The notes: generated by a model not told the origin, from the letters alone. A stretch of DNA of 64,000 nt from Ghiorsea bivora (GCF_000744415.1 NZ_JQLW01000005.1:286650-350649); one strand, 5' to 3'. Positions 1 to 64,000 are shown, counted from the first letter of the stretch. Translations and numbers: made by a program.

Positions 1-897
1 GCGGTGTTGGTGACCATGGATAAACAATCAGTGGATATTGCAGCGGGCGTGAATGAAGGTGAAGGTCTTGATTTGGATCAAGGTGCAGGCGACCAAGGTT
101 TGATGTTTGGTTATGCATCCAATGAAACGGATGTGTTGATGCCTATGCCTGTGCATTTGTCGCATCAGTTGATGGAAAAACAAGCGGAAGTTCGTAAAAC
201 GGGTGTGTTGAAATATTTGCGTCCTGATGCCAAGTCACAAGTGACAGTGCGTTATGAAAATTCTAAACCGGTAGCTATTGATGCGGTGGTGATTTCTACA
301 CAACACACGGCTGATGTTAGTCATGAAGACTTGGTTGCTGGTGTGATGCAAGAAATTGTACACCCTGTATTGGATAAAACGGGTTTGTTGCATGATAAAA
401 CAGAATATCACATTAATCCAACAGGGCGTTTTGTGATTGGTGGCCCAGTGGGTGACTGTGGTGTAACGGGTCGTAAAATCATTGTGGATACCTATGGTGG
501 TTTTGGACATCACGGTGGCGGTGCATTTTCAGGTAAAGATCCAACGAAAGTAGACCGTTCGGCTTGTTATATGATGCGTTATGTGGCGAAAAATATTGTG
601 GCTGCAGAGCTAGCAGATCGCTGTGAAGTGCAAGTGGCTTATGCCATTGGTGTCGCCCGTCCATTGTCTGTGATGGTGAATACCTTTGGTACAGGAAAAG
701 TGGATGAAGCCAAACTTGCTGAAGCTGTGCGCGAAGTGTTTGATTTGCGTCCTAAAGGTATTGTGCAAGAACTTGATTTATTGCGCCCTATTTATGCGAA
801 AACAGCGGCTTATGGTCATTTTGGTCGTGAACTTCCTGAATTCACTTGGGAAAAAACCGATAAAGTGGATGCATTGAAGGCAGCTGTGAAATCGTAA
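1..897 (+). CDS. metK: S-adenosylmethionine synthase, 5'-truncated by the window edge
   Basis: Makes S-adenosylmethionine from ATP and methionine in the cytoplasm. The reading frame is open from base 1 (first codon gcg), so the true start lies before the window; roughly 85 N-terminal residues of a usual ~385 are missing. Visible family motifs are [12 protein letters not shown] (ATP/metal binding), [26 protein letters not shown] and [17 protein letters not shown], all intact, and the C-terminus ends in the usual [14 protein letters not shown] segment. It sits upstream of an SAH riboswitch and ahcY, so synthesis and recycling of the methyl donor are adjacent. Identification is by family similarity I recognise directly. 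Confidence 0.97.
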
Positions 898-902
898 ACA
901 AT

Positions 903-943
903 AAGATTCCTCCACTACGGTCGGAATGACACAATGTGTGTCA
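903..943. repeat. Short dispersed inverted repeat (copy 1)
   Basis: ATTCC at 906-910 pairs with GGAAT at 923-927, and TGACAC at 927-932 pairs with GTGTCA at 938-943. The 906-927 part matches a second copy near 14121-14144 in opposite orientation. It is a small REP-like intergenic repeat after metK. No U-tract follows, so it is not a convincing terminator. Confidence 0.6.
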
Positions 944-979
944 CCGCTAGCTAAGTCGAGAGGTCTTGTGAACAATTTA

Positions 980-1064
980 GACTGAGGAGCACTGCGCCGA
1001 TGTTGTTTTATCATAAAATAACATCGTTAGGCTCAGTCGTTTGAATAAAAACAACGGTGCTCAT
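980..1064 (+). promoter_or_regulatory. S-adenosylhomocysteine (SAH) riboswitch
   Basis: The leader upstream of ahcY carries all the pairing elements of the SAH riboswitch. P1 is GAGCAC (987-992) with GTGCTC (1057-1062). P2 is CGATGTT (998-1004) with AACATCG (1020-1026). The pseudoknot P4 is GACTGAG (980-986) with CTCAGTC (1032-1038). The conserved GAGGAGC.CTGC and GGCTC blocks are present. A further hairpin, ATCACGAAAGTGAT (1073-1086), lies between the aptamer and the AGGAG ribosome site at 1095-1099. This class is known to raise expression of SAH hydrolase genes when SAH accumulates, which fits the gene directly downstream. Confidence 0.93.
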
Positions 1065-1106
1065 ATTTTTATATCACGAAAGTGATGCTTTTATAGGAGT
1101 ATGAGA

Positions 1107-2402
1107 ATGTCTGAATTTACAGATTATAAAGTCGCTGATATGTCATTAGCAGAATGGGGCCGCAAAGAAGTAAAAATTGCGGAAACAGAAATGCCTGGTT
1201 TGATGGCATTACGCGAAGAATATGCAGGCAAAAAACCTTTGGCTGGTGCGCGTATTGTGGGTTGTTTACACATGACGATTCAAACCGCTGTGTTAATGGA
1301 GACATTGGTTGAGCTGGGTGCGGAAATTCGCTGGTCATCATGCAATATTTTCTCCACACAAGACCAAGCAGCAGCGGCGATGGCTGCTGTTGGTATCCCA
1401 ACATTTGCTTGGAAAGGCGAAACGGAAGAAGAGTTTTGGTGGTGTATTGAACAAACTGTACATGGTCCAGACGGTTGGACACCCAACTTGATTCTTGATG
1501 ATGGTGGTGATGTTACCCAGTTGATTCATGATAAATATCCTGAATTATTGAAAGATATTAAAGGTTTATCTGAAGAAACTACAACAGGTGTTCACCGCCT
1601 TTATGAAATGGCGAAAGAAGGCAAACTTAAAGTCCCTGCGATTAATGTGAATGATTCCGTAACCAAATCCAAATTTGATAACCTTTATGGTTGTCGTGAA
1701 TCTTTATTGGATGGCATCAAACGTGCAACTGATGTGATGATTGCGGGTAAAATTGCAGTTGTACTTGGTTATGGCGATGTGGGTAAAGGTTGCGCTCAGG
1801 CATTTAAAGGTATGGGTGCAACGGTTTGGGTAACAGAAATTGACCCAATTTGTGCGCTTCAAGCAGCGATGGAAGGTTATCGCGTGGTTGAAATGGATGA
1901 TGCATGTAAATTGGGCGACATTTTTGTAACCACTACGGGCAACTATCATGTGATTCAGCATGACCATATGTTGAACATGAAAGACCAATCGATTGTTTGT
2001 AATATTGGTCATTTTGATAATGAAATTGATGTGGCTTCTTTGAAACAATACGAGTGGGAAAATGTAAAACCACAAGTGGATCAAATTATTTTCCCAGATG
2101 GTAAACGTATTACCTTGTTGGCAGAAGGTAGGTTGGTGAACCTTGGTTGCGCAACAGGCCACCCAAGTTTTGTGATGTCTGCATCATTTACCAACCAAGT
2201 GATGGCACAAATTGAGCTTTGGGAAAATCATGCCAATTATGGTAATGAAGTGTATGTATTACCCAAACGTTTGGATGAGAAAGTTGCACGTTTACACCTG
2301 GCAAAAATTGGCGTGAATTTAACCACTTTAACCCAAGAGCAAGCCGATTACATCAGTGTGCCTGTGGAAGGTCCATACAAAGTTGACCACTATCGTTATT
2401 AA
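1107..2402 (+). CDS. ahcY: Adenosylhomocysteinase (SAH hydrolase)
   Basis: Hydrolyses S-adenosylhomocysteine to homocysteine and adenosine, relieving product inhibition of methyltransferases. Seen: the substrate-domain segment [34 protein letters not shown] with the catalytic Lys/Asp, the NAD-binding loop [13 protein letters not shown], and the C-terminal tail ending HYRY. Length is 431 residues, the compact form without the ~40-residue insert found in many bacterial homologues. An ATG at 1101 is only one base from AGGAG (1095-1099), so the ATG at 1107, seven bases away, is the better start. It follows an SAH riboswitch. A lipoprotein gene begins 12 bases after the stop and is probably co-transcribed. 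Confidence 0.97.
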
Positions 2403-2414
2403 GAGGTCAATCGC

Positions 2415-2711
2415 TTGAATAAGCTGTTTATTCTGGGGGTGGCAGTGTTTTTAACACTGCCACTTTTGGGTTGTGCAGCGAAAACAAAAGTGGTGCAGAG
2501 CAACCCATCGCCAGTGACAGTAAAGTTTGATAAAAATGGTGATGGTATTATTGATAGAATCGATTGGCGACGTATGAAAGATGCAGAAAAAAGCACTTAT
2601 GCTCGCATGTTACTTGAAGAAATTGGTGAAAACCCTGATGCAATTGTGAAAGGCAAACAAACACGCGAATTGCTATTATTAGAGGGTTTAAATGCGGTTT
2701 ATGGTAAATAA
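2415..2711 (+). CDS. Small lipoprotein with an EF-hand-like loop
   Basis: A 98-residue exported protein of unknown function. The TTG start is preceded by AAGAGGT at the ahcY stop with about seven bases of spacing. Residues 1-19 form a signal peptide ending in LLG followed by Cys20, a lipobox, so a lipoprotein is expected. Near residues 40-51 the loop DKNGDGIIDRID has acidic or amide residues at EF-hand positions 1, 3, 5, 9 and 12, suggesting calcium binding. The C-terminal half is helical and charged. Spacing suggests co-transcription with ahcY, but no functional link is evident. Confidence 0.72.
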   Translation: MNKLFILGVAVFLTLPLLGCAAKTKVVQSNPSPVTVKFDKNGDGIIDRIDWRRMKDAEKSTYARMLLEEIGENPDAIVKGKQTRELLLLEGLNAVYGK

Positions 2712-2757
2712 ATCACCTGAATTCAAGTCATGTAGACAAGTCATTTAGAGATGGTGT

Positions 2758-4128
2758 TTAACACTCTGTAATGGTTACCGCCAACCCGCCCAATGATGTT
2801 TCTTTAAATTTAACAGACATTTCTTCCCCCGTTTGTTTCATCGCAGCAATACAATTATCCAAAGACATAAAATGTTCACCCGTGCCATGCATAGCCAATG
2901 ATGCGGCGGTGTATGCTTTTATTGCACCAAACCCATTGCGTTCAATGCAGGGAACTTGTACTAGGCCGCCCACAGGATCACAAGTCATGCCTAAATGATG
3001 TTCTAATGCCATTTCAGAGGCATGTTCCACCTGTTTGGGTGTTCCGCCCCGCACAGCGCACAAACCTGCTGCTGCCATGGCTGCTGCAGAGCCAACTTCA
3101 CCCTGACATCCAACTTCGGCACCAGAAATGGAGCTGTTGTGTTTGATAATGCCACCAATTGCACTCGCAGTTAATAAAAAATCACGCACATCTTGTGTTG
3201 TACCACCTTCATATTGCATCCAATAATAAAGCACGGCTGGAATCACTCCTGCTGCACCATTGGTGGGTGCAGTCACCACCATATGCCCTGCCGCATTTTC
3301 TTCGTTCACAGCCATGGCATAGGCACATAACCAATCATTCATGTTGGTGTTGTTTTGGGCGAGAAGTTTCTGTTGTAATTGTTTGGCGCGTCTGGCGATG
3401 TTTAAGCCACCTGGCAATGTCCCTTCTGTATCCAACCCACGTTGAATACACTGGGTCATGGCTTGCCATGTTTTGTCTAAACCAGCATAAAGTTTTTGTG
3501 TATCAAGGGTTTGTGTTTCATTGGTTTGTTTCATGGCAGCAATGGATAGCTTGCTTTTTTTTGCCATGGCTAACATGACTTCTGCGGTGTCAAAAGCATA
3601 AGGCACTGTGTTGTTGTTTTGCATTTTTAGGGGTGCAACCAGCTGTTTGATTTCAGAGGCGGAGTTGATAAAACCACCGCCAATAGAGAAGTATGTTTCG
3701 GAAATTATAATGTTCCCAGCATCATCCAAAAGCTCAAAAATCATACCGTTGGGGTGTTCAGGCAGAGGTTTTCCTGTATCAAATATAATATTGGAGTCCG
3801 CACAAAACGCCACACGCTGTTCACCATGAATGGTGATGAAGTGACTTGACCAAATGCGTTGTGTTAATACATCCAAATCATGGTCTGCTACATCATTGGG
3901 CAAGTAACCGTGGAGTCCTAGCGCAACAGCACGGTCAGTAGCATGACCTTTACCTGTTGCTGATAATGAGCCTTTGAGGGTGCAACGGATTTGAAGTTTT
4001 TCAGACTGTGGTGGCAGATGTTGTTTTAATGATTGTATAAACGTGTGTGCGGCAAGCATGGGCCCCATGGTGTGTGAGCTTGAAGGGCCAATACCAATTT
4101 TAAACAGTTCCAGTGCGCTGATAAACAT
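2758..4128 (-). CDS. sdaA: L-serine ammonia-lyase (serine dehydratase), iron-sulfur type
   Basis: Deaminates L-serine to pyruvate and ammonia. The 456-residue single-chain form has an N-terminal beta domain with [12 protein letters not shown] and a C-terminal alpha domain. Cysteines expected to bind the [4Fe-4S] cluster are visible in [18 protein letters not shown] and VPCIERN. The start is supported by GGAGGTGA just upstream on the minus strand. It is the last gene of the minus-strand run, 70 bases after rdgB, and converges on the ahcY lipoprotein gene. Confidence 0.95.
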
Positions 4129-4198
4129 AAGTCACCTCCAACACTACAAAATAAGCGTAACAAGGTGATGCTTTTAGGTCAAAACAAGGAAATAAAGG

Positions 4199-4783
4199 CT
4201 ATTTAGAAAGTTTCTGTTGAAGGGCTCTGAGTGCGCGACCACGGTGGGAAATAGCGGCTTTTTCTTGGGGTGTGCTTTGGGCAAATGTTTTGCCTAATTC
4301 AGGGCAGAAGAATAGCGGGTCATAACCAAAGCCTGTGTCGCCTGTTTCTTGTTCCACAATAAAGCCATTCACTTTGCCCTCAGCGGTGATATCTTCATGA
4401 TTGGGTACAGATAGGTGCAAAGCACAAACAAAATGTGCTGAACGGTCGTTTATGCCCTTTAAATCATGTAAAAGTTTGATGTTGTTATCTGCATCAGTGG
4501 CATGTTCACCTGCAAACCGAGCAGAGTATACACCTGGTGCACCATCAAGGGCGGACACACATAAACCTGAATCATCAGCAAGTGCAGCACATTGATTGGC
4601 TTGCATAAAAGCATAAGCTTTTTTCTTCGCATTGCCTGAAAAAGTGTCTGCATCTTCAACTACATCGACAAAGTTTGTTTCTGAAGCGGGCACAACTTTG
4701 ATGTTTAAGTGTTCTAAAATTTGTTCGATTTCAGCGCGTTTTTTCTTGTTATTGCTAGCAATAACGAGTTTGTTGATGTTCAA
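4199..4783 (-). CDS. rdgB: XTP/dITP pyrophosphatase (non-canonical purine NTP hydrolase)
   Basis: Removes ITP, dITP and XTP from the nucleotide pool. The 194 residues match the usual family length. Motifs seen are ASNNKKKRAEI at the N-terminus, ADDSGLCVSALDGAPGVYSARFAG-type metal/substrate segment, DTGFGYDPLFF, and SHRGRAL near the C-terminus. The start codon is TTG (caa on the plus strand at 4781-4783), and the hemC stop codon lies immediately upstream with no gap, so the two are probably translationally coupled. Only a weak ribosome site is visible. Confidence 0.95.
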   Translation of the reverse strand: MNINKLVIASNNKKKRAEIEQILEHLNIKVVPASETNFVDVVEDADTFSGNAKKKAYAFMQANQCAALADDSGLCVSALDGAPGVYSARFAGEHATDADNNIKLLHDLKGINDRSAHFVCALHLSVPNHEDITAEGKVNGFIVEQETGDTGFGYDPLFFCPELGKTFAQSTPQEKAAISHRGRALRALQQKLSK

Positions 4784-5716
4784 TTAACCATTGCCTTGGC
4801 TTTCATATAAAGCTTGAAGGATTTCTCTAGCACCAAGGTCTAAAATGGTATCTGCAAGCTGAATACCTAAGCTTTCAGCGTCATGTTTTGAGCCAGAAAC
4901 TTGGCGGCGAATTAATGTTTTGCCATCTACAGAGCCGACTAAGCCATCAAGGTGTAGGTTTTCACCATCTAAAGTGGCATATGCGCCGATAGGCACTTGG
5001 CAGCCACCCTCTAAACGGGCTAAAAATGCGCGTTCTGCTTGGGTTCTAAATACGGTTTCCGCATCATTTAAGGCATCAACCATGCGATTGACTTCATCAT
5101 TATCATCTTTGGTTTGTATGCCTAATGTGCCTTGGGCAACGGCGGGCAATACATCCCCTACTTCCAGATAACCATGCATTTGATCTTGCATACCCATGCG
5201 TTTGATACCAGCGGCTGCTAGGATGACAGCATCCACTTCTGTACCCAATTTGTTACGACGAGTTTGAATATTACCGCGAATTGAAACACATTTAAATTTG
5301 GGGTATTTGGCATTGATTTGGGCAATGCGGCGCAAACTTGAGGTGCCGATGGTTGCATCTTCAGGCAATGAATCCAAATCACCACCTGTGACGGTGGCAT
5401 AAATATCGCGCGGGTCTTCACGTTTGGGATGTGCTCTGATTGAAGTACCTGCTGGAAGCTCTGTTGGTACATCTTTCATGGAGTGAACTGCAATGTCTGC
5501 CCTGCCATCAAGCAATGCTTCATCAATTTCTTTGGTAAACAAACCTTTACCGCCGACTTTGGCGAGCGGAACATCCAAGATTTTATCGCCTTTGGTTACA
5601 ATCTTGACCAGTTCAGTGGTTGTGCCAGGAAATAAACGCTCCAATTCAGCAGAGACCCATTCTGCTTGCCAAAGGGCAAGTGGTGATTTGCGTGTTGCGA
5701 TACGAATATGGGTCAT
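4784..5716 (-). CDS. hemC: Hydroxymethylbilane synthase (porphobilinogen deaminase)
   Basis: Condenses four porphobilinogen units in heme biosynthesis. The 310-residue protein begins IRIATRKSPLALWQAEWV. It carries HSMKDVPT with the catalytic Asp82, GTSSLRR, IRGNIQTR, and LEGGCQVPIG with Cys239, the attachment site of the dipyrromethane cofactor. A GGAG ribosome site precedes the ATG. Its stop abuts the TTG start of rdgB. The window also encodes a heme c motif sensor and a cytochrome, but no other heme-synthesis gene. Confidence 0.97.
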   Translation of the reverse strand: MTHIRIATRKSPLALWQAEWVSAELERLFPGTTTELVKIVTKGDKILDVPLAKVGGKGLFTKEIDEALLDGRADIAVHSMKDVPTELPAGTSIRAHPKREDPRDIYATVTGGDLDSLPEDATIGTSSLRRIAQINAKYPKFKCVSIRGNIQTRRNKLGTEVDAVILAAAGIKRMGMQDQMHGYLEVGDVLPAVAQGTLGIQTKDDNDEVNRMVDALNDAETVFRTQAERAFLARLEGGCQVPIGAYATLDGENLHLDGLVGSVDGKTLIRRQVSGSKHDAESLGIQLADTILDLGAREILQALYESQGNG

Positions 5717-5744
5717 CTGATGTCTCCGAAATAAAGTAGGCTAA

Positions 5745-6602
5745 TTAAGCGAAGGCGTAATCTAGGAATAATCCGAGAAAAATAACAGCACCAAGCACAT
5801 TATTATGTAAAAATGCTTTAAAACAATCCTCACGTTTCCATGCAGAAATTAAATATTGATGGTATAGCGCAAATAAAGCAGCGGTAGCAAGAGCAGTAAA
5901 ATAAAACATACCTAGGTTTTTGCTTTGCCCTATCCATATCATGATACCTAAAAAAGAACATTGGAATAAACCAATCCAAAGTGCATTGTATTTACCAAAT
6001 AATACAGCCGTTGATTTTACACCAATCTTGATGTCATCATCATAATCAACCATGGCATACATGGTATCATAGGCCAATACCCAGCATACGTTTGCAATAA
6101 ATAACAACCATGCTTCTAGCGTAATATGCCCAAGGCTTGCCATATAAACCATAGGAATTGCCCAGCCAAATGCAGCACCCAAAAATACCTGTGGCAAATG
6201 GGTATAACGCTTCATGAATGGGTAAATTGCGGCTAGGAAAAGGGCGACTACGGATAAAATAATGGTGTTCCAGTCCAGTGTTAACACAAGCATAAAAGCA
6301 AGTGAAACAAGCGTGAAAAAGAGGGTTAATGCTTGTTTGGATGTGACTTCACCCGTGGCAAGAGGTCGATGGGCTGTACGTTTGACTTTGCCATCGACTT
6401 TTCTGTCGGCAAAGTCGTTGATCACACAGCCAGCAGCGCGCATGAGAAAGACACCAGCAACAAATACGAGAAGAATAAAAGGGTCAGGTTGCCCGTTGGT
6501 TGCCAGCCACAATGCCCACAAGGTTGGCCACAATAATAGAAAAGTACCAATGGGTTTATCCAAGCGCATGAGGCGGATATAGGGGTTAGCTTTCCAAGAC
6601 AT
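5745..6602 (-). CDS. ubiA: 4-hydroxybenzoate polyprenyltransferase
   Basis: Membrane prenyltransferase that attaches the isoprenoid tail to 4-hydroxybenzoate in ubiquinone synthesis. The 285-residue protein has about eight or nine hydrophobic helices. Both Asp-rich motifs are present: [12 protein letters not shown] with [12 protein letters not shown] after it, and [28 protein letters not shown] near the N-terminus is typical of UbiA. The ATG directly abuts the dgkA stop, so coupling is likely. The gap to hemC is 28 bases. Confidence 0.94.
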
Positions 6603-6962
6603 TTAGTGAAGTAAGAGTATTACCCAAGTGACTATAAACGTAATACCGCACAACGATACAGCTGCTGAAGCAAGGTCTTTAGCGCGTCCTGACAGTTCAT
6701 GATGCTCTGTACCAATGCGATCAACGGTTGCTTCAATGGCAGAGTTTAAAAGCTCTACAATAATCACCAGTAACCAAGCGCCAAGCATTAAAACTTGTTC
6801 AATTGCCCCTTCACCCAAATAAAAAGCAAGGGGTACAATGAATAATGAAGCGATAATTTCAATACGAAAAGCTTGTTCGTATTGCCAAGCCGCTTTTAAA
6901 CCAGCAAACGACCATTGTGTCGCGTACCATAGGTGTTCAAGCGCATGGTGGTTGGGTTTCAC
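6603..6962 (-). CDS. dgkA: Diacylglycerol kinase (prokaryotic type)
   Basis: Small inner-membrane enzyme that phosphorylates diacylglycerol released by membrane-derived glycan and LPS modification. The 119 residues contain three membrane helices and the signature ELLNSAIEATVDR followed by GRAKDLASAAV. The GTG start (cac at 6960-6962) overlaps the purF TGA stop by two bases, giving a GTGA junction and implying translational coupling. The next gene, ubiA, starts right at the dgkA stop. Confidence 0.94.
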   Translation of the reverse strand: MKPNHHALEHLWYATQWSFAGLKAAWQYEQAFRIEIIASLFIVPLAFYLGEGAIEQVLMLGAWLLVIIVELLNSAIEATVDRIGTEHHELSGRAKDLASAAVSLCGITFIVTWVILLLH

Positions 6963-8410
6963 GATGGGCGTTTATCGTAATAACGCAGTAGTGAGAGTTG
7001 TGGTGAGCGTTTTTCATTAACTGGTACAGGATAATCACCAGAAAAACATGCATCACAATGCAACTCACGGGGTTTGCCTACAGCTTTGAATAAACCCTCA
7101 TTGGATACAAAGGCTAACGAGTCTGCACCAATTGCCTTACACATTTCGTCCAAGTTCATTTGATTTGCCATGAGTTCTTCAGAAGTTGGGGTATTGATAC
7201 CATAAAAACATGAATGTTTGGTTGGTGGGCTGGAGATACGCATGTGAATTTCTGTAGCACCTGCTGCGCGTACCATTTCGACGATTTTACGGCTGGTTGT
7301 TCCGCGTACGATAGAGTCGTCCACCAAAATAACACGTTTGCCTGCAATCATATCACGATTGGGGTTAAGTTTAAGCTTCACACCAAAGTTACGAATGCTT
7401 TGTTTGGGCTCAATAAATGTGCGCCCTACATAATGGTTACGTATTAAACCCATTTGAAATGGAATACCCGCCTCAAGGGCAAAACCCATGGCTGGTGGTA
7501 CGCCTGAATCAGGAACGGGAATCACCATATCGGCATCCACATAGGACTCTTTGGCAAGCTCAACACCAATATTATGACGCGCTTGATATACATTCACACC
7601 TTCAAGTGTGGAATCTGGGCGCGCAAAATACACATATTCAAACACACAGAATTTTATGGCCGGTTTTTCGAAAGGGAAATAGGAGCGTAGTGTGCCATCA
7701 GGGTCAACGACCACCAATTCACCTGCTTCAACATCGCGCACAAAATCTGCACCCACCAAGTCAAACGCACAGGTTTCGCTTGCCATCACCCATGAACCGT
7801 CAAGTTTACCAAGCACTAAAGGGCGAATACCATTGGGGTCGCGTGCACCAAACAAACGTGTTTCAGTCATCAGTAATACGGAAAAACCGCCTTCGAGTTG
7901 TTTTACTGCATCGGTAAGGCGTTCGCGGGTGCTATTGCCACTGCTTTTTGCCAATAAGTGAATAATCACTTCGGTATCTGATGTTGATTGAAAAATAGAC
8001 CCGTCTTTTTCAAGACCTTTGCGTAAGGCTTCGGCGTTAACAATGTTACCATTGTGGCACATGGCAATACCACCATGTGCATATTGGTACATAAATGGCT
8101 GGCAGTTGCGTAGACCCAAGTCACCAGCCGTAGAATAACGCACATGACCAATAGCAATACGACCTTCTAATTTCACAATATCTTCTTTTTGGTATACATC
8201 AGATACCAAACCCATGCCACGGTGGTTATTAAAATTGGTGCCATCTGTGGAAATAATCCCCGTAGATTCTTGACCACGATGTTGTAAGGCGTAAAGCCCT
8301 AGGTAAGTGAGGTTGGCGGCCTCTGGATGGTCTAACACACCAAATACACCGCATTCATCGCGGAAATGATCATCATCGAAGTGGGTTTCGTTTAAGCTAG
8401 TGTTGCTCAT
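6959..8410 (-). CDS. purF: Amidophosphoribosyltransferase
   Basis: First committed step of purine synthesis: moves glutamine amide nitrogen to PRPP. The 483-residue protein has an N-terminal Ntn glutaminase domain. The catalytic cysteine is not at position 2 but at Cys20 in RDECGVFG, so an N-terminal propeptide must be removed. PRPP motif VILVDDSIVRGTT is present. Cysteines in IKFCVFEYV, SCFYGI and HCDACFSGDYP match the Fe-S ligands of the Bacillus-type enzyme; E. coli PurF lacks both propeptide and cluster. Overlaps cvpA by four bases (ATGA), as in many genomes where cvpA-purF are coupled. Confidence 0.96.
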   Translation of the reverse strand: MSNTSLNETHFDDDHFRDECGVFGVLDHPEAANLTYLGLYALQHRGQESTGIISTDGTNFNNHRGMGLVSDVYQKEDIVKLEGRIAIGHVRYSTAGDLGLRNCQPFMYQYAHGGIAMCHNGNIVNAEALRKGLEKDGSIFQSTSDTEVIIHLLAKSSGNSTRERLTDAVKQLEGGFSVLLMTETRLFGARDPNGIRPLVLGKLDGSWVMASETCAFDLVGADFVRDVEAGELVVVDPDGTLRSYFPFEKPAIKFCVFEYVYFARPDSTLEGVNVYQARHNIGVELAKESYVDADMVIPVPDSGVPPAMGFALEAGIPFQMGLIRNHYVGRTFIEPKQSIRNFGVKLKLNPNRDMIAGKRVILVDDSIVRGTTSRKIVEMVRAAGATEIHMRISSPPTKHSCFYGINTPTSEELMANQMNLDEMCKAIGADSLAFVSNEGLFKAVGKPRELHCDACFSGDYPVPVNEKRSPQLSLLRYYDKRPS

Positions 8411-9033
8411 GGTTTGGCATCCTTAATGGTGTCTAATAAAAGTGATTTCATGGCTTCTTGGTCTTGGTCAGAAATATGATCTTTGGCTGTCTCTACAGCA
8501 CTTTTTACCACCTGTTTCACAGATGGTAGTTGGTTTTTTGCTGCGCCATTCTGGGTTGATAGGGGGTAATCTTTGGGTATGGTTTTACCAATCAAATCAC
8601 TGAGTTGTAGGGCGTATGGGGTAAGCAGACTTTTTTGCATCCAAGTTTGGTCGGGTTTGGCATAAGATGTGTAAACGAGAAAGGCAACACCAATAAGTAA
8701 TATACCTCGAGCGGCACCAAAAAACACGCCCAATGTACGGTCTGTTGCTGTTAAGTCAGCCATATCCACCAATTTGCGAATTAAAGCACTGATTAAACCA
8801 ACAACAATCATGATAAATACAAAAATAAGTACAAAACCTGCGACATTGGCAATGGTATTGTTTTCAATCCAGTCGTGAAGCAAGGCACCTACATCACTAG
8901 ACATGCGCCCAGCGATAAAAAAGGCTAAAATTAAGCCAATCAATGAAATGATTTCACGCACAAAACCACGCCAAATCGATAATACCATGGATAAACCCAC
9001 GATAGTTATGAGGATGTAATCAAAATAATTCAC
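8407..9033 (-). CDS. cvpA: CvpA family membrane protein
   Basis: A 208-residue inner-membrane protein of the CvpA (colicin V production) family. Four hydrophobic helices lie in about the first 130 residues, starting YFDYILITIVGLSMVLSIWRGFVREII with the family's conserved W-R-G-F-x-R-E. Residues after ~150 form a charged cytoplasmic tail. It lies just before purF with a four-base overlap, the usual pairing. The molecular role of the family is unsettled; envelope stability has been suggested. Confidence 0.9.
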   Translation of the reverse strand: MNYFDYILITIVGLSMVLSIWRGFVREIISLIGLILAFFIAGRMSSDVGALLHDWIENNTIANVAGFVLIFVFIMIVVGLISALIRKLVDMADLTATDRTLGVFFGAARGILLIGVAFLVYTSYAKPDQTWMQKSLLTPYALQLSDLIGKTIPKDYPLSTQNGAAKNQLPSVKQVVKSAVETAKDHISDQDQEAMKSLLLDTIKDAKP

Positions 9034-9077
9034 ATCAGCCTCGTTATTATTGAAGGTCTAAACGTTTGAAGTCATGA

Positions 9078-10475
9078 CTAAAATGCAAGTTGCACGGCGC
9101 TGCTCAAATGTTTGGCTGGCATACTTTGCCAATCTTTACCTTCTTTTGATGGGCGTAGGATAGCAGCGATATTCGCTTCCTGCACCCTTGTAAAATTGCC
9201 TTGTGGTAAAAGCAGTTGTGAAAAGCCCAAATTCGCTGCTTCTTTGGCTCTGGCTTCTGGCGCACCCACGGCGCGAATTTCACCTGTTAATCCAACCTCA
9301 CCAAATACCACCAAGTCAGAGGGCAGAGGTTTTTCTTGGAATGCAGAAAGAATAGCGAGGACTACGCCTAAGTCGGATGCTGGTTCAGAAAGTTTTACGC
9401 CGCCCACTACATTCACATAAATATCTTGTGTACCCAAAGGAATGCCGACACGCCTTTCCAATACAGCTGTAAGCATGGCCACCCGAGTGGCATCCACGCC
9501 CACGGTTGAGCGCTTGGGCGTGGCATACACAGTGGGTGCCACTAAGGCTTGAATTTCCACCAAAATCGGGCGGGTACCTTCCATGCACGCCACCACCACA
9601 GAGCCTGGTACATCCACAGCACGCTCAGCCAAGAATAAACGCGACGCATCACGAATACCTGTGAGCCCTTTGTCACTCATTTCAAATACACCGATTTCAC
9701 CCGCAGGACCAAATCGGTTTTTAACGGCGCGAAGTACGCGATGGTTGTGTCCCCTATCGCCTTCAAAATAAAGCACGGCATCGACCATGTGTTCCAACAC
9801 GCGAGGTCCAGCAATGCTACCATCTTTGGTGACATGCCCGACCAAAATCAAGGCATGGCCAAGCTGTTTTGCGCTAGCAATCAAAGCCGCTGCACAATCG
9901 CGCACTTGGGATACTGTGCCGGGTGCTGAAGATAGTTGGCTGGTGACGGTCGTTTGAATGGAATCGATAATCACGGTGTGCGGTTTAAACTTGGCAATGG
10001 TGGAAAGCATGGCTTCCAAATCGCACGATGTGGTGAGTTGTAAGTCCTCGTGCAAGGCATCGATGCGCTCACCCCTTAAGTGTACTTGCCGTGCTGATTC
10101 TTCGCCTGTGATATACAAAACTGTGCCGTGATGTTCAGCAAGTTTGGCGCTGGCTTGCAATAATAATGTAGACTTACCAATACCAGGGTCGCCGCCAATC
10201 AACACGGCAGAACCACGCACCAAACCACCGCCAAGCACCCTATCCAATTCTTCAATATGGGTTACACGGCGCGGTGTATCTTTGCTGTTAATTTCGGTAA
10301 TCGGCTCTGGGCTTAAAGCGTTGCCAATGGATGTTTGTTTTTGATTGCGAAAGCCTGTGATTTCCACGGCCTGCTCAGAAATACAGTTCCATTCATGACA
10401 ATCTGGGCATTGTCCTTGCCATTTACGTTGTTCGGAGCCACAGGACTGGCAAATATATAAAGATTTGGCTGCCAT
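9078..10475 (-). CDS. radA: DNA repair protein RadA
   Basis: RecA-like branch-migration ATPase in recombination. Domains in order: N-terminal C4 zinc finger CQSCGSEQRKWQGQCPDCH, RecA-fold ATPase with Walker A GGDPGIGKST, the RadA-specific KNRFGPAGEIG motif, and a C-terminal Lon-like fold (VGGVKLSEPASDLGV, GEVGLTGEIR). Length of 465 is normal. It is the promoter-proximal gene of the minus-strand run, 44 bases before cvpA. Confidence 0.96.
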   Translation of the reverse strand: MAAKSLYICQSCGSEQRKWQGQCPDCHEWNCISEQAVEITGFRNQKQTSIGNALSPEPITEINSKDTPRRVTHIEELDRVLGGGLVRGSAVLIGGDPGIGKSTLLLQASAKLAEHHGTVLYITGEESARQVHLRGERIDALHEDLQLTTSCDLEAMLSTIAKFKPHTVIIDSIQTTVTSQLSSAPGTVSQVRDCAAALIASAKQLGHALILVGHVTKDGSIAGPRVLEHMVDAVLYFEGDRGHNHRVLRAVKNRFGPAGEIGVFEMSDKGLTGIRDASRLFLAERAVDVPGSVVVACMEGTRPILVEIQALVAPTVYATPKRSTVGVDATRVAMLTAVLERRVGIPLGTQDIYVNVVGGVKLSEPASDLGVVLAILSAFQEKPLPSDLVVFGEVGLTGEIRAVGAPEARAKEAANLGFSQLLLPQGNFTRVQEANIAAILRPSKEGKDWQSMPAKHLSSAVQLAF

Positions 10476-10493
10476 CTTAACCTATTTTGTCAC

Positions 10494-10541
10494 TCCCGCG
10501 AAGGCGGGAGTCCATGGATACCCAATCAAGCTGGGTATGAC
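10494..10541. repeat. Intergenic palindromic repeat (REP/ERIC-like)
   Basis: Between radA and nagZ. TCCCGC and GCGGGA flank a short GAAG loop at about 10494-10510, followed by a second arm pair, TACCCA and TGGGTA, around 10519-10537. This type of sequence is widely dispersed between genes in many bacterial genomes. No function is assigned; an mRNA-stabilising hairpin is possible. Confidence 0.6.
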
Positions 10542-10580
10542 GGTGTTTTTTGGGTTGCTGCCTTTTATAGCTATACATGT

Positions 10581-11468
10581 TCATGATGTAAACGCTTGCA
10601 TAAATTCTTGCACCCCATCAGGCTCACAAACCAAAAGCACAGTGCACCCAGCATCCATGGCTTTTTCAGCCGCTTCAGGCACGGGCATACCGCAGCCTTT
10701 CATGCATAAATCATCGCTCCAAATATCGCCCTTAAATGCCATGTCGTTTTGCAACACATCTTGCAGCCAATATTTAGAAAATGTTGCCACGTCTTTGTTG
10801 ATGTTTGGGTATGCTACATGCGCGGTCATGATATGTTTCAAACCTTTTTGAAACAGTTGCGGAAAGGCATCGGCTTCTTTCAAAATGGTGTTTAAATCGG
10901 CATCTACTTCTGGCATGGCAAGGTGAGAATCAGTATCGGCCCTACCGTGGCCTGGAAAATGTTTACCAATGGCATCAATGCCCGCATCGTGTAAACCAAA
11001 CATACATGCGGTTGCCAGTGTGGCGATGCTGTCTGCATCTTTGGCATAGGCGCGATTGCCAATAATTGGGTCGCCTTGCGGATAAAAAATATCCAATACG
11101 GGCGCACAATTATGGGTAAAGCCAAGCTCTTTTAAAGCAGTGCCTGCTTGATAACTATCCTTAAACACTTGCTTGATGGCTTCATCCGCATCTTTTTTAT
11201 ACAACGCACCAAAATCAGCAGCTTGAGTGCGCTTATTAAATGGTACCCATGGCATGCGGTGAACCCGACCGCCCTCTTCATCAATCGCTGCCCAAATACC
11301 TTTACCTGCATGTTTGCGTACATCTTCAAGCAATACTTTGGTTTGTTCAGGGCTTTGCACATTGCGTGCAAATAAAATCACGCCTTTGGGCGTATGATTT
11401 TGAAGCCAATCTTTTTCTTGGTCGGTAAGCGTTAAACCTTCCAATCCGATAATTGCATGTTGATACAT
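10581..11468 (-). CDS. nagZ: Beta-N-acetylhexosaminidase (GH3), NagZ-like
   Basis: Cytoplasmic glycoside hydrolase family 3 enzyme that removes N-acetylglucosamine from recycled muropeptides. Seen: DEEGGRVHR substrate loop, APVLDI, the family signature KHFPGHGRADTDSH with the catalytic His/Asp pair, TAHVAYP, and SDDLCMKG containing the nucleophilic Asp. At 295 residues it is shorter than the usual ~340, mainly at the C-terminus. No signal peptide is seen, consistent with a cytoplasmic recycling role. No other recycling gene is adjacent. Confidence 0.9.
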   Translation of the reverse strand: MYQHAIIGLEGLTLTDQEKDWLQNHTPKGVILFARNVQSPEQTKVLLEDVRKHAGKGIWAAIDEEGGRVHRMPWVPFNKRTQAADFGALYKKDADEAIKQVFKDSYQAGTALKELGFTHNCAPVLDIFYPQGDPIIGNRAYAKDADSIATLATACMFGLHDAGIDAIGKHFPGHGRADTDSHLAMPEVDADLNTILKEADAFPQLFQKGLKHIMTAHVAYPNINKDVATFSKYWLQDVLQNDMAFKGDIWSDDLCMKGCGMPVPEAAEKAMDAGCTVLLVCEPDGVQEFMQAFTS

Positions 11469-11647
11469 GCCAAAATCCTAACGTTTAATAGAGTTGAACA
11501 AAAGGAGTAAATGGTTATTCACTTTTGGGCTTATAAAAGTGCTGTTTGTATTGTTTGGAAAGGAAAACAATTACGCAGTCACTTTTCAGCGATGTAACTA
11601 AAAACCACAGTGGGCACTGTACTTTTATTTGACAACAGTATATTAGA

Positions 11648-11698
11648 AGAAATAATAATTACCATATGTTGACAAAAAGAAATTATTATTTCTATAAT
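11648..11698 (+). promoter_or_regulatory. Near-perfect sigma70 promoter inside a 13-bp inverted repeat (operator)
   Basis: A -35 TTGACA (11669-11674) and a -10 TATAAT (11693-11698) are both perfect consensus, 18 bases apart. A perfect 13-base inverted repeat surrounds them: AGAAATAATAATT (11648-11660) and AATTATTATTTCT (11681-11693). The right arm fills the spacer and touches the -10. This is the layout of an autorepressed toxin-antitoxin promoter. The expected transcription start, about 11705, falls almost on the first usable start codon (GTG 11705 or ATG 11708), implying a leaderless or nearly leaderless mRNA. Confidence 0.85.
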
Positions 11699-11707
11699 GC
11701 TTGTGTG

Positions 11708-12142
11708 ATGCTAAGAAAAAATAATATTAAACTTTTTGTGCGCCAGCAGTCGGGTAAACTGGGAGCAGTGATTTGTGCTGCGCGGCAAGCCCAAGGTTTG
11801 ACGCAAGCCAAGCTTGCAGAGGCGCTGCATGTCACCATCCCAACCATACGCAAATTAGAGTCAGGCGATGCTTCGGTAAGCTTACATACTTGTTTGGCAG
11901 CACTACTAATTTTAAACATTGAAAAAGATGTTTTGCATACGCCGCAAAAAGAAAGACAAACCTTGCCGCAGGTTGAGACAAAACAACGTGCCAGCTTTGC
12001 CAAGCGATTACAGTTGCAAGGGGAGAATGCTAGGGATGCAGAAAATTCAGCTTGGATTTTATCCTTATCGCCCCAGCAGCGGGTGCAAGTTTTAATCAAT
12101 CAAGAAAAGGAGCAAAGCTTATGTGGCATCGCACGCCCATAG
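11708..12142 (+). CDS. XRE-family helix-turn-helix protein, probable antitoxin
   Basis: A 144-residue protein with one XRE/Cro HTH at about residues 22-70, including the segment ARQAQGLTQAKLAEAL and the recognition helix VTIPTIRKLESG. The reading frame is open upstream to 11666, but the promoter occupies 11669-11698, so ATG 11708 (or GTG 11705) is the likely start. The 3' end overlaps the nucleotidyltransferase gene by 22 bases. By analogy with HTH/nucleotidyltransferase pairs I infer an antitoxin that represses its own promoter through the inverted repeat. It could instead be an ordinary regulator. Confidence 0.78.
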   Translation: MLRKNNIKLFVRQQSGKLGAVICAARQAQGLTQAKLAEALHVTIPTIRKLESGDASVSLHTCLAALLILNIEKDVLHTPQKERQTLPQVETKQRASFAKRLQLQGENARDAENSAWILSLSPQQRVQVLINQEKEQSLCGIARP

Positions 12143-12588
12143 AAGAAGCTGCCGCTTTGATGCAGAGGATAACGCAACATCATGGGCGCAGTATGTTAAT
12201 TGGTGGTGCGGCACTATTTTTGTACGGGAAACCACAACGCTCATTGGATTATGATTTATGGGTGCGCATTGCCAATGATGAGTTGGTTGAGATTTTAACG
12301 GCACACGGCTTTGAAATCGATAGCAATCGCGCTGGGCGCATGGTAGCTTATTATGAAGAATGTAAGTTTGATTTCTTTTTATTTAAGCGGGCATACAACT
12401 ATGACAAAGAGCTGGTAGAATATGATGCCATTGAAGCCAATGCCAAAGAAGTTTGCCTTGAGCATGGCAAGCTGCTAATTCCATCCATTGAAGATATGAT
12501 TAAACTCAAAAAACTGGGTGATGATATTCGCAGCAAAGACTTGGAAGATATTGCTTATCTTGAGGCGTTGTTAAAGGCTGGGATTTAG
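12121..12588 (+). CDS. Nucleotidyltransferase-fold protein, probable toxin
   Basis: A 155-residue protein. GGAALFLYGKPQRSLDYDLWV holds the G-G...D-x-D active-site pattern of minimal nucleotidyltransferases (AbiEii/DUF6036-like), CKFDFFLF gives a third acidic position, and IKLKKLGDDIRSKDLEDI resembles the conserved K...R.KDL.DI segment at the end of such proteins. The ATG follows AAGGAG (12106-12111) with good spacing. A longer reading from 12052 has no ribosome site. The overlap with the HTH gene supports a two-gene toxin-antitoxin or abortive-infection-like unit. Toxicity is inferred, not shown. Confidence 0.78.
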   Translation: MWHRTPIEEAAALMQRITQHHGRSMLIGGAALFLYGKPQRSLDYDLWVRIANDELVEILTAHGFEIDSNRAGRMVAYYEECKFDFFLFKRAYNYDKELVEYDAIEANAKEVCLEHGKLLIPSIEDMIKLKKLGDDIRSKDLEDIAYLEALLKAGI

Positions 12589-12730
12589 TTTGAAGCCGCT
12601 AGAAATATATAGTAACCATCTAATATAAAAGGATAAAATATTAAAGGGTGCTTCAGGTAGATGAAACCTATAAGCCATTGAAAAATAAAGGGATGTGTAA
12701 AGATTGATCTGGCCCACTTTGCTTTTTATC

Positions 12731-13195
12731 TCATGCTTGATTAGCTAGTATCCCATGCGGCATGGTTACCAACACTGAGCAGGGAGCATGTTGCACGACA
12801 CGCTCAGCAGTAGAGCCGAGGAGCAAATGTTCAAGCACACCTTTCTCACCATGACGACCAATGATTATCAAATCCGCAGGCATAGCTTGGGCAAAATTAC
12901 AGATAGTTCTGGCAGGGCTACCCTGAGTATCTTCCAAATGAATAATTATCGGAATGTCGACACTTGCCGCCTGTTTGTTGAGGCGTTTCTGTGCCATTTG
13001 ATGCTGTGCCTTATTCGTGTCATCCATAGGTGAAATTAAAATCAAGTCACCATCTACAAAGACAGGCGGCTCGATGACATGGATCAAGTGAATATCAGCA
13101 TGAAGTTGGACTGCCAGTACAACCGCACGCCTGAGTGCTTCATCGGACTGCTTTGAAAAGTCAGTCGGGACAATAATTTTCCCTTCTTTAATCAT
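12731..13195 (-). CDS. Universal stress protein (UspA family)
   Basis: A 154-residue single-domain Usp protein. The N-terminus KIIVPTDFSKQSDEALRRA and the C-terminal IIIGRHGEKG..EHLLLGSTAERVV segment form the nucleotide-binding site; the spacing between the second Gly and GST is one residue longer than the usual nine. It is probably of the ATP-binding kind, and its specific role is unknown. AGGAGG precedes the ATG on the minus strand. It stands alone; the 142 bases between it and the toxin-like gene hold no gene I can support. Confidence 0.9.
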   Translation of the reverse strand: MIKEGKIIVPTDFSKQSDEALRRAVVLAVQLHADIHLIHVIEPPVFVDGDLILISPMDDTNKAQHQMAQKRLNKQAASVDIPIIIHLEDTQGSPARTICNFAQAMPADLIIIGRHGEKGVLEHLLLGSTAERVVQHAPCSVLVTMPHGILANQA

Positions 13196-13261
13196 AATAT
13201 CCTCCTAGAATCAATGGGTAAAGAGAGAAAAGATTACTTTAACTCTAAACCATTAAACATA

Positions 13262-14068
13262 CTATTCGCTTTTCCATGCTTCTGAAAACTCTACCAAGTG
13301 GGGGCGATGTTCGCTTTCAGATTCAAGGTAGTTGCGCATGCCGAGGATGGCACGGGCATAAGCGCCTTCAGAGAGTTCACCTTTAAATAACATCCAGCGG
13401 AACATGATGAGGGCAGTGGTGCAAACATCGGTTTCGCAATAATTGCGGATAGCATCAATCTCGCCACCTTCAAACATGCCGCGCACATCATCTCCTGCGG
13501 TGTCTAGCTTGCCAGGGATACCAAAAGCTGTGGCGACTTCGTGCATAGAGCATCTGGCGGATGCGCCGAAATCGGATAACACTTCGAGTAAGTCCAAGTG
13601 GTAGTTATGGGAATAGCGGGTTTCGTAGTTGTTCCATTTATCGCCTTCTTTAAACCACCTTGGGCAAGATAAACCATGCACCATAGCACGATATTTGAGC
13701 ACAGGCATATCAAAACCTCTGCCGTTAAAGCTGACCAATTGGGGTGCGCGTTGTTCAATAATTTTGAAAAATCCTTGTAGCATTTCTTCTTCGCTGGATT
13801 CGGCTGTGCCACCAGTGGCAATGCGTTTGATGCTTAGCTCTGAACCTTCTTCGCCGATTTCGCGGGTGAGGTGCACATAACTGATGGCAACAACCTGATG
13901 AAAAGGTTGGCGGGGAAAATCATTTCTGCCATCGGTTTTTTCTAAGAAATAGGCTGATAATGCATCGCGGGCTTCAAAATCATCCATGTTTTCATTGCCC
14001 AATAACCTGCGAGTGGCATCGGCATCGGGTACGGTTTCTATATCATAAACAAAGATTTCGCGTTGCAT
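13262..14068 (-). CDS. Predicted 3'-5' exonuclease, PolB-like
   Basis: A 268-residue DnaQ-like fold enzyme of the family resembling the proofreading domain of DNA polymerase B. Exo motifs are visible: FVYDIETVPD (motif I, D-x-E), VSFNGRGFDMPVL (motif II), and YCETDVCTTALI (motif III). HNYHLDLLEVLSDFGA is also typical. No polymerase domain is attached. The function is probably DNA or RNA 3'-end trimming; the biological role is unknown. Confidence 0.88.
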   Translation of the reverse strand: MQREIFVYDIETVPDADATRRLLGNENMDDFEARDALSAYFLEKTDGRNDFPRQPFHQVVAISYVHLTREIGEEGSELSIKRIATGGTAESSEEEMLQGFFKIIEQRAPQLVSFNGRGFDMPVLKYRAMVHGLSCPRWFKEGDKWNNYETRYSHNYHLDLLEVLSDFGASARCSMHEVATAFGIPGKLDTAGDDVRGMFEGGEIDAIRNYCETDVCTTALIMFRWMLFKGELSEGAYARAILGMRNYLESESEHRPHLVEFSEAWKSE

Positions 14069-14120
14069 GGTCTGTCCCCTTCAATCAAAGTTCAAGCTTA
14101 CATAAAAAGAAGTCTGGTGT

Positions 14121-14144
14121 CATTCCGACTGCAATGGAGGAATC
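14121..14144. repeat. Short dispersed inverted repeat (copy 2)
   Basis: ATTCC (14122-14126) and GGAAT (14139-14143) enclose a 12-base interior. It is the reverse-orientation partner of the repeat after metK, differing at only a few interior bases. It sits between the exonuclease gene and the 3' end of murJ, with no other feature in that gap. Confidence 0.6.
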
Positions 14145-14179
14145 TCAAAGGTGTCCCGACTGTACCTGACATGACTGTG

Positions 14180-15733
14180 TTATGTTCGCTTCAGAAGCTT
14201 GCGTTCGCCTAAAAACCAAGCCGAAGCAAAGAAAGTGAACATGCTACCAACGACTAAGGCTGTTAACCATGCAAATTGCATCAGTTTATTGCTGGGAAAT
14301 GCCCACAATTGGGGTATGTAATAAAGCCATGCTGCCATAGGGGTGCAGGCAAGGGCTGCGGAACCCATACGTTTCCAGCTTGAAACATCAAAGATAGCAC
14401 CGTGTTTTTGATGTAGGTGTATCCATAATAAACCTACATTAAAGAAAGATGCGAGCGCTGATGCTAGAGCCAAACCCACATAACCTAGGGGCTGCATCAA
14501 AACTACAGCGAGAATGATATTTACAATCACTGTATAAAACGCGAATTTCATTGGTGCTTTGGCATCTTTTCCAGCAAAACAGGCTGTGGACAATACGCGT
14601 GCCCAGCAAAAGACCAATAGACCTACACTATAAGCTTGCAAGGCATGGGATGTATTGGCTGCATCAAGGGCTGTGAATTTACCATGCTCGAAAAGCGTGC
14701 GGATAATCGGCTCGGCGAGGAATAAAATACCCACCATGGATGGTAGGATAATCCATGTTAGCCAAGTTAAACCTTTTCTTAAATCTTGTGTGGCTTCTTT
14801 GTTGCGCCCATGGGCTAAATGCTCAGACAAAGCAGGAAGCAGAGCTGTGCCCATAGCAATACCAAATAGCGCAAGCGGAAGTTGGACAATTCGGTCTGCA
14901 TAATACAAATAAGATACCGCACCTGTGGGTAAAAGGGTGGCTAAAATGGTGCCGACCAAGATATTGATTTGTACGGCGGCAATGCCAAGCACTGCAGGCC
15001 CAAACAATTTTAAAGTGTCATGAATGGCAGGTAGCTTAGGTTTCCACGTGGGTTTGGGAATCCAGCCAATGCGTTTGAGGGCAGGGAATTGAATGGCAAG
15101 TTGCAGCGCACCACCCAGCATTACACCCACAGCCAATGCTTCGGCAGGGTTATCATGTAAAGGGGCTAAAATAATGGCAGCAAAGATAATGGCGATGTTT
15201 AGCAATGCAGGGCTTGCCGCTGCGACAGAAAACTTGCGATAAGCATTGAGCACAGCCCAAGACATGGCTGCCAGTGAAATCAAAGCCAAATAAGGAAACA
15301 TGATGCGGGCAAGGGTTAATGCTTGTTGCCAACGGTCTGGCTCATCATGGAAACCAGGGGCAAAGGCGAAGAGCAACCAAGGCATGAAGACCATGCCAGC
15401 AATGGTGAACAAGAGCAGGGCGGCAAGCAGCAAACCTGCAAGAGCATTTAAATATGCATGTGCGTCTGCCTCGCTTTTTTTGCGTTGCTCGGCAAGCACG
15501 GGGACAAGAGCAACGGTTAAGGTACCTTCTGCGAACATGCGACGGAAGAAGTTGGGTAGTTTAAAAGCGACAAAAAAGGCATCGGCAAGTGGGCTGGCAC
15601 CCAAAAGGCGGGCAATAAAAATGTCGCGAATAAAACCTAAAATGCGGGATAGCATGGTCCAGCTACCAACTTTTGCCGCTGCACGAAACACGCTTGATTT
15701 CTTCTGATTTGACTTCATTGATTCCACACCCAT
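14180..15733 (-). CDS. murJ: Lipid II flippase MurJ
   Basis: Inner-membrane MOP-superfamily flippase that moves lipid II for peptidoglycan synthesis. The 517-residue, roughly 14-helix protein begins with SRILGFIRDIFIARLLGASPLADAFFVAFKLPNFFRRMFAEG-type sequence, including the Arg residues lining the cavity. Two starts are possible, ATG 15733 or the next Met five codons on; neither has a strong ribosome site. It is divergent from rpsU across a 105-base promoter region. Confidence 0.95.
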   Translation of the reverse strand: MGVESMKSNQKKSSVFRAAAKVGSWTMLSRILGFIRDIFIARLLGASPLADAFFVAFKLPNFFRRMFAEGTLTVALVPVLAEQRKKSEADAHAYLNALAGLLLAALLLFTIAGMVFMPWLLFAFAPGFHDEPDRWQQALTLARIMFPYLALISLAAMSWAVLNAYRKFSVAAASPALLNIAIIFAAIILAPLHDNPAEALAVGVMLGGALQLAIQFPALKRIGWIPKPTWKPKLPAIHDTLKLFGPAVLGIAAVQINILVGTILATLLPTGAVSYLYYADRIVQLPLALFGIAMGTALLPALSEHLAHGRNKEATQDLRKGLTWLTWIILPSMVGILFLAEPIIRTLFEHGKFTALDAANTSHALQAYSVGLLVFCWARVLSTACFAGKDAKAPMKFAFYTVIVNIILAVVLMQPLGYVGLALASALASFFNVGLLWIHLHQKHGAIFDVSSWKRMGSAALACTPMAAWLYYIPQLWAFPSNKLMQFAWLTALVVGSMFTFFASAWFLGERKLLKRT

Positions 15734-15784
15734 AATGCGCGACCCTTTGCAGGAGTTGGCACATAGTCAAGCTTCATACAAAGG

Positions 15785-15804
15785 TTATACGTTTAGCGTA
15801 TAAA
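15785..15804 (+). promoter_or_regulatory. Inverted repeat over a probable rpsU promoter -10
   Basis: TTATACG (15785-15791) and CGTATAA (15797-15803) form a perfect 7-bp dyad with a 5-base centre. The right arm includes TATAAA (15799-15804), a good -10 for rpsU. No strong -35 is seen at standard spacing. This may be an operator or a symmetric promoter element. Confidence 0.4.
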
Positions 15805-15838
15805 TTTTGCGGTTTGCCCAAGGGGGTGATGTTTTTAC

Positions 15839-16054
15839 ATGCCAGGAATTAGAGTGAGTACTGATGAGCCAATTGAAATGGCTATCAAACGTTTCCGTAA
15901 GCAAGTTGAGCGTGGTGGTGTTATTAGTGAGTGCCGTCGTCGTGAAGCTTATGAAAAACCTTCTGTGGCGAAAAAACGTAAAGAAGCTGCAGCACGCAAG
16001 CGTCTTATGAAGCGTCTTCGTCGTATCCGCGCCCGTCAACGTCGCGAATACTAA
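15839..16054 (+). CDS. rpsU: 30S ribosomal protein S21
   Basis: A 71-residue highly basic ribosomal protein. The pattern PGIRVSTDEPIEMAIKRFR, then CRRREAYEKPS and an Arg/Lys-rich C-terminus, is standard S21. AGGGGGTGAT lies about ten bases before the ATG. It is a single gene here, not part of an rpsU-dnaG-rpoD operon. Its terminator lies about 190 bases past the stop because a MITE-like element occupies the space between. Confidence 0.96.
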   Translation: MPGIRVSTDEPIEMAIKRFRKQVERGGVISECRRREAYEKPSVAKKRKEAAARKRLMKRLRRIRARQRREY

Positions 16055-16216
16055 GGAAGCTCTGAACAACCTAAAATATCGCTATCAACAAATAAAAGAT
16101 AGCCATTTTCTACGTTAAAGATATTTGTAATAGCGGTGCTATAACTACACATCTTTGCCTTGAAACTGACACTTTTATTTTATGATTGCTTCAATTTTAG
16201 GTCATTCAAACCTTCC
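16055..16216. mobile_element. MITE-like element with 23-bp terminal inverted repeats
   Basis: The left end (16055-16077) and the reverse complement of the right end (16194-16216) agree at 19 of 23 positions, both starting GGAAG and ending in ACCTAAAAT. The 116-base interior is AT-rich and has no reading frame, so it is non-autonomous or a decayed insertion sequence. It begins at the first base after the rpsU stop codon and separates rpsU from its terminator. I see no clear target duplication and no second copy in this window. Confidence 0.6.
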
Positions 16217-16248
16217 CAGCAAACCGAATCTTTGGATTCTTTTAAAAG

Positions 16249-16282
16249 CCGTCTTAACCTTTGGGTTAGGGCGGTTTTTTTT
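16249..16282 (+). terminator. Rho-independent terminator for rpsU
   Basis: CCGTCTTAACC (16249-16259) pairs with GGTTAGGGCGG (16264-16274) using two G-U pairs, with a 4-base loop, followed directly by eight T (16275-16282). It lies after rpsU on the same strand. The T-run touches the end of the minus-strand thioesterase gene. Confidence 0.88.
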
Positions 16283-16778
16283 ATGGTGTGTTTTCTAAGT
16301 GGCTGACATAACCCAAAGGGCGAATGGCAACGGTATTTTTGATGGTTGAACAAATTTTCCCATCAGCTCGGATGTAAGTCATATCAAAACAAGGTGTGGC
16401 GCGACCATGCTCTGCCAATTCTTCACGAATTTGTTGCTCTTGAGCTGGATCAAAATCAAAATGAAGCATTAAGTCAGAGTTGCCGACGCGAATAAAATTA
16501 ATCTCTAACTTTTTGGTGGCAATCCTGTGGTTGGGAAACTTTCGCATGCAAGCCATGGCAGGAATAGGGTCAGCAAGGCTAGCTTGAAAGCCGCCAAACA
16601 TATTACCTGCTGCATTTTTAGATACCCAGTTCAAGGGTAAACGAATGCGCACCTTGCTCCAGTTGTTATCATACTCTTCTAAAGATGCACGCATGAGTAA
16701 AAAGGGGAGGAACAAAGAAAACCGACGTTTATCGGATAAGAAAAAGAGTTTTTTGATAAAATTGATATTGCTAGACAT
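16281..16778 (-). CDS. Hotdog-fold thioesterase-like protein (DUF4442/PaaI-like)
   Basis: A 165-residue protein. The core NAAGNMFGGFQASLADP matches the active-site helix of DUF4442/PaaI-type hotdog thioesterases, and RATPCFDMTYIRADGKICS forms later strands. A longer frame to 16982 exists, but it lies wholly inside ppx, so ATG 16778, just past the ppx stop at 16783, is the likely start. The substrate is unknown; acyl-CoA hydrolysis is inferred from the fold. Confidence 0.75.
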   Translation of the reverse strand: MSSNINFIKKLFFLSDKRRFSLFLPFLLMRASLEEYDNNWSKVRIRLPLNWVSKNAAGNMFGGFQASLADPIPAMACMRKFPNHRIATKKLEINFIRVGNSDLMLHFDFDPAQEQQIREELAEHGRATPCFDMTYIRADGKICSTIKNTVAIRPLGYVSHLENTP

Positions 16779-16782
16779 GATC

Positions 16783-18318
16783 TTAGCTGTCTTTCTGCTT
16801 AAACTGAATGGCTTTGCCGATGAGTTTGACGAAAGGTCGTTTTTCTTGTTCACCATTCCAAATACATACATCATGTTCATCAAACCATTGTGCATCAAAC
16901 AACCATAACCATTTATTTTTTTTCTCAATGATTTCAGGTTGTGCAGCATCACCGCTTTTGGTGCGGTTGAGCGCTGCGGCAAGTCGTAGGATTGCGGCTA
17001 AAGCAATGGTGACACGGGTGTCTTTGCTTCTCATGCCTTTGAAGGCGAGGTGTTTGTTGTTGGGGCTAGTTTTGCGGTGAAAGCGAACCATGGCTGCCAA
17101 CATCTGCTGTTGGCGTTGGGTAATGCCCGTGAGGTTAGAATTACCAATGATATAACTGCCATGCAGATGGATTTTTTTATGGCTCATGGTTAAACCGATT
17201 TCGTGTAGCTGGCAGGCGGCAATAAGTAAACGATAAGCCTCTTCATTTAAATCCAAGTGTTTGGCGTATGCTTTAAAAATAATTTCAGCTGTTTGGGTGA
17301 CCCGTTTGATTTGGATGCGGTTAAGGTTAAAGCGTTTTGCCATGGCTTTGCTGGCTGCTTTGATGGGGCGAGAGGGTAAGCGACCTGTGCTGGCAATACG
17401 GTCATAAATAATACCTTCGCGCAAGGCACTGGGACAAATACGTAAGGATTTAATGTGTAATGCACGCATCACTTCTTTGAGAATCATGCAACCTGCGACC
17501 AAGGTAGCTTGGCGTTCGGGCTCAATGCTTGATGGCAACGTATTGTTTTTAACGGCATCAATGAGTTTGGGCAAAGCTTGTTTTAAATCGCGTAGGGTTA
17601 AGTGGGTGTTGTCTTCATGACCATAAAAACTGGCGACCACTTCGGCTAAGCTGCGAATGGTGCCTGAAGTGCCATACACGGCATGTACATCAAAAGGTTT
17701 AAAATCAGAGGCAACAGCTTGAATTTTGCTAGCAGCTGCGGCACGACATTTTTTGACTTGAAGCGCAGTATAGTTCCCTGTGGAAAAGAATTTTCGAGAA
17801 TAACGACGCGCACCCATGTCCAAACTTTCTGCTGCCAGAACGCCATCAGTATTGTTGCCCACAATCACTTCCGTGCTGCCACCACCAATATCAATAATAT
17901 AAGCAGGTTCTTCACGAATATACCCTTCAGAGCGAACACCCTGAAAGACCAGCCGTGCTTCTTCCTCACCATTAATAATCTCAACGACCAAATCCAGTTC
18001 TCTACGGATACGTTTAGCAATGGCATTTCGGTTGGGCGCATCACGCATAGCTGAGGTTGCAATACAATGTATTTCCGCATTGTAACTTTCTGCCAATTGT
18101 TTAAAAAACTTGAGACTTTCAAGCATGCGAGCAATAGCTTCTTCATTCAGGCGACCGCGTTTATCAACACCATCGCCTAATTTTACCCAGTGTTTCATTC
18201 TATCGACAATATGGAATGCACCGTGTGCTTCTGCTTTGGCAATAATCATGTGAAATGAGTTGGTACCCATATCAACTGCCGCAATATGTTTGCCTGTATT
18301 CATGTGTGCAATCTGCAA
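16783..18318 (-). CDS. ppx: Exopolyphosphatase / guanosine pentaphosphatase (Ppx/GppA)
   Basis: Hydrolyses terminal phosphate from polyphosphate or pppGpp. The N-terminal actin-like fold has AAVDMGTNSFHMII, ATSAMRDAPN, INGEEEARLVFQGV and IDIGGGSTEVIV, the usual phosphate-binding loops. The C-terminal half is an HD-like helical domain with CQLHEIGLTMSHKKIHLHGSYII. The reading frame permits TTG 18318 or ATG 18303; neither has a clear ribosome site. Ppk2 is the next upstream gene on the same strand, so polyphosphate use and breakdown are linked. Confidence 0.93.
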   Translation of the reverse strand: MQIAHMNTGKHIAAVDMGTNSFHMIIAKAEAHGAFHIVDRMKHWVKLGDGVDKRGRLNEEAIARMLESLKFFKQLAESYNAEIHCIATSAMRDAPNRNAIAKRIRRELDLVVEIINGEEEARLVFQGVRSEGYIREEPAYIIDIGGGSTEVIVGNNTDGVLAAESLDMGARRYSRKFFSTGNYTALQVKKCRAAAASKIQAVASDFKPFDVHAVYGTSGTIRSLAEVVASFYGHEDNTHLTLRDLKQALPKLIDAVKNNTLPSSIEPERQATLVAGCMILKEVMRALHIKSLRICPSALREGIIYDRIASTGRLPSRPIKAASKAMAKRFNLNRIQIKRVTQTAEIIFKAYAKHLDLNEEAYRLLIAACQLHEIGLTMSHKKIHLHGSYIIGNSNLTGITQRQQQMLAAMVRFHRKTSPNNKHLAFKGMRSKDTRVTIALAAILRLAAALNRTKSGDAAQPEIIEKKNKWLWLFDAQWFDEHDVCIWNGEQEKRPFVKLIGKAIQFKQKDS

Positions 18319-18399
18319 GGTTTAAGCGAAAACATCAACAAGGCATAGGTTAAGTATACAGCTGGGCCAAGACAAAAGCATATGGGATATGGTACAGGG

Positions 18400-19320
18400 T
18401 TATTTTTTAGTTTCAGCTTTGTTGGAGTAATCGAGCTTGCTATCGACACCTCCCACGATATTGGGGTCAGGCGCACATGCCACAGACTCATCTTTGTTGG
18501 TGTAGTCTAGGTTGTGTAAATAATGGCGAATGCAGTTGATACGCGCGCGTTTTTTATCATCCGATTTCACAACAGTCCACGGTGCTTTTTTCGAGTTGGT
18601 ATGTTTAAACATGGTTAATTTGGCTTGGGTGTATGCATCCCATTTGTCTAAAGATTGAATATCAACAGTACTTAACTTCCATTGTTTTAAAGGGTCGTGG
18701 GTTCGAGCATGAAAGCGACGGAGTTGCTCTTGCCGGCTCACAGAGAACCAGTATTTAAAAAGGTGTAAGCCAGAGTCCACAAGCATGGTTTCGAGCAATG
18801 GTGTTTGTTGTAAACAGGTGAGGTATTCTTCTTGGTTACAAAACCCCATGACATATTCTACGCCTGCTCGATTGTACCAAGAGCGATCAAGAAAAACCAT
18901 TTCCCCATGCGTGGGTAAGTGTTTGATATAACGCTGGTAATACCATTGTCCACGTTCGCGCTCATTGGGTTTTTCCAATGCAACCACGCGACATGCCCTA
19001 GGGTTAAGGTGTTCATTAAATCGTTTGATGGCTCCACCTTTACCCGCGGCATCGCGACCTTCAAAAATACTCAGTATGCGCTGTCCAGATTCTTTGACCC
19101 AAGCTTGAACTTTGAGCAGCTCAATTTGTAAGAGCTTTTTTTCTTTTTCATATGTGGAGCTGCTCATTTTTTTAGGGTAGGGGTATGTACCCATTTCATA
19201 GCTTAATGATAACAACTCTTTGCTGGGAATAATGGTGGGTGATGCCAATACCTCTTTAGGGTTACTCATGTGCTGTAGTAATTCGCGAAGTTTCTTTTTG
19301 TTATAGCGCTTTGTGCTCAT
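18400..19320 (-). CDS. ppk2: Polyphosphate kinase 2
   Basis: Transfers phosphate between polyphosphate and nucleotides. The 306 residues contain Walker A FEGRDAAGKGGAIKR, Walker B VFLDRSWYNRAG with the lid Arg, and YWFSVSRQEQLRRF, all PPK2 hallmarks. Length fits a one-domain class I enzyme. The final ~35 residues are a low-complexity tail with two Tyr-Thr/Ser-Asn-Lys repeats (YTNKDES, YSNKAETKK). It is upstream of ppx on the same strand with an 81-base gap. Confidence 0.93.
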   Translation of the reverse strand: MSTKRYNKKKLRELLQHMSNPKEVLASPTIIPSKELLSLSYEMGTYPYPKKMSSSTYEKEKKLLQIELLKVQAWVKESGQRILSIFEGRDAAGKGGAIKRFNEHLNPRACRVVALEKPNERERGQWYYQRYIKHLPTHGEMVFLDRSWYNRAGVEYVMGFCNQEEYLTCLQQTPLLETMLVDSGLHLFKYWFSVSRQEQLRRFHARTHDPLKQWKLSTVDIQSLDKWDAYTQAKLTMFKHTNSKKAPWTVVKSDDKKRARINCIRHYLHNLDYTNKDESVACAPDPNIVGGVDSKLDYSNKAETKK

Positions 19321-19471
19321 GGTTGCTCACACCTTTGTAACGTGAAAATTTTGGTAAGCAGCTTCTTTTCTTAGTGGTATTTGAAAGCAAGAAGGTTGCG
19401 AATTTCCATTCTTTCAAATTGCACAAAAAATGCAATGATTATTTTAGGGATATTGAAGTTAAATTTTTTGC

Positions 19472-21385
19472 TTAGAAACTTTGCTGTTTCGTTTCCAGTG
19501 CTTCCCAGCGCTCAAAAGCATGGGTTAATAAGTCGTCTAATTCAGTCAATCGTTTTTGATCTTTCTGAAAGTCTTCAGGGCTTTTATTGAAATAGTCATT
19601 GTCGCAAAACCGAGCTTCAATGTTTTCTTTTTCTTTTTCCCAGGCTTCAATTTGCGCAGGCAGCTCGTCCAGCTCTTTTTGCTCTTTATAGGCAAGTTTT
19701 TTAACAACCTTAGCTGTTTTTTCGACTTTTGCTGTTTCATTGACTGTTTTTGTTGCGACTTTTTCTTCTTTTTCACGTAAAATAGCACGCTCTTTCCATG
19801 CCAAATAATCCGAATAACCACCTTCAATCGGTACAATCTTACCATCACCTTCAAAAGCCAACACTTTACTCACAGTTCTATCCATAAATGCTCTATCATG
19901 GCTAACGATAATCACCGTGCCCTGATATTTGGCTAAAGCTTCTTCGAGTACGGCAAGTGTGCCAATGTCCAAGTCATTGGTCGGTTCATCCAGCACCAAT
20001 AAATTTGCAGGTTCGAGCAACAGTTTAGCAAGCAAAAGGCGACCACGCTCGCCCCCTGACAATGCAGCCACCCGTGCATTTAAAAGCTCTTTATCAAAGA
20101 GGAAATCCTGCATATAGCTGACAATATGCCGTGGCTCATGTCCGCCGATATGTACATAATTTCCGCCGCTGGGTACAAGTATATCTTTCAGTTTAGCTTC
20201 GGGGTTTAGTTCACGGATTTGGGTTAAGAATGCAGGGGTAAGGCGTACACCATGTTTGATGCGACCGTCATTTGCCTGCAATTCACCCAATAAAATTTTG
20301 AGTAATGTGGTTTTGCCAATGCCGTTAGGACCAAGCAAACCAATGCGTTCACCAGCCATGATTTTACAGTTGAATTTGTCAACAATGGTTGCTTTTTCAA
20401 AGCTGTGGCATACATCAATGGCTTCAATCAATAATTTGCCAGGTTTAACACCTGATGCCACGCGCAAGTCCACATCACCACCACGCAGTTTGCGGGCAGC
20501 ACGTTGCTTTCTTAAATCTTCAAGGGCACGCACTCTGCCTTCATTGCGGGTGCGGCGTGCTGGAATGCCTTGGCGAATCCATTTTTCTTCATTGGCGAGC
20601 ATTTTATCGAACTTTTTATGTTCTCGGGCTTCAATGTCTAATAATTCGGCTTTTTTATGTAAATATTCGGCATAACTTGCCTGAAAATGGGTAAGTTTCC
20701 CACGGTCTAACTCAATGATTTCTTCTGCCACGGCATCTAAGAAGTAGCGGTCATGTGTAATAAATAACACAGCACCTTGAAAGGAGGCGACAAAATCCTC
20801 AAGCCATTCAATAGATGATATATCCAAATGGTTGGTGGGCTCATCAAGCAATAATATTTCAGGCTCAACCACAACGGCTTGTGCCAATGCCACACGGCGC
20901 AGCCAGCCACCTGATAATTCACCCACATCACGGTCGGCATCCAAACCCAATTTGGTGATGGCTGTTTCAATTCTCGCATGTAGTTTCCATGCGCCCAAAT
21001 GTTCAAGCTGATGTTGCAGGTCTTCCAGTTTTTTTAAGGCTTTATCGGAATAATCATGTTCTAAAGTTGTAGTGGCTTGATGGTAAGCATCCAACACGTT
21101 TGCTACATCACCCAAACCTTCGGCAACCACTTGAAACACTGTTTGATTGGGTTCAAAATAAGGATCTTGATGTAAATAAGCGACTTTGCAGCCACTCTTG
21201 ATTTGTACGCTGCCGTCATCCACATCCATTTGCCCAGCAATCACTTTCAGCAAGGTGGACTTACCCTCACCATTACGTCCAATCAGTCCGACACGCGCCC
21301 CGGCGCTGATGCGTAAATCAACATTGTCGAGTAATACCTGATGACCAAATGCTTTTTTGAGGCCGTGCAACATGAGAATAGGCAT
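19472..21385 (-). CDS. uup: ABC-F family ATPase (Uup-like)
   Basis: A 637-residue soluble protein with two ABC domains and no membrane segments. Domain 1 has GRNGEGKST and LSGGWLRR. Domain 2 has GPNGIGKTT and LSGGERGRL. An interdomain linker near residues 240-300 is rich in Lys/Arg. A Lys/Glu-rich coiled coil of about 90 residues at the C-terminus is the Uup-type DNA or ribosome-binding tail. ABC-F proteins act on ribosomes; Uup is also linked to precise transposon excision. It starts three bases after the EI24 gene stop, so the pair is an operon. Confidence 0.92.
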   Translation of the reverse strand: MPILMLHGLKKAFGHQVLLDNVDLRISAGARVGLIGRNGEGKSTLLKVIAGQMDVDDGSVQIKSGCKVAYLHQDPYFEPNQTVFQVVAEGLGDVANVLDAYHQATTTLEHDYSDKALKKLEDLQHQLEHLGAWKLHARIETAITKLGLDADRDVGELSGGWLRRVALAQAVVVEPEILLLDEPTNHLDISSIEWLEDFVASFQGAVLFITHDRYFLDAVAEEIIELDRGKLTHFQASYAEYLHKKAELLDIEAREHKKFDKMLANEEKWIRQGIPARRTRNEGRVRALEDLRKQRAARKLRGGDVDLRVASGVKPGKLLIEAIDVCHSFEKATIVDKFNCKIMAGERIGLLGPNGIGKTTLLKILLGELQANDGRIKHGVRLTPAFLTQIRELNPEAKLKDILVPSGGNYVHIGGHEPRHIVSYMQDFLFDKELLNARVAALSGGERGRLLLAKLLLEPANLLVLDEPTNDLDIGTLAVLEEALAKYQGTVIIVSHDRAFMDRTVSKVLAFEGDGKIVPIEGGYSDYLAWKERAILREKEEKVATKTVNETAKVEKTAKVVKKLAYKEQKELDELPAQIEAWEKEKENIEARFCDNDYFNKSPEDFQKDQKRLTELDDLLTHAFERWEALETKQQSF

Positions 21386-21388
21386 GGT

Positions 21389-22111
21389 TTAACCTTCTTG
21401 GGTGGTTGATATGGATTCAGGATGACCTTTTTGGGCAAGGGCAACCACAGCAGCGGGTAAGACAAAAATATTAAGAATGGGTACAACCATCAGTAGCAAT
21501 GATGTGCCACCAAAACCTAACCAAAACCAACGATTTTTTTTCATATCCGCTTTGCGTGCACTAAATTTTAAATCTTTGCGACTGGCTTGGGTGTCAAACA
21601 GTTCATAATTGAGGAACTGGATGCTGCCGTAAGTCCAAATCACTGTCATTAGTGGTGGAAACCAGAAGAATACCAGTGCCAATAGCCCCCAAAGCAATAA
21701 ACCAAATAAAGGACGAATGGAGTTGATAGCTGCCGCCAATGCCTGATTAGCCCAAGATGCATCATTTTCAACCGTGGCAAAACCCATGATTTTTTCTGTG
21801 CGATATGCCAAAGTATCCAGCCACGGTGCTGCCGCCGCAGATGCCAAAGCGACAAACGCCACAGCACCGACCACCACAGATAATAAACCGGCTAGAAATG
21901 ATGCAATATAACCAACAATCACCCAATACCACGCATCACCTTCAGGAATCCAAATCGAAGCCAAATAATCGGCAAAGAAAAACACGGCCAGCATTAAAAC
22001 GAGCATCAAACCTGCTAATAAACCAAGCATTCGCCACAACACAGCTCGCAGCTCTGCTTTGCCAAATAACATGATTAAACCTGAAAAAAATGTAGAAACT
22101 CCTTCAATCAT
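21389..22111 (-). CDS. EI24/CysZ-family membrane protein
   Basis: A 240-residue protein with about five or six hydrophobic helices, including a long central FLAGLLSVVVGAVAFVALASA segment, PWLDTLAYRTEKI, and WTYGSIQFLNYELFDTQASR as in EI24/CysZ proteins. CysZ in enterobacteria carries sulfate, but this gene is not with sulfate-assimilation genes and the substrate here is uncertain. Its first ~85 bases are duplicated as a broken copy at 27401-27475. Confidence 0.82.
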   Translation of the reverse strand: MIEGVSTFFSGLIMLFGKAELRAVLWRMLGLLAGLMLVLMLAVFFFADYLASIWIPEGDAWYWVIVGYIASFLAGLLSVVVGAVAFVALASAAAAPWLDTLAYRTEKIMGFATVENDASWANQALAAAINSIRPLFGLLLWGLLALVFFWFPPLMTVIWTYGSIQFLNYELFDTQASRKDLKFSARKADMKKNRWFWLGFGGTSLLLMVVPILNIFVLPAAVVALAQKGHPESISTTQEG

Positions 22112-22365
22112 TTAGCTGTCTCCATGTTCAAACTTGAGCAAAACCTACCGATTGTGGGTAATGTTGCTATAAAATCATTGAAGGCATTGATTTAGCATAG
22201 GTTTTGTGAGGACGCATGGGATATTTTAGCAAGTATTTCACTGCATACCAAACTTGGCTCGGCAGCGTAATGTTTTCAGGCTCATTCCCCCCAAAGCGCG
22301 AATGCGCACCATGGAATCATGCGATATAAGTACCGCTTTTTCAGTTTAAACATTTTGAATCTAGC
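22026..22365. repeat. Direct repeat A, left flank of the signalling cassette
   Basis: The stretch holds the 5' end of the EI24 gene, its upstream spacer and a fragment of a hydrolase gene. It matches 27401-27566 plus 27731-27858 (repeat B) in the same order and orientation, with scattered substitutions and small indels. Examples of shared blocks are TCTGCTTTGCCAAATAACAT, CATGTTCAAACTTGAG and AAAACCTACCGAT. Together the repeats bracket the five-kilobase two-component cassette. Confidence 0.85.
22240..22365 (-). pseudogene. Fragment of a LuxR/hydrolase gene, frameshifted
   Basis: Read on the minus strand it gives HDSMVRIRALGG and, after one frameshift, NEPENITLPSQVWYAVK. These line up with HDLMVRIRPWG.. 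and IEVPTQVWHAKDD of the intact gene at 27581-29317 (residues ~503-531). No start, catalytic serine or full domain remains, and a ~150-base piece after this segment is missing relative to the intact gene. It is the remnant created at the left edge of the inserted cassette. The rest of 22112-22520 holds no gene. Confidence 0.8.
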
Positions 22366-22417
22366 TCTTTGTATTTTGAGCTCTCAGCGTTAAACACCAC
22401 CCTTTTATTTTTTAAGA

Positions 22418-22447
22418 AACAACGCCTGATATCAGTATAGCGTTGTT
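22418..22447. promoter_or_regulatory. 30-bp dyad upstream of the response-regulator gene
   Basis: AACAACGC (22418-22425) and GCGTTGTT (22440-22447) are perfect inverted arms around CTGATATCAG, itself a palindrome. Directly after it come three near-copies of a TCCAAA(C/T)TG unit at 22456-22483. This is a possible operator for the excisionase-HTH response regulator, which starts at 22521, or a cassette boundary. Confidence 0.5.
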
Positions 22448-22520
22448 GCATAATTATCCAAACTATCCAAATTGTCCAAACTGGTTGAAAAGGTCGTTTT
22501 ATGTTCTAAACTGCTGCGCT

Positions 22521-23120
22521 ATGAATTTTATAACTACAGGTGAAGCTGCACGTAGGTGTGGTGTTGGTATCAATACAATTAAGCGATGGATGAAAAAAGG
22601 TGAGCTGAAATATATTGTTACACCTGGTGGCCATTGGCGCATTCGTGAACATGAATTTCGAACCTTCCTCAAAACCCACAACATGGATCTTCTACAAGAA
22701 AAGGAGCATACAAGTGAGGCTCATAAAATCTTACTGATTGAAGATGATTTGGACATGTGTGCACTCGTTGAAGGCGCTTTTGATGCGGCTACTTTTAATC
22801 ATACTTTTGACTATGCAAAAGATGGGTATAGCGGCTTAATAAAACTTGGCTTGATGCAACCTGATATTCTTATTCTTGATATCATGTTACCCGAAATAAA
22901 TGGCCTGGAGATTATTCAACGTATTCGTGCAACAGATTTCCACAAAAAGCCTAAAATCCTTGTTATTACTGGCGCAGGTGATCGGAGGCTGGTGAGAAGA
23001 GCCCTAGAGAAGGCTAAGCCAGACATGATTCTTGACAAACCCTTTGCCGTTGAAGACTTGATTCATGCAACTCAGAAAGTGCTAAGCTCAACAAGTGCTG
23101 TAGCGGCAGTAAACGAATGA
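22521..23120 (+). CDS. Response regulator with N-terminal MerR/excisionase-type HTH
   Basis: A 199-residue protein. Residues 4-50 (TTGEAARRCGVGINTIKRWMKKG, then GGHWRI) are a MerR/excisionase-like DNA-binding domain. Residues 68-190 are a receiver domain with the acidic pair EDD at 74-76, phospho-acceptor Asp120 in LILDIMLPE, and a conserved Lys in LDKPF. This is the reverse of the usual receiver-then-HTH order. A longer frame from 22443 starts in a dyad and repeat region, so ATG 22521 is preferred, though no good ribosome site is visible. It overlaps the next gene by four bases. Confidence 0.85.
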   Translation: MNFITTGEAARRCGVGINTIKRWMKKGELKYIVTPGGHWRIREHEFRTFLKTHNMDLLQEKEHTSEAHKILLIEDDLDMCALVEGAFDAATFNHTFDYAKDGYSGLIKLGLMQPDILILDIMLPEINGLEIIQRIRATDFHKKPKILVITGAGDRRLVRRALEKAKPDMILDKPFAVEDLIHATQKVLSSTSAVAAVNE

Positions 23121-23506
23121 GCGCACAAGCACGGTTAAAAACAGTACTGGTTGTTGATGATAACCCAACCCTTGTCGAATTATTTGCTGAAGTATTAAAT
23201 GAATTGTTTTATGTCAAAGTGGCTAATAGTGCCGTTGAAGCTATTACAAAACTCAGCAGTGATAGTATTGATGCGGTTGTTTGTGACTACCACCTTGGCA
23301 CGCAAAATGCAGAAGTCGTTATTGATTGGATTAATGAACAACAACCCCGACTTGCAAAGAAAATTATACTTCTAACTGGGGAAATAGGGCTGGATCCGAA
23401 TTTCTCTAAAAATAATTTTTCTGTCCTCTATAAACCTGTAGAGATGGAGGAGTTACTTATTGCGGTAGAAAGCCTATTTGAACGGAATCAAGGGCTCATG
23501 GAGTAA
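23117..23506 (+). CDS. Single-domain response regulator
   Basis: A 129-residue lone receiver domain. VLVVDDNPTL gives the acidic site, AVVCDYHLG the phospho-acceptor Asp, ILLTGE the Thr, and LYKPVEM the Lys. It has no output domain, so it probably relays phosphate or acts by protein contact. It overlaps the upstream HTH response regulator by four bases and is followed two bases later by the hybrid kinase, so one operon. Confidence 0.9.
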   Translation: MSAQARLKTVLVVDDNPTLVELFAEVLNELFYVKVANSAVEAITKLSSDSIDAVVCDYHLGTQNAEVVIDWINEQQPRLAKKIILLTGEIGLDPNFSKNNFSVLYKPVEMEELLIAVESLFERNQGLME

Positions 23507-23508
23507 GT

Positions 23509-26500
23509 ATGAAAAAATACTTTGAAAACAGCCTAAGCTTACGCTTAACCATGATGGTTATATTCATTATTACTCCCATATTAACTGTCAGCTTCTTTTG
23601 GTTAGACTCTCGTAGCGAAGCACTGATGCTTGAAGAGCAAGAAACTAGAGCATCTCAGATAGCAGAATCCCTTGCCACCAGTTTGAGCAGCATCATGCTT
23701 TCAGGTAATGCTGATATTGCGCATGACTGGTTAAATCGTATTACTTCTGTGCAGGGTGTTGAGTCAGTGAAGATATTTCGAACCGATGGTGTGGAGGCAT
23801 TCAAAGACCTTGACACACAGAACAAAGTAAATGCATACATTGGTCGCAAACAGTTTTCCCGTGAAGAAAATGGTAAGGCAGGAAAGATAGACAATAAAAT
23901 AATCCCCGAATTTGAAAAAGCCATTGCGGGTCAGACTTCAGTCCATCGCACTGAGGATAACCAACATCTGAGTTATATTTATCCCATTAAGTTAGAAACC
24001 GCATGCTTGGCTTGCCATGGTTATACTGAAAACCCTATCCGAGGTGTCTTGGTGCTTGGTGTATCCATTGGGGCAAGCCAATTTACTTTTGCAGAAACTG
24101 AAAACGATATGATTAAAATCATGTTTATCATATTTATCATTCTTGGTTTTGTTGTTTGGTTGCTGATTCGCAAACAAGTCTTGGAGCCCATCAACAATAT
24201 TGCCCAAATGGCTTCTAATATTCGCCATGGCGACCTTTCTTCTGAGATTAAGCTTAACCGCAAAGATGAATTGGGCATGGTTGCAAAGACGCTTGACCTG
24301 TTGGTATCTGACCTTAAAGAAAAAATTACTGATGAAGCTGGTCAAAGACAACGCCAAGAAGCGATTACCGATGCAGTTATATCCTTAGGGCAAAAAACGA
24401 CCAGTGCATTATTATTTAAACATATAGGCAAAATATGTGCGGAAGTTACCCATGCACCTTATGTTATGGTTTCTTATATCGAAGATGGAACGAAGCAATT
24501 TATTGCTCAAGGTATTCCTCCTGAAAGTGAAGCTAAAATTGCCCACCCTCCTAAAGGTAAAGGTCTGCTTGGTCTACTGTGGGATGAAAGCCAAACACTT
24601 AGGCTTGATAGTATTGCTTCACATCCAAAATCGAGTGGATTCCCAAGTGGACACCCTCCCATGGGGGCATTTCTTGGCACCCCTATGTGTTTTGAAGGTC
24701 AAGTGTTAGGTGTGATATACCTCTCCAAAAATCCACATGACTGTCCCTTTTCAGAGGATGATGAAAAAGCATTAGTTACACTCGCTGCAGCTTGTGCTAT
24801 CGCCCTATCGAACACACAGAATATTGAACGTGTTAAAGAGGCTAATAAAAATCTTGAAGCGCGTATAGATGCAAGAACCGATGCGCTTAAGCAAGCGAAT
24901 AAACAACTTAAAATACGTGAAGTAGAGCTGGAGTTGACCAATGAAGAGCTGGTCTCGGCAAATAAAGCCAAAGACCAATTTCTTGCCAACACCAGCCATG
25001 AGTTACGCACACCATTAAATGCCATTATTGGCTTCTCGGAATTATTGCAAAACCCTAGGTCTGGCAAATTAAGTGACAAACAACAACGTTACGTGGAGCA
25101 TGTACATAATAGCGGTAAACGTTTGCTAACGATTATCAATGACCTTCTTGATATCAGTAAAATTGAGTCTGGTATGATGGAAGTTCATGAAAGCACATTT
25201 AGCCCCGTTGAACTAATTAAACAAGTGGTTGCTGAATTAAGGCCTCTGGCTCAAAATAAAGAGATTGAAGTAAGTCTTGTCGAACCAGTAGGGCAAGAGC
25301 TAATGGTTAAATCGGATAAGGATAAGTTGCATCAAATTTTGGTAAACTTGCTCGGTAATGCCATTAAATTTACGCCTAATCAAGGAAAGGTTGAAGTCGG
25401 ACTTTCGCTTGATCAGTTAGCTAAACCAAGCAATGAAGCGAACCTTTCATTCTACGTCAAAGATAATGGTATCGGCATACCCATCGAAGATCAGGAAAAA
25501 ATATTTATGCCCTTTGCCCAGTCCAATGGAGGTCTAGATAGAGCCCATGGTGGTACGGGGCTTGGCCTATCACTTGCCAAATGTATGGTTCAACTCCTCG
25601 GTGGAACGATACAACTGACAAGTGAGATTGATAAAGGCACTACTTTTTTTGTTGAGCTTATCGTTATTGTTAAAGAACATGATTTATTTCATAAAGGTGA
25701 GTCGGATGAGAGTGCTATTATTGGCCGTTTGGAAAAACTAGCCTTGGCACCAACGGAGGAAGTTTTTCCTGACAAAGAACATCAGGCAATCATCATTATT
25801 ATTGATGAAAATAAGCAGCGTGCAAATCATGCTGCAGATATATTTACCAGTGAAGGTTATGAGGTTTGCCATACAGATATATCGAATATTGAAAAAGAAA
25901 GGTTCAAAACTTCACCCCTACTAATTATATTGGGCGTTCCAGAAGATAGCGAAAAAACATATGACCTAATCAAACAATTAAAATCTTCTGATTTTACAAA
26001 CCGAATCCCAACCATATTGATGGCTGGGGATGAAAAGAATCCTCATTTCGGTACAGGTGGAACTATAGGTCAGATTAAAAAAGGTATTGGGCGTAATGAT
26101 TTGCTTGAAATGGTTTCACACGCCTCTATACATACAAAACCTCCCACACCTCCCACACTGCTTGTGATTGATGATGATGCATCGGTACGTGAGTATTTAA
26201 AAGAAACCCTAGCGCCCGAAGGTTATCATATTTTGTTGGCAAGCAATGGAGCTGAAGGTATCCGTTTAGCTATTGAGCGAGAGCCTGATTTGATTATTCT
26301 TGACTTGATGATGCCTGAAGTGACGGGGTTTGAAGTCATGAATGAATTAAGGCAGCATCCAACGGCTTGTGATATTCCTGTGGTTATATTTACAGCCAAA
26401 GACCTTACCCGAGAAGAGGCTTTACAATTGGGTCAAGATGTTGAACGCATTCTAATTAAAGGTATGAGTAATAGTACTGATGTTATCAGTCAGGTACATA

Positions 26501-27024
26501 AGCTTGAAATGCTTTACCCAGTCCAAGCAAAACTGATTGATGTAAAACTCGGGTGTTTCAATTTTCGGTATATGCAAAGACGCTTACAAAATGAAGTTTC
26601 TCGTTTCAATCGATATTCACATAGTTTTTCACTTATTGCTTGGGAAATGGATGGTTTTGAGAATTATTGTCAAACACATGGCAGACGTTGGGGCTTGGCA
26701 GCACTAAAAGCGACTGTGTCGACAGGGCTTTCCATCATTCGTAAAGGTGATGTCTTAGCGCGCCTTGGTGACCATAGTTTTATCCTTCTTTTGCCTGGCA
26801 TCACTGAAGAAGGAACAAACCGTGTAGCAGAAAAGATTCGTCTGCGTATTCGTAGCCAACGTTTACCTCTACCCGACAATAAAACAGGTAAACTCACAGC
26901 CTCACTTGGTGCTGTATTATCAAGTGAGAAAGAGCCTGATGCACACCAGCTATTGTCAACCTTGCAGCATCGGTTAGATATTGCGAAAGAAGAAGGTGGA
27001 AACCGCACGGTAATGGAGGACTAA
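23509..27024 (+). CDS. Hybrid histidine kinase with periplasmic c-type heme motif
   Basis: An 1171-residue membrane sensor. TM1 is at ~13-31, a periplasmic Tll0287/DUF3365-like domain at ~32-200 contains CLACH (Cys166, Cys169, His170), a c-heme attachment motif, and TM2 is at ~203-221. Then come HAMP (~220-272), GAF (~285-435), a coiled coil, HisKA with SHELRTPLN (His497), HATPase (NAIKFTP, DNGIGIP, GGTGLGLSLAK), a first receiver lacking an acceptor Asp, an intact receiver (IDDDAS, LIILDLMMPE), and a GGDEF fold whose signature reads LGDHS, so it is probably not a cyclase. Likely a redox or gas sensor. Confidence 0.92.
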   Translation: MKKYFENSLSLRLTMMVIFIITPILTVSFFWLDSRSEALMLEEQETRASQIAESLATSLSSIMLSGNADIAHDWLNRITSVQGVESVKIFRTDGVEAFKDLDTQNKVNAYIGRKQFSREENGKAGKIDNKIIPEFEKAIAGQTSVHRTEDNQHLSYIYPIKLETACLACHGYTENPIRGVLVLGVSIGASQFTFAETENDMIKIMFIIFIILGFVVWLLIRKQVLEPINNIAQMASNIRHGDLSSEIKLNRKDELGMVAKTLDLLVSDLKEKITDEAGQRQRQEAITDAVISLGQKTTSALLFKHIGKICAEVTHAPYVMVSYIEDGTKQFIAQGIPPESEAKIAHPPKGKGLLGLLWDESQTLRLDSIASHPKSSGFPSGHPPMGAFLGTPMCFEGQVLGVIYLSKNPHDCPFSEDDEKALVTLAAACAIALSNTQNIERVKEANKNLEARIDARTDALKQANKQLKIREVELELTNEELVSANKAKDQFLANTSHELRTPLNAIIGFSELLQNPRSGKLSDKQQRYVEHVHNSGKRLLTIINDLLDISKIESGMMEVHESTFSPVELIKQVVAELRPLAQNKEIEVSLVEPVGQELMVKSDKDKLHQILVNLLGNAIKFTPNQGKVEVGLSLDQLAKPSNEANLSFYVKDNGIGIPIEDQEKIFMPFAQSNGGLDRAHGGTGLGLSLAKCMVQLLGGTIQLTSEIDKGTTFFVELIVIVKEHDLFHKGESDESAIIGRLEKLALAPTEEVFPDKEHQAIIIIIDENKQRANHAADIFTSEGYEVCHTDISNIEKERFKTSPLLIILGVPEDSEKTYDLIKQLKSSDFTNRIPTILMAGDEKNPHFGTGGTIGQIKKGIGRNDLLEMVSHASIHTKPPTPPTLLVIDDDASVREYLKETLAPEGYHILLASNGAEGIRLAIEREPDLIILDLMMPEVTGFEVMNELRQHPTACDIPVVIFTAKDLTREEALQLGQDVERILIKGMSNSTDVISQVHKLEMLYPVQAKLIDVKLGCFNFRYMQRRLQNEVSRFNRYSHSFSLIAWEMDGFENYCQTHGRRWGLAALKATVSTGLSIIRKGDVLARLGDHSFILLLPGITEEGTNRVAEKIRLRIRSQRLPLPDNKTGKLTASLGAVLSSEKEPDAHQLLSTLQHRLDIAKEEGGNRTVMED

Positions 27025-27393
27025 ATGAAGAATCCCAAGATTCTTATTGTTGATGATAATCCTCTTAATTTAGAGCTTGCATGTGATGTTCTTGAACTCG
27101 AAGGCTTTCATGTCACGCTTGTTGATAGTGGAGAAGAGTCCATTATTGTTTCGCAACAAAATCCGCCAGATCTGATTCTGATGGATTTGCGCATGCCTGG
27201 CATGAGTGGAATCGATGCATTGCATGGCATACGGAAACATGCCATTACCCAAGATATTCCAGTTGTGGTGCTAACGGCATCAGTCATGGCAGGAGAAAAA
27301 GATCGTTTGCTGGCGGAAGGTTTTGATGGTTTTATGCAAAAACCAATTTCACCAGCTACTTTTGCTGCTGAGGTCAGTGCTTTCTTACGGTGA
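27025..27393 (+). CDS. Single-domain response regulator
   Basis: A 122-residue lone receiver: ILIVDDNPLN, LILMDLRMPGMSG with the acceptor Asp, VVLTAS, and MQKPISP with the Lys. The ATG immediately follows the kinase stop, so it is in the same operon. It is more canonical (CheY/DivK-like) than the receiver at 23117. The cassette ends here; the next bases are a broken copy of the EI24 gene start. Confidence 0.92.
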   Translation: MKNPKILIVDDNPLNLELACDVLELEGFHVTLVDSGEESIIVSQQNPPDLILMDLRMPGMSGIDALHGIRKHAITQDIPVVVLTASVMAGEKDRLLAEGFDGFMQKPISPATFAAEVSAFLR

Positions 27394-27400
27394 TTGCACC

Positions 27401-27475
27401 AGCATTCGCCACAATACACTCTGCTTTGCCAAATAACATAATCAAACCTGAAAAAGTGTCTGCACCTTCAATCAT
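27401..27475 (-). pseudogene. Remnant of the EI24/CysZ gene 5' end (within direct repeat B)
   Basis: On the minus strand the start reads MIEGADTFSGLIMLFGKAE, against MIEGVSTFFSGLIMLFGKAE in the intact gene ending at 22111, then it loses frame at an 11-base deletion. The matching spacer continues to about 27566, and the repeat resumes inside the hydrolase gene at 27731-27858. It marks the right edge of the inserted signalling cassette. Nothing else is seen in 27394-27580. Confidence 0.85.
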
Positions 27476-27580
27476 TTGGCTGTCTTCATGTTCAAACTTG
27501 AGAAAAACCTACCGATATGGGTATGTTGCTATAAATCATTAAAGCCGTGGTTTATCATGGGTTCTGTACATTCTGAGTGG

Positions 27581-29317
27581 TTAAGAGTAGCTAGACTTTA
27601 GGTGAACCAGTATACGACTAAAATGCTCATATAAGATATAATGCCCTCCATGCTCTAGTGTATGCATTATTGCATTGGGTATGTTGCTTGTCAGTGTTTT
27701 ACCGCAGCAAAAGGGTGAAATCGTATCATCTTTTGCATGCCAAACCTGAGTTGGCACTTCAATGTTTTTAAGCTCAAATCCCCAGGGTCGAATACGAACC
27801 ATTAAATCGTGTGAAACAGCGGCTGTTTTTTCAGGGTACACACTTTGAATCCAATGTTTAAGGTAGTCATTTACATCCTTGGATTGTAAAAATACTTTTT
27901 CAGATGTTGAAGCATAAACAAAGGCACGTTTCGTTAGCTCATCAGGGCGTTGCCACATGCTGCGCAATACGGTTTTTGAAAGTACACGCAACGCTCTTTT
28001 TGGTAAATGCTTGCCCAATTGCAACATATACCGATCTGCAGGTGGCAGATCTTTTCGTTGGTCTATGTCGGGTGGTACGATTGGGGCAACCAGCGTAAGA
28101 GAGGTAGTGTATTTAGGGTAGAAGTATGCGAGAGCTGAGGCATAAGGTGCACCATTGGAGTACCCAAGCACGTGGAATGTTGAGATATCCAATGTTTGGG
28201 TTAATTGTATAATATCTTTGGCGTGGTCATGTAGGGAAGGTGTTGTGCTAATCCAGTCAGAATTTAGGAAACCTGGACGCATAGGTACAATGATGTGAAA
28301 ATCCTTGGTGTTTTGTAATGTTTTGTTGGGTAGCAACTGTTGGTCAGAGTGTACCAAAGCATGACAATAAATGAGAGGCTCAGCATTGGGGTTACCAAAT
28401 GTCATATAGCCAAATTTACGTCCATCAAAAAGTGTGATGGAATGATGTGTAGGGTGAGGTTCAAAAAAGGGGTGGAGATTATTTTGTTTGAGAATAGCAG
28501 GGCTGGTTAAAATCATTTTCACCAATTCGACCTGGCTAGAACACTGTGTTTTAGCAAAAATTCTTTTCATATGTGTTCGTGCAGTATGCACACTAATGCC
28601 GATAGTATCAGCGGCTTCAACTAGGTTATGGCAGCCATTGGTTAAGGTTTTGGTTAGATGTGTTTCTGCAGCAGTTAAACCAAAATGTTTTTGTAAAACC
28701 AAGGTGTCATATTCGGGTTTAATACATGAAGATATGATATAAATAGCGATAAGATTTTGTTCGGCATGTTCAGGTGTGTTTTGGTTTAGCATTGTAGAAA
28801 TCCAAATAGATAATGTTGGTTGGTTAGCACCCTGAACCAAAGAAAGTGAGATGCCATCTTCTTGACTGCTACCATCGGAGAGTTGTTGAATATGCTGATG
28901 CAGTAAGGTTGTGTTTTGTGGGGTGTTAGCTTGAAGTGTATTTGCTTGAATAGATAAAGCGTGATGGGTGTTGATGGATTCGCTTGCTTGTTGATTTAGG
29001 GTAATTACTTCTGCTTTTGCATTGGTCACAATCACCCCAATGGGTAATTGGTCGAGTAGTTGTGATGAAATGAATTGCTGATGCGTAGCTTTATCGGATA
29101 CTTCATTAAACTGGAAGGAGCGAAGTAGGTGGTTACTAAGCTGATCGACTTGCTCAGATAACATACCGCTGGGGCTATTTTTTCCTTCAAAATGTTGTAA
29201 ATACTGATCCATATCTTTTAACAATTGTGGCCACCGCTCGTCAGTTTGTGATGTATCGTAAATGAGCTCAATAAGCTCAGATACTTCGACAAGTGCTTGC
29301 GATGTTTTTCGATTCAA
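27581..29317 (-). CDS. LuxR-type HTH regulator fused to an alpha/beta hydrolase
   Basis: A 578-residue fusion. Residues ~85-195 look like a PAS-type domain (LPIGVIVTNAKAEVITLNQQA). Residues ~205-268 are a LuxR HTH (FGLTAAETHLTKTL, GISVHTARTHMKRIFAKT). Residues ~295-575 are an alpha/beta hydrolase with the nucleophile elbow GYSNG (Ser387), Asp530/531 in HAKDD and His559 in HGGHY, a complete catalytic triad. It has no signal peptide. The fusion suggests that ligand binding or hydrolysis controls DNA binding; substrate and targets are unknown. It stands alone on the minus strand beside the signalling cassette. A fragment of it is duplicated at 22240-22365. Confidence 0.88.
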   Translation of the reverse strand: MNRKTSQALVEVSELIELIYDTSQTDERWPQLLKDMDQYLQHFEGKNSPSGMLSEQVDQLSNHLLRSFQFNEVSDKATHQQFISSQLLDQLPIGVIVTNAKAEVITLNQQASESINTHHALSIQANTLQANTPQNTTLLHQHIQQLSDGSSQEDGISLSLVQGANQPTLSIWISTMLNQNTPEHAEQNLIAIYIISSCIKPEYDTLVLQKHFGLTAAETHLTKTLTNGCHNLVEAADTIGISVHTARTHMKRIFAKTQCSSQVELVKMILTSPAILKQNNLHPFFEPHPTHHSITLFDGRKFGYMTFGNPNAEPLIYCHALVHSDQQLLPNKTLQNTKDFHIIVPMRPGFLNSDWISTTPSLHDHAKDIIQLTQTLDISTFHVLGYSNGAPYASALAYFYPKYTTSLTLVAPIVPPDIDQRKDLPPADRYMLQLGKHLPKRALRVLSKTVLRSMWQRPDELTKRAFVYASTSEKVFLQSKDVNDYLKHWIQSVYPEKTAAVSHDLMVRIRPWGFELKNIEVPTQVWHAKDDTISPFCCGKTLTSNIPNAIMHTLEHGGHYILYEHFSRILVHLKSSYS

Positions 29318-29471
29318 GATGATTTCTCCTGGTGAAAAGGTGCAGGCAAACAGTGTGTTTTTAGATGGATATTATTTGAGTATACCCTATTTGGGTGATT
29401 CGGGCAATGTCATGGTGGTTTATCATTGTTGATATGGGGAGAACAGTGGATAGGAAAAACAGGAGCGCACC

Positions 29472-31280
29472 ATGAGAAAACAAAAGGTTAAAATTTTAGC
29501 AGTGATAACCATGATAGGGTTTGTAGGATGTAGCTCAGGAGGTGATTCTCCACCACAAGCTGTACCTATTGCTACTTCTCCAGTAACAAGTTCGACGCTA
29601 GTTTCTGGTGTTGTTGCAACAGGTGCACCGTTAGTAGGATTTGTGGCAGTTAAAGGTTCAGCTGGTAATGTTGCTACGGCTAATATTGATGCACAGGGCA
29701 AATATTCGGTTGATACTAGCAACTTAACATTGCCGCTTGTGCTTTATGCCAGTGGTATCTCGGGCGGCAAGGCATATAGTATTATCTCGGCAGCTACGAT
29801 CAGTGATGTGGGAAACACAGTAAATATCACACCGTTAACAGACTTAATTGTATCCAATGTTGCGGGGTCGCATAGTGAGGCTTTCTTTAATAATCCTAAT
29901 TATACATTGTTAAGTGCGAACAATTTAACAGCGGCAAAAGATGTACTGGCATTGCGACTAGAGCCAATGTTAACAGCTGCAGGTTTGGGGGCGGGTTTTG
30001 ATTTGATGAATGCGGCATTTAATGCGGATCACACGGGTTATGATGCACTGTTAGATTTGTTGGATGTGCAGGTGGATACAACCACTAATCAAGCAACCAT
30101 TACTTATGCTTTAGACTCGGCTATTACGATTACCGATGATTTGACAACTACAGCGGATGCTACACCGATAGGTGCAGTGAATACTGGAGTTTTTCAAGCC
30201 AATGGGGCAATCATTCAAGAAATTAATGCATTTATGCTGAGTATGAATGCTTTGTTTGCCAATGGTACACCCGCCGCAGCAACGGTTAGCCCATTTTTTA
30301 CAGCGGGTTTTTTGCACCAAGGTACAGACAATGCAGCAGCAGTTACCTTGTTTAGCTCTACTCTTCCAGCACATCAGTCCTTAACTGCAAATATTATTGC
30401 TACTTTTGGTGCATTTTCAATCGTGTCGATTGATACAACAGTGAATCCGCAATTGGCAACCATTCGTTCATCCGATAGTAAATTGATGAATTTAGAAAAA
30501 TCTGTTGCTGCAGGTTGGCAGTTAGCTGGTGATGGTCATGTTTGGGGAGCAGAAGCAGCACCTGAAAGCCACTTAGACCAAGCAACGGGTACTGTCATTA
30601 ATAACTTCTTGCTCAGTGTTGATGATGCTTCAGGGGTAGCTATTTTGCCAAATGATTATTTTATAATTACAGGGCCAGGTGTAAATGCCAATGGTGGTGT
30701 GATTGTGCAATATGATTTTAATAATTTTAATAACGCGGTAGGTAAAACGGCTTTAATGTGGTCTATAGATGTGACGGATGTGACAGCTTTAACTTTTCCT
30801 GATGGCGCTGACTATACGGTGACTAGATATAGAGATGTTAATGGCGACACCAATATTGTGGCTGGAGTAAATCAAGTAAATGTGAATGATGCTTCTACAT
30901 TAATAGTGGGTCTTGTTGATACATTGATTGATTCTCAAGTGGTTCGGTTGGTCAAACGCCCAATCAAACCCTCTGAAACAACATCGTATATTACCATTAC
31001 AAACCCAACCACAGTTGGTTTTTTAGGGTTTACTTCAGGAACAATCAATGCGGCATGGACTCTACCTGTAGGTTCACGGTCGGGAACAGTCGATTTATCT
31101 GAATTTGACTCAGCAGCAGGTAGTTTCGTGTGGCTTGTAGAAAATGAGGTAGCAGATACAGCAACATCATTTTCATTTCTAGCACCAGCACCAACAAATA
31201 TAACCAGTAAACCTGGCTTGTATGTTTTTGGTTATGATGTGTTTAATCGTGTGACAGCAACGCATATCAATTCTTACTAA
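29472..31280 (+). CDS. Large lipoprotein of unknown function
   Basis: A 602-residue exported protein. The signal peptide ends FVG before Cys20, followed by SSGGD, so it is a lipoprotein likely to reach the outer membrane. Residues ~40-100 (VSGVVATGAPLVGFVAVKG...GKYSVDTSNL) look like a carboxypeptidase-regulatory/Big-type beta sandwich. The rest is Thr/Ala/Asn-rich beta sequence with no motif I recognise. AGGAG precedes the ATG. It is monocistronic: a strong terminator follows at 31299. Confidence 0.8.
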   Translation: MRKQKVKILAVITMIGFVGCSSGGDSPPQAVPIATSPVTSSTLVSGVVATGAPLVGFVAVKGSAGNVATANIDAQGKYSVDTSNLTLPLVLYASGISGGKAYSIISAATISDVGNTVNITPLTDLIVSNVAGSHSEAFFNNPNYTLLSANNLTAAKDVLALRLEPMLTAAGLGAGFDLMNAAFNADHTGYDALLDLLDVQVDTTTNQATITYALDSAITITDDLTTTADATPIGAVNTGVFQANGAIIQEINAFMLSMNALFANGTPAAATVSPFFTAGFLHQGTDNAAAVTLFSSTLPAHQSLTANIIATFGAFSIVSIDTTVNPQLATIRSSDSKLMNLEKSVAAGWQLAGDGHVWGAEAAPESHLDQATGTVINNFLLSVDDASGVAILPNDYFIITGPGVNANGGVIVQYDFNNFNNAVGKTALMWSIDVTDVTALTFPDGADYTVTRYRDVNGDTNIVAGVNQVNVNDASTLIVGLVDTLIDSQVVRLVKRPIKPSETTSYITITNPTTVGFLGFTSGTINAAWTLPVGSRSGTVDLSEFDSAAGSFVWLVENEVADTATSFSFLAPAPTNITSKPGLYVFGYDVFNRVTATHINSY

Positions 31281-31298
31281 CCGTATGGTTTGATAACT

Positions 31299-31334
31299 AA
31301 ACGCCATGTGCTTTACAGTGCATGGCGTTTTTTA
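31299..31334 (+). terminator. Rho-independent terminator after the large lipoprotein gene
   Basis: AAACGCCATG at 31299-31308 pairs perfectly with CATGGCGTTT at 31321-31330, closing a 12-base loop. The stem runs into TTTTTT and a T-rich tail. It ends the lipoprotein transcript and lies before tldD, which argues against a tldD start as far upstream as 31322. Confidence 0.88.
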
Positions 31335-31399
31335 TTGTTTTGTATTTTATTTTGTATATGAAGCTTGACCGAAAGCTAATGATTGCAGACGATGTTGCC

Positions 31400-32827
31400 A
31401 TGAATTCATTAACCTTACCTATCTTTGACCATATTTCCGAGTCCACATTAAGCCAAATGTTGCAGCAGATGATTCCCGCTGGCGCTGATGATGCAGATTT
31501 GTATTTGCAGCATAGCATATCTGAATCAGTATCATTGGAAGAAGGAAGGGTGAAACATGTATCAGCGAGCACGCACCAAGGCATTGGCGCACGCGTGATT
31601 ATGGGCGAGGCATCGGGTCATGCTTATACCGATAGTTTTGATACAGCAGCTTTGATGGATGCCGCTAAGGCTGCAAGAGCGATTGCTAACAGCGGCAAAG
31701 AAGTTGCCCCACTTGCCATTCGTCCTCAAACTTTAAAACACAACTTGTATCCAGCGGGCAATCCCATGCAGCAAGTGGATATGGAATCACGTAAAGCTTT
31801 GTTGGAAAAGCTGGATATTTTGGCGCGAAGCATTGACCCACGGGTACAGCAGGTATCAGCAAGTGTGTCGTCTGTATTTAAACAAGTGCAGATTATTACC
31901 ATGGATGGTCAGACTTTTGCAGATGAACGTCCCCTGGTGCGTTTTAATATTTCTGTGGTGGTTGAAGAAAATGGAAAACGCGAAACAGGTGGTGCAGGCG
32001 GCGGCGGTCGTTTCGACTTGCAAAGGCTTTTGGAGAGTGGTGAAGCTGAACGGTTGACCCGCGAAGCTGTGCGCCTTGCATTGTTAAACCTTGAAGCTGA
32101 AGCCGCACCTGCGGGAACCATGCCCGTGGTATTGGGCAATGGCTGGCCAGGTATTTTATTGCATGAAGCTATTGGTCATGGGCTTGAGGGTGACTTTAAT
32201 CGTAAAGGTACATCGGTGTTTGCAGGTAAAATGGGGCAACAGATTGCAGCTAAAGGTGTGACTGTAGTGGATGATGGTTCCATGCCTGAGCGCAGAGGTT
32301 CACTTAATGTCGATGATGAAGGCACTGCTACTCAATGCACAACCTTGATTGAAGATGGGGTGTTGGTGGGTTATTTGCAGGATAAACAAAATGCACGTTT
32401 GATGGGTGTTGAACCCACTGGCAATGGGCGGCGCGAATCTTATGCTGATCCTGTGTTACCACGCATGACCAATACTTTTATGTTGGCGGGTAACGATAAC
32501 CCTGATGATATTTTGACATCCTTGGATGATGGAATTTATGCTGTGAATTTTGGTGGTGGGCAAGTGGATATTACATCGGGTAAATTTGTGTTTACTACGT
32601 CTGAAGCTTACCGCGTGAAAAATGGAAAAATATTGCACCCCGTCAAAGATGTGACCCTAATCGGCTCTGGGCATGAGGTGCTTAAGCGAGTATCCATGAT
32701 TGGTAATGATTTGGCACTTGACCCTGGTGTGGGCACATGCGGTAAAGCGGGTCAATCTGTGCCTGTGGGAGTAGGTTTGCCAACAATTCGGATTGATGAA
32801 CTAACGGTAGGTGGCACGGAAACCTAG
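31400..32827 (+). CDS. tldD: Metalloprotease TldD
   Basis: Zinc protease subunit that works with TldE/PmbA on microcin precursors and unfolded peptides. The 475-residue protein holds HEAIGHGLEGDFNRKGTS with the HExxxH metal motif, GAGGGGRF, GNGRRESYADP, and the C-terminal GVGLPT...LTVGGTE. The frame is open to 31322, but those bases are the arm of a terminator. ATG 31379 or 31400 fits; 31400 matches the usual family N-terminus. No tldE is in the window. Confidence 0.93.
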   Translation: MNSLTLPIFDHISESTLSQMLQQMIPAGADDADLYLQHSISESVSLEEGRVKHVSASTHQGIGARVIMGEASGHAYTDSFDTAALMDAAKAARAIANSGKEVAPLAIRPQTLKHNLYPAGNPMQQVDMESRKALLEKLDILARSIDPRVQQVSASVSSVFKQVQIITMDGQTFADERPLVRFNISVVVEENGKRETGGAGGGGRFDLQRLLESGEAERLTREAVRLALLNLEAEAAPAGTMPVVLGNGWPGILLHEAIGHGLEGDFNRKGTSVFAGKMGQQIAAKGVTVVDDGSMPERRGSLNVDDEGTATQCTTLIEDGVLVGYLQDKQNARLMGVEPTGNGRRESYADPVLPRMTNTFMLAGNDNPDDILTSLDDGIYAVNFGGGQVDITSGKFVFTTSEAYRVKNGKILHPVKDVTLIGSGHEVLKRVSMIGNDLALDPGVGTCGKAGQSVPVGVGLPTIRIDELTVGGTET

Positions 32828-33328
32828 GTGAAGCATTATTTCTCTTGGATTTGGCTGTTGTGCGGCCTTGGTTTATTGCTTATGGGGTTATCATCTAGCT
32901 GGGATGAGAATGCGTTTGAATTACCTAAAGATGGTGAGCTAAGTAGTTATACGGGCACCTTACACAAGGTAACGTATAGTGCGCCAGCTAAGTTACCAAC
33001 GTTAGTTGAGTTGATAGTTTTTCATAAAAAAGAGGGCGTGCATTACGGCTATTTGCGTTATGGTCTTCATGAATGGGAAGAGCGACTTAAACCTTATTTG
33101 AATCACGAAGTAACGATATTTGTAGGGGAAAATCAACAAATTTGGGGTGTTGATGTGGAGCGTGAGTCTATATTAAAGGCTGGCGAAATTGAGCAGCGCT
33201 TGCAAGGCATGAAACAAGCCCAAAAAGCCATGGCTGACAATATTATTTATGTTGGGTTTATGATGGTGATGTTATGGTTGTTCTTATTTCGTAAGCAAAA
33301 CAGCCCAGTACAAAAGGTTTATTCTTGA
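32828..33328 (+). CDS. Membrane protein of unknown function
   Basis: A 166-residue protein with an N-terminal membrane helix (~5-23), a ~110-residue extracytoplasmic or cytosolic globular part with mixed strands, and a C-terminal helix (~137-155, IIYVGFMMVMLWLFLF). The GTG start directly follows the tldD stop, with a weak GGAA upstream. The arrangement resembles small membrane-anchored domains with two transmembrane ends. I do not recognise the family. Probably translated from the tldD message. Confidence 0.7.
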   Translation: MKHYFSWIWLLCGLGLLLMGLSSSWDENAFELPKDGELSSYTGTLHKVTYSAPAKLPTLVELIVFHKKEGVHYGYLRYGLHEWEERLKPYLNHEVTIFVGENQQIWGVDVERESILKAGEIEQRLQGMKQAQKAMADNIIYVGFMMVMLWLFLFRKQNSPVQKVYS

Positions 33329-33465
33329 TACTTTGAGTATAACTTGGTGTTAGACTTTGGTTTTGGCACATGTAGTAAAAACAGAATGGTCTGTACATGT
33401 TGGGGCGGTATTTAACCTTTTTATTATTATGGCATTGAAATTGCTAAAGTTCATGTTCACCTGCA

Positions 33466-33493
33466 TTGGCAGACTCTAAAGGTATGGTATAAA
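33466..33493 (+). promoter_or_regulatory. Promoter for the UPF0114 pair
   Basis: TTGGCA (33466-33471) and TATAAA (33488-33493) are spaced by 16 bases. Transcription would begin near 33500, at or just after the first in-frame ATG (33498). This favours the second in-frame ATG at 33534, or a leaderless message. Confidence 0.55.
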
Positions 33494-33497
33494 TAAC

Positions 33498-34049
33498 ATG
33501 AAAAAATCACAAGACCGTGATCACTTGGAAGCGATGTTTGAAAATACGCTTTGGAGGTCACGTTGGGCAGTTTTAGCAGCTGTGTTATGCAGCCTTATTT
33601 CTGCATTGCTTATGTTTTATGTGGCGACAGTAGATACATTTTATACCTTAGTCGATTTGGCTTCCTATGCCTCGCTGGAAGATGGTTATTTGCGTGAGAC
33701 CATGCGCTCACAAAGTGTTGCTCAACTCGTTGAAGTTATTGATGTTTTTCTTCTCGCAATTGTTCTTTTAATTTTTGGGCTTGGTTTGTATGAATTGTAT
33801 ATTAGTAAGATTGACCATGCGTATAGTAGTGAGTCTGCACGACACTTATTATCTATCAACAGTCTAGATGACCTGAAATCGCGGTTGGGAAAAGTGATTA
33901 TGATGATTCTTATTGTGAAGTTTTTTGAGTTGGCAATTGGTATGGATATTGATGATATTTTTGATTTATTGATGTTTGCGGGTGGTATATTACTAAGTGG
34001 AATTGCTTTGTATGTAACAGAACTTGCTTCAAGAAAAACGAAAGTTTAA
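33498..34049 (+). CDS. UPF0114 (YqhA-like) membrane protein, first of a tandem pair
   Basis: A 183-residue protein with three or four membrane helices. The family signature is LLAIVLLIFGLGLYELYISKIDHA followed by SLDDLKSRLGKVIMMILIVKFFE. The N-terminal FENTLWRSRW matches the normal family start, which suggests that the Met at 33534 rather than 33498 may be used. Function of the family is not known. The next gene is a close paralogue, so this is a tandem duplication. Confidence 0.85.
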   Translation: MKKSQDRDHLEAMFENTLWRSRWAVLAAVLCSLISALLMFYVATVDTFYTLVDLASYASLEDGYLRETMRSQSVAQLVEVIDVFLLAIVLLIFGLGLYELYISKIDHAYSSESARHLLSINSLDDLKSRLGKVIMMILIVKFFELAIGMDIDDIFDLLMFAGGILLSGIALYVTELASRKTKV

Positions 34050-34081
34050 CCATCATTTTATAAAGTGAGGATGAGTGATTT

Positions 34082-34708
34082 ATGAGTGTTGATAAAAATT
34101 TGATTGTATCAGAGAATAAAACAATAGGGCAAAGGTTTGAGTGTTTCTTGTGGGGTACGCGTTGGGCCATTTTATTGGCCGTTATTTGTAGTGTGTGTGC
34201 AGCATTGGTGATGTTTTATGTTTCTGCAGTGGATACATTTTATGCTGCAGAAGATCTGATAAACTATCATGCGCTTGAGAGCGCTGATGCGAGAGCCATT
34301 TTAAGAGCTGATGCAGTTGGTATGGTTGTTAAGGTTATTGATATTTTCTTGCTCGCAATTGTATTGTTAATTTTTGGTTTGGGTTTGTATGAGCTTTATA
34401 TCAGTAAAATCGATCATGCTTATGAGCGTAATGATGAATCAGCAGTACATATGCTTTCAATTAAAAATTTAGATGATTTAAAGTCGCGTTTAGGTAAAGT
34501 GATTATGATGATTTTAGTGGTGAAGTTTTTTGAAATGGCGATTGGTATAGAAATGCATGGGGTTCAAGGTTTGCTGACTTTTGCTGCAGGTGTTTTATGT
34601 ATCGCAATGACACTTTTTGTGACAGAGCGTATGTCACGTAAGACTGGAGAGTGGAAAACCCGTGCTACAGATCGTGAAGACAGCTCAGAAGATAGAAGCA
34701 AAGCTTAA
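34082..34708 (+). CDS. UPF0114 (YqhA-like) membrane protein, second of a tandem pair
   Basis: A 208-residue paralogue of the preceding gene. FLLAIVLLIFGLGLYELYISKIDHAYE and NLDDLKSRLGKVIMMILVVKFFEMAIG are near-identical to it. It carries an additional charged C-terminal tail of ~25 residues. A GAGG site precedes the ATG by about ten bases. Co-transcribed with its partner at a 32-base gap. No substrate is known. Confidence 0.85.
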   Translation: MSVDKNLIVSENKTIGQRFECFLWGTRWAILLAVICSVCAALVMFYVSAVDTFYAAEDLINYHALESADARAILRADAVGMVVKVIDIFLLAIVLLIFGLGLYELYISKIDHAYERNDESAVHMLSIKNLDDLKSRLGKVIMMILVVKFFEMAIGIEMHGVQGLLTFAAGVLCIAMTLFVTERMSRKTGEWKTRATDREDSSEDRSKA

Positions 34709-34711
34709 CGG

Positions 34712-35032
34712 CTATTTGTTTTCTAAATACTTATCCACACCGCAAAACATGGTTGTTTGTTTTAATTCTTGCACCACTTCATCGGCATGACGGTCATCAT
34801 CCCAAGTCACGATATACAAATGGGGAGACATTTGTTTTTTGATGTTTGTATCATGCTCTTCAAGTAATGTTCTAAAGGATTGGTCATCAATATCTGCGCA
34901 TTGACGCACAGTGATTTCATTGGTTTTATAGCTGATACCTTCAGGCTCTAGGTTTACTTCTTTTTTTGAGGAGCAAGCCACCATCAAGCTGGATGCACAA
35001 AGCACTACCAATAATTTGGATAGATAAGACAT
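34712..35032 (-). CDS. Small lipoprotein
   Basis: A 106-residue protein. GGAGGTGA lies just before ATG 35032; an upstream in-frame GTG overlaps the ribosome site and is not used. The signal peptide ends with MVA-Cys (lipobox). The mature part has two cysteines (RQCADID, MFCGVD) that could form a disulfide. No recognised family. It lies just after xth on the minus strand with a 33-base gap, so may share its transcript. Confidence 0.72.
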   Translation of the reverse strand: MSYLSKLLVVLCASSLMVACSSKKEVNLEPEGISYKTNEITVRQCADIDDQSFRTLLEEHDTNIKKQMSPHLYIVTWDDDRHADEVVQELKQTTMFCGVDKYLENK

Positions 35033-35065
35033 AATCACCTCCGTGAAAGGTTAAGCTTAGTCCGA

Positions 35066-35827
35066 TTACACTTTGATTTCAATCCATGCGGGGGCATGGT
35101 CAGAAGGGCGTTCTTTGGCGCGCTCTTCTGCATGGATACCACCATCAAGCACTTGGATGTTGGAAGTGACCAACAGGTGGTCAATGCGAATACCCCAACG
35201 ACGGCGGAATGCGTTGGCGCGATAGTCCCACCATGAAAACATGGGTTCATTGGGGTGAAGATCTCTTAAACTATCGTGTAAACCCATGTTTAATAAGTCT
35301 TGATAGTGGGCGCGTTCTTCATTGGAGCACATGATTTTTCCTTGCCAGCGGTCTGGGTCATGAATATCAATATCTGCAGGTGCGATGTTGTAATCACCTA
35401 ATAATACCAGCTTATCATGTGCTTTTAACTCTTCTTGAACATAAACTTTGAGGGCATTTATCCATTTCATTTTATAGGCGTACTTTTCTGAGCCGACTTC
35501 TTGTCCATTGGGCAAATAAATATCAATAATGCGAATACCTTGAATGGTGGCTGCAATGACACGTTTTTGCGGGTCATCCAAATGGGGAATATCAAAGCTG
35601 ACATCTTCAAGCGGGTGTTTGCTGATGATGGCAACACCATTGTATGTTTTCTGCCCTTGGAAGGCGACATGATAACCTGCAGCTTCCAAGTCATCTTTGG
35701 GGAACTTATCATCGGTTTGTTTGGTTTCTTGTAACGCCAATACATCGGGCTGATGTTCTTTTAAATAGTCCAACACATGTGGCAGACGTACATTGAGTGA
35801 ATTTACATTCCAGCTAACAATTTTCAT
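35066..35827 (-). CDS. xth: Exodeoxyribonuclease III
   Basis: AP endonuclease and 3'-5' exonuclease in base excision repair. The 253-residue protein has KIVSWNVNSLNVRLPH, LQETKQTDDKFP with the metal Glu, GDYNIAPADIDIHDP, FSWWDYRA, and IRIDHLLVT with SDHAPAWIEI at the end. Length is close to the usual 255-268. The ATG is 386 bases from rsmB, across a palindrome-rich gap. Confidence 0.96.
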   Translation of the reverse strand: MKIVSWNVNSLNVRLPHVLDYLKEHQPDVLALQETKQTDDKFPKDDLEAAGYHVAFQGQKTYNGVAIISKHPLEDVSFDIPHLDDPQKRVIAATIQGIRIIDIYLPNGQEVGSEKYAYKMKWINALKVYVQEELKAHDKLVLLGDYNIAPADIDIHDPDRWQGKIMCSNEERAHYQDLLNMGLHDSLRDLHPNEPMFSWWDYRANAFRRRWGIRIDHLLVTSNIQVLDGGIHAEERAKERPSDHAPAWIEIKV

Positions 35828-35963
35828 GTAAGACCTCTTGGTTTGTTTGACGTGATAAGTTTACGAATGCAAAAGTGTAGGTGTTTATTCATTTCTTTGC
35901 CATCAATACCCCAGAGTAGCTTCTCTTGCGTTAACGCGTAATTCACCTTCAGAAACGAACCAC

Positions 35964-36035
35964 AAATCCGCATGGATAGCGGATTTGGACGCTCTTTAGG
36001 GCGGGGTATGCCCTTAGGGGCACGGATGTCCCTAA
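35964..36035. repeat. Palindrome cluster in the 386-base xth-rsmB gap
   Basis: AAATCCGC (35964-35971) and GCGGATTT (35979-35986) form one perfect hairpin. TGCCC (36009-36013) and GGGCA (36018-36022) form a second, inside ATGCCCTTAGGGGCACGGAT. The rest of 35828-36213 is AT-rich with no gene I can support. It may be a REP-type element or a decayed mobile sequence. Confidence 0.55.
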
Positions 36036-36213
36036 TCAAGAAATGCCATTTAAACTCTGCTTATTCCTTCGCTTTCAGTGTAAAATGGGTGCAAAACAAT
36101 AGTTTTTCTTCATCCCTTGTTTACACTTTCGCTACGGCGCAGGCTAACAAAGGGGGAATATATTGATTACGCATTCTTCTTAACTTCGTGTTCTTCGTGG
36201 TAAAAAAATAATT

Positions 36214-37440
36214 TCATGATTTGATAATTTGTGCAAAAAAGAATCCATCATGGGTTTCGCTTGGCAATAAACGTTGTATATTTTGTACACCTTTAAATTG
36301 ATTGACTACGGCTTCATTTTCTTCTTTGTGAATCGAACACACAGCATACACCAATGTACCACTTACTTTGAGCACCCTTAATGCATCTTTGAGCAGTGTG
36401 GTCTGTAATTTGGCTGCTTCTGTTATGCTTATTTTATCGTGTAAGAACTTGGCATCAGGGTGTCGTCGTAATGTGCCTGATGCTGAACACGGTGCATCTA
36501 ACATGATGGCATCCATGCTATTATCTGGATATGGCAGTGCTGTGGCATCGGCTTGGATTACTGCAACATTGGTGAGCGCTAAACGCGCCAAATTTTCTTG
36601 CAGGCGCGGGATACGTTTGGGATTGATTTCAATGGCAGTGAGCTTGGCTTTGGGAAAACGTTTGGCAAGCATGGCGGTTTTGCCACCAGGTGCTGCACAA
36701 ATGTCTAATATATGCCCTGTTTCATTGGTTAAGCTGATACCCAATGTTGCCGCTTGTGCAGCTTGGTCGATGACCACAAATCTACCTTGTTCATAACCTT
36801 GTAGTGTACCCACTTGGCTGTGTGCATCCAAAAGCACGGCATAGGGTGATAATTCACCTTCTTTGGCTTGTATGCCTGAAGCTTGGGCTTGTTCTATCCA
36901 TGTTGTGCGCTCATCAAATACTGCGATACACAAATCAGGTGGTTGTTTGCAAGCTTGCATCATGGTTTGCACAACATCTGCACCCAAAGCTTCACGCCAA
37001 GCGGCATACATCCATTTGGGCAATTCAGCGCGTTGATGGGGTTTTAATTTTGTGGGCGGTTCACAATTTGATATTTTACGCAATATCGCATTGATGAAAC
37101 CCGCATCTTGGGGTGCAAAAGGTTTGATGGCTGCTACTGTTTCGCTGACTGCGGCATGGGCAGGGATACGCATATGTCGAAGTTGGTATGCGCCTAATAA
37201 TAAAGCAATGCGACTTTTATCCTCTGGTTTTTGTTTGATAAAGCGACTGACATCAGCTTCGAGTGAATAATAATAGCGCAATACACCATATACCATTTCG
37301 CGGAGCAATGCGGCATCTCTGGGCTCCCAGTTTTGTTCTGAAACTATATGTTCAATGCTGGCTTTTGCTTTATGTTTGTGAATCAGGACGGCATGAAGAA
37401 TGTTTAAGGCAAACAAACGCATATTTGAGGGATTATTCAT
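36214..37440 (-). CDS. rsmB: 16S rRNA m5C967 methyltransferase
   Basis: SAM-dependent rRNA methyltransferase. Residues 1-~145 are a NusB-like RNA-binding domain (RDAALLREMVYGVLR). The C-terminal Rossmann domain has DICAAPGGKTAML (SAM), DAPCSASGTLRRHPD and VYAVCSIHKEENE, giving both catalytic-region cysteines. At 408 residues it is slightly shorter than E. coli RsmB. It overlaps xerC by eight bases and ends a minus-strand operon. Confidence 0.95.
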   Translation of the reverse strand: MNNPSNMRLFALNILHAVLIHKHKAKASIEHIVSEQNWEPRDAALLREMVYGVLRYYYSLEADVSRFIKQKPEDKSRIALLLGAYQLRHMRIPAHAAVSETVAAIKPFAPQDAGFINAILRKISNCEPPTKLKPHQRAELPKWMYAAWREALGADVVQTMMQACKQPPDLCIAVFDERTTWIEQAQASGIQAKEGELSPYAVLLDAHSQVGTLQGYEQGRFVVIDQAAQAATLGISLTNETGHILDICAAPGGKTAMLAKRFPKAKLTAIEINPKRIPRLQENLARLALTNVAVIQADATALPYPDNSMDAIMLDAPCSASGTLRRHPDAKFLHDKISITEAAKLQTTLLKDALRVLKVSGTLVYAVCSIHKEENEAVVNQFKGVQNIQRLLPSETHDGFFFAQIIKS

Positions 37441-38347
37441 GTTTTTTTACCTTGGCTCTAGGGTGTGCATCGGTGTATGTTTTTTGGAGTTGGGGCAGGG
37501 TGACATGGGTATAATGTTCGGTGGTGGCTAGGGATGCATGCCCCAAAAACTGTTGAATTGTACGTAAATTTGCACCGCCCGTTAACATATCGGTGGCAAA
37601 AGAATGGCGTAACTTATGGGGGGTAATGCTCAAGTCTGCTCCTGTTTCCAAGGCTCTATCTTTAAGCATACGTTGCACTGAGCGTACACTTAAGCGTTTA
37701 CCAAACTTATTTAAAAATACGGCATCTTCTTTGGGTAGTAAGTTGCCGCGCTCTTGCAACCAATGTTCCATCAAAGCAACAGCCACTTCAGGCAAAGGCA
37801 CAATGCGTTCTTTGTTTCCTTTACCCAATACGCGCACTTCACCAATGCCTTGCCTAAAGTTTAAAGATAGGTGATTCATATTCACCCCGACCACTTCAGA
37901 AACACGCAGTCCACAGCCATAAAGTAAAGCAAGCAATGCCAATTCACGGCTATCAAATTTCCGATTGGTGGTTTCCAATAAAGCTTGGGTTTGATGTTGG
38001 GGTAAGGTTTTGGGTAAACGTTTACCCAATTTGGGCGCACGGATACCTGCAGCGGGATTATCAGGGCAGTGTTTGTGGCGCAAAGCAAACACAAAAATAC
38101 TTTTTACGGCGGATAAACGTCGGGCTAAGGTGGCAGGCGCTAAACCTTGGCTATGACCTGAGACCAGCCAGTCTTGAATGTGTTCACGAGATATTTGCTG
38201 AATATGCATATCTTGTTGTACATGTTGCTGATAAAAATCCACAAATCGTTGTAGGTCACGTTTATAATTGGACACCGTATGTGTGGAAGCGAGGCGAACT
38301 TGTTGTAATTCTGCCAGAAAAAGGTGTGTAAGTTCAGTGAATAACAG
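37433..38347 (-). CDS. xerC: Tyrosine recombinase XerC, probable CTG start
   Basis: Chromosome dimer-resolving recombinase. The catalytic residues are in YGCGLRVSEV (Arg), the Lys in VLGKGNKERIVPLP, HKLRHSFATDM (His, Arg), LGHASLATTEHYTHV (His and nucleophile Tyr). A GTG at 38275 starts too late, inside the SAM-like N-terminal domain. The frame continues upstream through ELTHLFLAELQQVRLASTHTVSNYK, which matches the family N-terminus, to CTG 38347; the next codon upstream is the stop of the GGDEF gene. AAGGA is seven bases before CTG. Starting there gives 304 residues, the usual length. Confidence 0.93.
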   Translation of the reverse strand: MLFTELTHLFLAELQQVRLASTHTVSNYKRDLQRFVDFYQQHVQQDMHIQQISREHIQDWLVSGHSQGLAPATLARRLSAVKSIFVFALRHKHCPDNPAAGIRAPKLGKRLPKTLPQHQTQALLETTNRKFDSRELALLALLYGCGLRVSEVVGVNMNHLSLNFRQGIGEVRVLGKGNKERIVPLPEVAVALMEHWLQERGNLLPKEDAVFLNKFGKRLSVRSVQRMLKDRALETGADLSITPHKLRHSFATDMLTGGANLRTIQQFLGHASLATTEHYTHVTLPQLQKTYTDAHPRAKVKKHE

Positions 38348-38350
38348 TGT

Positions 38351-39460
38351 TTAATCCTTAGTTGCGGCACATTCTAAGCGGTTGCCACCCAAAGCTTTGG
38401 CAACATACATGGCTTTATCTGCTGTTTTGACCAAATCGTTGAGTGTCATATCATCTTCTGCGCTAGAAAAAGCCAATCCAATACTGACACTTAATGTTTC
38501 GCCATGGCAGGTGAGTTGGCTAATATCGGCACGTATTTTTTCGCCAATTTGTTTGGCTTTTTCAGTATCACAACTGGGCAATAATAATACAAACTCATCA
38601 CCACCCATACGAATAATAGGGTCTTGCGCACGCACATAACGGCGAATGGTGCTGCAAAGCTCGGTTAATGCATCATCACCAGCAGCATGACCCAAGCGGT
38701 CATTCAAACCTTTGAAGTCATCCATATCAAAATACATGGCGGCGACCATCACGCCTTTACCAAACCAGCTGGATAAGGACTGATGACTGTGGGGTTGTAA
38801 AAAACGGCGGTTATGGGTGTTGGTTAAAGCATCGGTAATGGCTAACCTTGCCAAACGTTGGTGGGAAATAGCATGTTCCAGACTTAAGCTAATGACTTGG
38901 GCTAAATGTGCGAGAAAGTCTGTGCTTTGTTCAGGTTTGAAACGTTCTTTGTCGTTAGAGCCCAGCCCAATAATACCAAATGGTTTTTCCTTGGAACCCA
39001 AGCGAAGCAAAGCAATAGAACCCAAATCATTGTCACGCTCTTGTAACCAAGGGAAGTTGCCACCTTTTAATTGCAGCAACCAAACATTACGTTTGGCTAA
39101 ACCCATATTTTGAATTTCACCTGCTTCCAACCAAATCAGGTCTTGTTCGGATAAGGCATGCATAGGGGTACTACCAATGATGCTATCCCTATCCAACCAA
39201 ATACGCACCATATCCAATGAAAATTGCGATCTTAACTCACGCAAAAGGGTGAAACACATGTCTTCAGGGTCGCCTGCGGCTAAAACGCTGGCTTCAAGCG
39301 CAAAAAGACGAGAAAAAAGTTGGTCATTTTCTCGGAGTCGTTCCATCATAGTGGATACATAATCACGCAACTGTGCATTTTCTTTGGCAAGTGCTTGCAT
39401 GCGCCGTTCATTAAAATCGAGCGGCTTTTCGTGTGCGTTATCAGCATCTTTTTTAGCCAT
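38351..39460 (-). CDS. Diguanylate cyclase with N-terminal DUF484 (GAF-like) domain
   Basis: A 369-residue protein. A coiled coil (~15-50) and a DUF484/GAF-like domain (~50-210, with FGIIGLGSNDKERFKPEQS) precede a GGDEF domain (~215-365). The catalytic MGGDEFVLLLPS is intact and an RAQD (RxxD) product-inhibition site lies five residues before it, so it probably makes cyclic di-GMP. In many proteobacteria a stand-alone DUF484 gene sits beside xerC; here that neighbour is fused to the cyclase. Its stop codon lies directly before xerC. Confidence 0.92.
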   Translation of the reverse strand: MAKKDADNAHEKPLDFNERRMQALAKENAQLRDYVSTMMERLRENDQLFSRLFALEASVLAAGDPEDMCFTLLRELRSQFSLDMVRIWLDRDSIIGSTPMHALSEQDLIWLEAGEIQNMGLAKRNVWLLQLKGGNFPWLQERDNDLGSIALLRLGSKEKPFGIIGLGSNDKERFKPEQSTDFLAHLAQVISLSLEHAISHQRLARLAITDALTNTHNRRFLQPHSHQSLSSWFGKGVMVAAMYFDMDDFKGLNDRLGHAAGDDALTELCSTIRRYVRAQDPIIRMGGDEFVLLLPSCDTEKAKQIGEKIRADISQLTCHGETLSVSIGLAFSSAEDDMTLNDLVKTADKAMYVAKALGGNRLECAATKD

Positions 39461-39463
39461 GGT

Positions 39464-40735
39464 TTATAAATTCTCCTCAATCAGGATTTTCCATGTTTGA
39501 TTGGCATCATGACGCGCCAAGTATAAACGCTTAGCGCCAGTGTCGTTATAATTGTTAGAGCGGTATTTTTGGCTAAATTCAACCATCACAACTTCACCTT
39601 CAGGCCATAGGTTTGGGTCATGAATGATATTGATGTCGTTAAGCTGTACTTCAATAAAGGACTTGCGCGCATTGACGCGTTTTTTATATGATTTCCAGCG
39701 TTTAAGGTTGTACTTTCCAGAGCGGAATTTTTCATGGTAATGCGACAAATAAGCATCACTATCCAAGGATTGCCAATCTTGAATCCATGTTTGAATACTG
39801 TTTTGTACAGAGCTCAACAAAGCCTGTTGTTTTTTTGTATCACCAAAGGAAAAGTCGTTACCAATAAGCACCAAGCTTTGTTTGGGGGTGACGAAAGCTT
39901 CCATTTTTTTCAAGTTGGGGTTGGGTAGGGCAAAGCAGCCACGTGTATCTTGGGGTGGGCGGCGTAGTTTGTTTTCTGGATAACCGTGCATCCAAATACC
40001 ATCACCTGTTTTACCATGGTAACGATCCAGCATATTGGGGTAATCAATGGGGAATACCACAGGGCCATACTTGGCACGCAGTGCTGGGTCGTGGCGCACA
40101 GCGGTGAAACGATAAATGCCGTTGGGCGTACGCGCATCACCACGTGTTTTTTTGTCACCACCTTTGGCACCTGTGACAATATATTCATCGGCAACCCGTT
40201 GAAATTCACCTTGCGTATCACGCTGATACACAAACATGCGTGAGCGCGATTTATCCACGATAAAGATACTTTGGATATGGCTATTGGTTTTTAAAACATC
40301 AAAAGGAAAACCTTGGGTGCCATCCACTTTATCAGCAAAAGCTTGTAAACGGACAGTGGCTTCACTTAAATCATCGCTTAAATCGATAGCTGCAAACTGT
40401 TGTTTGGATAGTTTGCTATGTTTGGCATAATCACCAACAGAAGATACCGCTTTTAAAGCAGCACGGCGGTGTGCTTCGGCTTTGAGTAAATTAGCGAGCG
40501 GGTCATTTTGTGCGCTGGGTGAATTTAATATTTGCAGTGCTTTTTCAGGATCGTTTTGTTTTAAGGCTAGGGTAGCCCCTAAAATACCGCGTTCTTGAGG
40601 GCTAATATTTGTGGACTCAGGATTTTCAAGTGATTGCCACATTTTTTGTGTGAGGTTGGCATCATTCGGAAGGTCAACAGCCCAAGCTAGTGTGCTGGCA
40701 CATAAAATAGAGGAAAGTATGAGCCATAACTTCAT
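39464..40735 (-). CDS. L,D-transpeptidase (YkuD) with a C-terminal NTF2-like domain
   Basis: A periplasmic enzyme that cross-links peptidoglycan or anchors lipoproteins. Signal peptide 1-20 (ending AWA). The YkuD domain spans ~155-300 with WMHGYPEN and TRGCFALPN, the His and catalytic Cys motif. Residues ~310-423 form a domain with YKKRVNARKSFIEVQL, a match to the end of the neighbouring TPR protein. It overlaps that TPR gene by four bases, so they are coupled. Confidence 0.9.
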   Translation of the reverse strand: MKLWLILSSILCASTLAWAVDLPNDANLTQKMWQSLENPESTNISPQERGILGATLALKQNDPEKALQILNSPSAQNDPLANLLKAEAHRRAALKAVSSVGDYAKHSKLSKQQFAAIDLSDDLSEATVRLQAFADKVDGTQGFPFDVLKTNSHIQSIFIVDKSRSRMFVYQRDTQGEFQRVADEYIVTGAKGGDKKTRGDARTPNGIYRFTAVRHDPALRAKYGPVVFPIDYPNMLDRYHGKTGDGIWMHGYPENKLRRPPQDTRGCFALPNPNLKKMEAFVTPKQSLVLIGNDFSFGDTKKQQALLSSVQNSIQTWIQDWQSLDSDAYLSHYHEKFRSGKYNLKRWKSYKKRVNARKSFIEVQLNDINIIHDPNLWPEGEVVMVEFSQKYRSNNYNDTGAKRLYLARHDANQTWKILIEENL

Positions 40736-41745
40736 TGTACAGATGCCTCATCAATAATACGCCAGCCTTGTGGTGTATATTTAAAGGTAATTTTTTTGAA
40801 GTCTTTACCATTGTAAGTATTGGAGTGAAAACGTTGCAAAAGTTTGACCGTTGCCATGTCTTTGCCTTGCATATTCACTTCAACTTGATCCAGTTCAATA
40901 CGAATAAATAATTTATTGTTAATCACACGTTTTTTATACGCTTTCCAAGCATCACGTGACTGAAAGCGAGCAGGAGGTTGATAATCATCAGCATAGGCTG
41001 AAAAGAATGCATCCAAATTTTGTGAAGACCAAGCTTCACGCCATGCTTCAAGCGCATCCAGGACCCCCGTAATCGATTGATCGGCAATCAAGGGCATAAC
41101 AGTGGTGTGATGTTGTTCAGCTTGGGGTTTTACGGTTGCAATAGGCGTAAGAATATGAGGTTGTGTTGTTTGTTTTTCTGTGTGTTGTGTAGCCTTTTGC
41201 TCTGGAACGGGCGTATCGTGTGGTGTTTGGTTTGCATGATCATCAGGCATGGGATTACGCACTTGAATCAAGCGGGCATAACGTTGTTCAATCACAGGGT
41301 TGGGTGATGTTTTAAGTGTATTGCGGTAGTGTTGTAAAGCCAATTTAATATATAAGTCAGCAAGGTTTTCTTCCGCGATAGTGTAGTTGGGGCGTTTTTC
41401 TAAGGCAATCTCTAGCTCTTTAACGGCAGCTTTGGTATCACCTAGATTGTTGTAAACAGCGGCAAGATTATTGTGTGGTTCGGCTAGGTCTGGGCGCAAG
41501 TTGATGACTTGGCGAAAGGCCTCAATGGCTTGATGAAGCTGCTGTTGATGCACATGGGCAACACCAAATAAAAACCAAGCTTCATAGTTGTTGGCATCAC
41601 TTTTTACTAGGCTACGTAGTTGTTCAATGGTCTCTGTGTAGCGTCCTTGTTTGAGGTCTGCTTTGGCTTGTGTGACATCGTATGCCAAGGCAGGGCTGCT
41701 AAACATCAATAAGGTGATGAGTATACTTGCGTATATATTTTTCAT
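40732..41745 (-). CDS. TPR protein with an NTF2-like C-terminal domain
   Basis: A 337-residue exported protein. Signal peptide 1-21 (ending ALA). TPR units at ~22-165 (YETIEQLRSLVKSDANNYEAWFLFG-type repeats). A Thr/His/Gln-rich linker spans ~170-225. The last ~110 residues share the pattern W.YKKRV.N.K.FI.IEL.., S.TYNG and W.I..E with the neighbouring L,D-transpeptidase. The shared domain suggests a common partner or joint ligand. Four-base overlaps join it to folA upstream and to the transpeptidase downstream. Confidence 0.85.
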   Translation of the reverse strand: MKNIYASILITLLMFSSPALAYDVTQAKADLKQGRYTETIEQLRSLVKSDANNYEAWFLFGVAHVHQQQLHQAIEAFRQVINLRPDLAEPHNNLAAVYNNLGDTKAAVKELEIALEKRPNYTIAEENLADLYIKLALQHYRNTLKTSPNPVIEQRYARLIQVRNPMPDDHANQTPHDTPVPEQKATQHTEKQTTQPHILTPIATVKPQAEQHHTTVMPLIADQSITGVLDALEAWREAWSSQNLDAFFSAYADDYQPPARFQSRDAWKAYKKRVINNKLFIRIELDQVEVNMQGKDMATVKLLQRFHSNTYNGKDFKKITFKYTPQGWRIIDEASVQ

Positions 41746-42242
41746 GTTTTACTTCCACATTTTTGGTATATTTCAAAGGTATAAGGGTATATATTTTTTT
41801 CGTCAGGTTCATGTTTTTCGCTGAAGTTTTGTTGCCATTGTTGCATATCCAACTTGGGGAACCAGGCATCACCTTCAAACGTATGGTCAATTTGGGTGTA
41901 ATATAATTGCTCAGCATAGGGTATAGCGAGTTTGTATACTTCAGCCCCACCCATCACCATAAGTTCATCATCTTGAAACATTTTAACGGCATCATCCAAG
42001 CTATGTATCACCTCACAGCCTTCAATGTTTAAGCTTTTTTGGCGGGATAAAATGATATTACGCCGTTTGGGTAGTGGTTTACCTATCGATTCAAAGGTTT
42101 TTCGACCCATCAATACAGCCTTGCCCAAGGTATGTTTGCGAAACCATGCCATATCCGCGGGCAAATCAGAGATAGACCACGGCATCTGATTGTTTGCACC
42201 AATCAGGCGATTGTTATCCATTGCCCAAATTAAAGAAATCAT
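41742..42242 (-). CDS. folA: Dihydrofolate reductase
   Basis: Reduces dihydrofolate to tetrahydrofolate with NADPH. The 166-residue protein has LIWAMDNNRLIGANNQMPW with the catalytic acidic residue in DLPADMAWFR, GRKTFESIGKPLPKRRNI, and MVMGGAEVYKLAIPYA. It leads the minus-strand operon folA - TPR - L,D-transpeptidase - DUF484/GGDEF - xerC - rsmB, and its stop overlaps the TPR start by four bases. It is divergent from the copper island. Confidence 0.96.
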   Translation of the reverse strand: MISLIWAMDNNRLIGANNQMPWSISDLPADMAWFRKHTLGKAVLMGRKTFESIGKPLPKRRNIILSRQKSLNIEGCEVIHSLDDAVKMFQDDELMVMGGAEVYKLAIPYAEQLYYTQIDHTFEGDAWFPKLDMQQWQQNFSEKHEPDEKNIYPYTFEIYQKCGSKT

Positions 42243-42470
42243 TGTTTTGCTGCTACCTCATCGTTTCAAGAAGCGCAAATTTAACAGAAACAGGCTTTTT
42301 TGCTAGATTAGGCGCATAAGCTGTTATGGTGACCCAAATGCAGGTTGGGAAAAGCCCTTTCTTTTGTGGTTGGTGTGGTTTGCATTATGCATTTTGGCTG
42401 CAGATGGTTTTATATTAGATGAAGATGTTTTAACTTGACTTGTTTTTGCTAGGGTGTCTAAACTTGCGCC

Positions 42471-42932
42471 ATGTTTGGACGAATCAAAAATCTTTTCTCG
42501 CCTGCTCAAGCTACTGCGAAACGTATCAGTGGTCTTGTTTTGAGCGTGTTTGTGCTGCAAGTTGTTGCGGCTGGTTTTTGTGTGTCCACTGCATCAGCAG
42601 TGCCGGTGCAACAAGTTTCAGCGATGGAACATTGTTTTGCAGGTAATATGCAAACGTCTGTACAAACGCAAGATATAGGCATGAGTAAGGTGGATATGAA
42701 TCAAAGTATGGTGAACCATACTTGTTCCCATTGTGATATGCCAAACGTGAATATTTCATTTGATAAACATAGTTTTAATGTTGCAGATATTGCCGTGGAC
42801 TTCGTTGTTGTGGCACTTGTGCCAACCGTATCCGATGTAACAACAGCAACATTTGTTGTTTTTCCGCCTGACTTACAAACCCAATACACTTCTCTTTCAA
42901 CTTATAACTTAAACCTTCGCATTCGCGTTTGA
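42471..42932 (+). CDS. Small exported Cys-motif protein at the head of the copper island
   Basis: A 153-residue protein. The hydrophobic segment ~20-43 is a signal peptide (VFVLQVVAAGFCVSTASA). The mature part contains NHTCSHCDMPN (Cys85, Cys88), a possible metal-binding loop, and a second hydrophobic segment near 105-130. It resembles the DUF2946-like proteins often found before copper-resistance genes. No ribosome site is visible, and a plausible promoter (TTGACT 42435-42440, TAAACT 42459-42464) lies only a few bases upstream, so it may be leaderless. The 228-base gap to folA holds nothing else. Confidence 0.72.
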   Translation: MFGRIKNLFSPAQATAKRISGLVLSVFVLQVVAAGFCVSTASAVPVQQVSAMEHCFAGNMQTSVQTQDIGMSKVDMNQSMVNHTCSHCDMPNVNISFDKHSFNVADIAVDFVVVALVPTVSDVTTATFVVFPPDLQTQYTSLSTYNLNLRIRV

Positions 42933-43013
42933 TTTAACCTTTTACTAACACATATAGCAATTTTGTTGTATGATATAGTTGCTTGGCAACTTTTAAATTA
43001 GTAGGAGGTTTGG

Positions 43014-44294
43014 ATGAGTTCCTTTCCGTTTAAAGTTTCACCTTTGATTGTTGGCTCGCTGAGTCTTATTTTTTCAAGTTTGGCAATAGCAGAAGAGCCT
43101 CTCACTTTAGAGAAGGCTGTGATGCAGGTAAAAGAAAACCCAGCGTATCTGGCAAGAAAAGCGTCAGCAAGTGCGTGGTCATTTATACCTGAGCAAGCGG
43201 GAGGGCTACCAGATCCCGTCTTATCACTAGGTGCGTTAAATTTCCCAACGGATACTTTCGCTCGTGATCAAGAAAATATGACACAGTTACAAGTGGGCAT
43301 TAGCCAAGCTTTACCTTTTCCCGGTAAACTAGAGTTAAGAGAGAAATTTGCATTGTATATGGCTAAAGCTGCTGCAGATGATGTGGATGAACTTAGACTT
43401 CAATTGGTAAGCCAAGCAAAAGTGAATTGGTGGAACCTTTATTATTTAGACAGGGCTTTAGAGATTGTTGTGCGCAATCAAGAGTTGTTGCGCCAGTTTG
43501 TGCGTATTGCTGAAACAAAGTACACAGTGGGTGAGGGTTTGCAGCAAGATGTGTTGTTGGCACAATTGGAGCTAAGCCAACTTATAGATAGGCAAATTCA
43601 GCTTAAAGCAATTCGTTCGCAAGAACAATCACGGTTAAACGCACTTTTAAATCGTCCTATCTCGCAAGAAGTTGTGTTACCAGAGAAAGTGGAAGAAATG
43701 TTGCCAGGCATTGGTAGTGAAGAATTGTTGATGAATCAGGCTTTGGCTTCGCGCCCACTGCTTGCTCAACAGCAGCAATATATTCAGGCAGCAGAAGCCA
43801 ATACGAACTTGGCAGAAAAAGACTATTACCCAGACTTTAAAGTGGGTGCAAGTTATGGGCTTAGGGATACAAATCCGATAACAGGCTTAAACCGTGCAGA
43901 TTTAGGTAGTATTACACTAAGTATGACGTTGCCCTTTTTTACCAGTAACCAACAGGATGCTCAACTTGAACAACGCCAAGCTGAGCGTATGAAAGCTGAA
44001 TTTTCTTATCAAGATGTGCAAGAGAAAGTGCAGGCAGAAGTTCGGATTGAAATTGCAGCTTATGAAAAAGCAAAGCAACAGGTGTCACTGTATAAGCAAG
44101 GCATCATACCACAGGCAACACAAACTGTGGCTTCAATGCTAGCAGCGTATCAAGTGAACAAGGTTGATTTTCTTAACCTCGTACGAACTCAAGTCACGCT
44201 GTATAATTATGAAACACAATATTGGAAAGTATTAGCGGAGGCCAACCAAAGCTTAGCTCGACTTGATGCGGCGACAGGTAGGATGGAACAATGA
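43014..44294 (+). CDS. cusC: Outer-membrane efflux protein (CusC/TolC family)
   Basis: A 426-residue outer-membrane channel for the RND copper pumps. Signal peptide 1-26 (SSLAIA). Two repeats of the TolC helical domain, with GISQALPFPGKLELREK and LPFFTSNQQDAQLEQRQAER loop regions. AGGAGG lies six bases before the ATG. It overlaps the first cusA by four bases. It is the only outer-membrane factor for two RND pumps in this operon. Confidence 0.92.
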   Translation: MSSFPFKVSPLIVGSLSLIFSSLAIAEEPLTLEKAVMQVKENPAYLARKASASAWSFIPEQAGGLPDPVLSLGALNFPTDTFARDQENMTQLQVGISQALPFPGKLELREKFALYMAKAAADDVDELRLQLVSQAKVNWWNLYYLDRALEIVVRNQELLRQFVRIAETKYTVGEGLQQDVLLAQLELSQLIDRQIQLKAIRSQEQSRLNALLNRPISQEVVLPEKVEEMLPGIGSEELLMNQALASRPLLAQQQQYIQAAEANTNLAEKDYYPDFKVGASYGLRDTNPITGLNRADLGSITLSMTLPFFTSNQQDAQLEQRQAERMKAEFSYQDVQEKVQAEVRIEIAAYEKAKQQVSLYKQGIIPQATQTVASMLAAYQVNKVDFLNLVRTQVTLYNYETQYWKVLAEANQSLARLDAATGRMEQ

Positions 44295-47200
44295 TTGCCT
44301 CAATTATTGGCGCCTCAATTAAAAACCGTTTATTGGTTTTTATTGCTACTGCATTTTTGTTGTTTGCTGGCGCATGGGCTGTAAAAAATACACCTTTGGA
44401 TGCTATTCCGGATTTATCTGATGTGCAGGTGATTGTGTTTACGGAGTACCCTGGGCAATCGCCTCAAATTGTAGAGGATCAAATTACTTACCCCTTAACT
44501 ACGGCAATGTTGGCTGTGCCATATGCAAAAGTGGTAAGGGGTTATTCATTTTTTGGCCTGTCGTTTGTCTATATTATCTTTGAGGATAATACGGATATGT
44601 ATTGGGCGCGTTCTCGAGTGCTTGAATATCTTAATTATGCGGCTAAAAGTCTTCCACCATCAGTCACGCCAACCCTTGGACCTGACGCGACAGGTGTTGG
44701 CTGGGCGTTTGAATATGCTTTGGTTGATAAAACAGGCACGCATGATTTAGCACAATTACGCTCTATTCAAGATTGGTATATGCGTTTCCAATTGCAAACA
44801 GTGTCGGGTGTTTCTGAAGTAGCTTCAATTGGTGGTTATGTTAAACAATACCAAATCGTTGTTGACCCTGATGCTTTATTATCTTATGGAATTTCTATTG
44901 ATACTATTAAAAAAGCTGTGGTGGACTCCAATAGTGATGTTGGTGGTAAGTTAGTTGAGATGGCAGAGTCTGAATTTATGGTTCGTGGCTTAGGTTACAT
45001 TCAGTCTATTGCCGATTTAGAGTTGATTGCGGTTGGTTCTGATGCAAATGGAACGCCTATTTATTTGAAAGACCTTGCGCATATTCACTTGGGTCCTGAG
45101 CTGAGGCGTGGATTGGCAGACCTAAATGGTGAAGGTGAAGTGGCAGGCGGCGTGGTTATTATCCGCTACGGTGCAAATGCACTTGAAACCATTAAAGCTA
45201 TTAAAGTCAAATTGGAAGAGCTGAAAAAAGGACTGCCTGAAGGCGTGGAAGTAATCCCAGTCTATGATCGAAGTAACTTGATTGAGCGGGCAGTTGAAAA
45301 CCTCAAAGGTAATTTAATCGAAGAGTTCATTGTGATTTCATTGGTGTGCATGTTGTTTTTGATGCATGTGCGTTCTGCATTAGTGGCAATTATCACTTTA
45401 CCTTTGGGTATTCTTATCGCGTTTATTTTGATGCAGTGGCAAGGTATTGCGGCAAACATTATGTCATTGGGTGGTATTGCAATTACGCTTGGAGCCATGG
45501 TGGATGGAGCCATTGTACTCATTGAAAATGCTCATAAACACTTGGAAATTAATGAACGGGAGAAAGGAGCCGAGCTCACTGTTAAAGAGCGCTGGTCTGC
45601 AGTAACTACAGCTTCTAAAGAAGTGGGGCCGGCACTGTTTTTCTCGTTATTGATTATTACAGTGTCTTACTTGGCTATTTTTACTATGGAAGCACAAGAG
45701 GGTCGGCTTTTTAAACCATTGGCTTTCACTGCAACCTATGCAATGGCTGCGGCAGCCTTATTGGCGGTTACCTTGGTACCGGTGTTGATGGGTTACTTTA
45801 TTAGGGGAAAAATAATGCCTGAGGCAAAAAACCCTATCAATCGTTTGCTGAAATATGTTCACAAACCCTTGTTGGATGCGAGTATGAAATCACGTTGGGT
45901 GGTGTTAATGCTTTCAGTTGTTTTGTTGATGAGTATGGCATACCCGCTGTCGAAGTTAGGTAGTGAGTTTATGCCGCCGTTAGATGAAGGTGATATTCTT
46001 TATATGCCAAGCATGTTCCCAGGTATTTCTATTACTAAAGCTAAAGAGGTGGTACAGCAAACAGATAGGATTTTAAAAACATTCCCTGAAGTGCACCATG
46101 TGTTTGGTAAAGTGGGACGAGCAGAAACATCCACAGACCCTGCTTCATTATCTATGGTTGAAACGATAATTACCTTGAAACCGAAAGAAGAGTGGCCAAA
46201 TCCTGATAAAACTACGCAAGAATTGATGGGTGAAATGGATAAAGCTATTCAGTTCCCAGGGCTTGCAAATGCTTGGACGTATCCCATTAAAACACGTATT
46301 GATATGCTTTCTACGGGTATTAAAACACCTATTGGTATCAAAGTATTAGGACCAGACCTCAATGTTCTGCAGGATATCGTGGAGGACATTGAAAAGAACC
46401 TAAAAACGTTACCTGATACATTATCAGCTTTTGGCGACCGTGCAGTAGGTGGGAATTACCTCGATATTAAGATTAATCGAGCGGAAATTGCCCGTTACGG
46501 GTTGTCAATTAAGTCAGTGCAAGATGTCATTCAAACAGCTATTGGTGGCATGAATATTTCGTTTACGGTAGAAGGTTTGGAACGGTACCCTATCAATATA
46601 CGTTATCCTCGTGCGTTGCGTAGTGATATTGACCACTTGAAGCGGGTTTTAGTGGCGACACCTCAAGGGTCACAAATTCCATTGTCTCAGCTTGCCGATA
46701 TTACAATGCAGAATGGGCCACCTGTGATTAAAAGTGAAGATGCTAGGTTAAATGCATGGATTTATGTAGACATTAAAACCAGTGATATTGGTGGTTACGT
46801 TCAAACTGCTAAGCAGATGATTGAAGAAAAGGTGAAAATGCCTGCAGGATATACCTTGGTTTGGTCAGGTCAGTTTGAATATATGGAACGTTCGGCGGCT
46901 AAAATGAAGCTGGTGATTCCGCTAACGATTGCATTGATATTCCTTCTGCTGTTTTTCAACTTCAAAAATGTGACTACCCCTTTGGTGGTCTTAATATCTG
47001 TACCATTTGCTTTGGTTGGCGGCTTCTGGCTGGTGATGTGGTTGGGGTATAATCTGTCAGTAGCTGTGGCTGTTGGTTTTATAGCCTTGGCAGGTGTGGC
47101 GACTGAAATTGGTGTGTTGATTTTAACTTTCATTGATCAGGAGATTAAGGAAAAACGCCAACAAAAAGGGGCGCCACTTACACCGGTTGAAATTATGGAT

Positions 47201-47446
47201 GGTGTGAAAAGTGGTACTGGTAAACGTGTTCGCCCTATTGCGATGACGGCAACAGCAGTGATGGCGGGTTTGTTACCTATTATGTGGGGCTCAGGTACAG
47301 GGTCTGATGTGATGCAACGAATTGCTGCTCCAATGTTAGGGGGTATGGTGACTACAACTATATTAAGCTTATTGGTTTTGCCTGTTATTTATGGATTGGT
47401 GTTGCAGGTTAGGGAGAAAAAACTGGATGCTGTGGATGCTGAATAA
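44291..47446 (+). CDS. cusA: CusA-type Cu(I)/Ag(I) RND efflux pump, copy 1
   Basis: A 1051-residue heavy-metal RND transporter with 12 helices. The three metal-relay methionines of CusA are kept (LYMPS, SMVETII, DMLSTGIK). The proton-relay residues appear in GAMVDGAIVLIENAHKH and GVATEIGVLIL, and KRVRPIAMTATAVMAGLLPIM is present. Overlaps cusC by four bases. Unlike a usual cusCBA order, this copy comes before cusB. Confidence 0.95.
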   Translation: MIASIIGASIKNRLLVFIATAFLLFAGAWAVKNTPLDAIPDLSDVQVIVFTEYPGQSPQIVEDQITYPLTTAMLAVPYAKVVRGYSFFGLSFVYIIFEDNTDMYWARSRVLEYLNYAAKSLPPSVTPTLGPDATGVGWAFEYALVDKTGTHDLAQLRSIQDWYMRFQLQTVSGVSEVASIGGYVKQYQIVVDPDALLSYGISIDTIKKAVVDSNSDVGGKLVEMAESEFMVRGLGYIQSIADLELIAVGSDANGTPIYLKDLAHIHLGPELRRGLADLNGEGEVAGGVVIIRYGANALETIKAIKVKLEELKKGLPEGVEVIPVYDRSNLIERAVENLKGNLIEEFIVISLVCMLFLMHVRSALVAIITLPLGILIAFILMQWQGIAANIMSLGGIAITLGAMVDGAIVLIENAHKHLEINEREKGAELTVKERWSAVTTASKEVGPALFFSLLIITVSYLAIFTMEAQEGRLFKPLAFTATYAMAAAALLAVTLVPVLMGYFIRGKIMPEAKNPINRLLKYVHKPLLDASMKSRWVVLMLSVVLLMSMAYPLSKLGSEFMPPLDEGDILYMPSMFPGISITKAKEVVQQTDRILKTFPEVHHVFGKVGRAETSTDPASLSMVETIITLKPKEEWPNPDKTTQELMGEMDKAIQFPGLANAWTYPIKTRIDMLSTGIKTPIGIKVLGPDLNVLQDIVEDIEKNLKTLPDTLSAFGDRAVGGNYLDIKINRAEIARYGLSIKSVQDVIQTAIGGMNISFTVEGLERYPINIRYPRALRSDIDHLKRVLVATPQGSQIPLSQLADITMQNGPPVIKSEDARLNAWIYVDIKTSDIGGYVQTAKQMIEEKVKMPAGYTLVWSGQFEYMERSAAKMKLVIPLTIALIFLLLFFNFKNVTTPLVVLISVPFALVGGFWLVMWLGYNLSVAVAVGFIALAGVATEIGVLILTFIDQEIKEKRQQKGAPLTPVEIMDGVKSGTGKRVRPIAMTATAVMAGLLPIMWGSGTGSDVMQRIAAPMLGGMVTTTILSLLVLPVIYGLVLQVREKKLDAVDAE

Positions 47447-47477
47447 AGATTGCAGTTCGACAGAAGGAGAAGTTTCT

Positions 47478-47813
47478 ATGCAAACATGTGCGATGAAAAT
47501 GAGAAAAATAACAGCAATTTTCCAAGAGAGTATGCTGAAGAAGGTAGAAGCAGCGTTATGTGATGCTGGCGTTGCTGGATTTACGCTTACCTCGGTAGCG
47601 GGCTGTGGAGAATACAAAAACTTTTACGGGCAAGATCAAACAAGTTGTCATGCACGCATTGAGATATTTATTGAGAAAAACAAGGCTGAAACAGTTGCCC
47701 AATCAATTGTTGCTGCTGCTCATATTGGTTTGGAAGGTGATGGTATTGTTGCTATTTCACCAGTGGAAACGCTTTATCGTATCCGCACAAAGTCCAAAAT
47801 TACTGTGTCATAA
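47478..47813 (+). CDS. PII-like protein in the copper operon
   Basis: A 111-residue protein of the GlnB/PII fold. KITAIFQESMLKKVEAALCDAGVAGFTLTSVAGCGEY matches the N-terminal strand-helix-strand, and HIGLEGDGIVAISPVETLYRIRT matches the B-loop and C-terminal strand. The T-loop is much shorter than in GlnB and contains Cys43, Cys57 and His58, and the usual Tyr51 context is absent. AAGGAG precedes ATG 47478. It sits between a cusA and cusB. The family subgroup known as PII-NG is reported beside heavy-metal RND genes, which fits. Confidence 0.88.
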   Translation: MQTCAMKMRKITAIFQESMLKKVEAALCDAGVAGFTLTSVAGCGEYKNFYGQDQTSCHARIEIFIEKNKAETVAQSIVAAAHIGLEGDGIVAISPVETLYRIRTKSKITVS

Positions 47814-47834
47814 AATTACTTAGAGGATAAAAAA

Positions 47835-49304
47835 ATGGATAAGAAAATATTAGCAACGATGGGCCTAGTGTTGGTTTTAGGTGTTGGTGGTGGTTATTGG
47901 CTAGCATCACAAAGTAGCTCTTCAACAGATATGGCAACAAGTGATAATCAAGGCCGTAAAATTTTGTTTTACCGTAATGCAATGAATCCCAGTGTGACTT
48001 CCCCTGTGCCAGCAAAAGATAATATGGGTATGGATTATGTACCAGTGTATGCTGAAGATGATACACCTAAGGAAAAAAAGGTGTTGTTTTATCGTAATCC
48101 GATGAACCCAGCGATTACTTCCCCTGTACCTTCAAAAGATGAAATGGGTATGGACTATATACCTGTGTATGCAGATGATGGTGGGGATAGTGCTGATCCA
48201 GCAGGTACAGTAAGAATCAACCCAACAATGGTGCAAAATATTGGTGTTCGCACTGTTAAAGCCAAGTTGGAAACGTTAACGCGTGCTATTCGCACTGTTG
48301 GTCGGGTTACGTATGATGAAGAACGTGTTGCACGTTTGCACCCCAAATATAATGGTTGGGTTGAAAAAATGATGGTGGATAAAACGGGTGAACATGTACA
48401 CAAAGGAACGCGTTTGATGTCAATATATTCACCACAGTTGGTGGCAACACAAGAGGAATATATATTGGCCTTAAAGAATGTTGAAATGTTAAAAGATAGC
48501 CCTTTTGAAGATGTGCGTACTGGGGCTGCGAGTTTATTAGAATCAGCTGTACAACGTTTGCAATTTCTTGATGTTCCAGAACACCAAATTAAGCAGTTAA
48601 AAGAAGAGCGCAAGGTAATGAAAGGGTTACATATTCACTCGCCTTTTGAAGGTATTGTGATGAAGATTGGAGCACGTGATGGCCAACGTATTACACCAGG
48701 CACAGAGCTTTATATGATTGCAGACCTATCACGTGTTTGGGTCATTGTTGATTTATATGAAGATGATTTACCTTGGGTGCGCGAGGGTGATATGGCAGAA
48801 ATGAAAGTTGCAGGTATTCCTGGACGTACTTTCACAGGTAAAGTGGTTTATATTTATCCTTACCTTGAAGCCAAAACGCGGACAGTAAAAATGCGTCTGG
48901 AGTTTGATAACCCAGAGCTAGCTTTGAAACCAGAGATGTTTGCTAACGTAACTGTTAAAGCAGGCAGACAGATTGATGCTGTGGTTGTGCCTTCAGAAGC
49001 TATTGTACGTACAGGTGAGCAAGAACAAGTATTTGTGCAACGTGGCCCAGGTAAGTATGAACCTCGCAAGGTCATTGTAGGTATTGATTCAGAAGGACAG
49101 GCTCAAATTATTGAGGGTCTAGAGGCTGGGGAGATTGTTGTAACATCAAGTCAATTCTTGATTGATTCCGAATCAAAATTGAAAGAGGCAACGGCCAAGA
49201 TGATGGAAGCTACGCAAGCAGAACCTGCAGCAGCAGATATGCAAATGGATAGTATGGATGGAATGGAAATGCCCGACGATATGAATATGGAGGACATGCA
49301 GTAA
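47835..49304 (+). CDS. cusB: CusB-type periplasmic adaptor with two heavy-metal-binding repeats
   Basis: A 489-residue membrane-fusion protein. An N-terminal anchor helix (~5-25) precedes two ~35-residue HMBD repeats (FYRNAMNP..TSPVPAKDNMGMDYVPVY and FYRNPMNP..PSKDEMGMDYIPVY). Then come lipoyl, alpha-hairpin, beta-barrel and membrane-proximal domains. The C-terminus is Met/Asp-rich (DMQMDSMDGMEMPDDMNM), a likely Cu(I) donor or acceptor. Only adaptor in the island; it must serve both CusA copies or one of them. Confidence 0.93.
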   Translation: MDKKILATMGLVLVLGVGGGYWLASQSSSSTDMATSDNQGRKILFYRNAMNPSVTSPVPAKDNMGMDYVPVYAEDDTPKEKKVLFYRNPMNPAITSPVPSKDEMGMDYIPVYADDGGDSADPAGTVRINPTMVQNIGVRTVKAKLETLTRAIRTVGRVTYDEERVARLHPKYNGWVEKMMVDKTGEHVHKGTRLMSIYSPQLVATQEEYILALKNVEMLKDSPFEDVRTGAASLLESAVQRLQFLDVPEHQIKQLKEERKVMKGLHIHSPFEGIVMKIGARDGQRITPGTELYMIADLSRVWVIVDLYEDDLPWVREGDMAEMKVAGIPGRTFTGKVVYIYPYLEAKTRTVKMRLEFDNPELALKPEMFANVTVKAGRQIDAVVVPSEAIVRTGEQEQVFVQRGPGKYEPRKVIVGIDSEGQAQIIEGLEAGEIVVTSSQFLIDSESKLKEATAKMMEATQAEPAAADMQMDSMDGMEMPDDMNMEDMQ

Positions 49305-49306
49305 TT

Positions 49307-52300
49307 ATGATTCGTTCCTTAATAGCACTATCGATTAAAAACCGTTTCTTGGTATTAATTGCAACTGTTTTAATTACGTTTGCGGGTTTCCAAGCGATGA
49401 AGAATACACCATTGGATGCCATTCCAGACTTGTCCGATGTGCAAGTGATTGTATTCACTGATTTTGAAGGGCAAGCGCCACAAGTAGTGGAAGACCAAGT
49501 GACATACCCACTAACCACTGCGATGTTGTCTGTGCCCAACACCAAAGTGGTGCGAGGCTACTCCTTTTTTGGCTTTTCCATGGTGTATATCATCTTTGAA
49601 GATGGTACGGATATGTATTGGGCTCGAACCCGTGTGTTGGAATATCTGAATTACGCAGCTGATCGATTGCCAAGCAGTGTTTCACCTAAACTTGGCCCTG
49701 ATGCTACAGGTGTAGGCTGGATTTATGAGTATGCATTGGTTGATAAGTCAGGCAAACATGACCTGTCGCACTTGCGATCCATTCAAGACTGGTATTTACG
49801 TTATCCGTTGCAGACTGTAGAGGGTGTATCAGAAGTAGCTTCGATTGGTGGTTTTGTTAAACAATACCAAATTGAACTTAATCCTGATGCTTTACTGGCT
49901 TATGATATTCCACTTTCAAAAATAAAACATGCTATTCAACGCTCAAATAATGATGTGGGCGGGCGCCTTGTTGAAATGGGTGAGACCGAATACATGGTAC
50001 GTGGCCTGGGTTATATCAAATCGATTAAAGACTTGGAAACCATTCCTGTAGGCGTGGATGATAACGGCACTCCCATATTCCTTAAACAATTGGCAAATAT
50101 TCATCTTGGCCCTGAATTGCGCCGTGGTTTAGCTGAGCTTAATGGTGAAGGCGAGGTTGCAGGTGGTATTATTATCATGCGCTTTGGGGAAAATGCTTTG
50201 GCAACCATTGAACGTGTGCGTGAGAAGCTTGAAGAGCTTAAAGCTGGATTGCCTGAAGGTGTAGAAATTGTACCTGTGTATGACAGGGGTGATTTGATTG
50301 AGCGTGCTGTGGACAATCTGAAAGAAAAGCTTATCGAAGAGTCCATTGTGGTCGCCATTATTTGTTTGATTTTCTTGATGCATGCCCGTAGTGCTTTGGT
50401 AGCGATTATTAGTTTGCCAATTGGTATTTTAATGGCATTCCTCATTATGAGTTGGCAAGGTCTATCTGCGAACATTATGAGCTTAGGGGGTATTGCGATT
50501 GCGATTGGTGCCATGATTGATGGTGCGATTGTGATGATTGAAAATGCGCATAAACACTTAGAGAAGTTGCGAGAGGATGCGAGCGTTAAAGCCCGCTGGG
50601 ATGCAGTGATGACAGCTTCCAAAGAAGTGGGGCCAGCTTTATTTTTCTCGCTCTTGATTATCACAGTGTCATTTTTACCTGTGTTTACTCTGCAAGCCCA
50701 AGAAGGACGTTTGTTTGCACCTTTGGCATTCACTAAAACTTATGCCATGGCAGCGGCTGCGATTTTAGCGGTGACATTGGTACCCGTATTAATGGGTTTG
50801 TTGATTCGTGGTAAAATCCCAAGTGAAGAACATAACTGGTTGAATGTGCACTTGAAAAAACTACATAAACCTGTGTTAGGTATAGCAATGCAATGGCGCA
50901 AAGTGACGTTGATTGTTGCCGTGCTTGTTTTAGCGGTAACTGCATACCCTGTCATGAAAACAGGTTCAGAATTTATGCCGCCATTGGATGAGGGTGACAT
51001 ATTGTATATGCCGACTACATATCCAGGTATTTCCATCACCAAAGCCAAGGAATTATTGCAACAGACAGATAAAATCCTTGCTACATTCCCTGAGGTGCAT
51101 CATGTGTTTGGTAAAGTTGGTCGGGCTGAAACGGCAACGGATCCAGCACCTTTATCGATGATGGAAACCACGATTCGTCTTAAACCGAAAGATGAGTGGC
51201 CAGACCCTAATAAAACCACCAAAGAACTGATGAGTGAGTTTGATGCGGCGATTAAGTTCCCTGGTGTTGCCAATGCATGGACCTACCCGATTAAAACACG
51301 TATTGATATGTTATCTACGGGCATCAAAACGCCGATTGGCATTAAAGTGTCAGGTCCTGACTTGAAGGTATTGGAGAAAGTAGCGGGCGATATTGAAAAT
51401 GTGCTTAAGAATCATCCTGATACACTTTCTGCTTTTGCTGATAAAGCTGCGGGTGGTTATTACCTTGATTTCGATATCGATCGCGAAGAAGCCGCACGTT
51501 ACGGGTTAACCGTTGGTGATATTCAAGATGTGATTCAATCGGCGATTGGTGGCATGAATGTTAGTGAAACGGTAGAAGGGCTTGAACGCTATCCGATTAA
51601 TATACGTTACCCACGTGAGTTAAGGGATAATATGGAGGCTCTAAAACGTGTGTTGATTTCTACGCCTACAGGGGCGCAAATACCATTATCTTTGGTCACT
51701 GATTTGAATCTTAGGCGTGGTGCACCTGTGGTGAAAACAGAAAATGCAACACCCAATGCATGGATTTATGTGGATATTACAACATCAGATATTGGTGGCT
51801 ATGTGGCAGAAGCCAAAAAAATGGTGGCTGAGCAAGTGAATATTCCAGCGGGTTACGCCTTGGTTTGGTCGGGACAGTTTGAGTATATGGAGCGTGCCAA
51901 TGCTCGTCTTAAAGTGGTGGTTCCAATTACGCTACTCACCATTTTCTTGTTGTTGTATTTCAACTTCCGAAACTTCTTAGCCCCTGCTGTGGTGATGTTA
52001 TCTATTCCATTTGCATTGGTTGGTGGTTTCTGGCTGGTCTGGTTCTTGGGTTATAATATGAGTGTGGCAGTCGCTGTTGGTTTTATCGCCTTGGCAGGGG
52101 TTTCTGCAGAAATTGGTGTGTTGGTGATGACATTTATCGACCAATCGGTTGCGAAACTCAGGGCTGAAAAAGGTGGTGCTTTATCTGAAAGTGACATCAT
52201 GCATGCGGTGTCATCAGGTACAACGAAGCGGGTGCGTCCGATTGCCATGACAGCAACGGCAGTGATTGCAGGGCTTGTTCCCATTATGTGGGGCAGTGGA

Positions 52301-52456
52301 ACAGGTTCTGATGTGATGCAGCGCATCGCTGCACCCATGATCGGCGGTATGTTTACAGCGACATTGTTAAGCCTGTTGGTATTGCCTGTGATTTATGGTC
52401 TGGTTTTACAATGGAAAGAAAAACATCTGTATAAAAAACAAGGAGAAGAAGAATGA
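49307..52456 (+). CDS. cusA: CusA-type Cu(I)/Ag(I) RND efflux pump, copy 2
   Basis: A 1049-residue RND pump, clearly paralogous to copy 1 over its full length. Metal-relay methionines are kept (LYMPT, SMMETTI, DMLSTGIK) with GAMIDGAIVMIENAHKH and GVSAEIGVLVM. It follows cusB by two bases, the normal cusBA order, so this copy is the more likely partner of the CusB. It overlaps the next lipoprotein by four bases. Confidence 0.95.
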   Translation: MIRSLIALSIKNRFLVLIATVLITFAGFQAMKNTPLDAIPDLSDVQVIVFTDFEGQAPQVVEDQVTYPLTTAMLSVPNTKVVRGYSFFGFSMVYIIFEDGTDMYWARTRVLEYLNYAADRLPSSVSPKLGPDATGVGWIYEYALVDKSGKHDLSHLRSIQDWYLRYPLQTVEGVSEVASIGGFVKQYQIELNPDALLAYDIPLSKIKHAIQRSNNDVGGRLVEMGETEYMVRGLGYIKSIKDLETIPVGVDDNGTPIFLKQLANIHLGPELRRGLAELNGEGEVAGGIIIMRFGENALATIERVREKLEELKAGLPEGVEIVPVYDRGDLIERAVDNLKEKLIEESIVVAIICLIFLMHARSALVAIISLPIGILMAFLIMSWQGLSANIMSLGGIAIAIGAMIDGAIVMIENAHKHLEKLREDASVKARWDAVMTASKEVGPALFFSLLIITVSFLPVFTLQAQEGRLFAPLAFTKTYAMAAAAILAVTLVPVLMGLLIRGKIPSEEHNWLNVHLKKLHKPVLGIAMQWRKVTLIVAVLVLAVTAYPVMKTGSEFMPPLDEGDILYMPTTYPGISITKAKELLQQTDKILATFPEVHHVFGKVGRAETATDPAPLSMMETTIRLKPKDEWPDPNKTTKELMSEFDAAIKFPGVANAWTYPIKTRIDMLSTGIKTPIGIKVSGPDLKVLEKVAGDIENVLKNHPDTLSAFADKAAGGYYLDFDIDREEAARYGLTVGDIQDVIQSAIGGMNVSETVEGLERYPINIRYPRELRDNMEALKRVLISTPTGAQIPLSLVTDLNLRRGAPVVKTENATPNAWIYVDITTSDIGGYVAEAKKMVAEQVNIPAGYALVWSGQFEYMERANARLKVVVPITLLTIFLLLYFNFRNFLAPAVVMLSIPFALVGGFWLVWFLGYNMSVAVAVGFIALAGVSAEIGVLVMTFIDQSVAKLRAEKGGALSESDIMHAVSSGTTKRVRPIAMTATAVIAGLVPIMWGSGTGSDVMQRIAAPMIGGMFTATLLSLLVLPVIYGLVLQWKEKHLYKKQGEEE

Positions 52457-52650
52457 AATTATCAAGGTTGATGATATTAGCTTCGTTACTCGGTTTGTTA
52501 TCGCTGAATGGTTGCATGTTAGGTCACCTGTTTAGTGATGATGAATCTGGCATGCATAGTGGAGGTATGGGTATGCATGATGGAATGGGCATGATGCATT
52601 CTTCTGATGGAGAAGAAGATACTTCATCTGAGGAAAGTAGTTATGAGTAA
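52453..52650 (+). CDS. Met/His-rich small lipoprotein
   Basis: A 65-residue protein with a signal peptide and lipobox (LNG-Cys21). The mature part is rich in Met, His and Gly (HSGGMGMHDGMGMMHSSDG), a pattern able to bind Cu(I) or Cu(II). It overlaps the cusA stop by four bases and the next small lipoprotein by eight. No homologue is recognised by eye; a metal-buffering role is inferred. Confidence 0.78.
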   Translation: MKLSRLMILASLLGLLSLNGCMLGHLFSDDESGMHSGGMGMHDGMGMMHSSDGEEDTSSEESSYE

Positions 52651-52771
52651 ATTCATTGTAAGTTTGGTTTTACTTTTGCTGCTCGCAAGTTGTTCCTATT
52701 TACATGATGGCAGTGGCTGGGAACATAATATGGATGATTCATCCGATGCAATTTTAGAACATGTACATTAA
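52643..52771 (+). CDS. 42-residue small lipoprotein
   Basis: A very short gene. ATG 52643 opens MSKFIVSLVLLLLLASCSYL, a signal peptide with lipobox LAS-Cys, and the mature 26 residues are His/Asp-rich (HDGSGWEHNMDDS, ending LEHVH). GAGG lies about nine bases upstream. The start overlaps the previous stop by eight bases, which supports translation. It may bind metal through its histidines, but function is unknown. Confidence 0.6.
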   Translation: MSKFIVSLVLLLLLASCSYLHDGSGWEHNMDDSSDAILEHVH

Positions 52772-52794
52772 AATATATAAAGAGGAATAATAAA

Positions 52795-53331
52795 ATGAAA
52801 AAAACAGCAATAATTTTAACAGGTTTGATAACATTTGGTGTAGCAACATCAGCGTTAGCGAATGAAGGTGGACATGAACACGGCGCGGGCATGAGTGGTC
52901 ATGAGATGATGGGTGACCACGATATGAAAGGCATGGCAGACCATAATATGAAAGGTCATGATATGGGTAGTGAACACGGGCATATGAAGATGGATAAATC
53001 AGCTTCAATGTTTTTAGAGAAAAAAGAAGTGGATGGTTACACGGTAAGTTTCCACATCATGCCTGCTAAAGATGGTATGGGACATGGTGGTTCGCATAAT
53101 TTGATGGTGAAAGTTGAGCAAGATGGAAAGGCGTTAACGGATGTATTGATTAACTCTAAGGTTTTTCACCCCAACAATTCATCGGAATCCAAAATGCTCA
53201 TGAAAATGGGTGACTGGTATATGGCAGGTTACGACCTTGGTCATGCTGGTAAACATGGCATTATGATTTTATTTAAAACAGCTGATGGCAAAAAACATAA
53301 AGCCAGTGTGTATTACATGGATTCCAAGTAA
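52795..53331 (+). CDS. His/Met-rich periplasmic copper-binding protein
   Basis: A 178-residue secreted protein. Signal peptide 1-22 (ALA). Residues ~25-70 are a His/Met/Gly-rich low-complexity stretch (HEHGAGMSGHEMMGDHDMKGMADH), followed by a ~100-residue beta domain containing SHNLMVKVEQDGKAL and MGDWYMAGYDLGHAGKHGIMI. The N-terminal part is a likely copper-binding region. The beta domain resembles YtkA-like periplasmic domains. The ribosome site precedes ATG 52795. Confidence 0.8.
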   Translation: MKKTAIILTGLITFGVATSALANEGGHEHGAGMSGHEMMGDHDMKGMADHNMKGHDMGSEHGHMKMDKSASMFLEKKEVDGYTVSFHIMPAKDGMGHGGSHNLMVKVEQDGKALTDVLINSKVFHPNNSSESKMLMKMGDWYMAGYDLGHAGKHGIMILFKTADGKKHKASVYYMDSK

Positions 53332-53332
53332 T

Positions 53333-54763
53333 ATGGATAGACGAGCATTTTTGAAGACAAGCGGAGCAGGTTTGGCGGGCTTAGCCATTACGTCATGTGG
53401 TGGCAAGGCTGGTTCGAGCAGCACCAACCTTTCGCTGAATACGGGTGTGTTTAACCGTCCTTTTAATACACCACCTGAGTTGTTGGGTACAATTGACCCT
53501 GCTACAGGCAATAAGGTGTTTAACTTAAGCATGCAAACAGGTACACAGCGATTTACAGGTGGCGGCGTGACCAATACCATGGGTATCAATGGCAGTTATC
53601 TTGGTCCAACGCTTCGCGTGACCCAAGGTGATGTGTTGAATTTGAATGTGACCAATCAAATTGGGCAAGAAACAACGTTGCATTGGCATGGTATGCGACC
53701 CCCATCTGATATGGATGGTGGGCCGCATCAAATCATTGCACCCAATACGACATGGAATGCGGCATATACGGTGAATCAACAAGCCTCCACCAATTGGTAT
53801 CACCCGCATCCACATGGCACAACAGCGAGACAAGTTTATGCTGGTTTGGCAGGTATGATGATTGTTGATGATGCTGTATCCGCAGGTTTAAGTTTACCCA
53901 GCACTTATGGCAAGGATGATTTTCCTGTGGTGGTTCAAGATAGAGATATGAATGCTGATGGCACATTTGCTTACAGTGTAACTAATATGGAGATTCAACA
54001 AGGGAAAAAGGGCAATACGTTATTAGTGAATGGTGTGATTGACCCTGTGCTTGATGTGCCTGCCAAAGAAGTACGTTTTCGCCTGCTTAATGGGTCAAAT
54101 TCGCGTATTTATACATTCCAATTGGGTGGTGGCATTGTTTTTAAACAAATTGCTACAGAGCAAGGTTTGTTGTCTACGCCAGTTAGTTTGACAAGTATCA
54201 CCATGAGCCCCGGTGAGCGCGCTGAGATTGTGGTCGATTTCGCAGGGTTAGTGGGGCAAGGCATTTTGTTTCAAGATGCAGGTACAGGTATCAGTTTGTT
54301 TAAAGCCAATGTAGTGGCAAATACGCTGGCAGTTACCACAACCCCTACAACATTGGCAACGCTGACACCATTACAGCGCAATCAAGCTGTAGGTACCCGT
54401 CAGTTCATTTTGTCTATGGGGCAAGGCAAGGTGTATATCAATAACAAACAAATGAATATTAATGTTATTGATGAAACTATGGTACTGAATGATATCGAGA
54501 TCTTGGATATTCAGAACACATCCAATATGGATCATAATTTCCATATTCATGGTGCTTTCTTCCAGTTACTGACGCGTGATAGTGGCTTGCCAAAAGCGTA
54601 TGAAACAGGTTTGAAAGATACTGTGTATTTACCTGCAAATTCGCGGGTGGAAGCCATTGTTCAATATTCACAAGCCACGGTTGCAGGTGCGCCTTATATG
54701 TACCATTGCCATATCTTGGAGCATGAAGATGCAGGTATGATGGGGCAGTTTACAGTGGCATAA
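53333..54763 (+). CDS. Multicopper oxidase, TAT-exported (CueO/CotA-like)
   Basis: A 476-residue oxidase that could turn Cu(I) into Cu(II). ATG 53333 lies one base after the previous stop. The N-terminus DRRAFLKTSGAGLAGLAITSC is a TAT signal that also ends in a lipobox-like TSC. The copper-binding patterns are HWHGMRPP, HPHPHG, MDHNFHIHG and YHCHILEHEDAGMM, including the axial Met of the type 1 site. The three cupredoxin domains are complete. It differs from the second MCO at 58716 in length and sequence. Confidence 0.92.
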   Translation: MDRRAFLKTSGAGLAGLAITSCGGKAGSSSTNLSLNTGVFNRPFNTPPELLGTIDPATGNKVFNLSMQTGTQRFTGGGVTNTMGINGSYLGPTLRVTQGDVLNLNVTNQIGQETTLHWHGMRPPSDMDGGPHQIIAPNTTWNAAYTVNQQASTNWYHPHPHGTTARQVYAGLAGMMIVDDAVSAGLSLPSTYGKDDFPVVVQDRDMNADGTFAYSVTNMEIQQGKKGNTLLVNGVIDPVLDVPAKEVRFRLLNGSNSRIYTFQLGGGIVFKQIATEQGLLSTPVSLTSITMSPGERAEIVVDFAGLVGQGILFQDAGTGISLFKANVVANTLAVTTTPTTLATLTPLQRNQAVGTRQFILSMGQGKVYINNKQMNINVIDETMVLNDIEILDIQNTSNMDHNFHIHGAFFQLLTRDSGLPKAYETGLKDTVYLPANSRVEAIVQYSQATVAGAPYMYHCHILEHEDAGMMGQFTVA

Positions 54764-54799
54764 AAAAGATGGCGGTTTAGCTAAAAGGAGGTTGATAGG

Positions 54800-55267
54800 A
54801 TGAAACAGTGTCCAGTATGTGAAATGCAAGTCAGTTCAAATCAATATTTTAGTCAACATCATGGTATTGATTATTGGTTTTGTTCAACACAATGTCAGCA
54901 AAGATTTTTGGCTAGACCTCGCCTTTATTTGAAACCCATAAGAAAAGTAATGCTTAAAAGCAGAGTTTTTCGTGTCGCTAAACGTCTATCGGAAGCAGAG
55001 CAACAAAGGGTACGCACCATACTTTTAGGTTTGATGGGTGTTCGTGCAGTTGAGATACGGTCATCACGAATCAAGGTAACCTATAACTTATTGGAAACAT
55101 GTGCGCGTTTGTTGGTACAAGCACTAGAGCGTGAAGCTGTGCCACTGCGTGCTTCATGGCTGGACAAATGGAAGTGGGACTGGGTGTATGATATGGAAGA
55201 AAATGCTTTGAATAACTTGGCAGAGCCAGAAGGGGCGTGTTGTAATAAACCGCCTGCAAAACGTTAG
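54800..55267 (+). CDS. YHS/TRASH-type metal-binding protein with HMA-like domain
   Basis: A 155-residue soluble protein. CPVC (Cys4, Cys7) and Cys28/Cys32 in FCSTQCQQRF form a TRASH-like four-cysteine site. Residues ~53-112 look like an HMA-type ferredoxin fold lacking the CxxC motif. The extreme C-terminus has adjacent Cys147-Cys148. It has no signal peptide, so it would act in the cytoplasm as a chaperone or sensor. AAAAGGAGG precedes the ATG. Confidence 0.75.
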   Translation: MKQCPVCEMQVSSNQYFSQHHGIDYWFCSTQCQQRFLARPRLYLKPIRKVMLKSRVFRVAKRLSEAEQQRVRTILLGLMGVRAVEIRSSRIKVTYNLLETCARLLVQALEREAVPLRASWLDKWKWDWVYDMEENALNNLAEPEGACCNKPPAKR

Positions 55268-55334
55268 CTGTACAGAAATAGGAAGCCATATAAGTCAGTT
55301 TAAGTGACTATAGCGTTAAAGTTCGTAGGAGTAA

Positions 55335-55784
55335 ATGATGCATAGTGTGTTGCTTGTGCCTTTGGTGTTTTGCTTACTCTTGGTGGTTTCATGCGACCTT
55401 CAAGAGCGTAGTGATAATCGCTGGTACACAGGTGAGCAGGTCGTTGAAGGAAAAAAAGTTTTTGCGGAAAATTGTGCATCTTGCCATGGGGGTAGAGCGC
55501 AGGGACTAACCAAAAATTGGCAAGTACGTTTGGCTGATGGTTCGTATCCAGCCCCACCTCTTGATGGTTCAGCCCATGCTTGGCATCACGAGCTACCATT
55601 ACTTGTCGAGATTGTACAAAAGGGAGGAGCACTTTTTGATGGTAAAATGCCTGCTTTTGCAGAGGTGCTAAACGAACAAGAGCAACTTGCAGCCATTGCA
55701 TGGTTTCAACACCTTTGGTCAGATGATATTTATCAAATGTGGTCGTCTGAACGAAATGTTATTTATCAAAACGGTTTGAAATAA
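55335..55784 (+). CDS. c-type cytochrome lipoprotein
   Basis: A 149-residue exported cytochrome. The signal peptide ends VVS-Cys20 (lipobox). The heme site is NCASCHGG (Cys47, Cys50, His51), and GKMPAF near residue 105 gives the likely axial Met. The single-heme fold fits class I cytochrome c. TAGGAG precedes two tandem ATG codons (55335 and 55338), either of which could start. It is followed by a small membrane protein with histidine-bearing helices. Confidence 0.9.
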   Translation: MMHSVLLVPLVFCLLLVVSCDLQERSDNRWYTGEQVVEGKKVFAENCASCHGGRAQGLTKNWQVRLADGSYPAPPLDGSAHAWHHELPLLVEIVQKGGALFDGKMPAFAEVLNEQEQLAAIAWFQHLWSDDIYQMWSSERNVIYQNGLK

Positions 55785-55803
55785 AAGGTTGTAGAGGTGT
55801 ATA

Positions 55804-56097
55804 TTGGTCAAGCGTAATTCACTAGCAGAGTCGAGTAATGTATTATTATTCATTGTGGAAATGCTAGGTCTTTTGGCGATGACCGCAATGGCAATTCAAG
55901 GGTTTATCATTTGGAATAATTGGGGTGGCCTAGGTAGTCTTGTATCCTCATTATCTCAGCTGGTGATACAAGTTCACGCTGAGTTTGCTGTGGTTTTGTA
56001 TATTTATTTAGCAGGACATGTGTCTTTGGCAATATTGCATGTAGCGTCGGGAGACACTGTTTTTTTGCGAATATTGCCTGAGCTAAGAAAACAGTAG
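55804..56097 (+). CDS. Two-helix membrane protein, putative b-type cytochrome
   Basis: A 97-residue protein with two membrane helices (~13-36 and ~56-80). His58 and His72 are 14 residues apart on the second helix, with His79 close behind, as expected for heme b ligands in four-helix cytochromes, so a homodimer could hold two hemes. The start is TTG with AGAGGTG upstream. It is paired with the upstream cytochrome c lipoprotein. The heme assignment is inference. Confidence 0.7.
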
Positions 56098-56110
56098 TTG
56101 GAGGTGTAGT

Positions 56111-58654
56111 ATGAATATGGATCCAGTATGTGGAATGGAAGTGAAAGAAACATCAACGCACCATGTAGAGTACCATGAGAAGTTGTGGCACTTTTGTAGC
56201 GAGAAATGCCAACATAAATTTGAAGAAAGCCCTGAGCAATACACTGTTGACCCTGTTTGCCATATGTTTGTCAAACCTGAATCCACACATCGTGTAAGCC
56301 ATGCGGATAAAAGTTATCGGTTTTGCAGTGAAAAATGTTTAGCCAAGTTTAATGCAACACCTGAAGCGTATGTGGGTAAACATGATGATTGTGAGCATCA
56401 AGCCTCACCCAAAGCAGCGCAGGTCAGTGGGGGGCAATATACTTGCCCGATGCATCCTGAAATTATAAGTGATGAGCCTAGTGCATGTCCAAAATGTGGT
56501 ATGGCTTTAGAACCCATGGGCGCTCCAATAAGCAGTGAAAAGACAGAGTATGTTTGCCCCATGCACCCTGAAATTGTGCGTGATGAACCAGGTGCTTGCC
56601 CCAAATGTGGTATGGCTCTGGAGCCGCGCACTGTATCGGCAGAAGATGATAATGAAGAACTTCATGATATGAGCCGTCGTTTTAAAGTGAGCGCGGTTCT
56701 GTCATTACCAGTATTTTTCCTAGCCATGATTGCTGATTTGGCACCGTCTTGGCTGCCATCGGGTTTAGATATGAGCACGGTGCAATGGATTGAATTCGTG
56801 TTGGCAACGCCTGTGGTACTTTGGGGTGGTTGGCCATTTTTTGTTCGATTTGTCGCATCGATTCGCACATGGAATTTGAACATGTTTACGCTCATTGGTT
56901 TGGGTGTAGGCGTGGCTTGGCTTTATAGCATGGTGGCGTTGTTAATGCCTGGTTTGTTTCCTCCCATTATGCAGATGGAAGGTGGGCTTGTGGATGTCTA
57001 TTTTGAAGCTGCAGCTGTGATTACAACCTTGGTCTTGCTGGGTCAGGTGTTGGAGCTACGAGCGCGTTCACGTACCAACGAAGCCATCAAACTTTTGCTT
57101 GGCATGACACCGAAAACAGCGCGTTTGGTGAAAGATGATGGTACCGAAGTAGATGTACCTATGGAAGATGTGCAAGCAGGTGATGTGCTGCGGGTTCGCC
57201 CCGGTGAGAAAGTGCCTGTGGATGGTGTGGTGACCGAAGGTGAAAGCCTTGTGGATGAATCGATGGTGACAGGTGAACCTGTACCCATCGAAAAGTTTGC
57301 CGGTGAAAAACTGATTGGTGCAACGGTGAATGGTAATGGTTCGTTGCTGATGAAAGCTGAAAAAGTGGGTGCAGATACGCTGCTTTCGCAAATTGTGAAC
57401 ATGGTTGCTGAGGCCCAACGTTCACGTGCACCCATTCAAAAAATGGCGGATACCGTATCAGGTTATTTTGTACCTATCGTGATTTTGGTTGCGGCACTTG
57501 CCTTTGCAGTTTGGTATTTTGTTGGCCCCGAACCAAAGCTTGCTCATGCGATGATTAATGCCGTTGCCGTATTAATTATTGCCTGCCCATGTGCGCTTGG
57601 TTTGGCGACACCCATATCGATTATGGTGGGTACAGGTCGCGGTGCTACTGCGGGTGTATTGATTAAGAATGCAGAAGCCTTGGAAATCATGGAAAAGGTG
57701 AACACCGTTGTTGTCGATAAAACAGGTACACTCACTGAAGGTAAACCCAGTCTGACTACCGTTATTACAACAACCGACATGGCAGAAAATGAGGTGCTGC
57801 TACTGGCTGCAAGTATGGAGCGTGCCAGTGAACATCCGCTTGCTGCGGCGATTGTGGCTGGTGCTGAAAAGCGTGATTTAAAGCTGCAAGAAACCAAAGG
57901 TTTCACTGCCGTTACAGGCAAAGGCGTACAAGCTGTTGTGGCTGAATATTTTGTTCTTTTGGGTAATGCGAACTTGATGTTGGATAACGATATTCAAATT
58001 GAGCAGGTCAGTGCACAAGTTGAAGAACACCAGTTGGCTGGTGAGACGGTGATGTATTTGGCTGCAGATGGAAAACTGGTTGGATTCATTGGTGTGTCCG
58101 ACCCCATCAAAGCTTCAACGCCTGCAGCTATTCAAGAGCTAAGGGATGAAGGCATTGAGGTGGTGATGTTAACGGGTGATAACCACAACACTGCCAAAGC
58201 AGTTGCTGAAAAACTTGGCATAGCCCGTTTTGAAGCCGATGTATTGCCTGACCAAAAAGCCAATGTTGTTAAATCATTGCAAGCAGAAGGTAAAATTGTG
58301 GCCATGGCAGGTGATGGTATCAATGATGCACCTGCACTTGCCCAAGCCCATGTGGGTATTGCCATGGGCACAGGTACAGATGTGGCGATGGAATCAGCAG
58401 GTGTGACGCTTATCAAGGGTGATTTGACGGGCATTGTACGTGCACGTCGTTTATCGGCTGCAACCATGAAAAACATCCGGCAAAATCTATTCTTTGCCTT
58501 TATTTACAACTCGGCGGGTGTACCCATTGCGGCGGGTGTGTTGTATCCAGTGTTTGGATTGCTGTTATCGCCTGTGATTGCGGCTGCTGCCATGAGTTTC
58601 AGCTCTGTTTCAGTGATTGTGAATGCACTCCGTTTAAAAAATACGAAGTTGTAG
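56111..58654 (+). CDS. copA: Copper-translocating P-type ATPase (P1B-1) with YHS and HMBD heads
   Basis: An 847-residue Cu(I) exporter. The N-terminus has two YHS domains (~1-90, DPVCGMEV and DPVCHMFV) and two HMBD units (~107-172, [17 protein letters not shown] repeated), instead of HMA domains. The ATPase core has [10 protein letters not shown] in helix 4, [25 protein letters not shown] and [13 protein letters not shown]. The C-terminal helices carry YNSAGVP and [12 protein letters not shown], the P1B-1 pattern. The start follows GGAGGTG. Confidence 0.95.
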
Positions 58655-58715
58655 AATTAAGGCATGAAAAGCGATCTATTGTATATCTAGGCGCTTGTAT
58701 TTATAGGAGATAGTG

Positions 58716-60407
58716 ATGGGTGATACAAAACAACAATTTTTGTCGAGACGACAGTTTGTCAAAGGTGTAGCTGCGGCAGGGGTACTTTTACCTTTGGCAA
58801 ACACACTTGCTCCTTTCGCTTGGGCTTATGATGTGAGTGAAGCAAGCCGCGTATTAAGTGGAACAACATTTGATTTAGACATTGCACCCATGAAAGTAAA
58901 TTTAACGGGTAAAGAAAGTATCGCAACAACGGTAAATGGTTTATTGCCTGGGCCAGTATTAAAGCTCAAAGAAGGTGACACTGTCACCATACGTGTGACC
59001 AACCGACTGGAAGAAATGTGCACCATCCACTGGCATGGCATTATCCTTGATGCGGAGATGGATGGCGTACCTGGTATAAGTTTCCCTGGCATCGCACCGG
59101 GAGAAACATTCGAGCATAAATTTACAGTGGTTCAACATGGCACTTATTGGTATCACGCGCATACATTAGCTGAACAAACAGGTGTATATGGTGCATTGAT
59201 TATCGAACCGCGAGACACTTCGGATGAAATAGATGTTGATCGGGATTATCCGATTGTGCTCAGTGATTGGACAGATGAAAATCCAGTAGACGTGTATATG
59301 AACCTGAAAAAAATGGCAGGTTATTATAATTATCGAAACTTAACTGCAATGGACTTTATTGATGATGCGGCTCATTTGGGTATAGGTGATGCACTTGCTA
59401 AACGTCATATTTGGAACAAAACTCGGATGAGTCCCAATGATTTTAGTGACATATCGGCTGCAACGTATACGTACTTGATGAATGGTCAAAGTCCAGTGGG
59501 TCACTGGCATGGTGTTGTGAAAGCTGGAGAGACAGTGCGCTTGCGGTTTATTGGTGCAGCAACAGCAACATTTTTTGATGTTCGCATACCAGGTTTAAAG
59601 ATGCGCGTTATATCCACAGATGGACAGGCTGTTCACCCTGTTGAAGTGGATGAGTTACGTATTGGTTCGGGTGAAACTTATGATGTGATTGTAAAAATCC
59701 CTGATGATAAGGCTTATAGCATTTTTGCCCAATCTATGGATCGTTCTGGTTATGCATGTGGCACGTTGTCACCAAGGGCTGACATGCAAGCTGAAACACC
59801 AGAACTTGATAAACCTGTGTTATTAGATGCTGTAGATATGATGGGAGCTATGGCACAAGGTTCGATGAGTGGCATGGGGATGCAAACAAAAGTAAAACAC
59901 TCCAAAGATGAATATGGTGCAGGCGTTGATATGCGGGTAGATGCACCACGCTTAAATTTGGATGATCCAGGCCCTGGTCTTAGAGATAATGGTCGACGTG
60001 TATTAACGTATGCAGATTTAAGAAGTATAGCCGTTCCTGAAGATACGCGCTTGCCGACACAAGAAATCGAATTGCATCTTACAGGTAATATGGAGCGTTT
60101 TATTTGGTCTATTGATGGGTTAAAGCTTAATGAAGCCAAGCCTATTCATTTCCGAAAAGGCGAGCGTATTCGTGTAATACTTCACAATGATAGTACAATG
60201 ATTCATCCCATGCATTTGCATGGTATGTGGTCGGATTTAGAAGCTGAAAATGGCAGTTTTCAGGTACGAAAACACACAATTGCTGTACAGCCAGCTCAGA
60301 GAGTAAGCTTTTTAGTCACGGCAGATGCTGAAGGCCGCTGGGCATTTCATTGTCATTTATTGTATCACATGGCTGCAGGCATGTTTAGAGAGGTCGTGGT
60401 CGCATGA
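58716..60407 (+). CDS. copA: Multicopper oxidase CopA/PcoA family
   Basis: A 563-residue periplasmic oxidase. ATG 58716, with AGGAG six bases upstream, is preferred over GTG 58713. TAT signal SRRQFVKGVAAAG. The copper patterns are HWHGIILD, YWYHAHT, IHPMHLHGMW and FHCHLLYHMAAGMF. A Met-rich loop (MMGAMAQGSMSGMGM, ~residues 374-390) is typical of PcoA. The next gene, copB, overlaps by four bases, the classic copAB pair. Confidence 0.94.
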   Translation: MGDTKQQFLSRRQFVKGVAAAGVLLPLANTLAPFAWAYDVSEASRVLSGTTFDLDIAPMKVNLTGKESIATTVNGLLPGPVLKLKEGDTVTIRVTNRLEEMCTIHWHGIILDAEMDGVPGISFPGIAPGETFEHKFTVVQHGTYWYHAHTLAEQTGVYGALIIEPRDTSDEIDVDRDYPIVLSDWTDENPVDVYMNLKKMAGYYNYRNLTAMDFIDDAAHLGIGDALAKRHIWNKTRMSPNDFSDISAATYTYLMNGQSPVGHWHGVVKAGETVRLRFIGAATATFFDVRIPGLKMRVISTDGQAVHPVEVDELRIGSGETYDVIVKIPDDKAYSIFAQSMDRSGYACGTLSPRADMQAETPELDKPVLLDAVDMMGAMAQGSMSGMGMQTKVKHSKDEYGAGVDMRVDAPRLNLDDPGPGLRDNGRRVLTYADLRSIAVPEDTRLPTQEIELHLTGNMERFIWSIDGLKLNEAKPIHFRKGERIRVILHNDSTMIHPMHLHGMWSDLEAENGSFQVRKHTIAVQPAQRVSFLVTADAEGRWAFHCHLLYHMAAGMFREVVVA

Positions 60408-61255
60408 GTATTTTTAGGGTGTTTTTAATATTGGTGAGTGCATGGCTAGCTTTATCTTCTGCGCAAGCTAAAGAAATGCAAATGGATGCAGAAAATGTGA
60501 TGAAGAAAGGCTCTATGCAAGGCGGAGATGCACCAGCAGATGCACGAAGCTCTGATTATTCTGATGGTTATGAATATCGGCACATGGCAGGTTGGGAAGA
60601 TACGGATGAAATCGTGTTTGGTAAATTGATTGCGGACCAAATGGAGTATCGTTCAAACAATAGCGGAAATAATAGTTTGCGCTGGGATATGCAAGCTTGG
60701 CGTGGAACTGATTATAATAAGCTATGGATGAAGTTTGAGGGAGACCAAGAATTATTAACTAAGGTCGGCGCATTGGAATTGCAAACATTGTACAGCCATG
60801 CTGTTAGTGCATTTTGGGATCTACAGGCGGGCATACGTTTTGATCAGTTTTATGGGGCAGGAGTAAATAATCAGCGTACTTTTGCAGTTGTCGGTTTTCA
60901 AGGCTTGGCACCCTATTGGTTTGACCTTGAACCCGCATTGTTTATCAGTGATAAAGGGGATGTGTCTGCTCGGATAACAGGCACTTATGATTTATTATTT
61001 ACGCAACGCTTAATTCTACAGCCAAGACTTGAAATCAACCTGTCTTTTTCAGATGTGCCCGAGTTTGATGTGGGTAAGGGTATAAATGATCTACAATTAG
61101 GTATGCGTTTGCGTTATGAAGTGACAAGAGAGTTTGCGCCTTATATAGGGGTGGCTCAACAGAAAAAATTTGGCACTACGGCTACGTTTGTGAAAACGGC
61201 TGGTGAAGCGGCGAACAACGTTTCATTGATTGCAGGTTTACGATGGTGGTTTTAG
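60404..61255 (+). CDS. copB: Copper-resistance outer-membrane protein CopB/PcoB
   Basis: A 283-residue outer-membrane protein. Signal peptide 1-22 (AQA). A short Met/Asp-rich stretch (MQMDAENVMKKGSMQGGDA) is followed by a ~210-residue beta-barrel: ADQMEYRSN...NSLRWDMQAWRGTDYNKLWMKFEGD-type strands and a final aromatic residue (Phe). It overlaps copA by four bases. Confidence 0.92.
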   Translation: MSIFRVFLILVSAWLALSSAQAKEMQMDAENVMKKGSMQGGDAPADARSSDYSDGYEYRHMAGWEDTDEIVFGKLIADQMEYRSNNSGNNSLRWDMQAWRGTDYNKLWMKFEGDQELLTKVGALELQTLYSHAVSAFWDLQAGIRFDQFYGAGVNNQRTFAVVGFQGLAPYWFDLEPALFISDKGDVSARITGTYDLLFTQRLILQPRLEINLSFSDVPEFDVGKGINDLQLGMRLRYEVTREFAPYIGVAQQKKFGTTATFVKTAGEAANNVSLIAGLRWWF

Positions 61256-61359
61256 GTGCTTAAATGGTGAATGTAATAAGATTGTAAGTTTTGGTGCCGA
61301 TTTTACGCTCGTTGGCGCTGGAAATATGATGAGAGCGTGTGAGTCTAAAGGAGGCTGGT

Positions 61360-61662
61360 ATGAAAAAAATAAGTGTTGTTATGATGGCATTGTGTGGTGC
61401 GATACTTTTCACTGCACCAGCATATGCGAGTGAAATGTCGGATGCTGTGCACCGTAAAACTATGGGTGGCTTGCATCATCAAGAACAAATGAATGAAGAC
61501 AAAGGTGAAGCATCCACGATGTCCGATGGTGTACACCGTAAAACGATGGGCGGTTTGCATCATGAAAAAAATGAGGAAAGCTCAGATGAAAATAAAACAC
61601 CAGCTGTAATGTCTGATGGTGTGCACCGTAAAACGATGGGTGGTTTAAAACACTCACAATAA
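61360..61662 (+). CDS. Small exported protein with three MSDxVHRKTMGGL repeats
   Basis: A 100-residue protein. AAGGAGG lies six bases before ATG 61360; an in-frame upstream ATG at 61339 lacks a site. Signal peptide 1-23 (AYA). The mature protein has three near-identical repeats at 26-39, 54-67 and 84-97 (MSDAVHRKTMGGLH, MSDGVHRKTMGGLH, MSDGVHRKTMGGLK), joined by acidic linkers. Each has a Met, a His and a basic pair. It is a candidate copper- or membrane-interacting peptide; no family recognised. Confidence 0.82.
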   Translation: MKKISVVMMALCGAILFTAPAYASEMSDAVHRKTMGGLHHQEQMNEDKGEASTMSDGVHRKTMGGLHHEKNEESSDENKTPAVMSDGVHRKTMGGLKHSQ

Positions 61663-61693
61663 TGTGAGGTAGTATTGAGTGGTATATGCGCTG

Positions 61694-61729
61694 TAAGCCT
61701 TGTTGTGTGCGATGAAGCAATGAGGCTTA
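61694..61729. repeat. Stable 12-bp hairpin between two genes
   Basis: TAAGCCTTGTTG (61694-61705) pairs with CAATGAGGCTTA (61718-61729) through G-U pairs, with a 12-base loop. No T-run follows, so it is not a classic terminator. It may stabilise or attenuate the transcript between the repeat-protein gene and the transporter gene. Confidence 0.45.
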
Positions 61730-61774
61730 TGGGGCGTTTGTACTGGTATGATTTATAATGATAAGTGGGTTTTA

Positions 61775-62950
61775 ATGAAAAGTAATACGACACAACAATG
61801 TGCAACTGATTCTGAGCCGAAGACATTTCTGCAAATCACACCTGCCATGAACACACCGCTGGCCTCTATTTTTGGCAGCGGGTTTTTGGTGATTGTACCT
61901 GTGTTGGCAAGCAGTGTTGGTCCGTATTCGGTTTTGGCAATGTTGGTGGTGGCATTTGTAGCTTTTCAAGCAGGTGCTGTGGTGCGGCATAATATTTTAT
62001 GTGCAGAGCCAGTATTGGAAAAAGGGGAACGGCGCAAGACAGTGATGTTTGAACGATTATCCTCGTTTGCGCTTGTTGCAGCTTATATAGTGTCCGTTTG
62101 TTTGTATGTACATATTTTAAGTTCTTTTGTGTTGGGTGCTTTTGATTTGGATTCAAGCTTTAATAAAAGCCTTCTGACAACAATTATTATTGGCAGCATC
62201 ACTATAATCGGTGTGGCGGGTGGATTGAAACCATTGGAGAAAATGGAAAGTTGGGCGTTGTATATTACGCTAGCTATTTTGATGGTATTATTACTTGGTT
62301 TCGCCATGTATGACGTGAATCATTATCTCGATGCAGGTCGTTTTACGATGCCACAAATGCCAGATCGTAGTACTTGGGAAATGATTACCATTGTCGCGGG
62401 TACTTTGATTGTGGTGCAGGGTTTTGAAACCACACGTTATCTTGGCAAAGTATTTGACCGCAGGACACGTATAGTTGCATCACGTTGGTCACAATATTTA
62501 TCACTTTCAGTCTATGTCATTTTTGTTGCCTTGGCGCTTCCAATTGTGGTGATATTGAAAGGAGACTATGCTGAAAACAGTTTGATTTTATTGGCGGCGC
62601 AAGTGTCTGTGTTTCTCGTTGCGCCATTAATTATTGCAGCCAGCTTGTCACAGTTTTCAGCTGCGGTTGCTGATACTTTAGCTGCAACAGCCAATATGAC
62701 GGAAATCACTCTGGGTCGCATCAACCAGCGCTGGGGATATGTTTTGGTGGGTGGTTTGGCGATGGCATTGGCTTGGTCTGGCTCAACATTTGCCATCATT
62801 ACTTTAGCATCTAAAGCGTTTGCTTTGTATTATTTTCTTCAATGTTGTGTTGGTTTTACAGTGTGTAAGAATCATATGGAACGGTTAAGGTTTGTACTTG
62901 TCGGTTTAGCTTTGTTATTCGTACTTATTTTTGCTGTACCAGCTGGGTGA
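61775..62950 (+). CDS. Membrane transporter, APC/LeuT-fold-like
   Basis: A 391-residue protein with about ten to twelve hydrophobic helices (ASIFGSGFLVIVPVLASSVG near the start). A charged segment at ~85-100 (EKGERRKTVMFER) links two helices. The first helix has a broken Gly-rich part as in amino-acid/polyamine/organocation carriers. The substrate is unknown. ATG 61775 is more likely than 61748; neither has a strong ribosome site. The position between copper genes suggests a metal or osmolyte role, but there is no direct support. Confidence 0.62.
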   Translation: MKSNTTQQCATDSEPKTFLQITPAMNTPLASIFGSGFLVIVPVLASSVGPYSVLAMLVVAFVAFQAGAVVRHNILCAEPVLEKGERRKTVMFERLSSFALVAAYIVSVCLYVHILSSFVLGAFDLDSSFNKSLLTTIIIGSITIIGVAGGLKPLEKMESWALYITLAILMVLLLGFAMYDVNHYLDAGRFTMPQMPDRSTWEMITIVAGTLIVVQGFETTRYLGKVFDRRTRIVASRWSQYLSLSVYVIFVALALPIVVILKGDYAENSLILLAAQVSVFLVAPLIIAASLSQFSAAVADTLAATANMTEITLGRINQRWGYVLVGGLAMALAWSGSTFAIITLASKAFALYYFLQCCVGFTVCKNHMERLRFVLVGLALLFVLIFAVPAG

Positions 62951-62964
62951 TTGAGGGATAAACG

Positions 62965-63600
62965 ATGTTACCTGAATTCCGAATTTTTGGGCCTGGCATT
63001 AGTAATCCTGTTCCTTTGGAGCAGTTGTTTGCGCGAAAACGTGTAGAGAAAGTAAGCAAGGGTCAGAAGACCAATACAATAAAAGAAGAAAAAAGTCATG
63101 ATGACTCTGGGTTAACTTATCAAGCTAAAAGCTTAAAAGCTTATCAGTTGGCCGAGAGTACGAATGAAAATCAACAAGTACTTCAAGCTTCACAGGTGAT
63201 GACTACGCCAGTGGTCACACTTTTTGTGCAAGAAACAGCATCGAAAGCATTAGATATTTTAGGGAAGGGCGACTTTCGGCATATTCCCGTACTGTCTGAG
63301 CAACAATCGTTGATTGGTATGGTTTCGGATCGTGATATCTATCGCTGTATGTGTGGTACGAGTATGGGCTGTATGCATTGTGCTGAAGATAAACAAAGTG
63401 TGTTGATAGAGCAGGTGATGAAGGATGAGGTGTTAACAGCCAGTGTCGATACGGATGCACGGTATATTGCTCGCTTATTTGTAGAGCAACGTGTTGGTGC
63501 TATGCCTATTGTTGAAGAGGATAAACTTGTAGGTATTGTCACCCGCAGTGATATTCTAAAAGCTGTGATGCTGAATCTTCACTTGGATGTTTGGAAGTAA
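62965..63600 (+). CDS. CBS-pair protein with a four-cysteine insert
   Basis: A 211-residue soluble protein. Residues 1-~70 are a charged leader. A CBS pair lies at ~75-205 (SQVMTTPVVTL..DIYR, then VMKDEVLTASVDTD..ILKAV). Between the two CBS units is CMCGTSMGCMHC with Cys128, Cys130, Cys136 and Cys139, a likely metal-binding knuckle. CBS pairs bind adenine nucleotides, so the protein could couple metal and nucleotide signals. It lies 14 bases after the transporter. Confidence 0.8.
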   Translation: MLPEFRIFGPGISNPVPLEQLFARKRVEKVSKGQKTNTIKEEKSHDDSGLTYQAKSLKAYQLAESTNENQQVLQASQVMTTPVVTLFVQETASKALDILGKGDFRHIPVLSEQQSLIGMVSDRDIYRCMCGTSMGCMHCAEDKQSVLIEQVMKDEVLTASVDTDARYIARLFVEQRVGAMPIVEEDKLVGIVTRSDILKAVMLNLHLDVWK

Positions 63601-63637
63601 GTAACAAGAAAATATGATGGTTAAAAAAGGAGATGAG

Positions 63638-64000
63638 ATGTATCAATTGAAGAGGTTTAAGCTTATATTAGGTCTACTGGTTGCCCCTGTACTTATTATT
63701 GGCGGTTTAACGGTTGAGTCTGCTGCAACTGAGGTGGTGATGTATAAAAATCCAAGTTGCGGCTGTTGTGGCGCTTGGGCAAAACATATGAGAGCTGCAG
63801 GTTTTACGGTGAAAGAGTTACCACGTGAAGATATGGAGGCAGTGAAAGAGAAATATGGTGTATCAGCGGGGTTAGCATCATGCCATACGGCACTTGTAGA
63901 TGGTTATGTGATTGAAGGGCATGTGCCCGCTTCTGATGTGTTGCGTTTATTAAAGGACCGTCCAGATGTTGTCGGTTTAACAGCGCCAGGTATGCCTATG
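63638..64000 (+). CDS. DUF411 metal-binding protein, 3'-truncated
   Basis: The window ends inside this gene; 121 residues are visible. AAGGAG (63627-63632) precedes ATG 63638. An N-terminal membrane or signal segment (~6-30) precedes a thioredoxin-like domain with YKNPSCGCCGAWAKHM (Cys41, Cys43, Cys44) and ASCHTALVDGYVIEGHVP (Cys82). DUF411 proteins are found with copper-resistance genes and bind Cu(I). The missing end is probably short. Confidence 0.9.
   Translation, partial: MYQLKRFKLILGLLVAPVLIIGGLTVESAATEVVMYKNPSCGCCGAWAKHMRAAGFTVKELPREDMEAVKEKYGVSAGLASCHTALVDGYVIEGHVPASDVLRLLKDRPDVVGLTAPGMPM

Follow-up and report, generated by a model that had tools for sequence, protein, structure and literature searches.

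A four-gene phosphorelay operon between diverged direct repeats in Ghiorsea bivora: a probable case of horizontal uptake and single-crossover insertion

The stretch of DNA analysed here (the window) comprises 64,000 nt of the Ghiorsea bivora genome. Between an intact gene for an EI24-type membrane protein (240 aa, PF07264) and an intact gene for a hydrolase (578 aa) it holds a block of 5.0 kb with four genes in operon order: a helix-turn-helix (HTH)/receiver protein, a receiver, an 1171-aa hybrid histidine kinase and another receiver (Table 1). At both of its ends this block is bordered by pieces of the same neighbouring genes, and about 460 bp of an EI24-tldD'-hydrolase junction are present in two copies.

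Table 1. Position and basis of the features at the locus (window coordinates)
Feature	Position	Strand	Basis
EI24/CysZ-like membrane protein, intact, left target gene	21389..22111	-	PF07264, E 2e-21
Left direct repeat: EI24 5' end, tldD 5' remnant, hydrolase 3' remnant	22026..22365		Alignment
Left tldD 5' remnant, MFKLEQNLPIVGNVAIKSLKALI*	22124..22195	+	Alignment to tldD starts
Broken hydrolase remnant, part of 3' region	22242..22365	-	Alignment and tblastn
Signalling cassette, probable inserted block	22366..27400	+	Absent in 15 other Ghiorsea; empty site in G013
Three 9-bp tandem repeats and degenerate fourth (TATCCAAAC TATCCAAAT TGTCCAAAC TGGTTGAAA), likely operator	22455..22490	+	Lag-9 self-similarity
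Putative sigma-70 promoter, TTGAAA-16-TAAACT	22485..22512	+	Consensus scan alone
BldC/MerR-like HTH_17 and receiver domain fusion	22521..23120	+	HTH_17 E 1e-11; Response_reg E 6e-18
Single-domain receiver	23117..23506	+	Response_reg
Hybrid histidine kinase: heme-Cache (CLACHGY), HAMP, GAF, HisKA, HATPase, receiver, degenerate GGDEF	23509..27024	+	Pfam
Single-domain receiver, final operon gene	27025..27393	+	Response_reg E 2e-25
Right direct repeat	27401..27858		Alignment
EI24 5' remnant with 8-bp deletion	27401..27475	-	Alignment
Right tldD 5' remnant, frameshifted	27488..27567	+	Alignment to tldD starts
Alpha/beta-hydrolase fold protein, intact, right target gene	27581..29317	-	Abhydrolase_1 E 2e-12

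The original prediction had described these ends as diverged direct repeats with reciprocally broken EI24 and hydrolase genes, and alignment of the two regions confirms this description; their similarity, which might have turned out insignificant, is highly significant. Local alignment of 22026–22207 with 27401–27567 yields 81% identity over 182 columns (E 6e-41), with a score of 189, whereas 200 shuffles reached no more than 28. A second block, 22242–22361 versus 27734–27851, shows 69% identity over 120 columns (E 8e-8). In the left copy the EI24 start is whole and the hydrolase broken, in the right copy the EI24 start is broken and the hydrolase whole. The right EI24 5' end is interrupted by the 8-bp deletion and joins the cassette 8 bp past the last stop codon. 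On the left just a stretch of the 3' part of the hydrolase gene is left, which carries stops and frameshifts; a tblastn search with the hydrolase of the window also hits it (combined E 9e-07). About 130 bp were lost from the left copy, where 34 bp at 22208–22241 stand against approximately 166 bp in the right one. The repeats could also have been longer duplicated genes originally, trimmed at what are now their inner ends. A search of the whole 2.15-Mb assembly (13 contigs) gave no further copies, the repeat sequence having just these two places.

What had been called a spacer between the two genes is a real stretch but not a featureless one: it holds the first ~23 codons of tldD, a remnant that had been missed before. 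The left remnant aligns with the tldD start of four other Ghiorsea genomes (G002, G003, G005, G008) and with that of the whole tldD at 31322 in the window itself. Together with the EI24|tldD neighbourhood in these four genomes, it identifies the repeat as a three-gene junction, made of the EI24 start, the tldD start remnant and the hydrolase end, and an ancestral arrangement with EI24 and tldD back to back explains the presence of these codons. The 81% identity of the two copies is near the value between Ghiorsea species at the same junction (73–79%). Among the differences between left and right, 25 of 48 are at third codon positions, which is suggestive, though not more, of a divergence that arose at least in part while both copies were coding. 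Synonymous drift in the intact copies is another conceivable source of such a bias.

Several states of the EI24-tldD site survive in the genus, in most genomes of which EI24 is 79–87% identical to the window protein. In the simplest one, seen in the four genomes named above, EI24 and tldD are adjacent and no remnants are present. In the next, a hydrolase and a lipoprotein-like gene are located between them. This is the case in G013, which has the order EI24-hydrolase-lipoprotein-tldD, no signalling genes, and ~100 bp between EI24 and the hydrolase. Thus, the search for an uninterrupted junction was successful and an empty site does exist among the relatives. Judged by the identities to the window of PPX (93%), PPK2 (97%), the ABC-F protein (92%), EI24 (83%) and TldD (93%), G013 is also the closest relative here. 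Its hydrolase is only 39–40% identical to the syntenic one of the window, so this gene either was replaced or is evolving fast, and what the empty site shares with the window is synteny, not near-identity. Its lipoprotein resembles the window ORF 29472–31280 at the N-terminus alone (E 5e-4). A tldD remnant in G013 was marginal, as 1–59 of 500 shuffles reach the same score, and is not claimed. The third state, that of the window, has the 5.0-kb operon and a junction in two copies. Because the order EI24'/tldD'/hydrolase is common to both copies, the duplication must be later than the arrival of the hydrolase, and it points to one duplication of one segment. Other genomes have a NERD-domain gene (G007) or a gene for a 474-aa unknown protein (G009) inserted at the site, transposases close to EI24 (G006) or, next to EI24, a second copy of the ORF166-like gene found downstream of tldD, with its own tldD start remnant (G015).

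Of 78 Zetaproteobacteria genomes, 17 encode the kinase (E ≤ 1e-120), and the HTH-receiver protein is distributed likewise. Only one of 16 Ghiorsea genomes has it; the operon is absent from the 15 others examined, several Ghiorsea genomes being incomplete. That the ~5-kb block holds four coupled signalling genes had been recognised from the beginning, and this is borne out by the order HTH-receiver, receiver, kinase, receiver, which is kept in at least 10 other genomes at several unrelated sites. Neighbours recognised by eye are argininosuccinate lyase (G078, G084), pyruvate phosphate dikinase with TolQ/TolR (G076, G079; Tol genes are nearby also in G075), acetyl-CoA acyltransferase (G090) and UvrB (G063, G068). 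In a maximum-likelihood tree of kinase residues 291–1171 the window protein clusters with G078 and G084 (support 92), then with G090 and G087 (support 100), all of the genus g9, which is probably Mariprofundus. It thus groups inside another genus, at 62–63%. This lets us infer that an ancestor of the Ghiorsea strain took up the operon horizontally from a lineage close to g9. The window branch is long (0.37), which supports the earlier view of an old event and implies that the traces of the mechanism are faint. Base composition, proposed as a further check, does not mark out the block: its GC content of 0.407 and that of the flanks (0.411–0.43) are too alike to serve as a signature of foreign origin.

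The cassette had also been suggested to be a mobile redox-sensing unit. Its horizontal origin stands, its being a self-mobile element does not. At 12 other operon loci there are no target-like flanking repeats beyond weak matches (the strongest, in G027, has 49 bp and E 1e-5), so that the repeats are part of the Ghiorsea target, not of the cargo. Neither in the window nor in the relatives was a recombinase or transposase gene recognised next to the operon, no relative of it was found on the viral contigs searched, and plasmids gave generic kinase matches alone, with less than 60% identity and none covering 80% of the query. As the gene set sits elsewhere in unrelated neighbourhoods, with neither such repeats nor recognised mobility genes, we take this operon to be horizontally acquired but not self-mobile.

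Redox sensing, the other half of this suggestion, is plausible, with nitric oxide favoured by the literature. The sensor part of the kinase matches the Tll0287-like domain (PF11845) with 24.9 bits at a cut-off of 24.1. All 12 full-length homologues have the motif CXXCH with GY after it; shorter hits (G090, G087, G026, G033, G068) start past the sensor part. An AlphaFold model of residues 1–240 (pLDDT 76) has its best solved matches in the heme sensor domains of GSU0935 and GSU0582 (3b42, 3b47; E 6e-5 to 1e-4), although globally the superposition is poor (TM no higher than 0.51). The domain has been named sCache_heme, and versions of it fused to signalling modules act as sensors of nitric oxide, not of oxygen (PMC12889525). 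The periplasmic c-type heme-Cache of the kinase may therefore detect nitric oxide or the redox state of the heme. Upon autophosphorylation, phosphoryl groups would pass via the internal and the free receivers to the HTH/receiver protein. As the GGDEF signature is gone in every kinase homologue that has the region, the degenerate domain is not expected to make c-di-GMP.

The nearest solved structures to the HTH of the first gene are those of BldC (6ama/6amk, E 1e-5; SoxR reaches 0.56). BldC itself is arranged head to tail on direct repeats of 9 bp when it binds DNA (PMC5859096). In an alignment with BldC, positions R30, W31 and H46 are conserved. Within the core that mediates the head-to-tail arrangement (Leu43, Trp31, Phe21; residue roles and numbering from PMC5859096) the Trp is kept, L43 is replaced by Pro and F21 by Cys. 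The 9-bp tandem repeats upstream of the operon abut or overlap the -35 element of the promoter-like site. When the upstream regions of 13 operons were pooled, self-similarity at lag 9 had a z of 10.5 versus shuffles, at all other lags 2.1 or less. The array of the window has 20 of 27 matches, which none of 3163 background windows equals, and its exact sequence occurs once in the genome. Such repeats in the promoter are common to most relatives; they are individually not significant in G090, G027, G033 and the C10 paralogue, and the period of 9 is claimed from the pooled test and the strongest arrays. With the strict array pattern no further targets of the regulator were found in the genome. 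A BldC-like HTH and a period-9 array at the promoter make it probable that the regulator controls its own operon, on which it would sit head-to-tail at the repeats and set expression. A narrowly worded literature search, which is weak evidence, found no receiver protein with a MerR-type domain, and the combination of a BldC-like HTH and a receiver apparently represents an undescribed type of response regulator.

How did the operon come to lie between two copies of the junction? Integration by a single crossover fits the site best. The donor DNA would have carried a homologous EI24'-tldD'-hydrolase-3' segment linked to the operon, and one Campbell-like crossover inside this segment, at the existing EI24-tldD'-hydrolase junction of the chromosome, would have left EI24 whole and the hydrolase broken on the left, with the reverse on the right. 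The redundant gene halves would have decayed afterwards. Neither a donor molecule nor a genome with the operon and such a segment was found among the 78 genomes of the class and the viral contigs, and the donor may be unsampled. For the whole account, a four-gene phosphorelay operon with a heme sensor as cargo, taken up horizontally and inserted by a single crossover, we estimate a probability of roughly two in three. Homologous recombination, as originally proposed, is the simplest reading, short of proof over alternatives based on duplication. One of these is a tandem duplication of EI24-hydrolase, with the operon later taking the place of the middle part, which comprised the bulk of the left hydrolase and of the right EI24. 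It yields the same reciprocal remnants, and a local duplication did occur at the same spot in G015. However, it needs two events plus a replacement, and no trace of longer duplicated stretches was found by alignment past 22365 or ahead of 27401, so we consider it unlikely. Homology-facilitated illegitimate recombination of a linear fragment, in which one side is joined by homologous crossover and the other by end joining so that a partial duplication is left, appears quite unlikely. The process is known for transforming and conjugated DNA (PMC3240628), and it predicts insert-flanking repeats in the absence of recombinase genes, but the donor would need to have had the operon next to an already truncated EI24, and none of this kind was found. 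This process and duplication followed by replacement predict nearly the same scar (see PMC3240628 and PMC3784515).

The scattered occurrence in the class (17 of 78 genomes) and the incompleteness of several Ghiorsea genomes would also agree with an operon that the Ghiorsea ancestor already had and that the other genomes lost, the repeats being an unrelated local duplication. With EI24 and tldD adjacent and free of remnants in four Ghiorsea, repeats exactly at both operon ends and a kinase tree that places the window inside g9, this is improbable. That different inserts are located between EI24 and tldD in several Ghiorsea might point to an insertion of the site-specific or transposon kind, in which case the repeats would be attachment sites or target duplications. 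But the ~460-bp repeat consists of three gene pieces, the block has no recombinase or transposase of its own and no terminal repeats of a transposon or integrative element, and no such repeats surround the operon elsewhere. The sole integrase-family match in the window (37499–38008) resembles the housekeeping XerC and has a similar gene near tldD in the cassette-free G003. No tRNA was found in the window, and a tRNA or phage-type attachment site was rejected. Such an origin is hardly credible.

The window is a well-preserved scar of horizontal acquisition, and the main conclusion of the original prediction is upheld in a refined form. It offers what looks like a clean fossil of a complete signalling operon entering a chromosome without mobility genes of its own, with pre-insertion states surviving in sister species. 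The cargo couples a recently described type of nitric oxide or redox heme sensor with a BldC-like HTH and receiver, and its putative operator can be read from the sequence. This pairing allows for a direct test of which signal is tracked by some iron-oxidising bacteria and of phosphorylation-controlled DNA binding of the BldC type. A wider view is possible, though we regard it as rather doubtful: the operon could be a sensory module recurrently exchanged among Zetaproteobacteria, a heme-Cache phosphorelay with a new class of response regulator whose BldC-like HTH is switched by phosphorylation and oligomerises head-to-tail on 9-bp repeats. It would travel between species together with its operator and enter variable junctions, EI24|tldD among them, by plain homologous recombination.

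The signalling operon is interesting though not unprecedented, and each part of the locus has a known counterpart. As in Campbell-type integration and merodiploids, the insert lies between two direct copies of target sequence whose gene halves are reciprocally broken and whole, and relatives have an empty site; in contrast, the repeats here have diverged to 81% and 69% and are partly deleted, and no donor molecule was seen. With the sCache_heme kinases (DUF3365/Tll0287-like, PF11845) the window protein shares the invariant CXXCH, the periplasmic site ahead of HAMP, a Pfam score above the cut-off and the fold matches to GSU0935 and GSU0582, but it is a long hybrid kinase with GAF, receiver and degenerate GGDEF domains, in an operon with three receiver proteins. 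The BldC family provides the best solved-structure match to the regulator and, likewise, 9-bp tandem direct repeats as the putative operator. However, BldC is a stand-alone protein of 68 residues, whereas the window regulator is fused to a receiver, and its putative operator repeat is AAAYTRTCC-like, that of BldC AATTNNNNC.

The junction between EI24 and tldD is variable in Ghiorsea, in the window as well as in loci L093, L094, L097, L099 and L100, and the cargo held between the two genes differs from species to species. In another Ghiorsea genome, G015, an independent 5' remnant of tldD of about 20 codons adjoins EI24; after it comes a further copy of tldD's downstream neighbour.

The hydrolase of the window shares only 39–40% identity with its syntenic homologue in the relative G013, whereas the neighbouring genes reach 83–97%. 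Judged from these identities, either a replacement or very fast evolution of the hydrolase would account for the low value amid conserved neighbours. Ghiorsea genome G008 has two hydrolase homologues near each other, one of them split over two reading frames. The tyrosine recombinase of the window (305 aa) is probably a housekeeping XerC, and G003, a relative that lacks the cassette, has a gene resembling it in the vicinity of tldD.

A promoter-like -10 element is situated 9 bp upstream of the ATG of the HTH-receiver gene, therefore its message may be leaderless; leaders are longer in the relatives. Another, bigger array of hybrid kinase and receiver genes exists in the same genome. Its first gene encodes a paralogue of the HTH-receiver protein (41%), preceded by GTC motifs at 9-bp spacing, which taken alone are not significant.

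Coordinates of the features discussed
Feature	Sequence	Position
EI24–tldD junction	window	22112-31321
-10 element to HTH-receiver ATG	window	22507-22521
Hydrolase	window	27581-29317
Tyrosine recombinase	window	37499-38008
tldD 5' remnant	L100 (G015)	8200-8365
Two hydrolase homologues	L106 (G008)	7526-14348
Second kinase/receiver array	L157 (G000:C10:137000-156000)	831-16418
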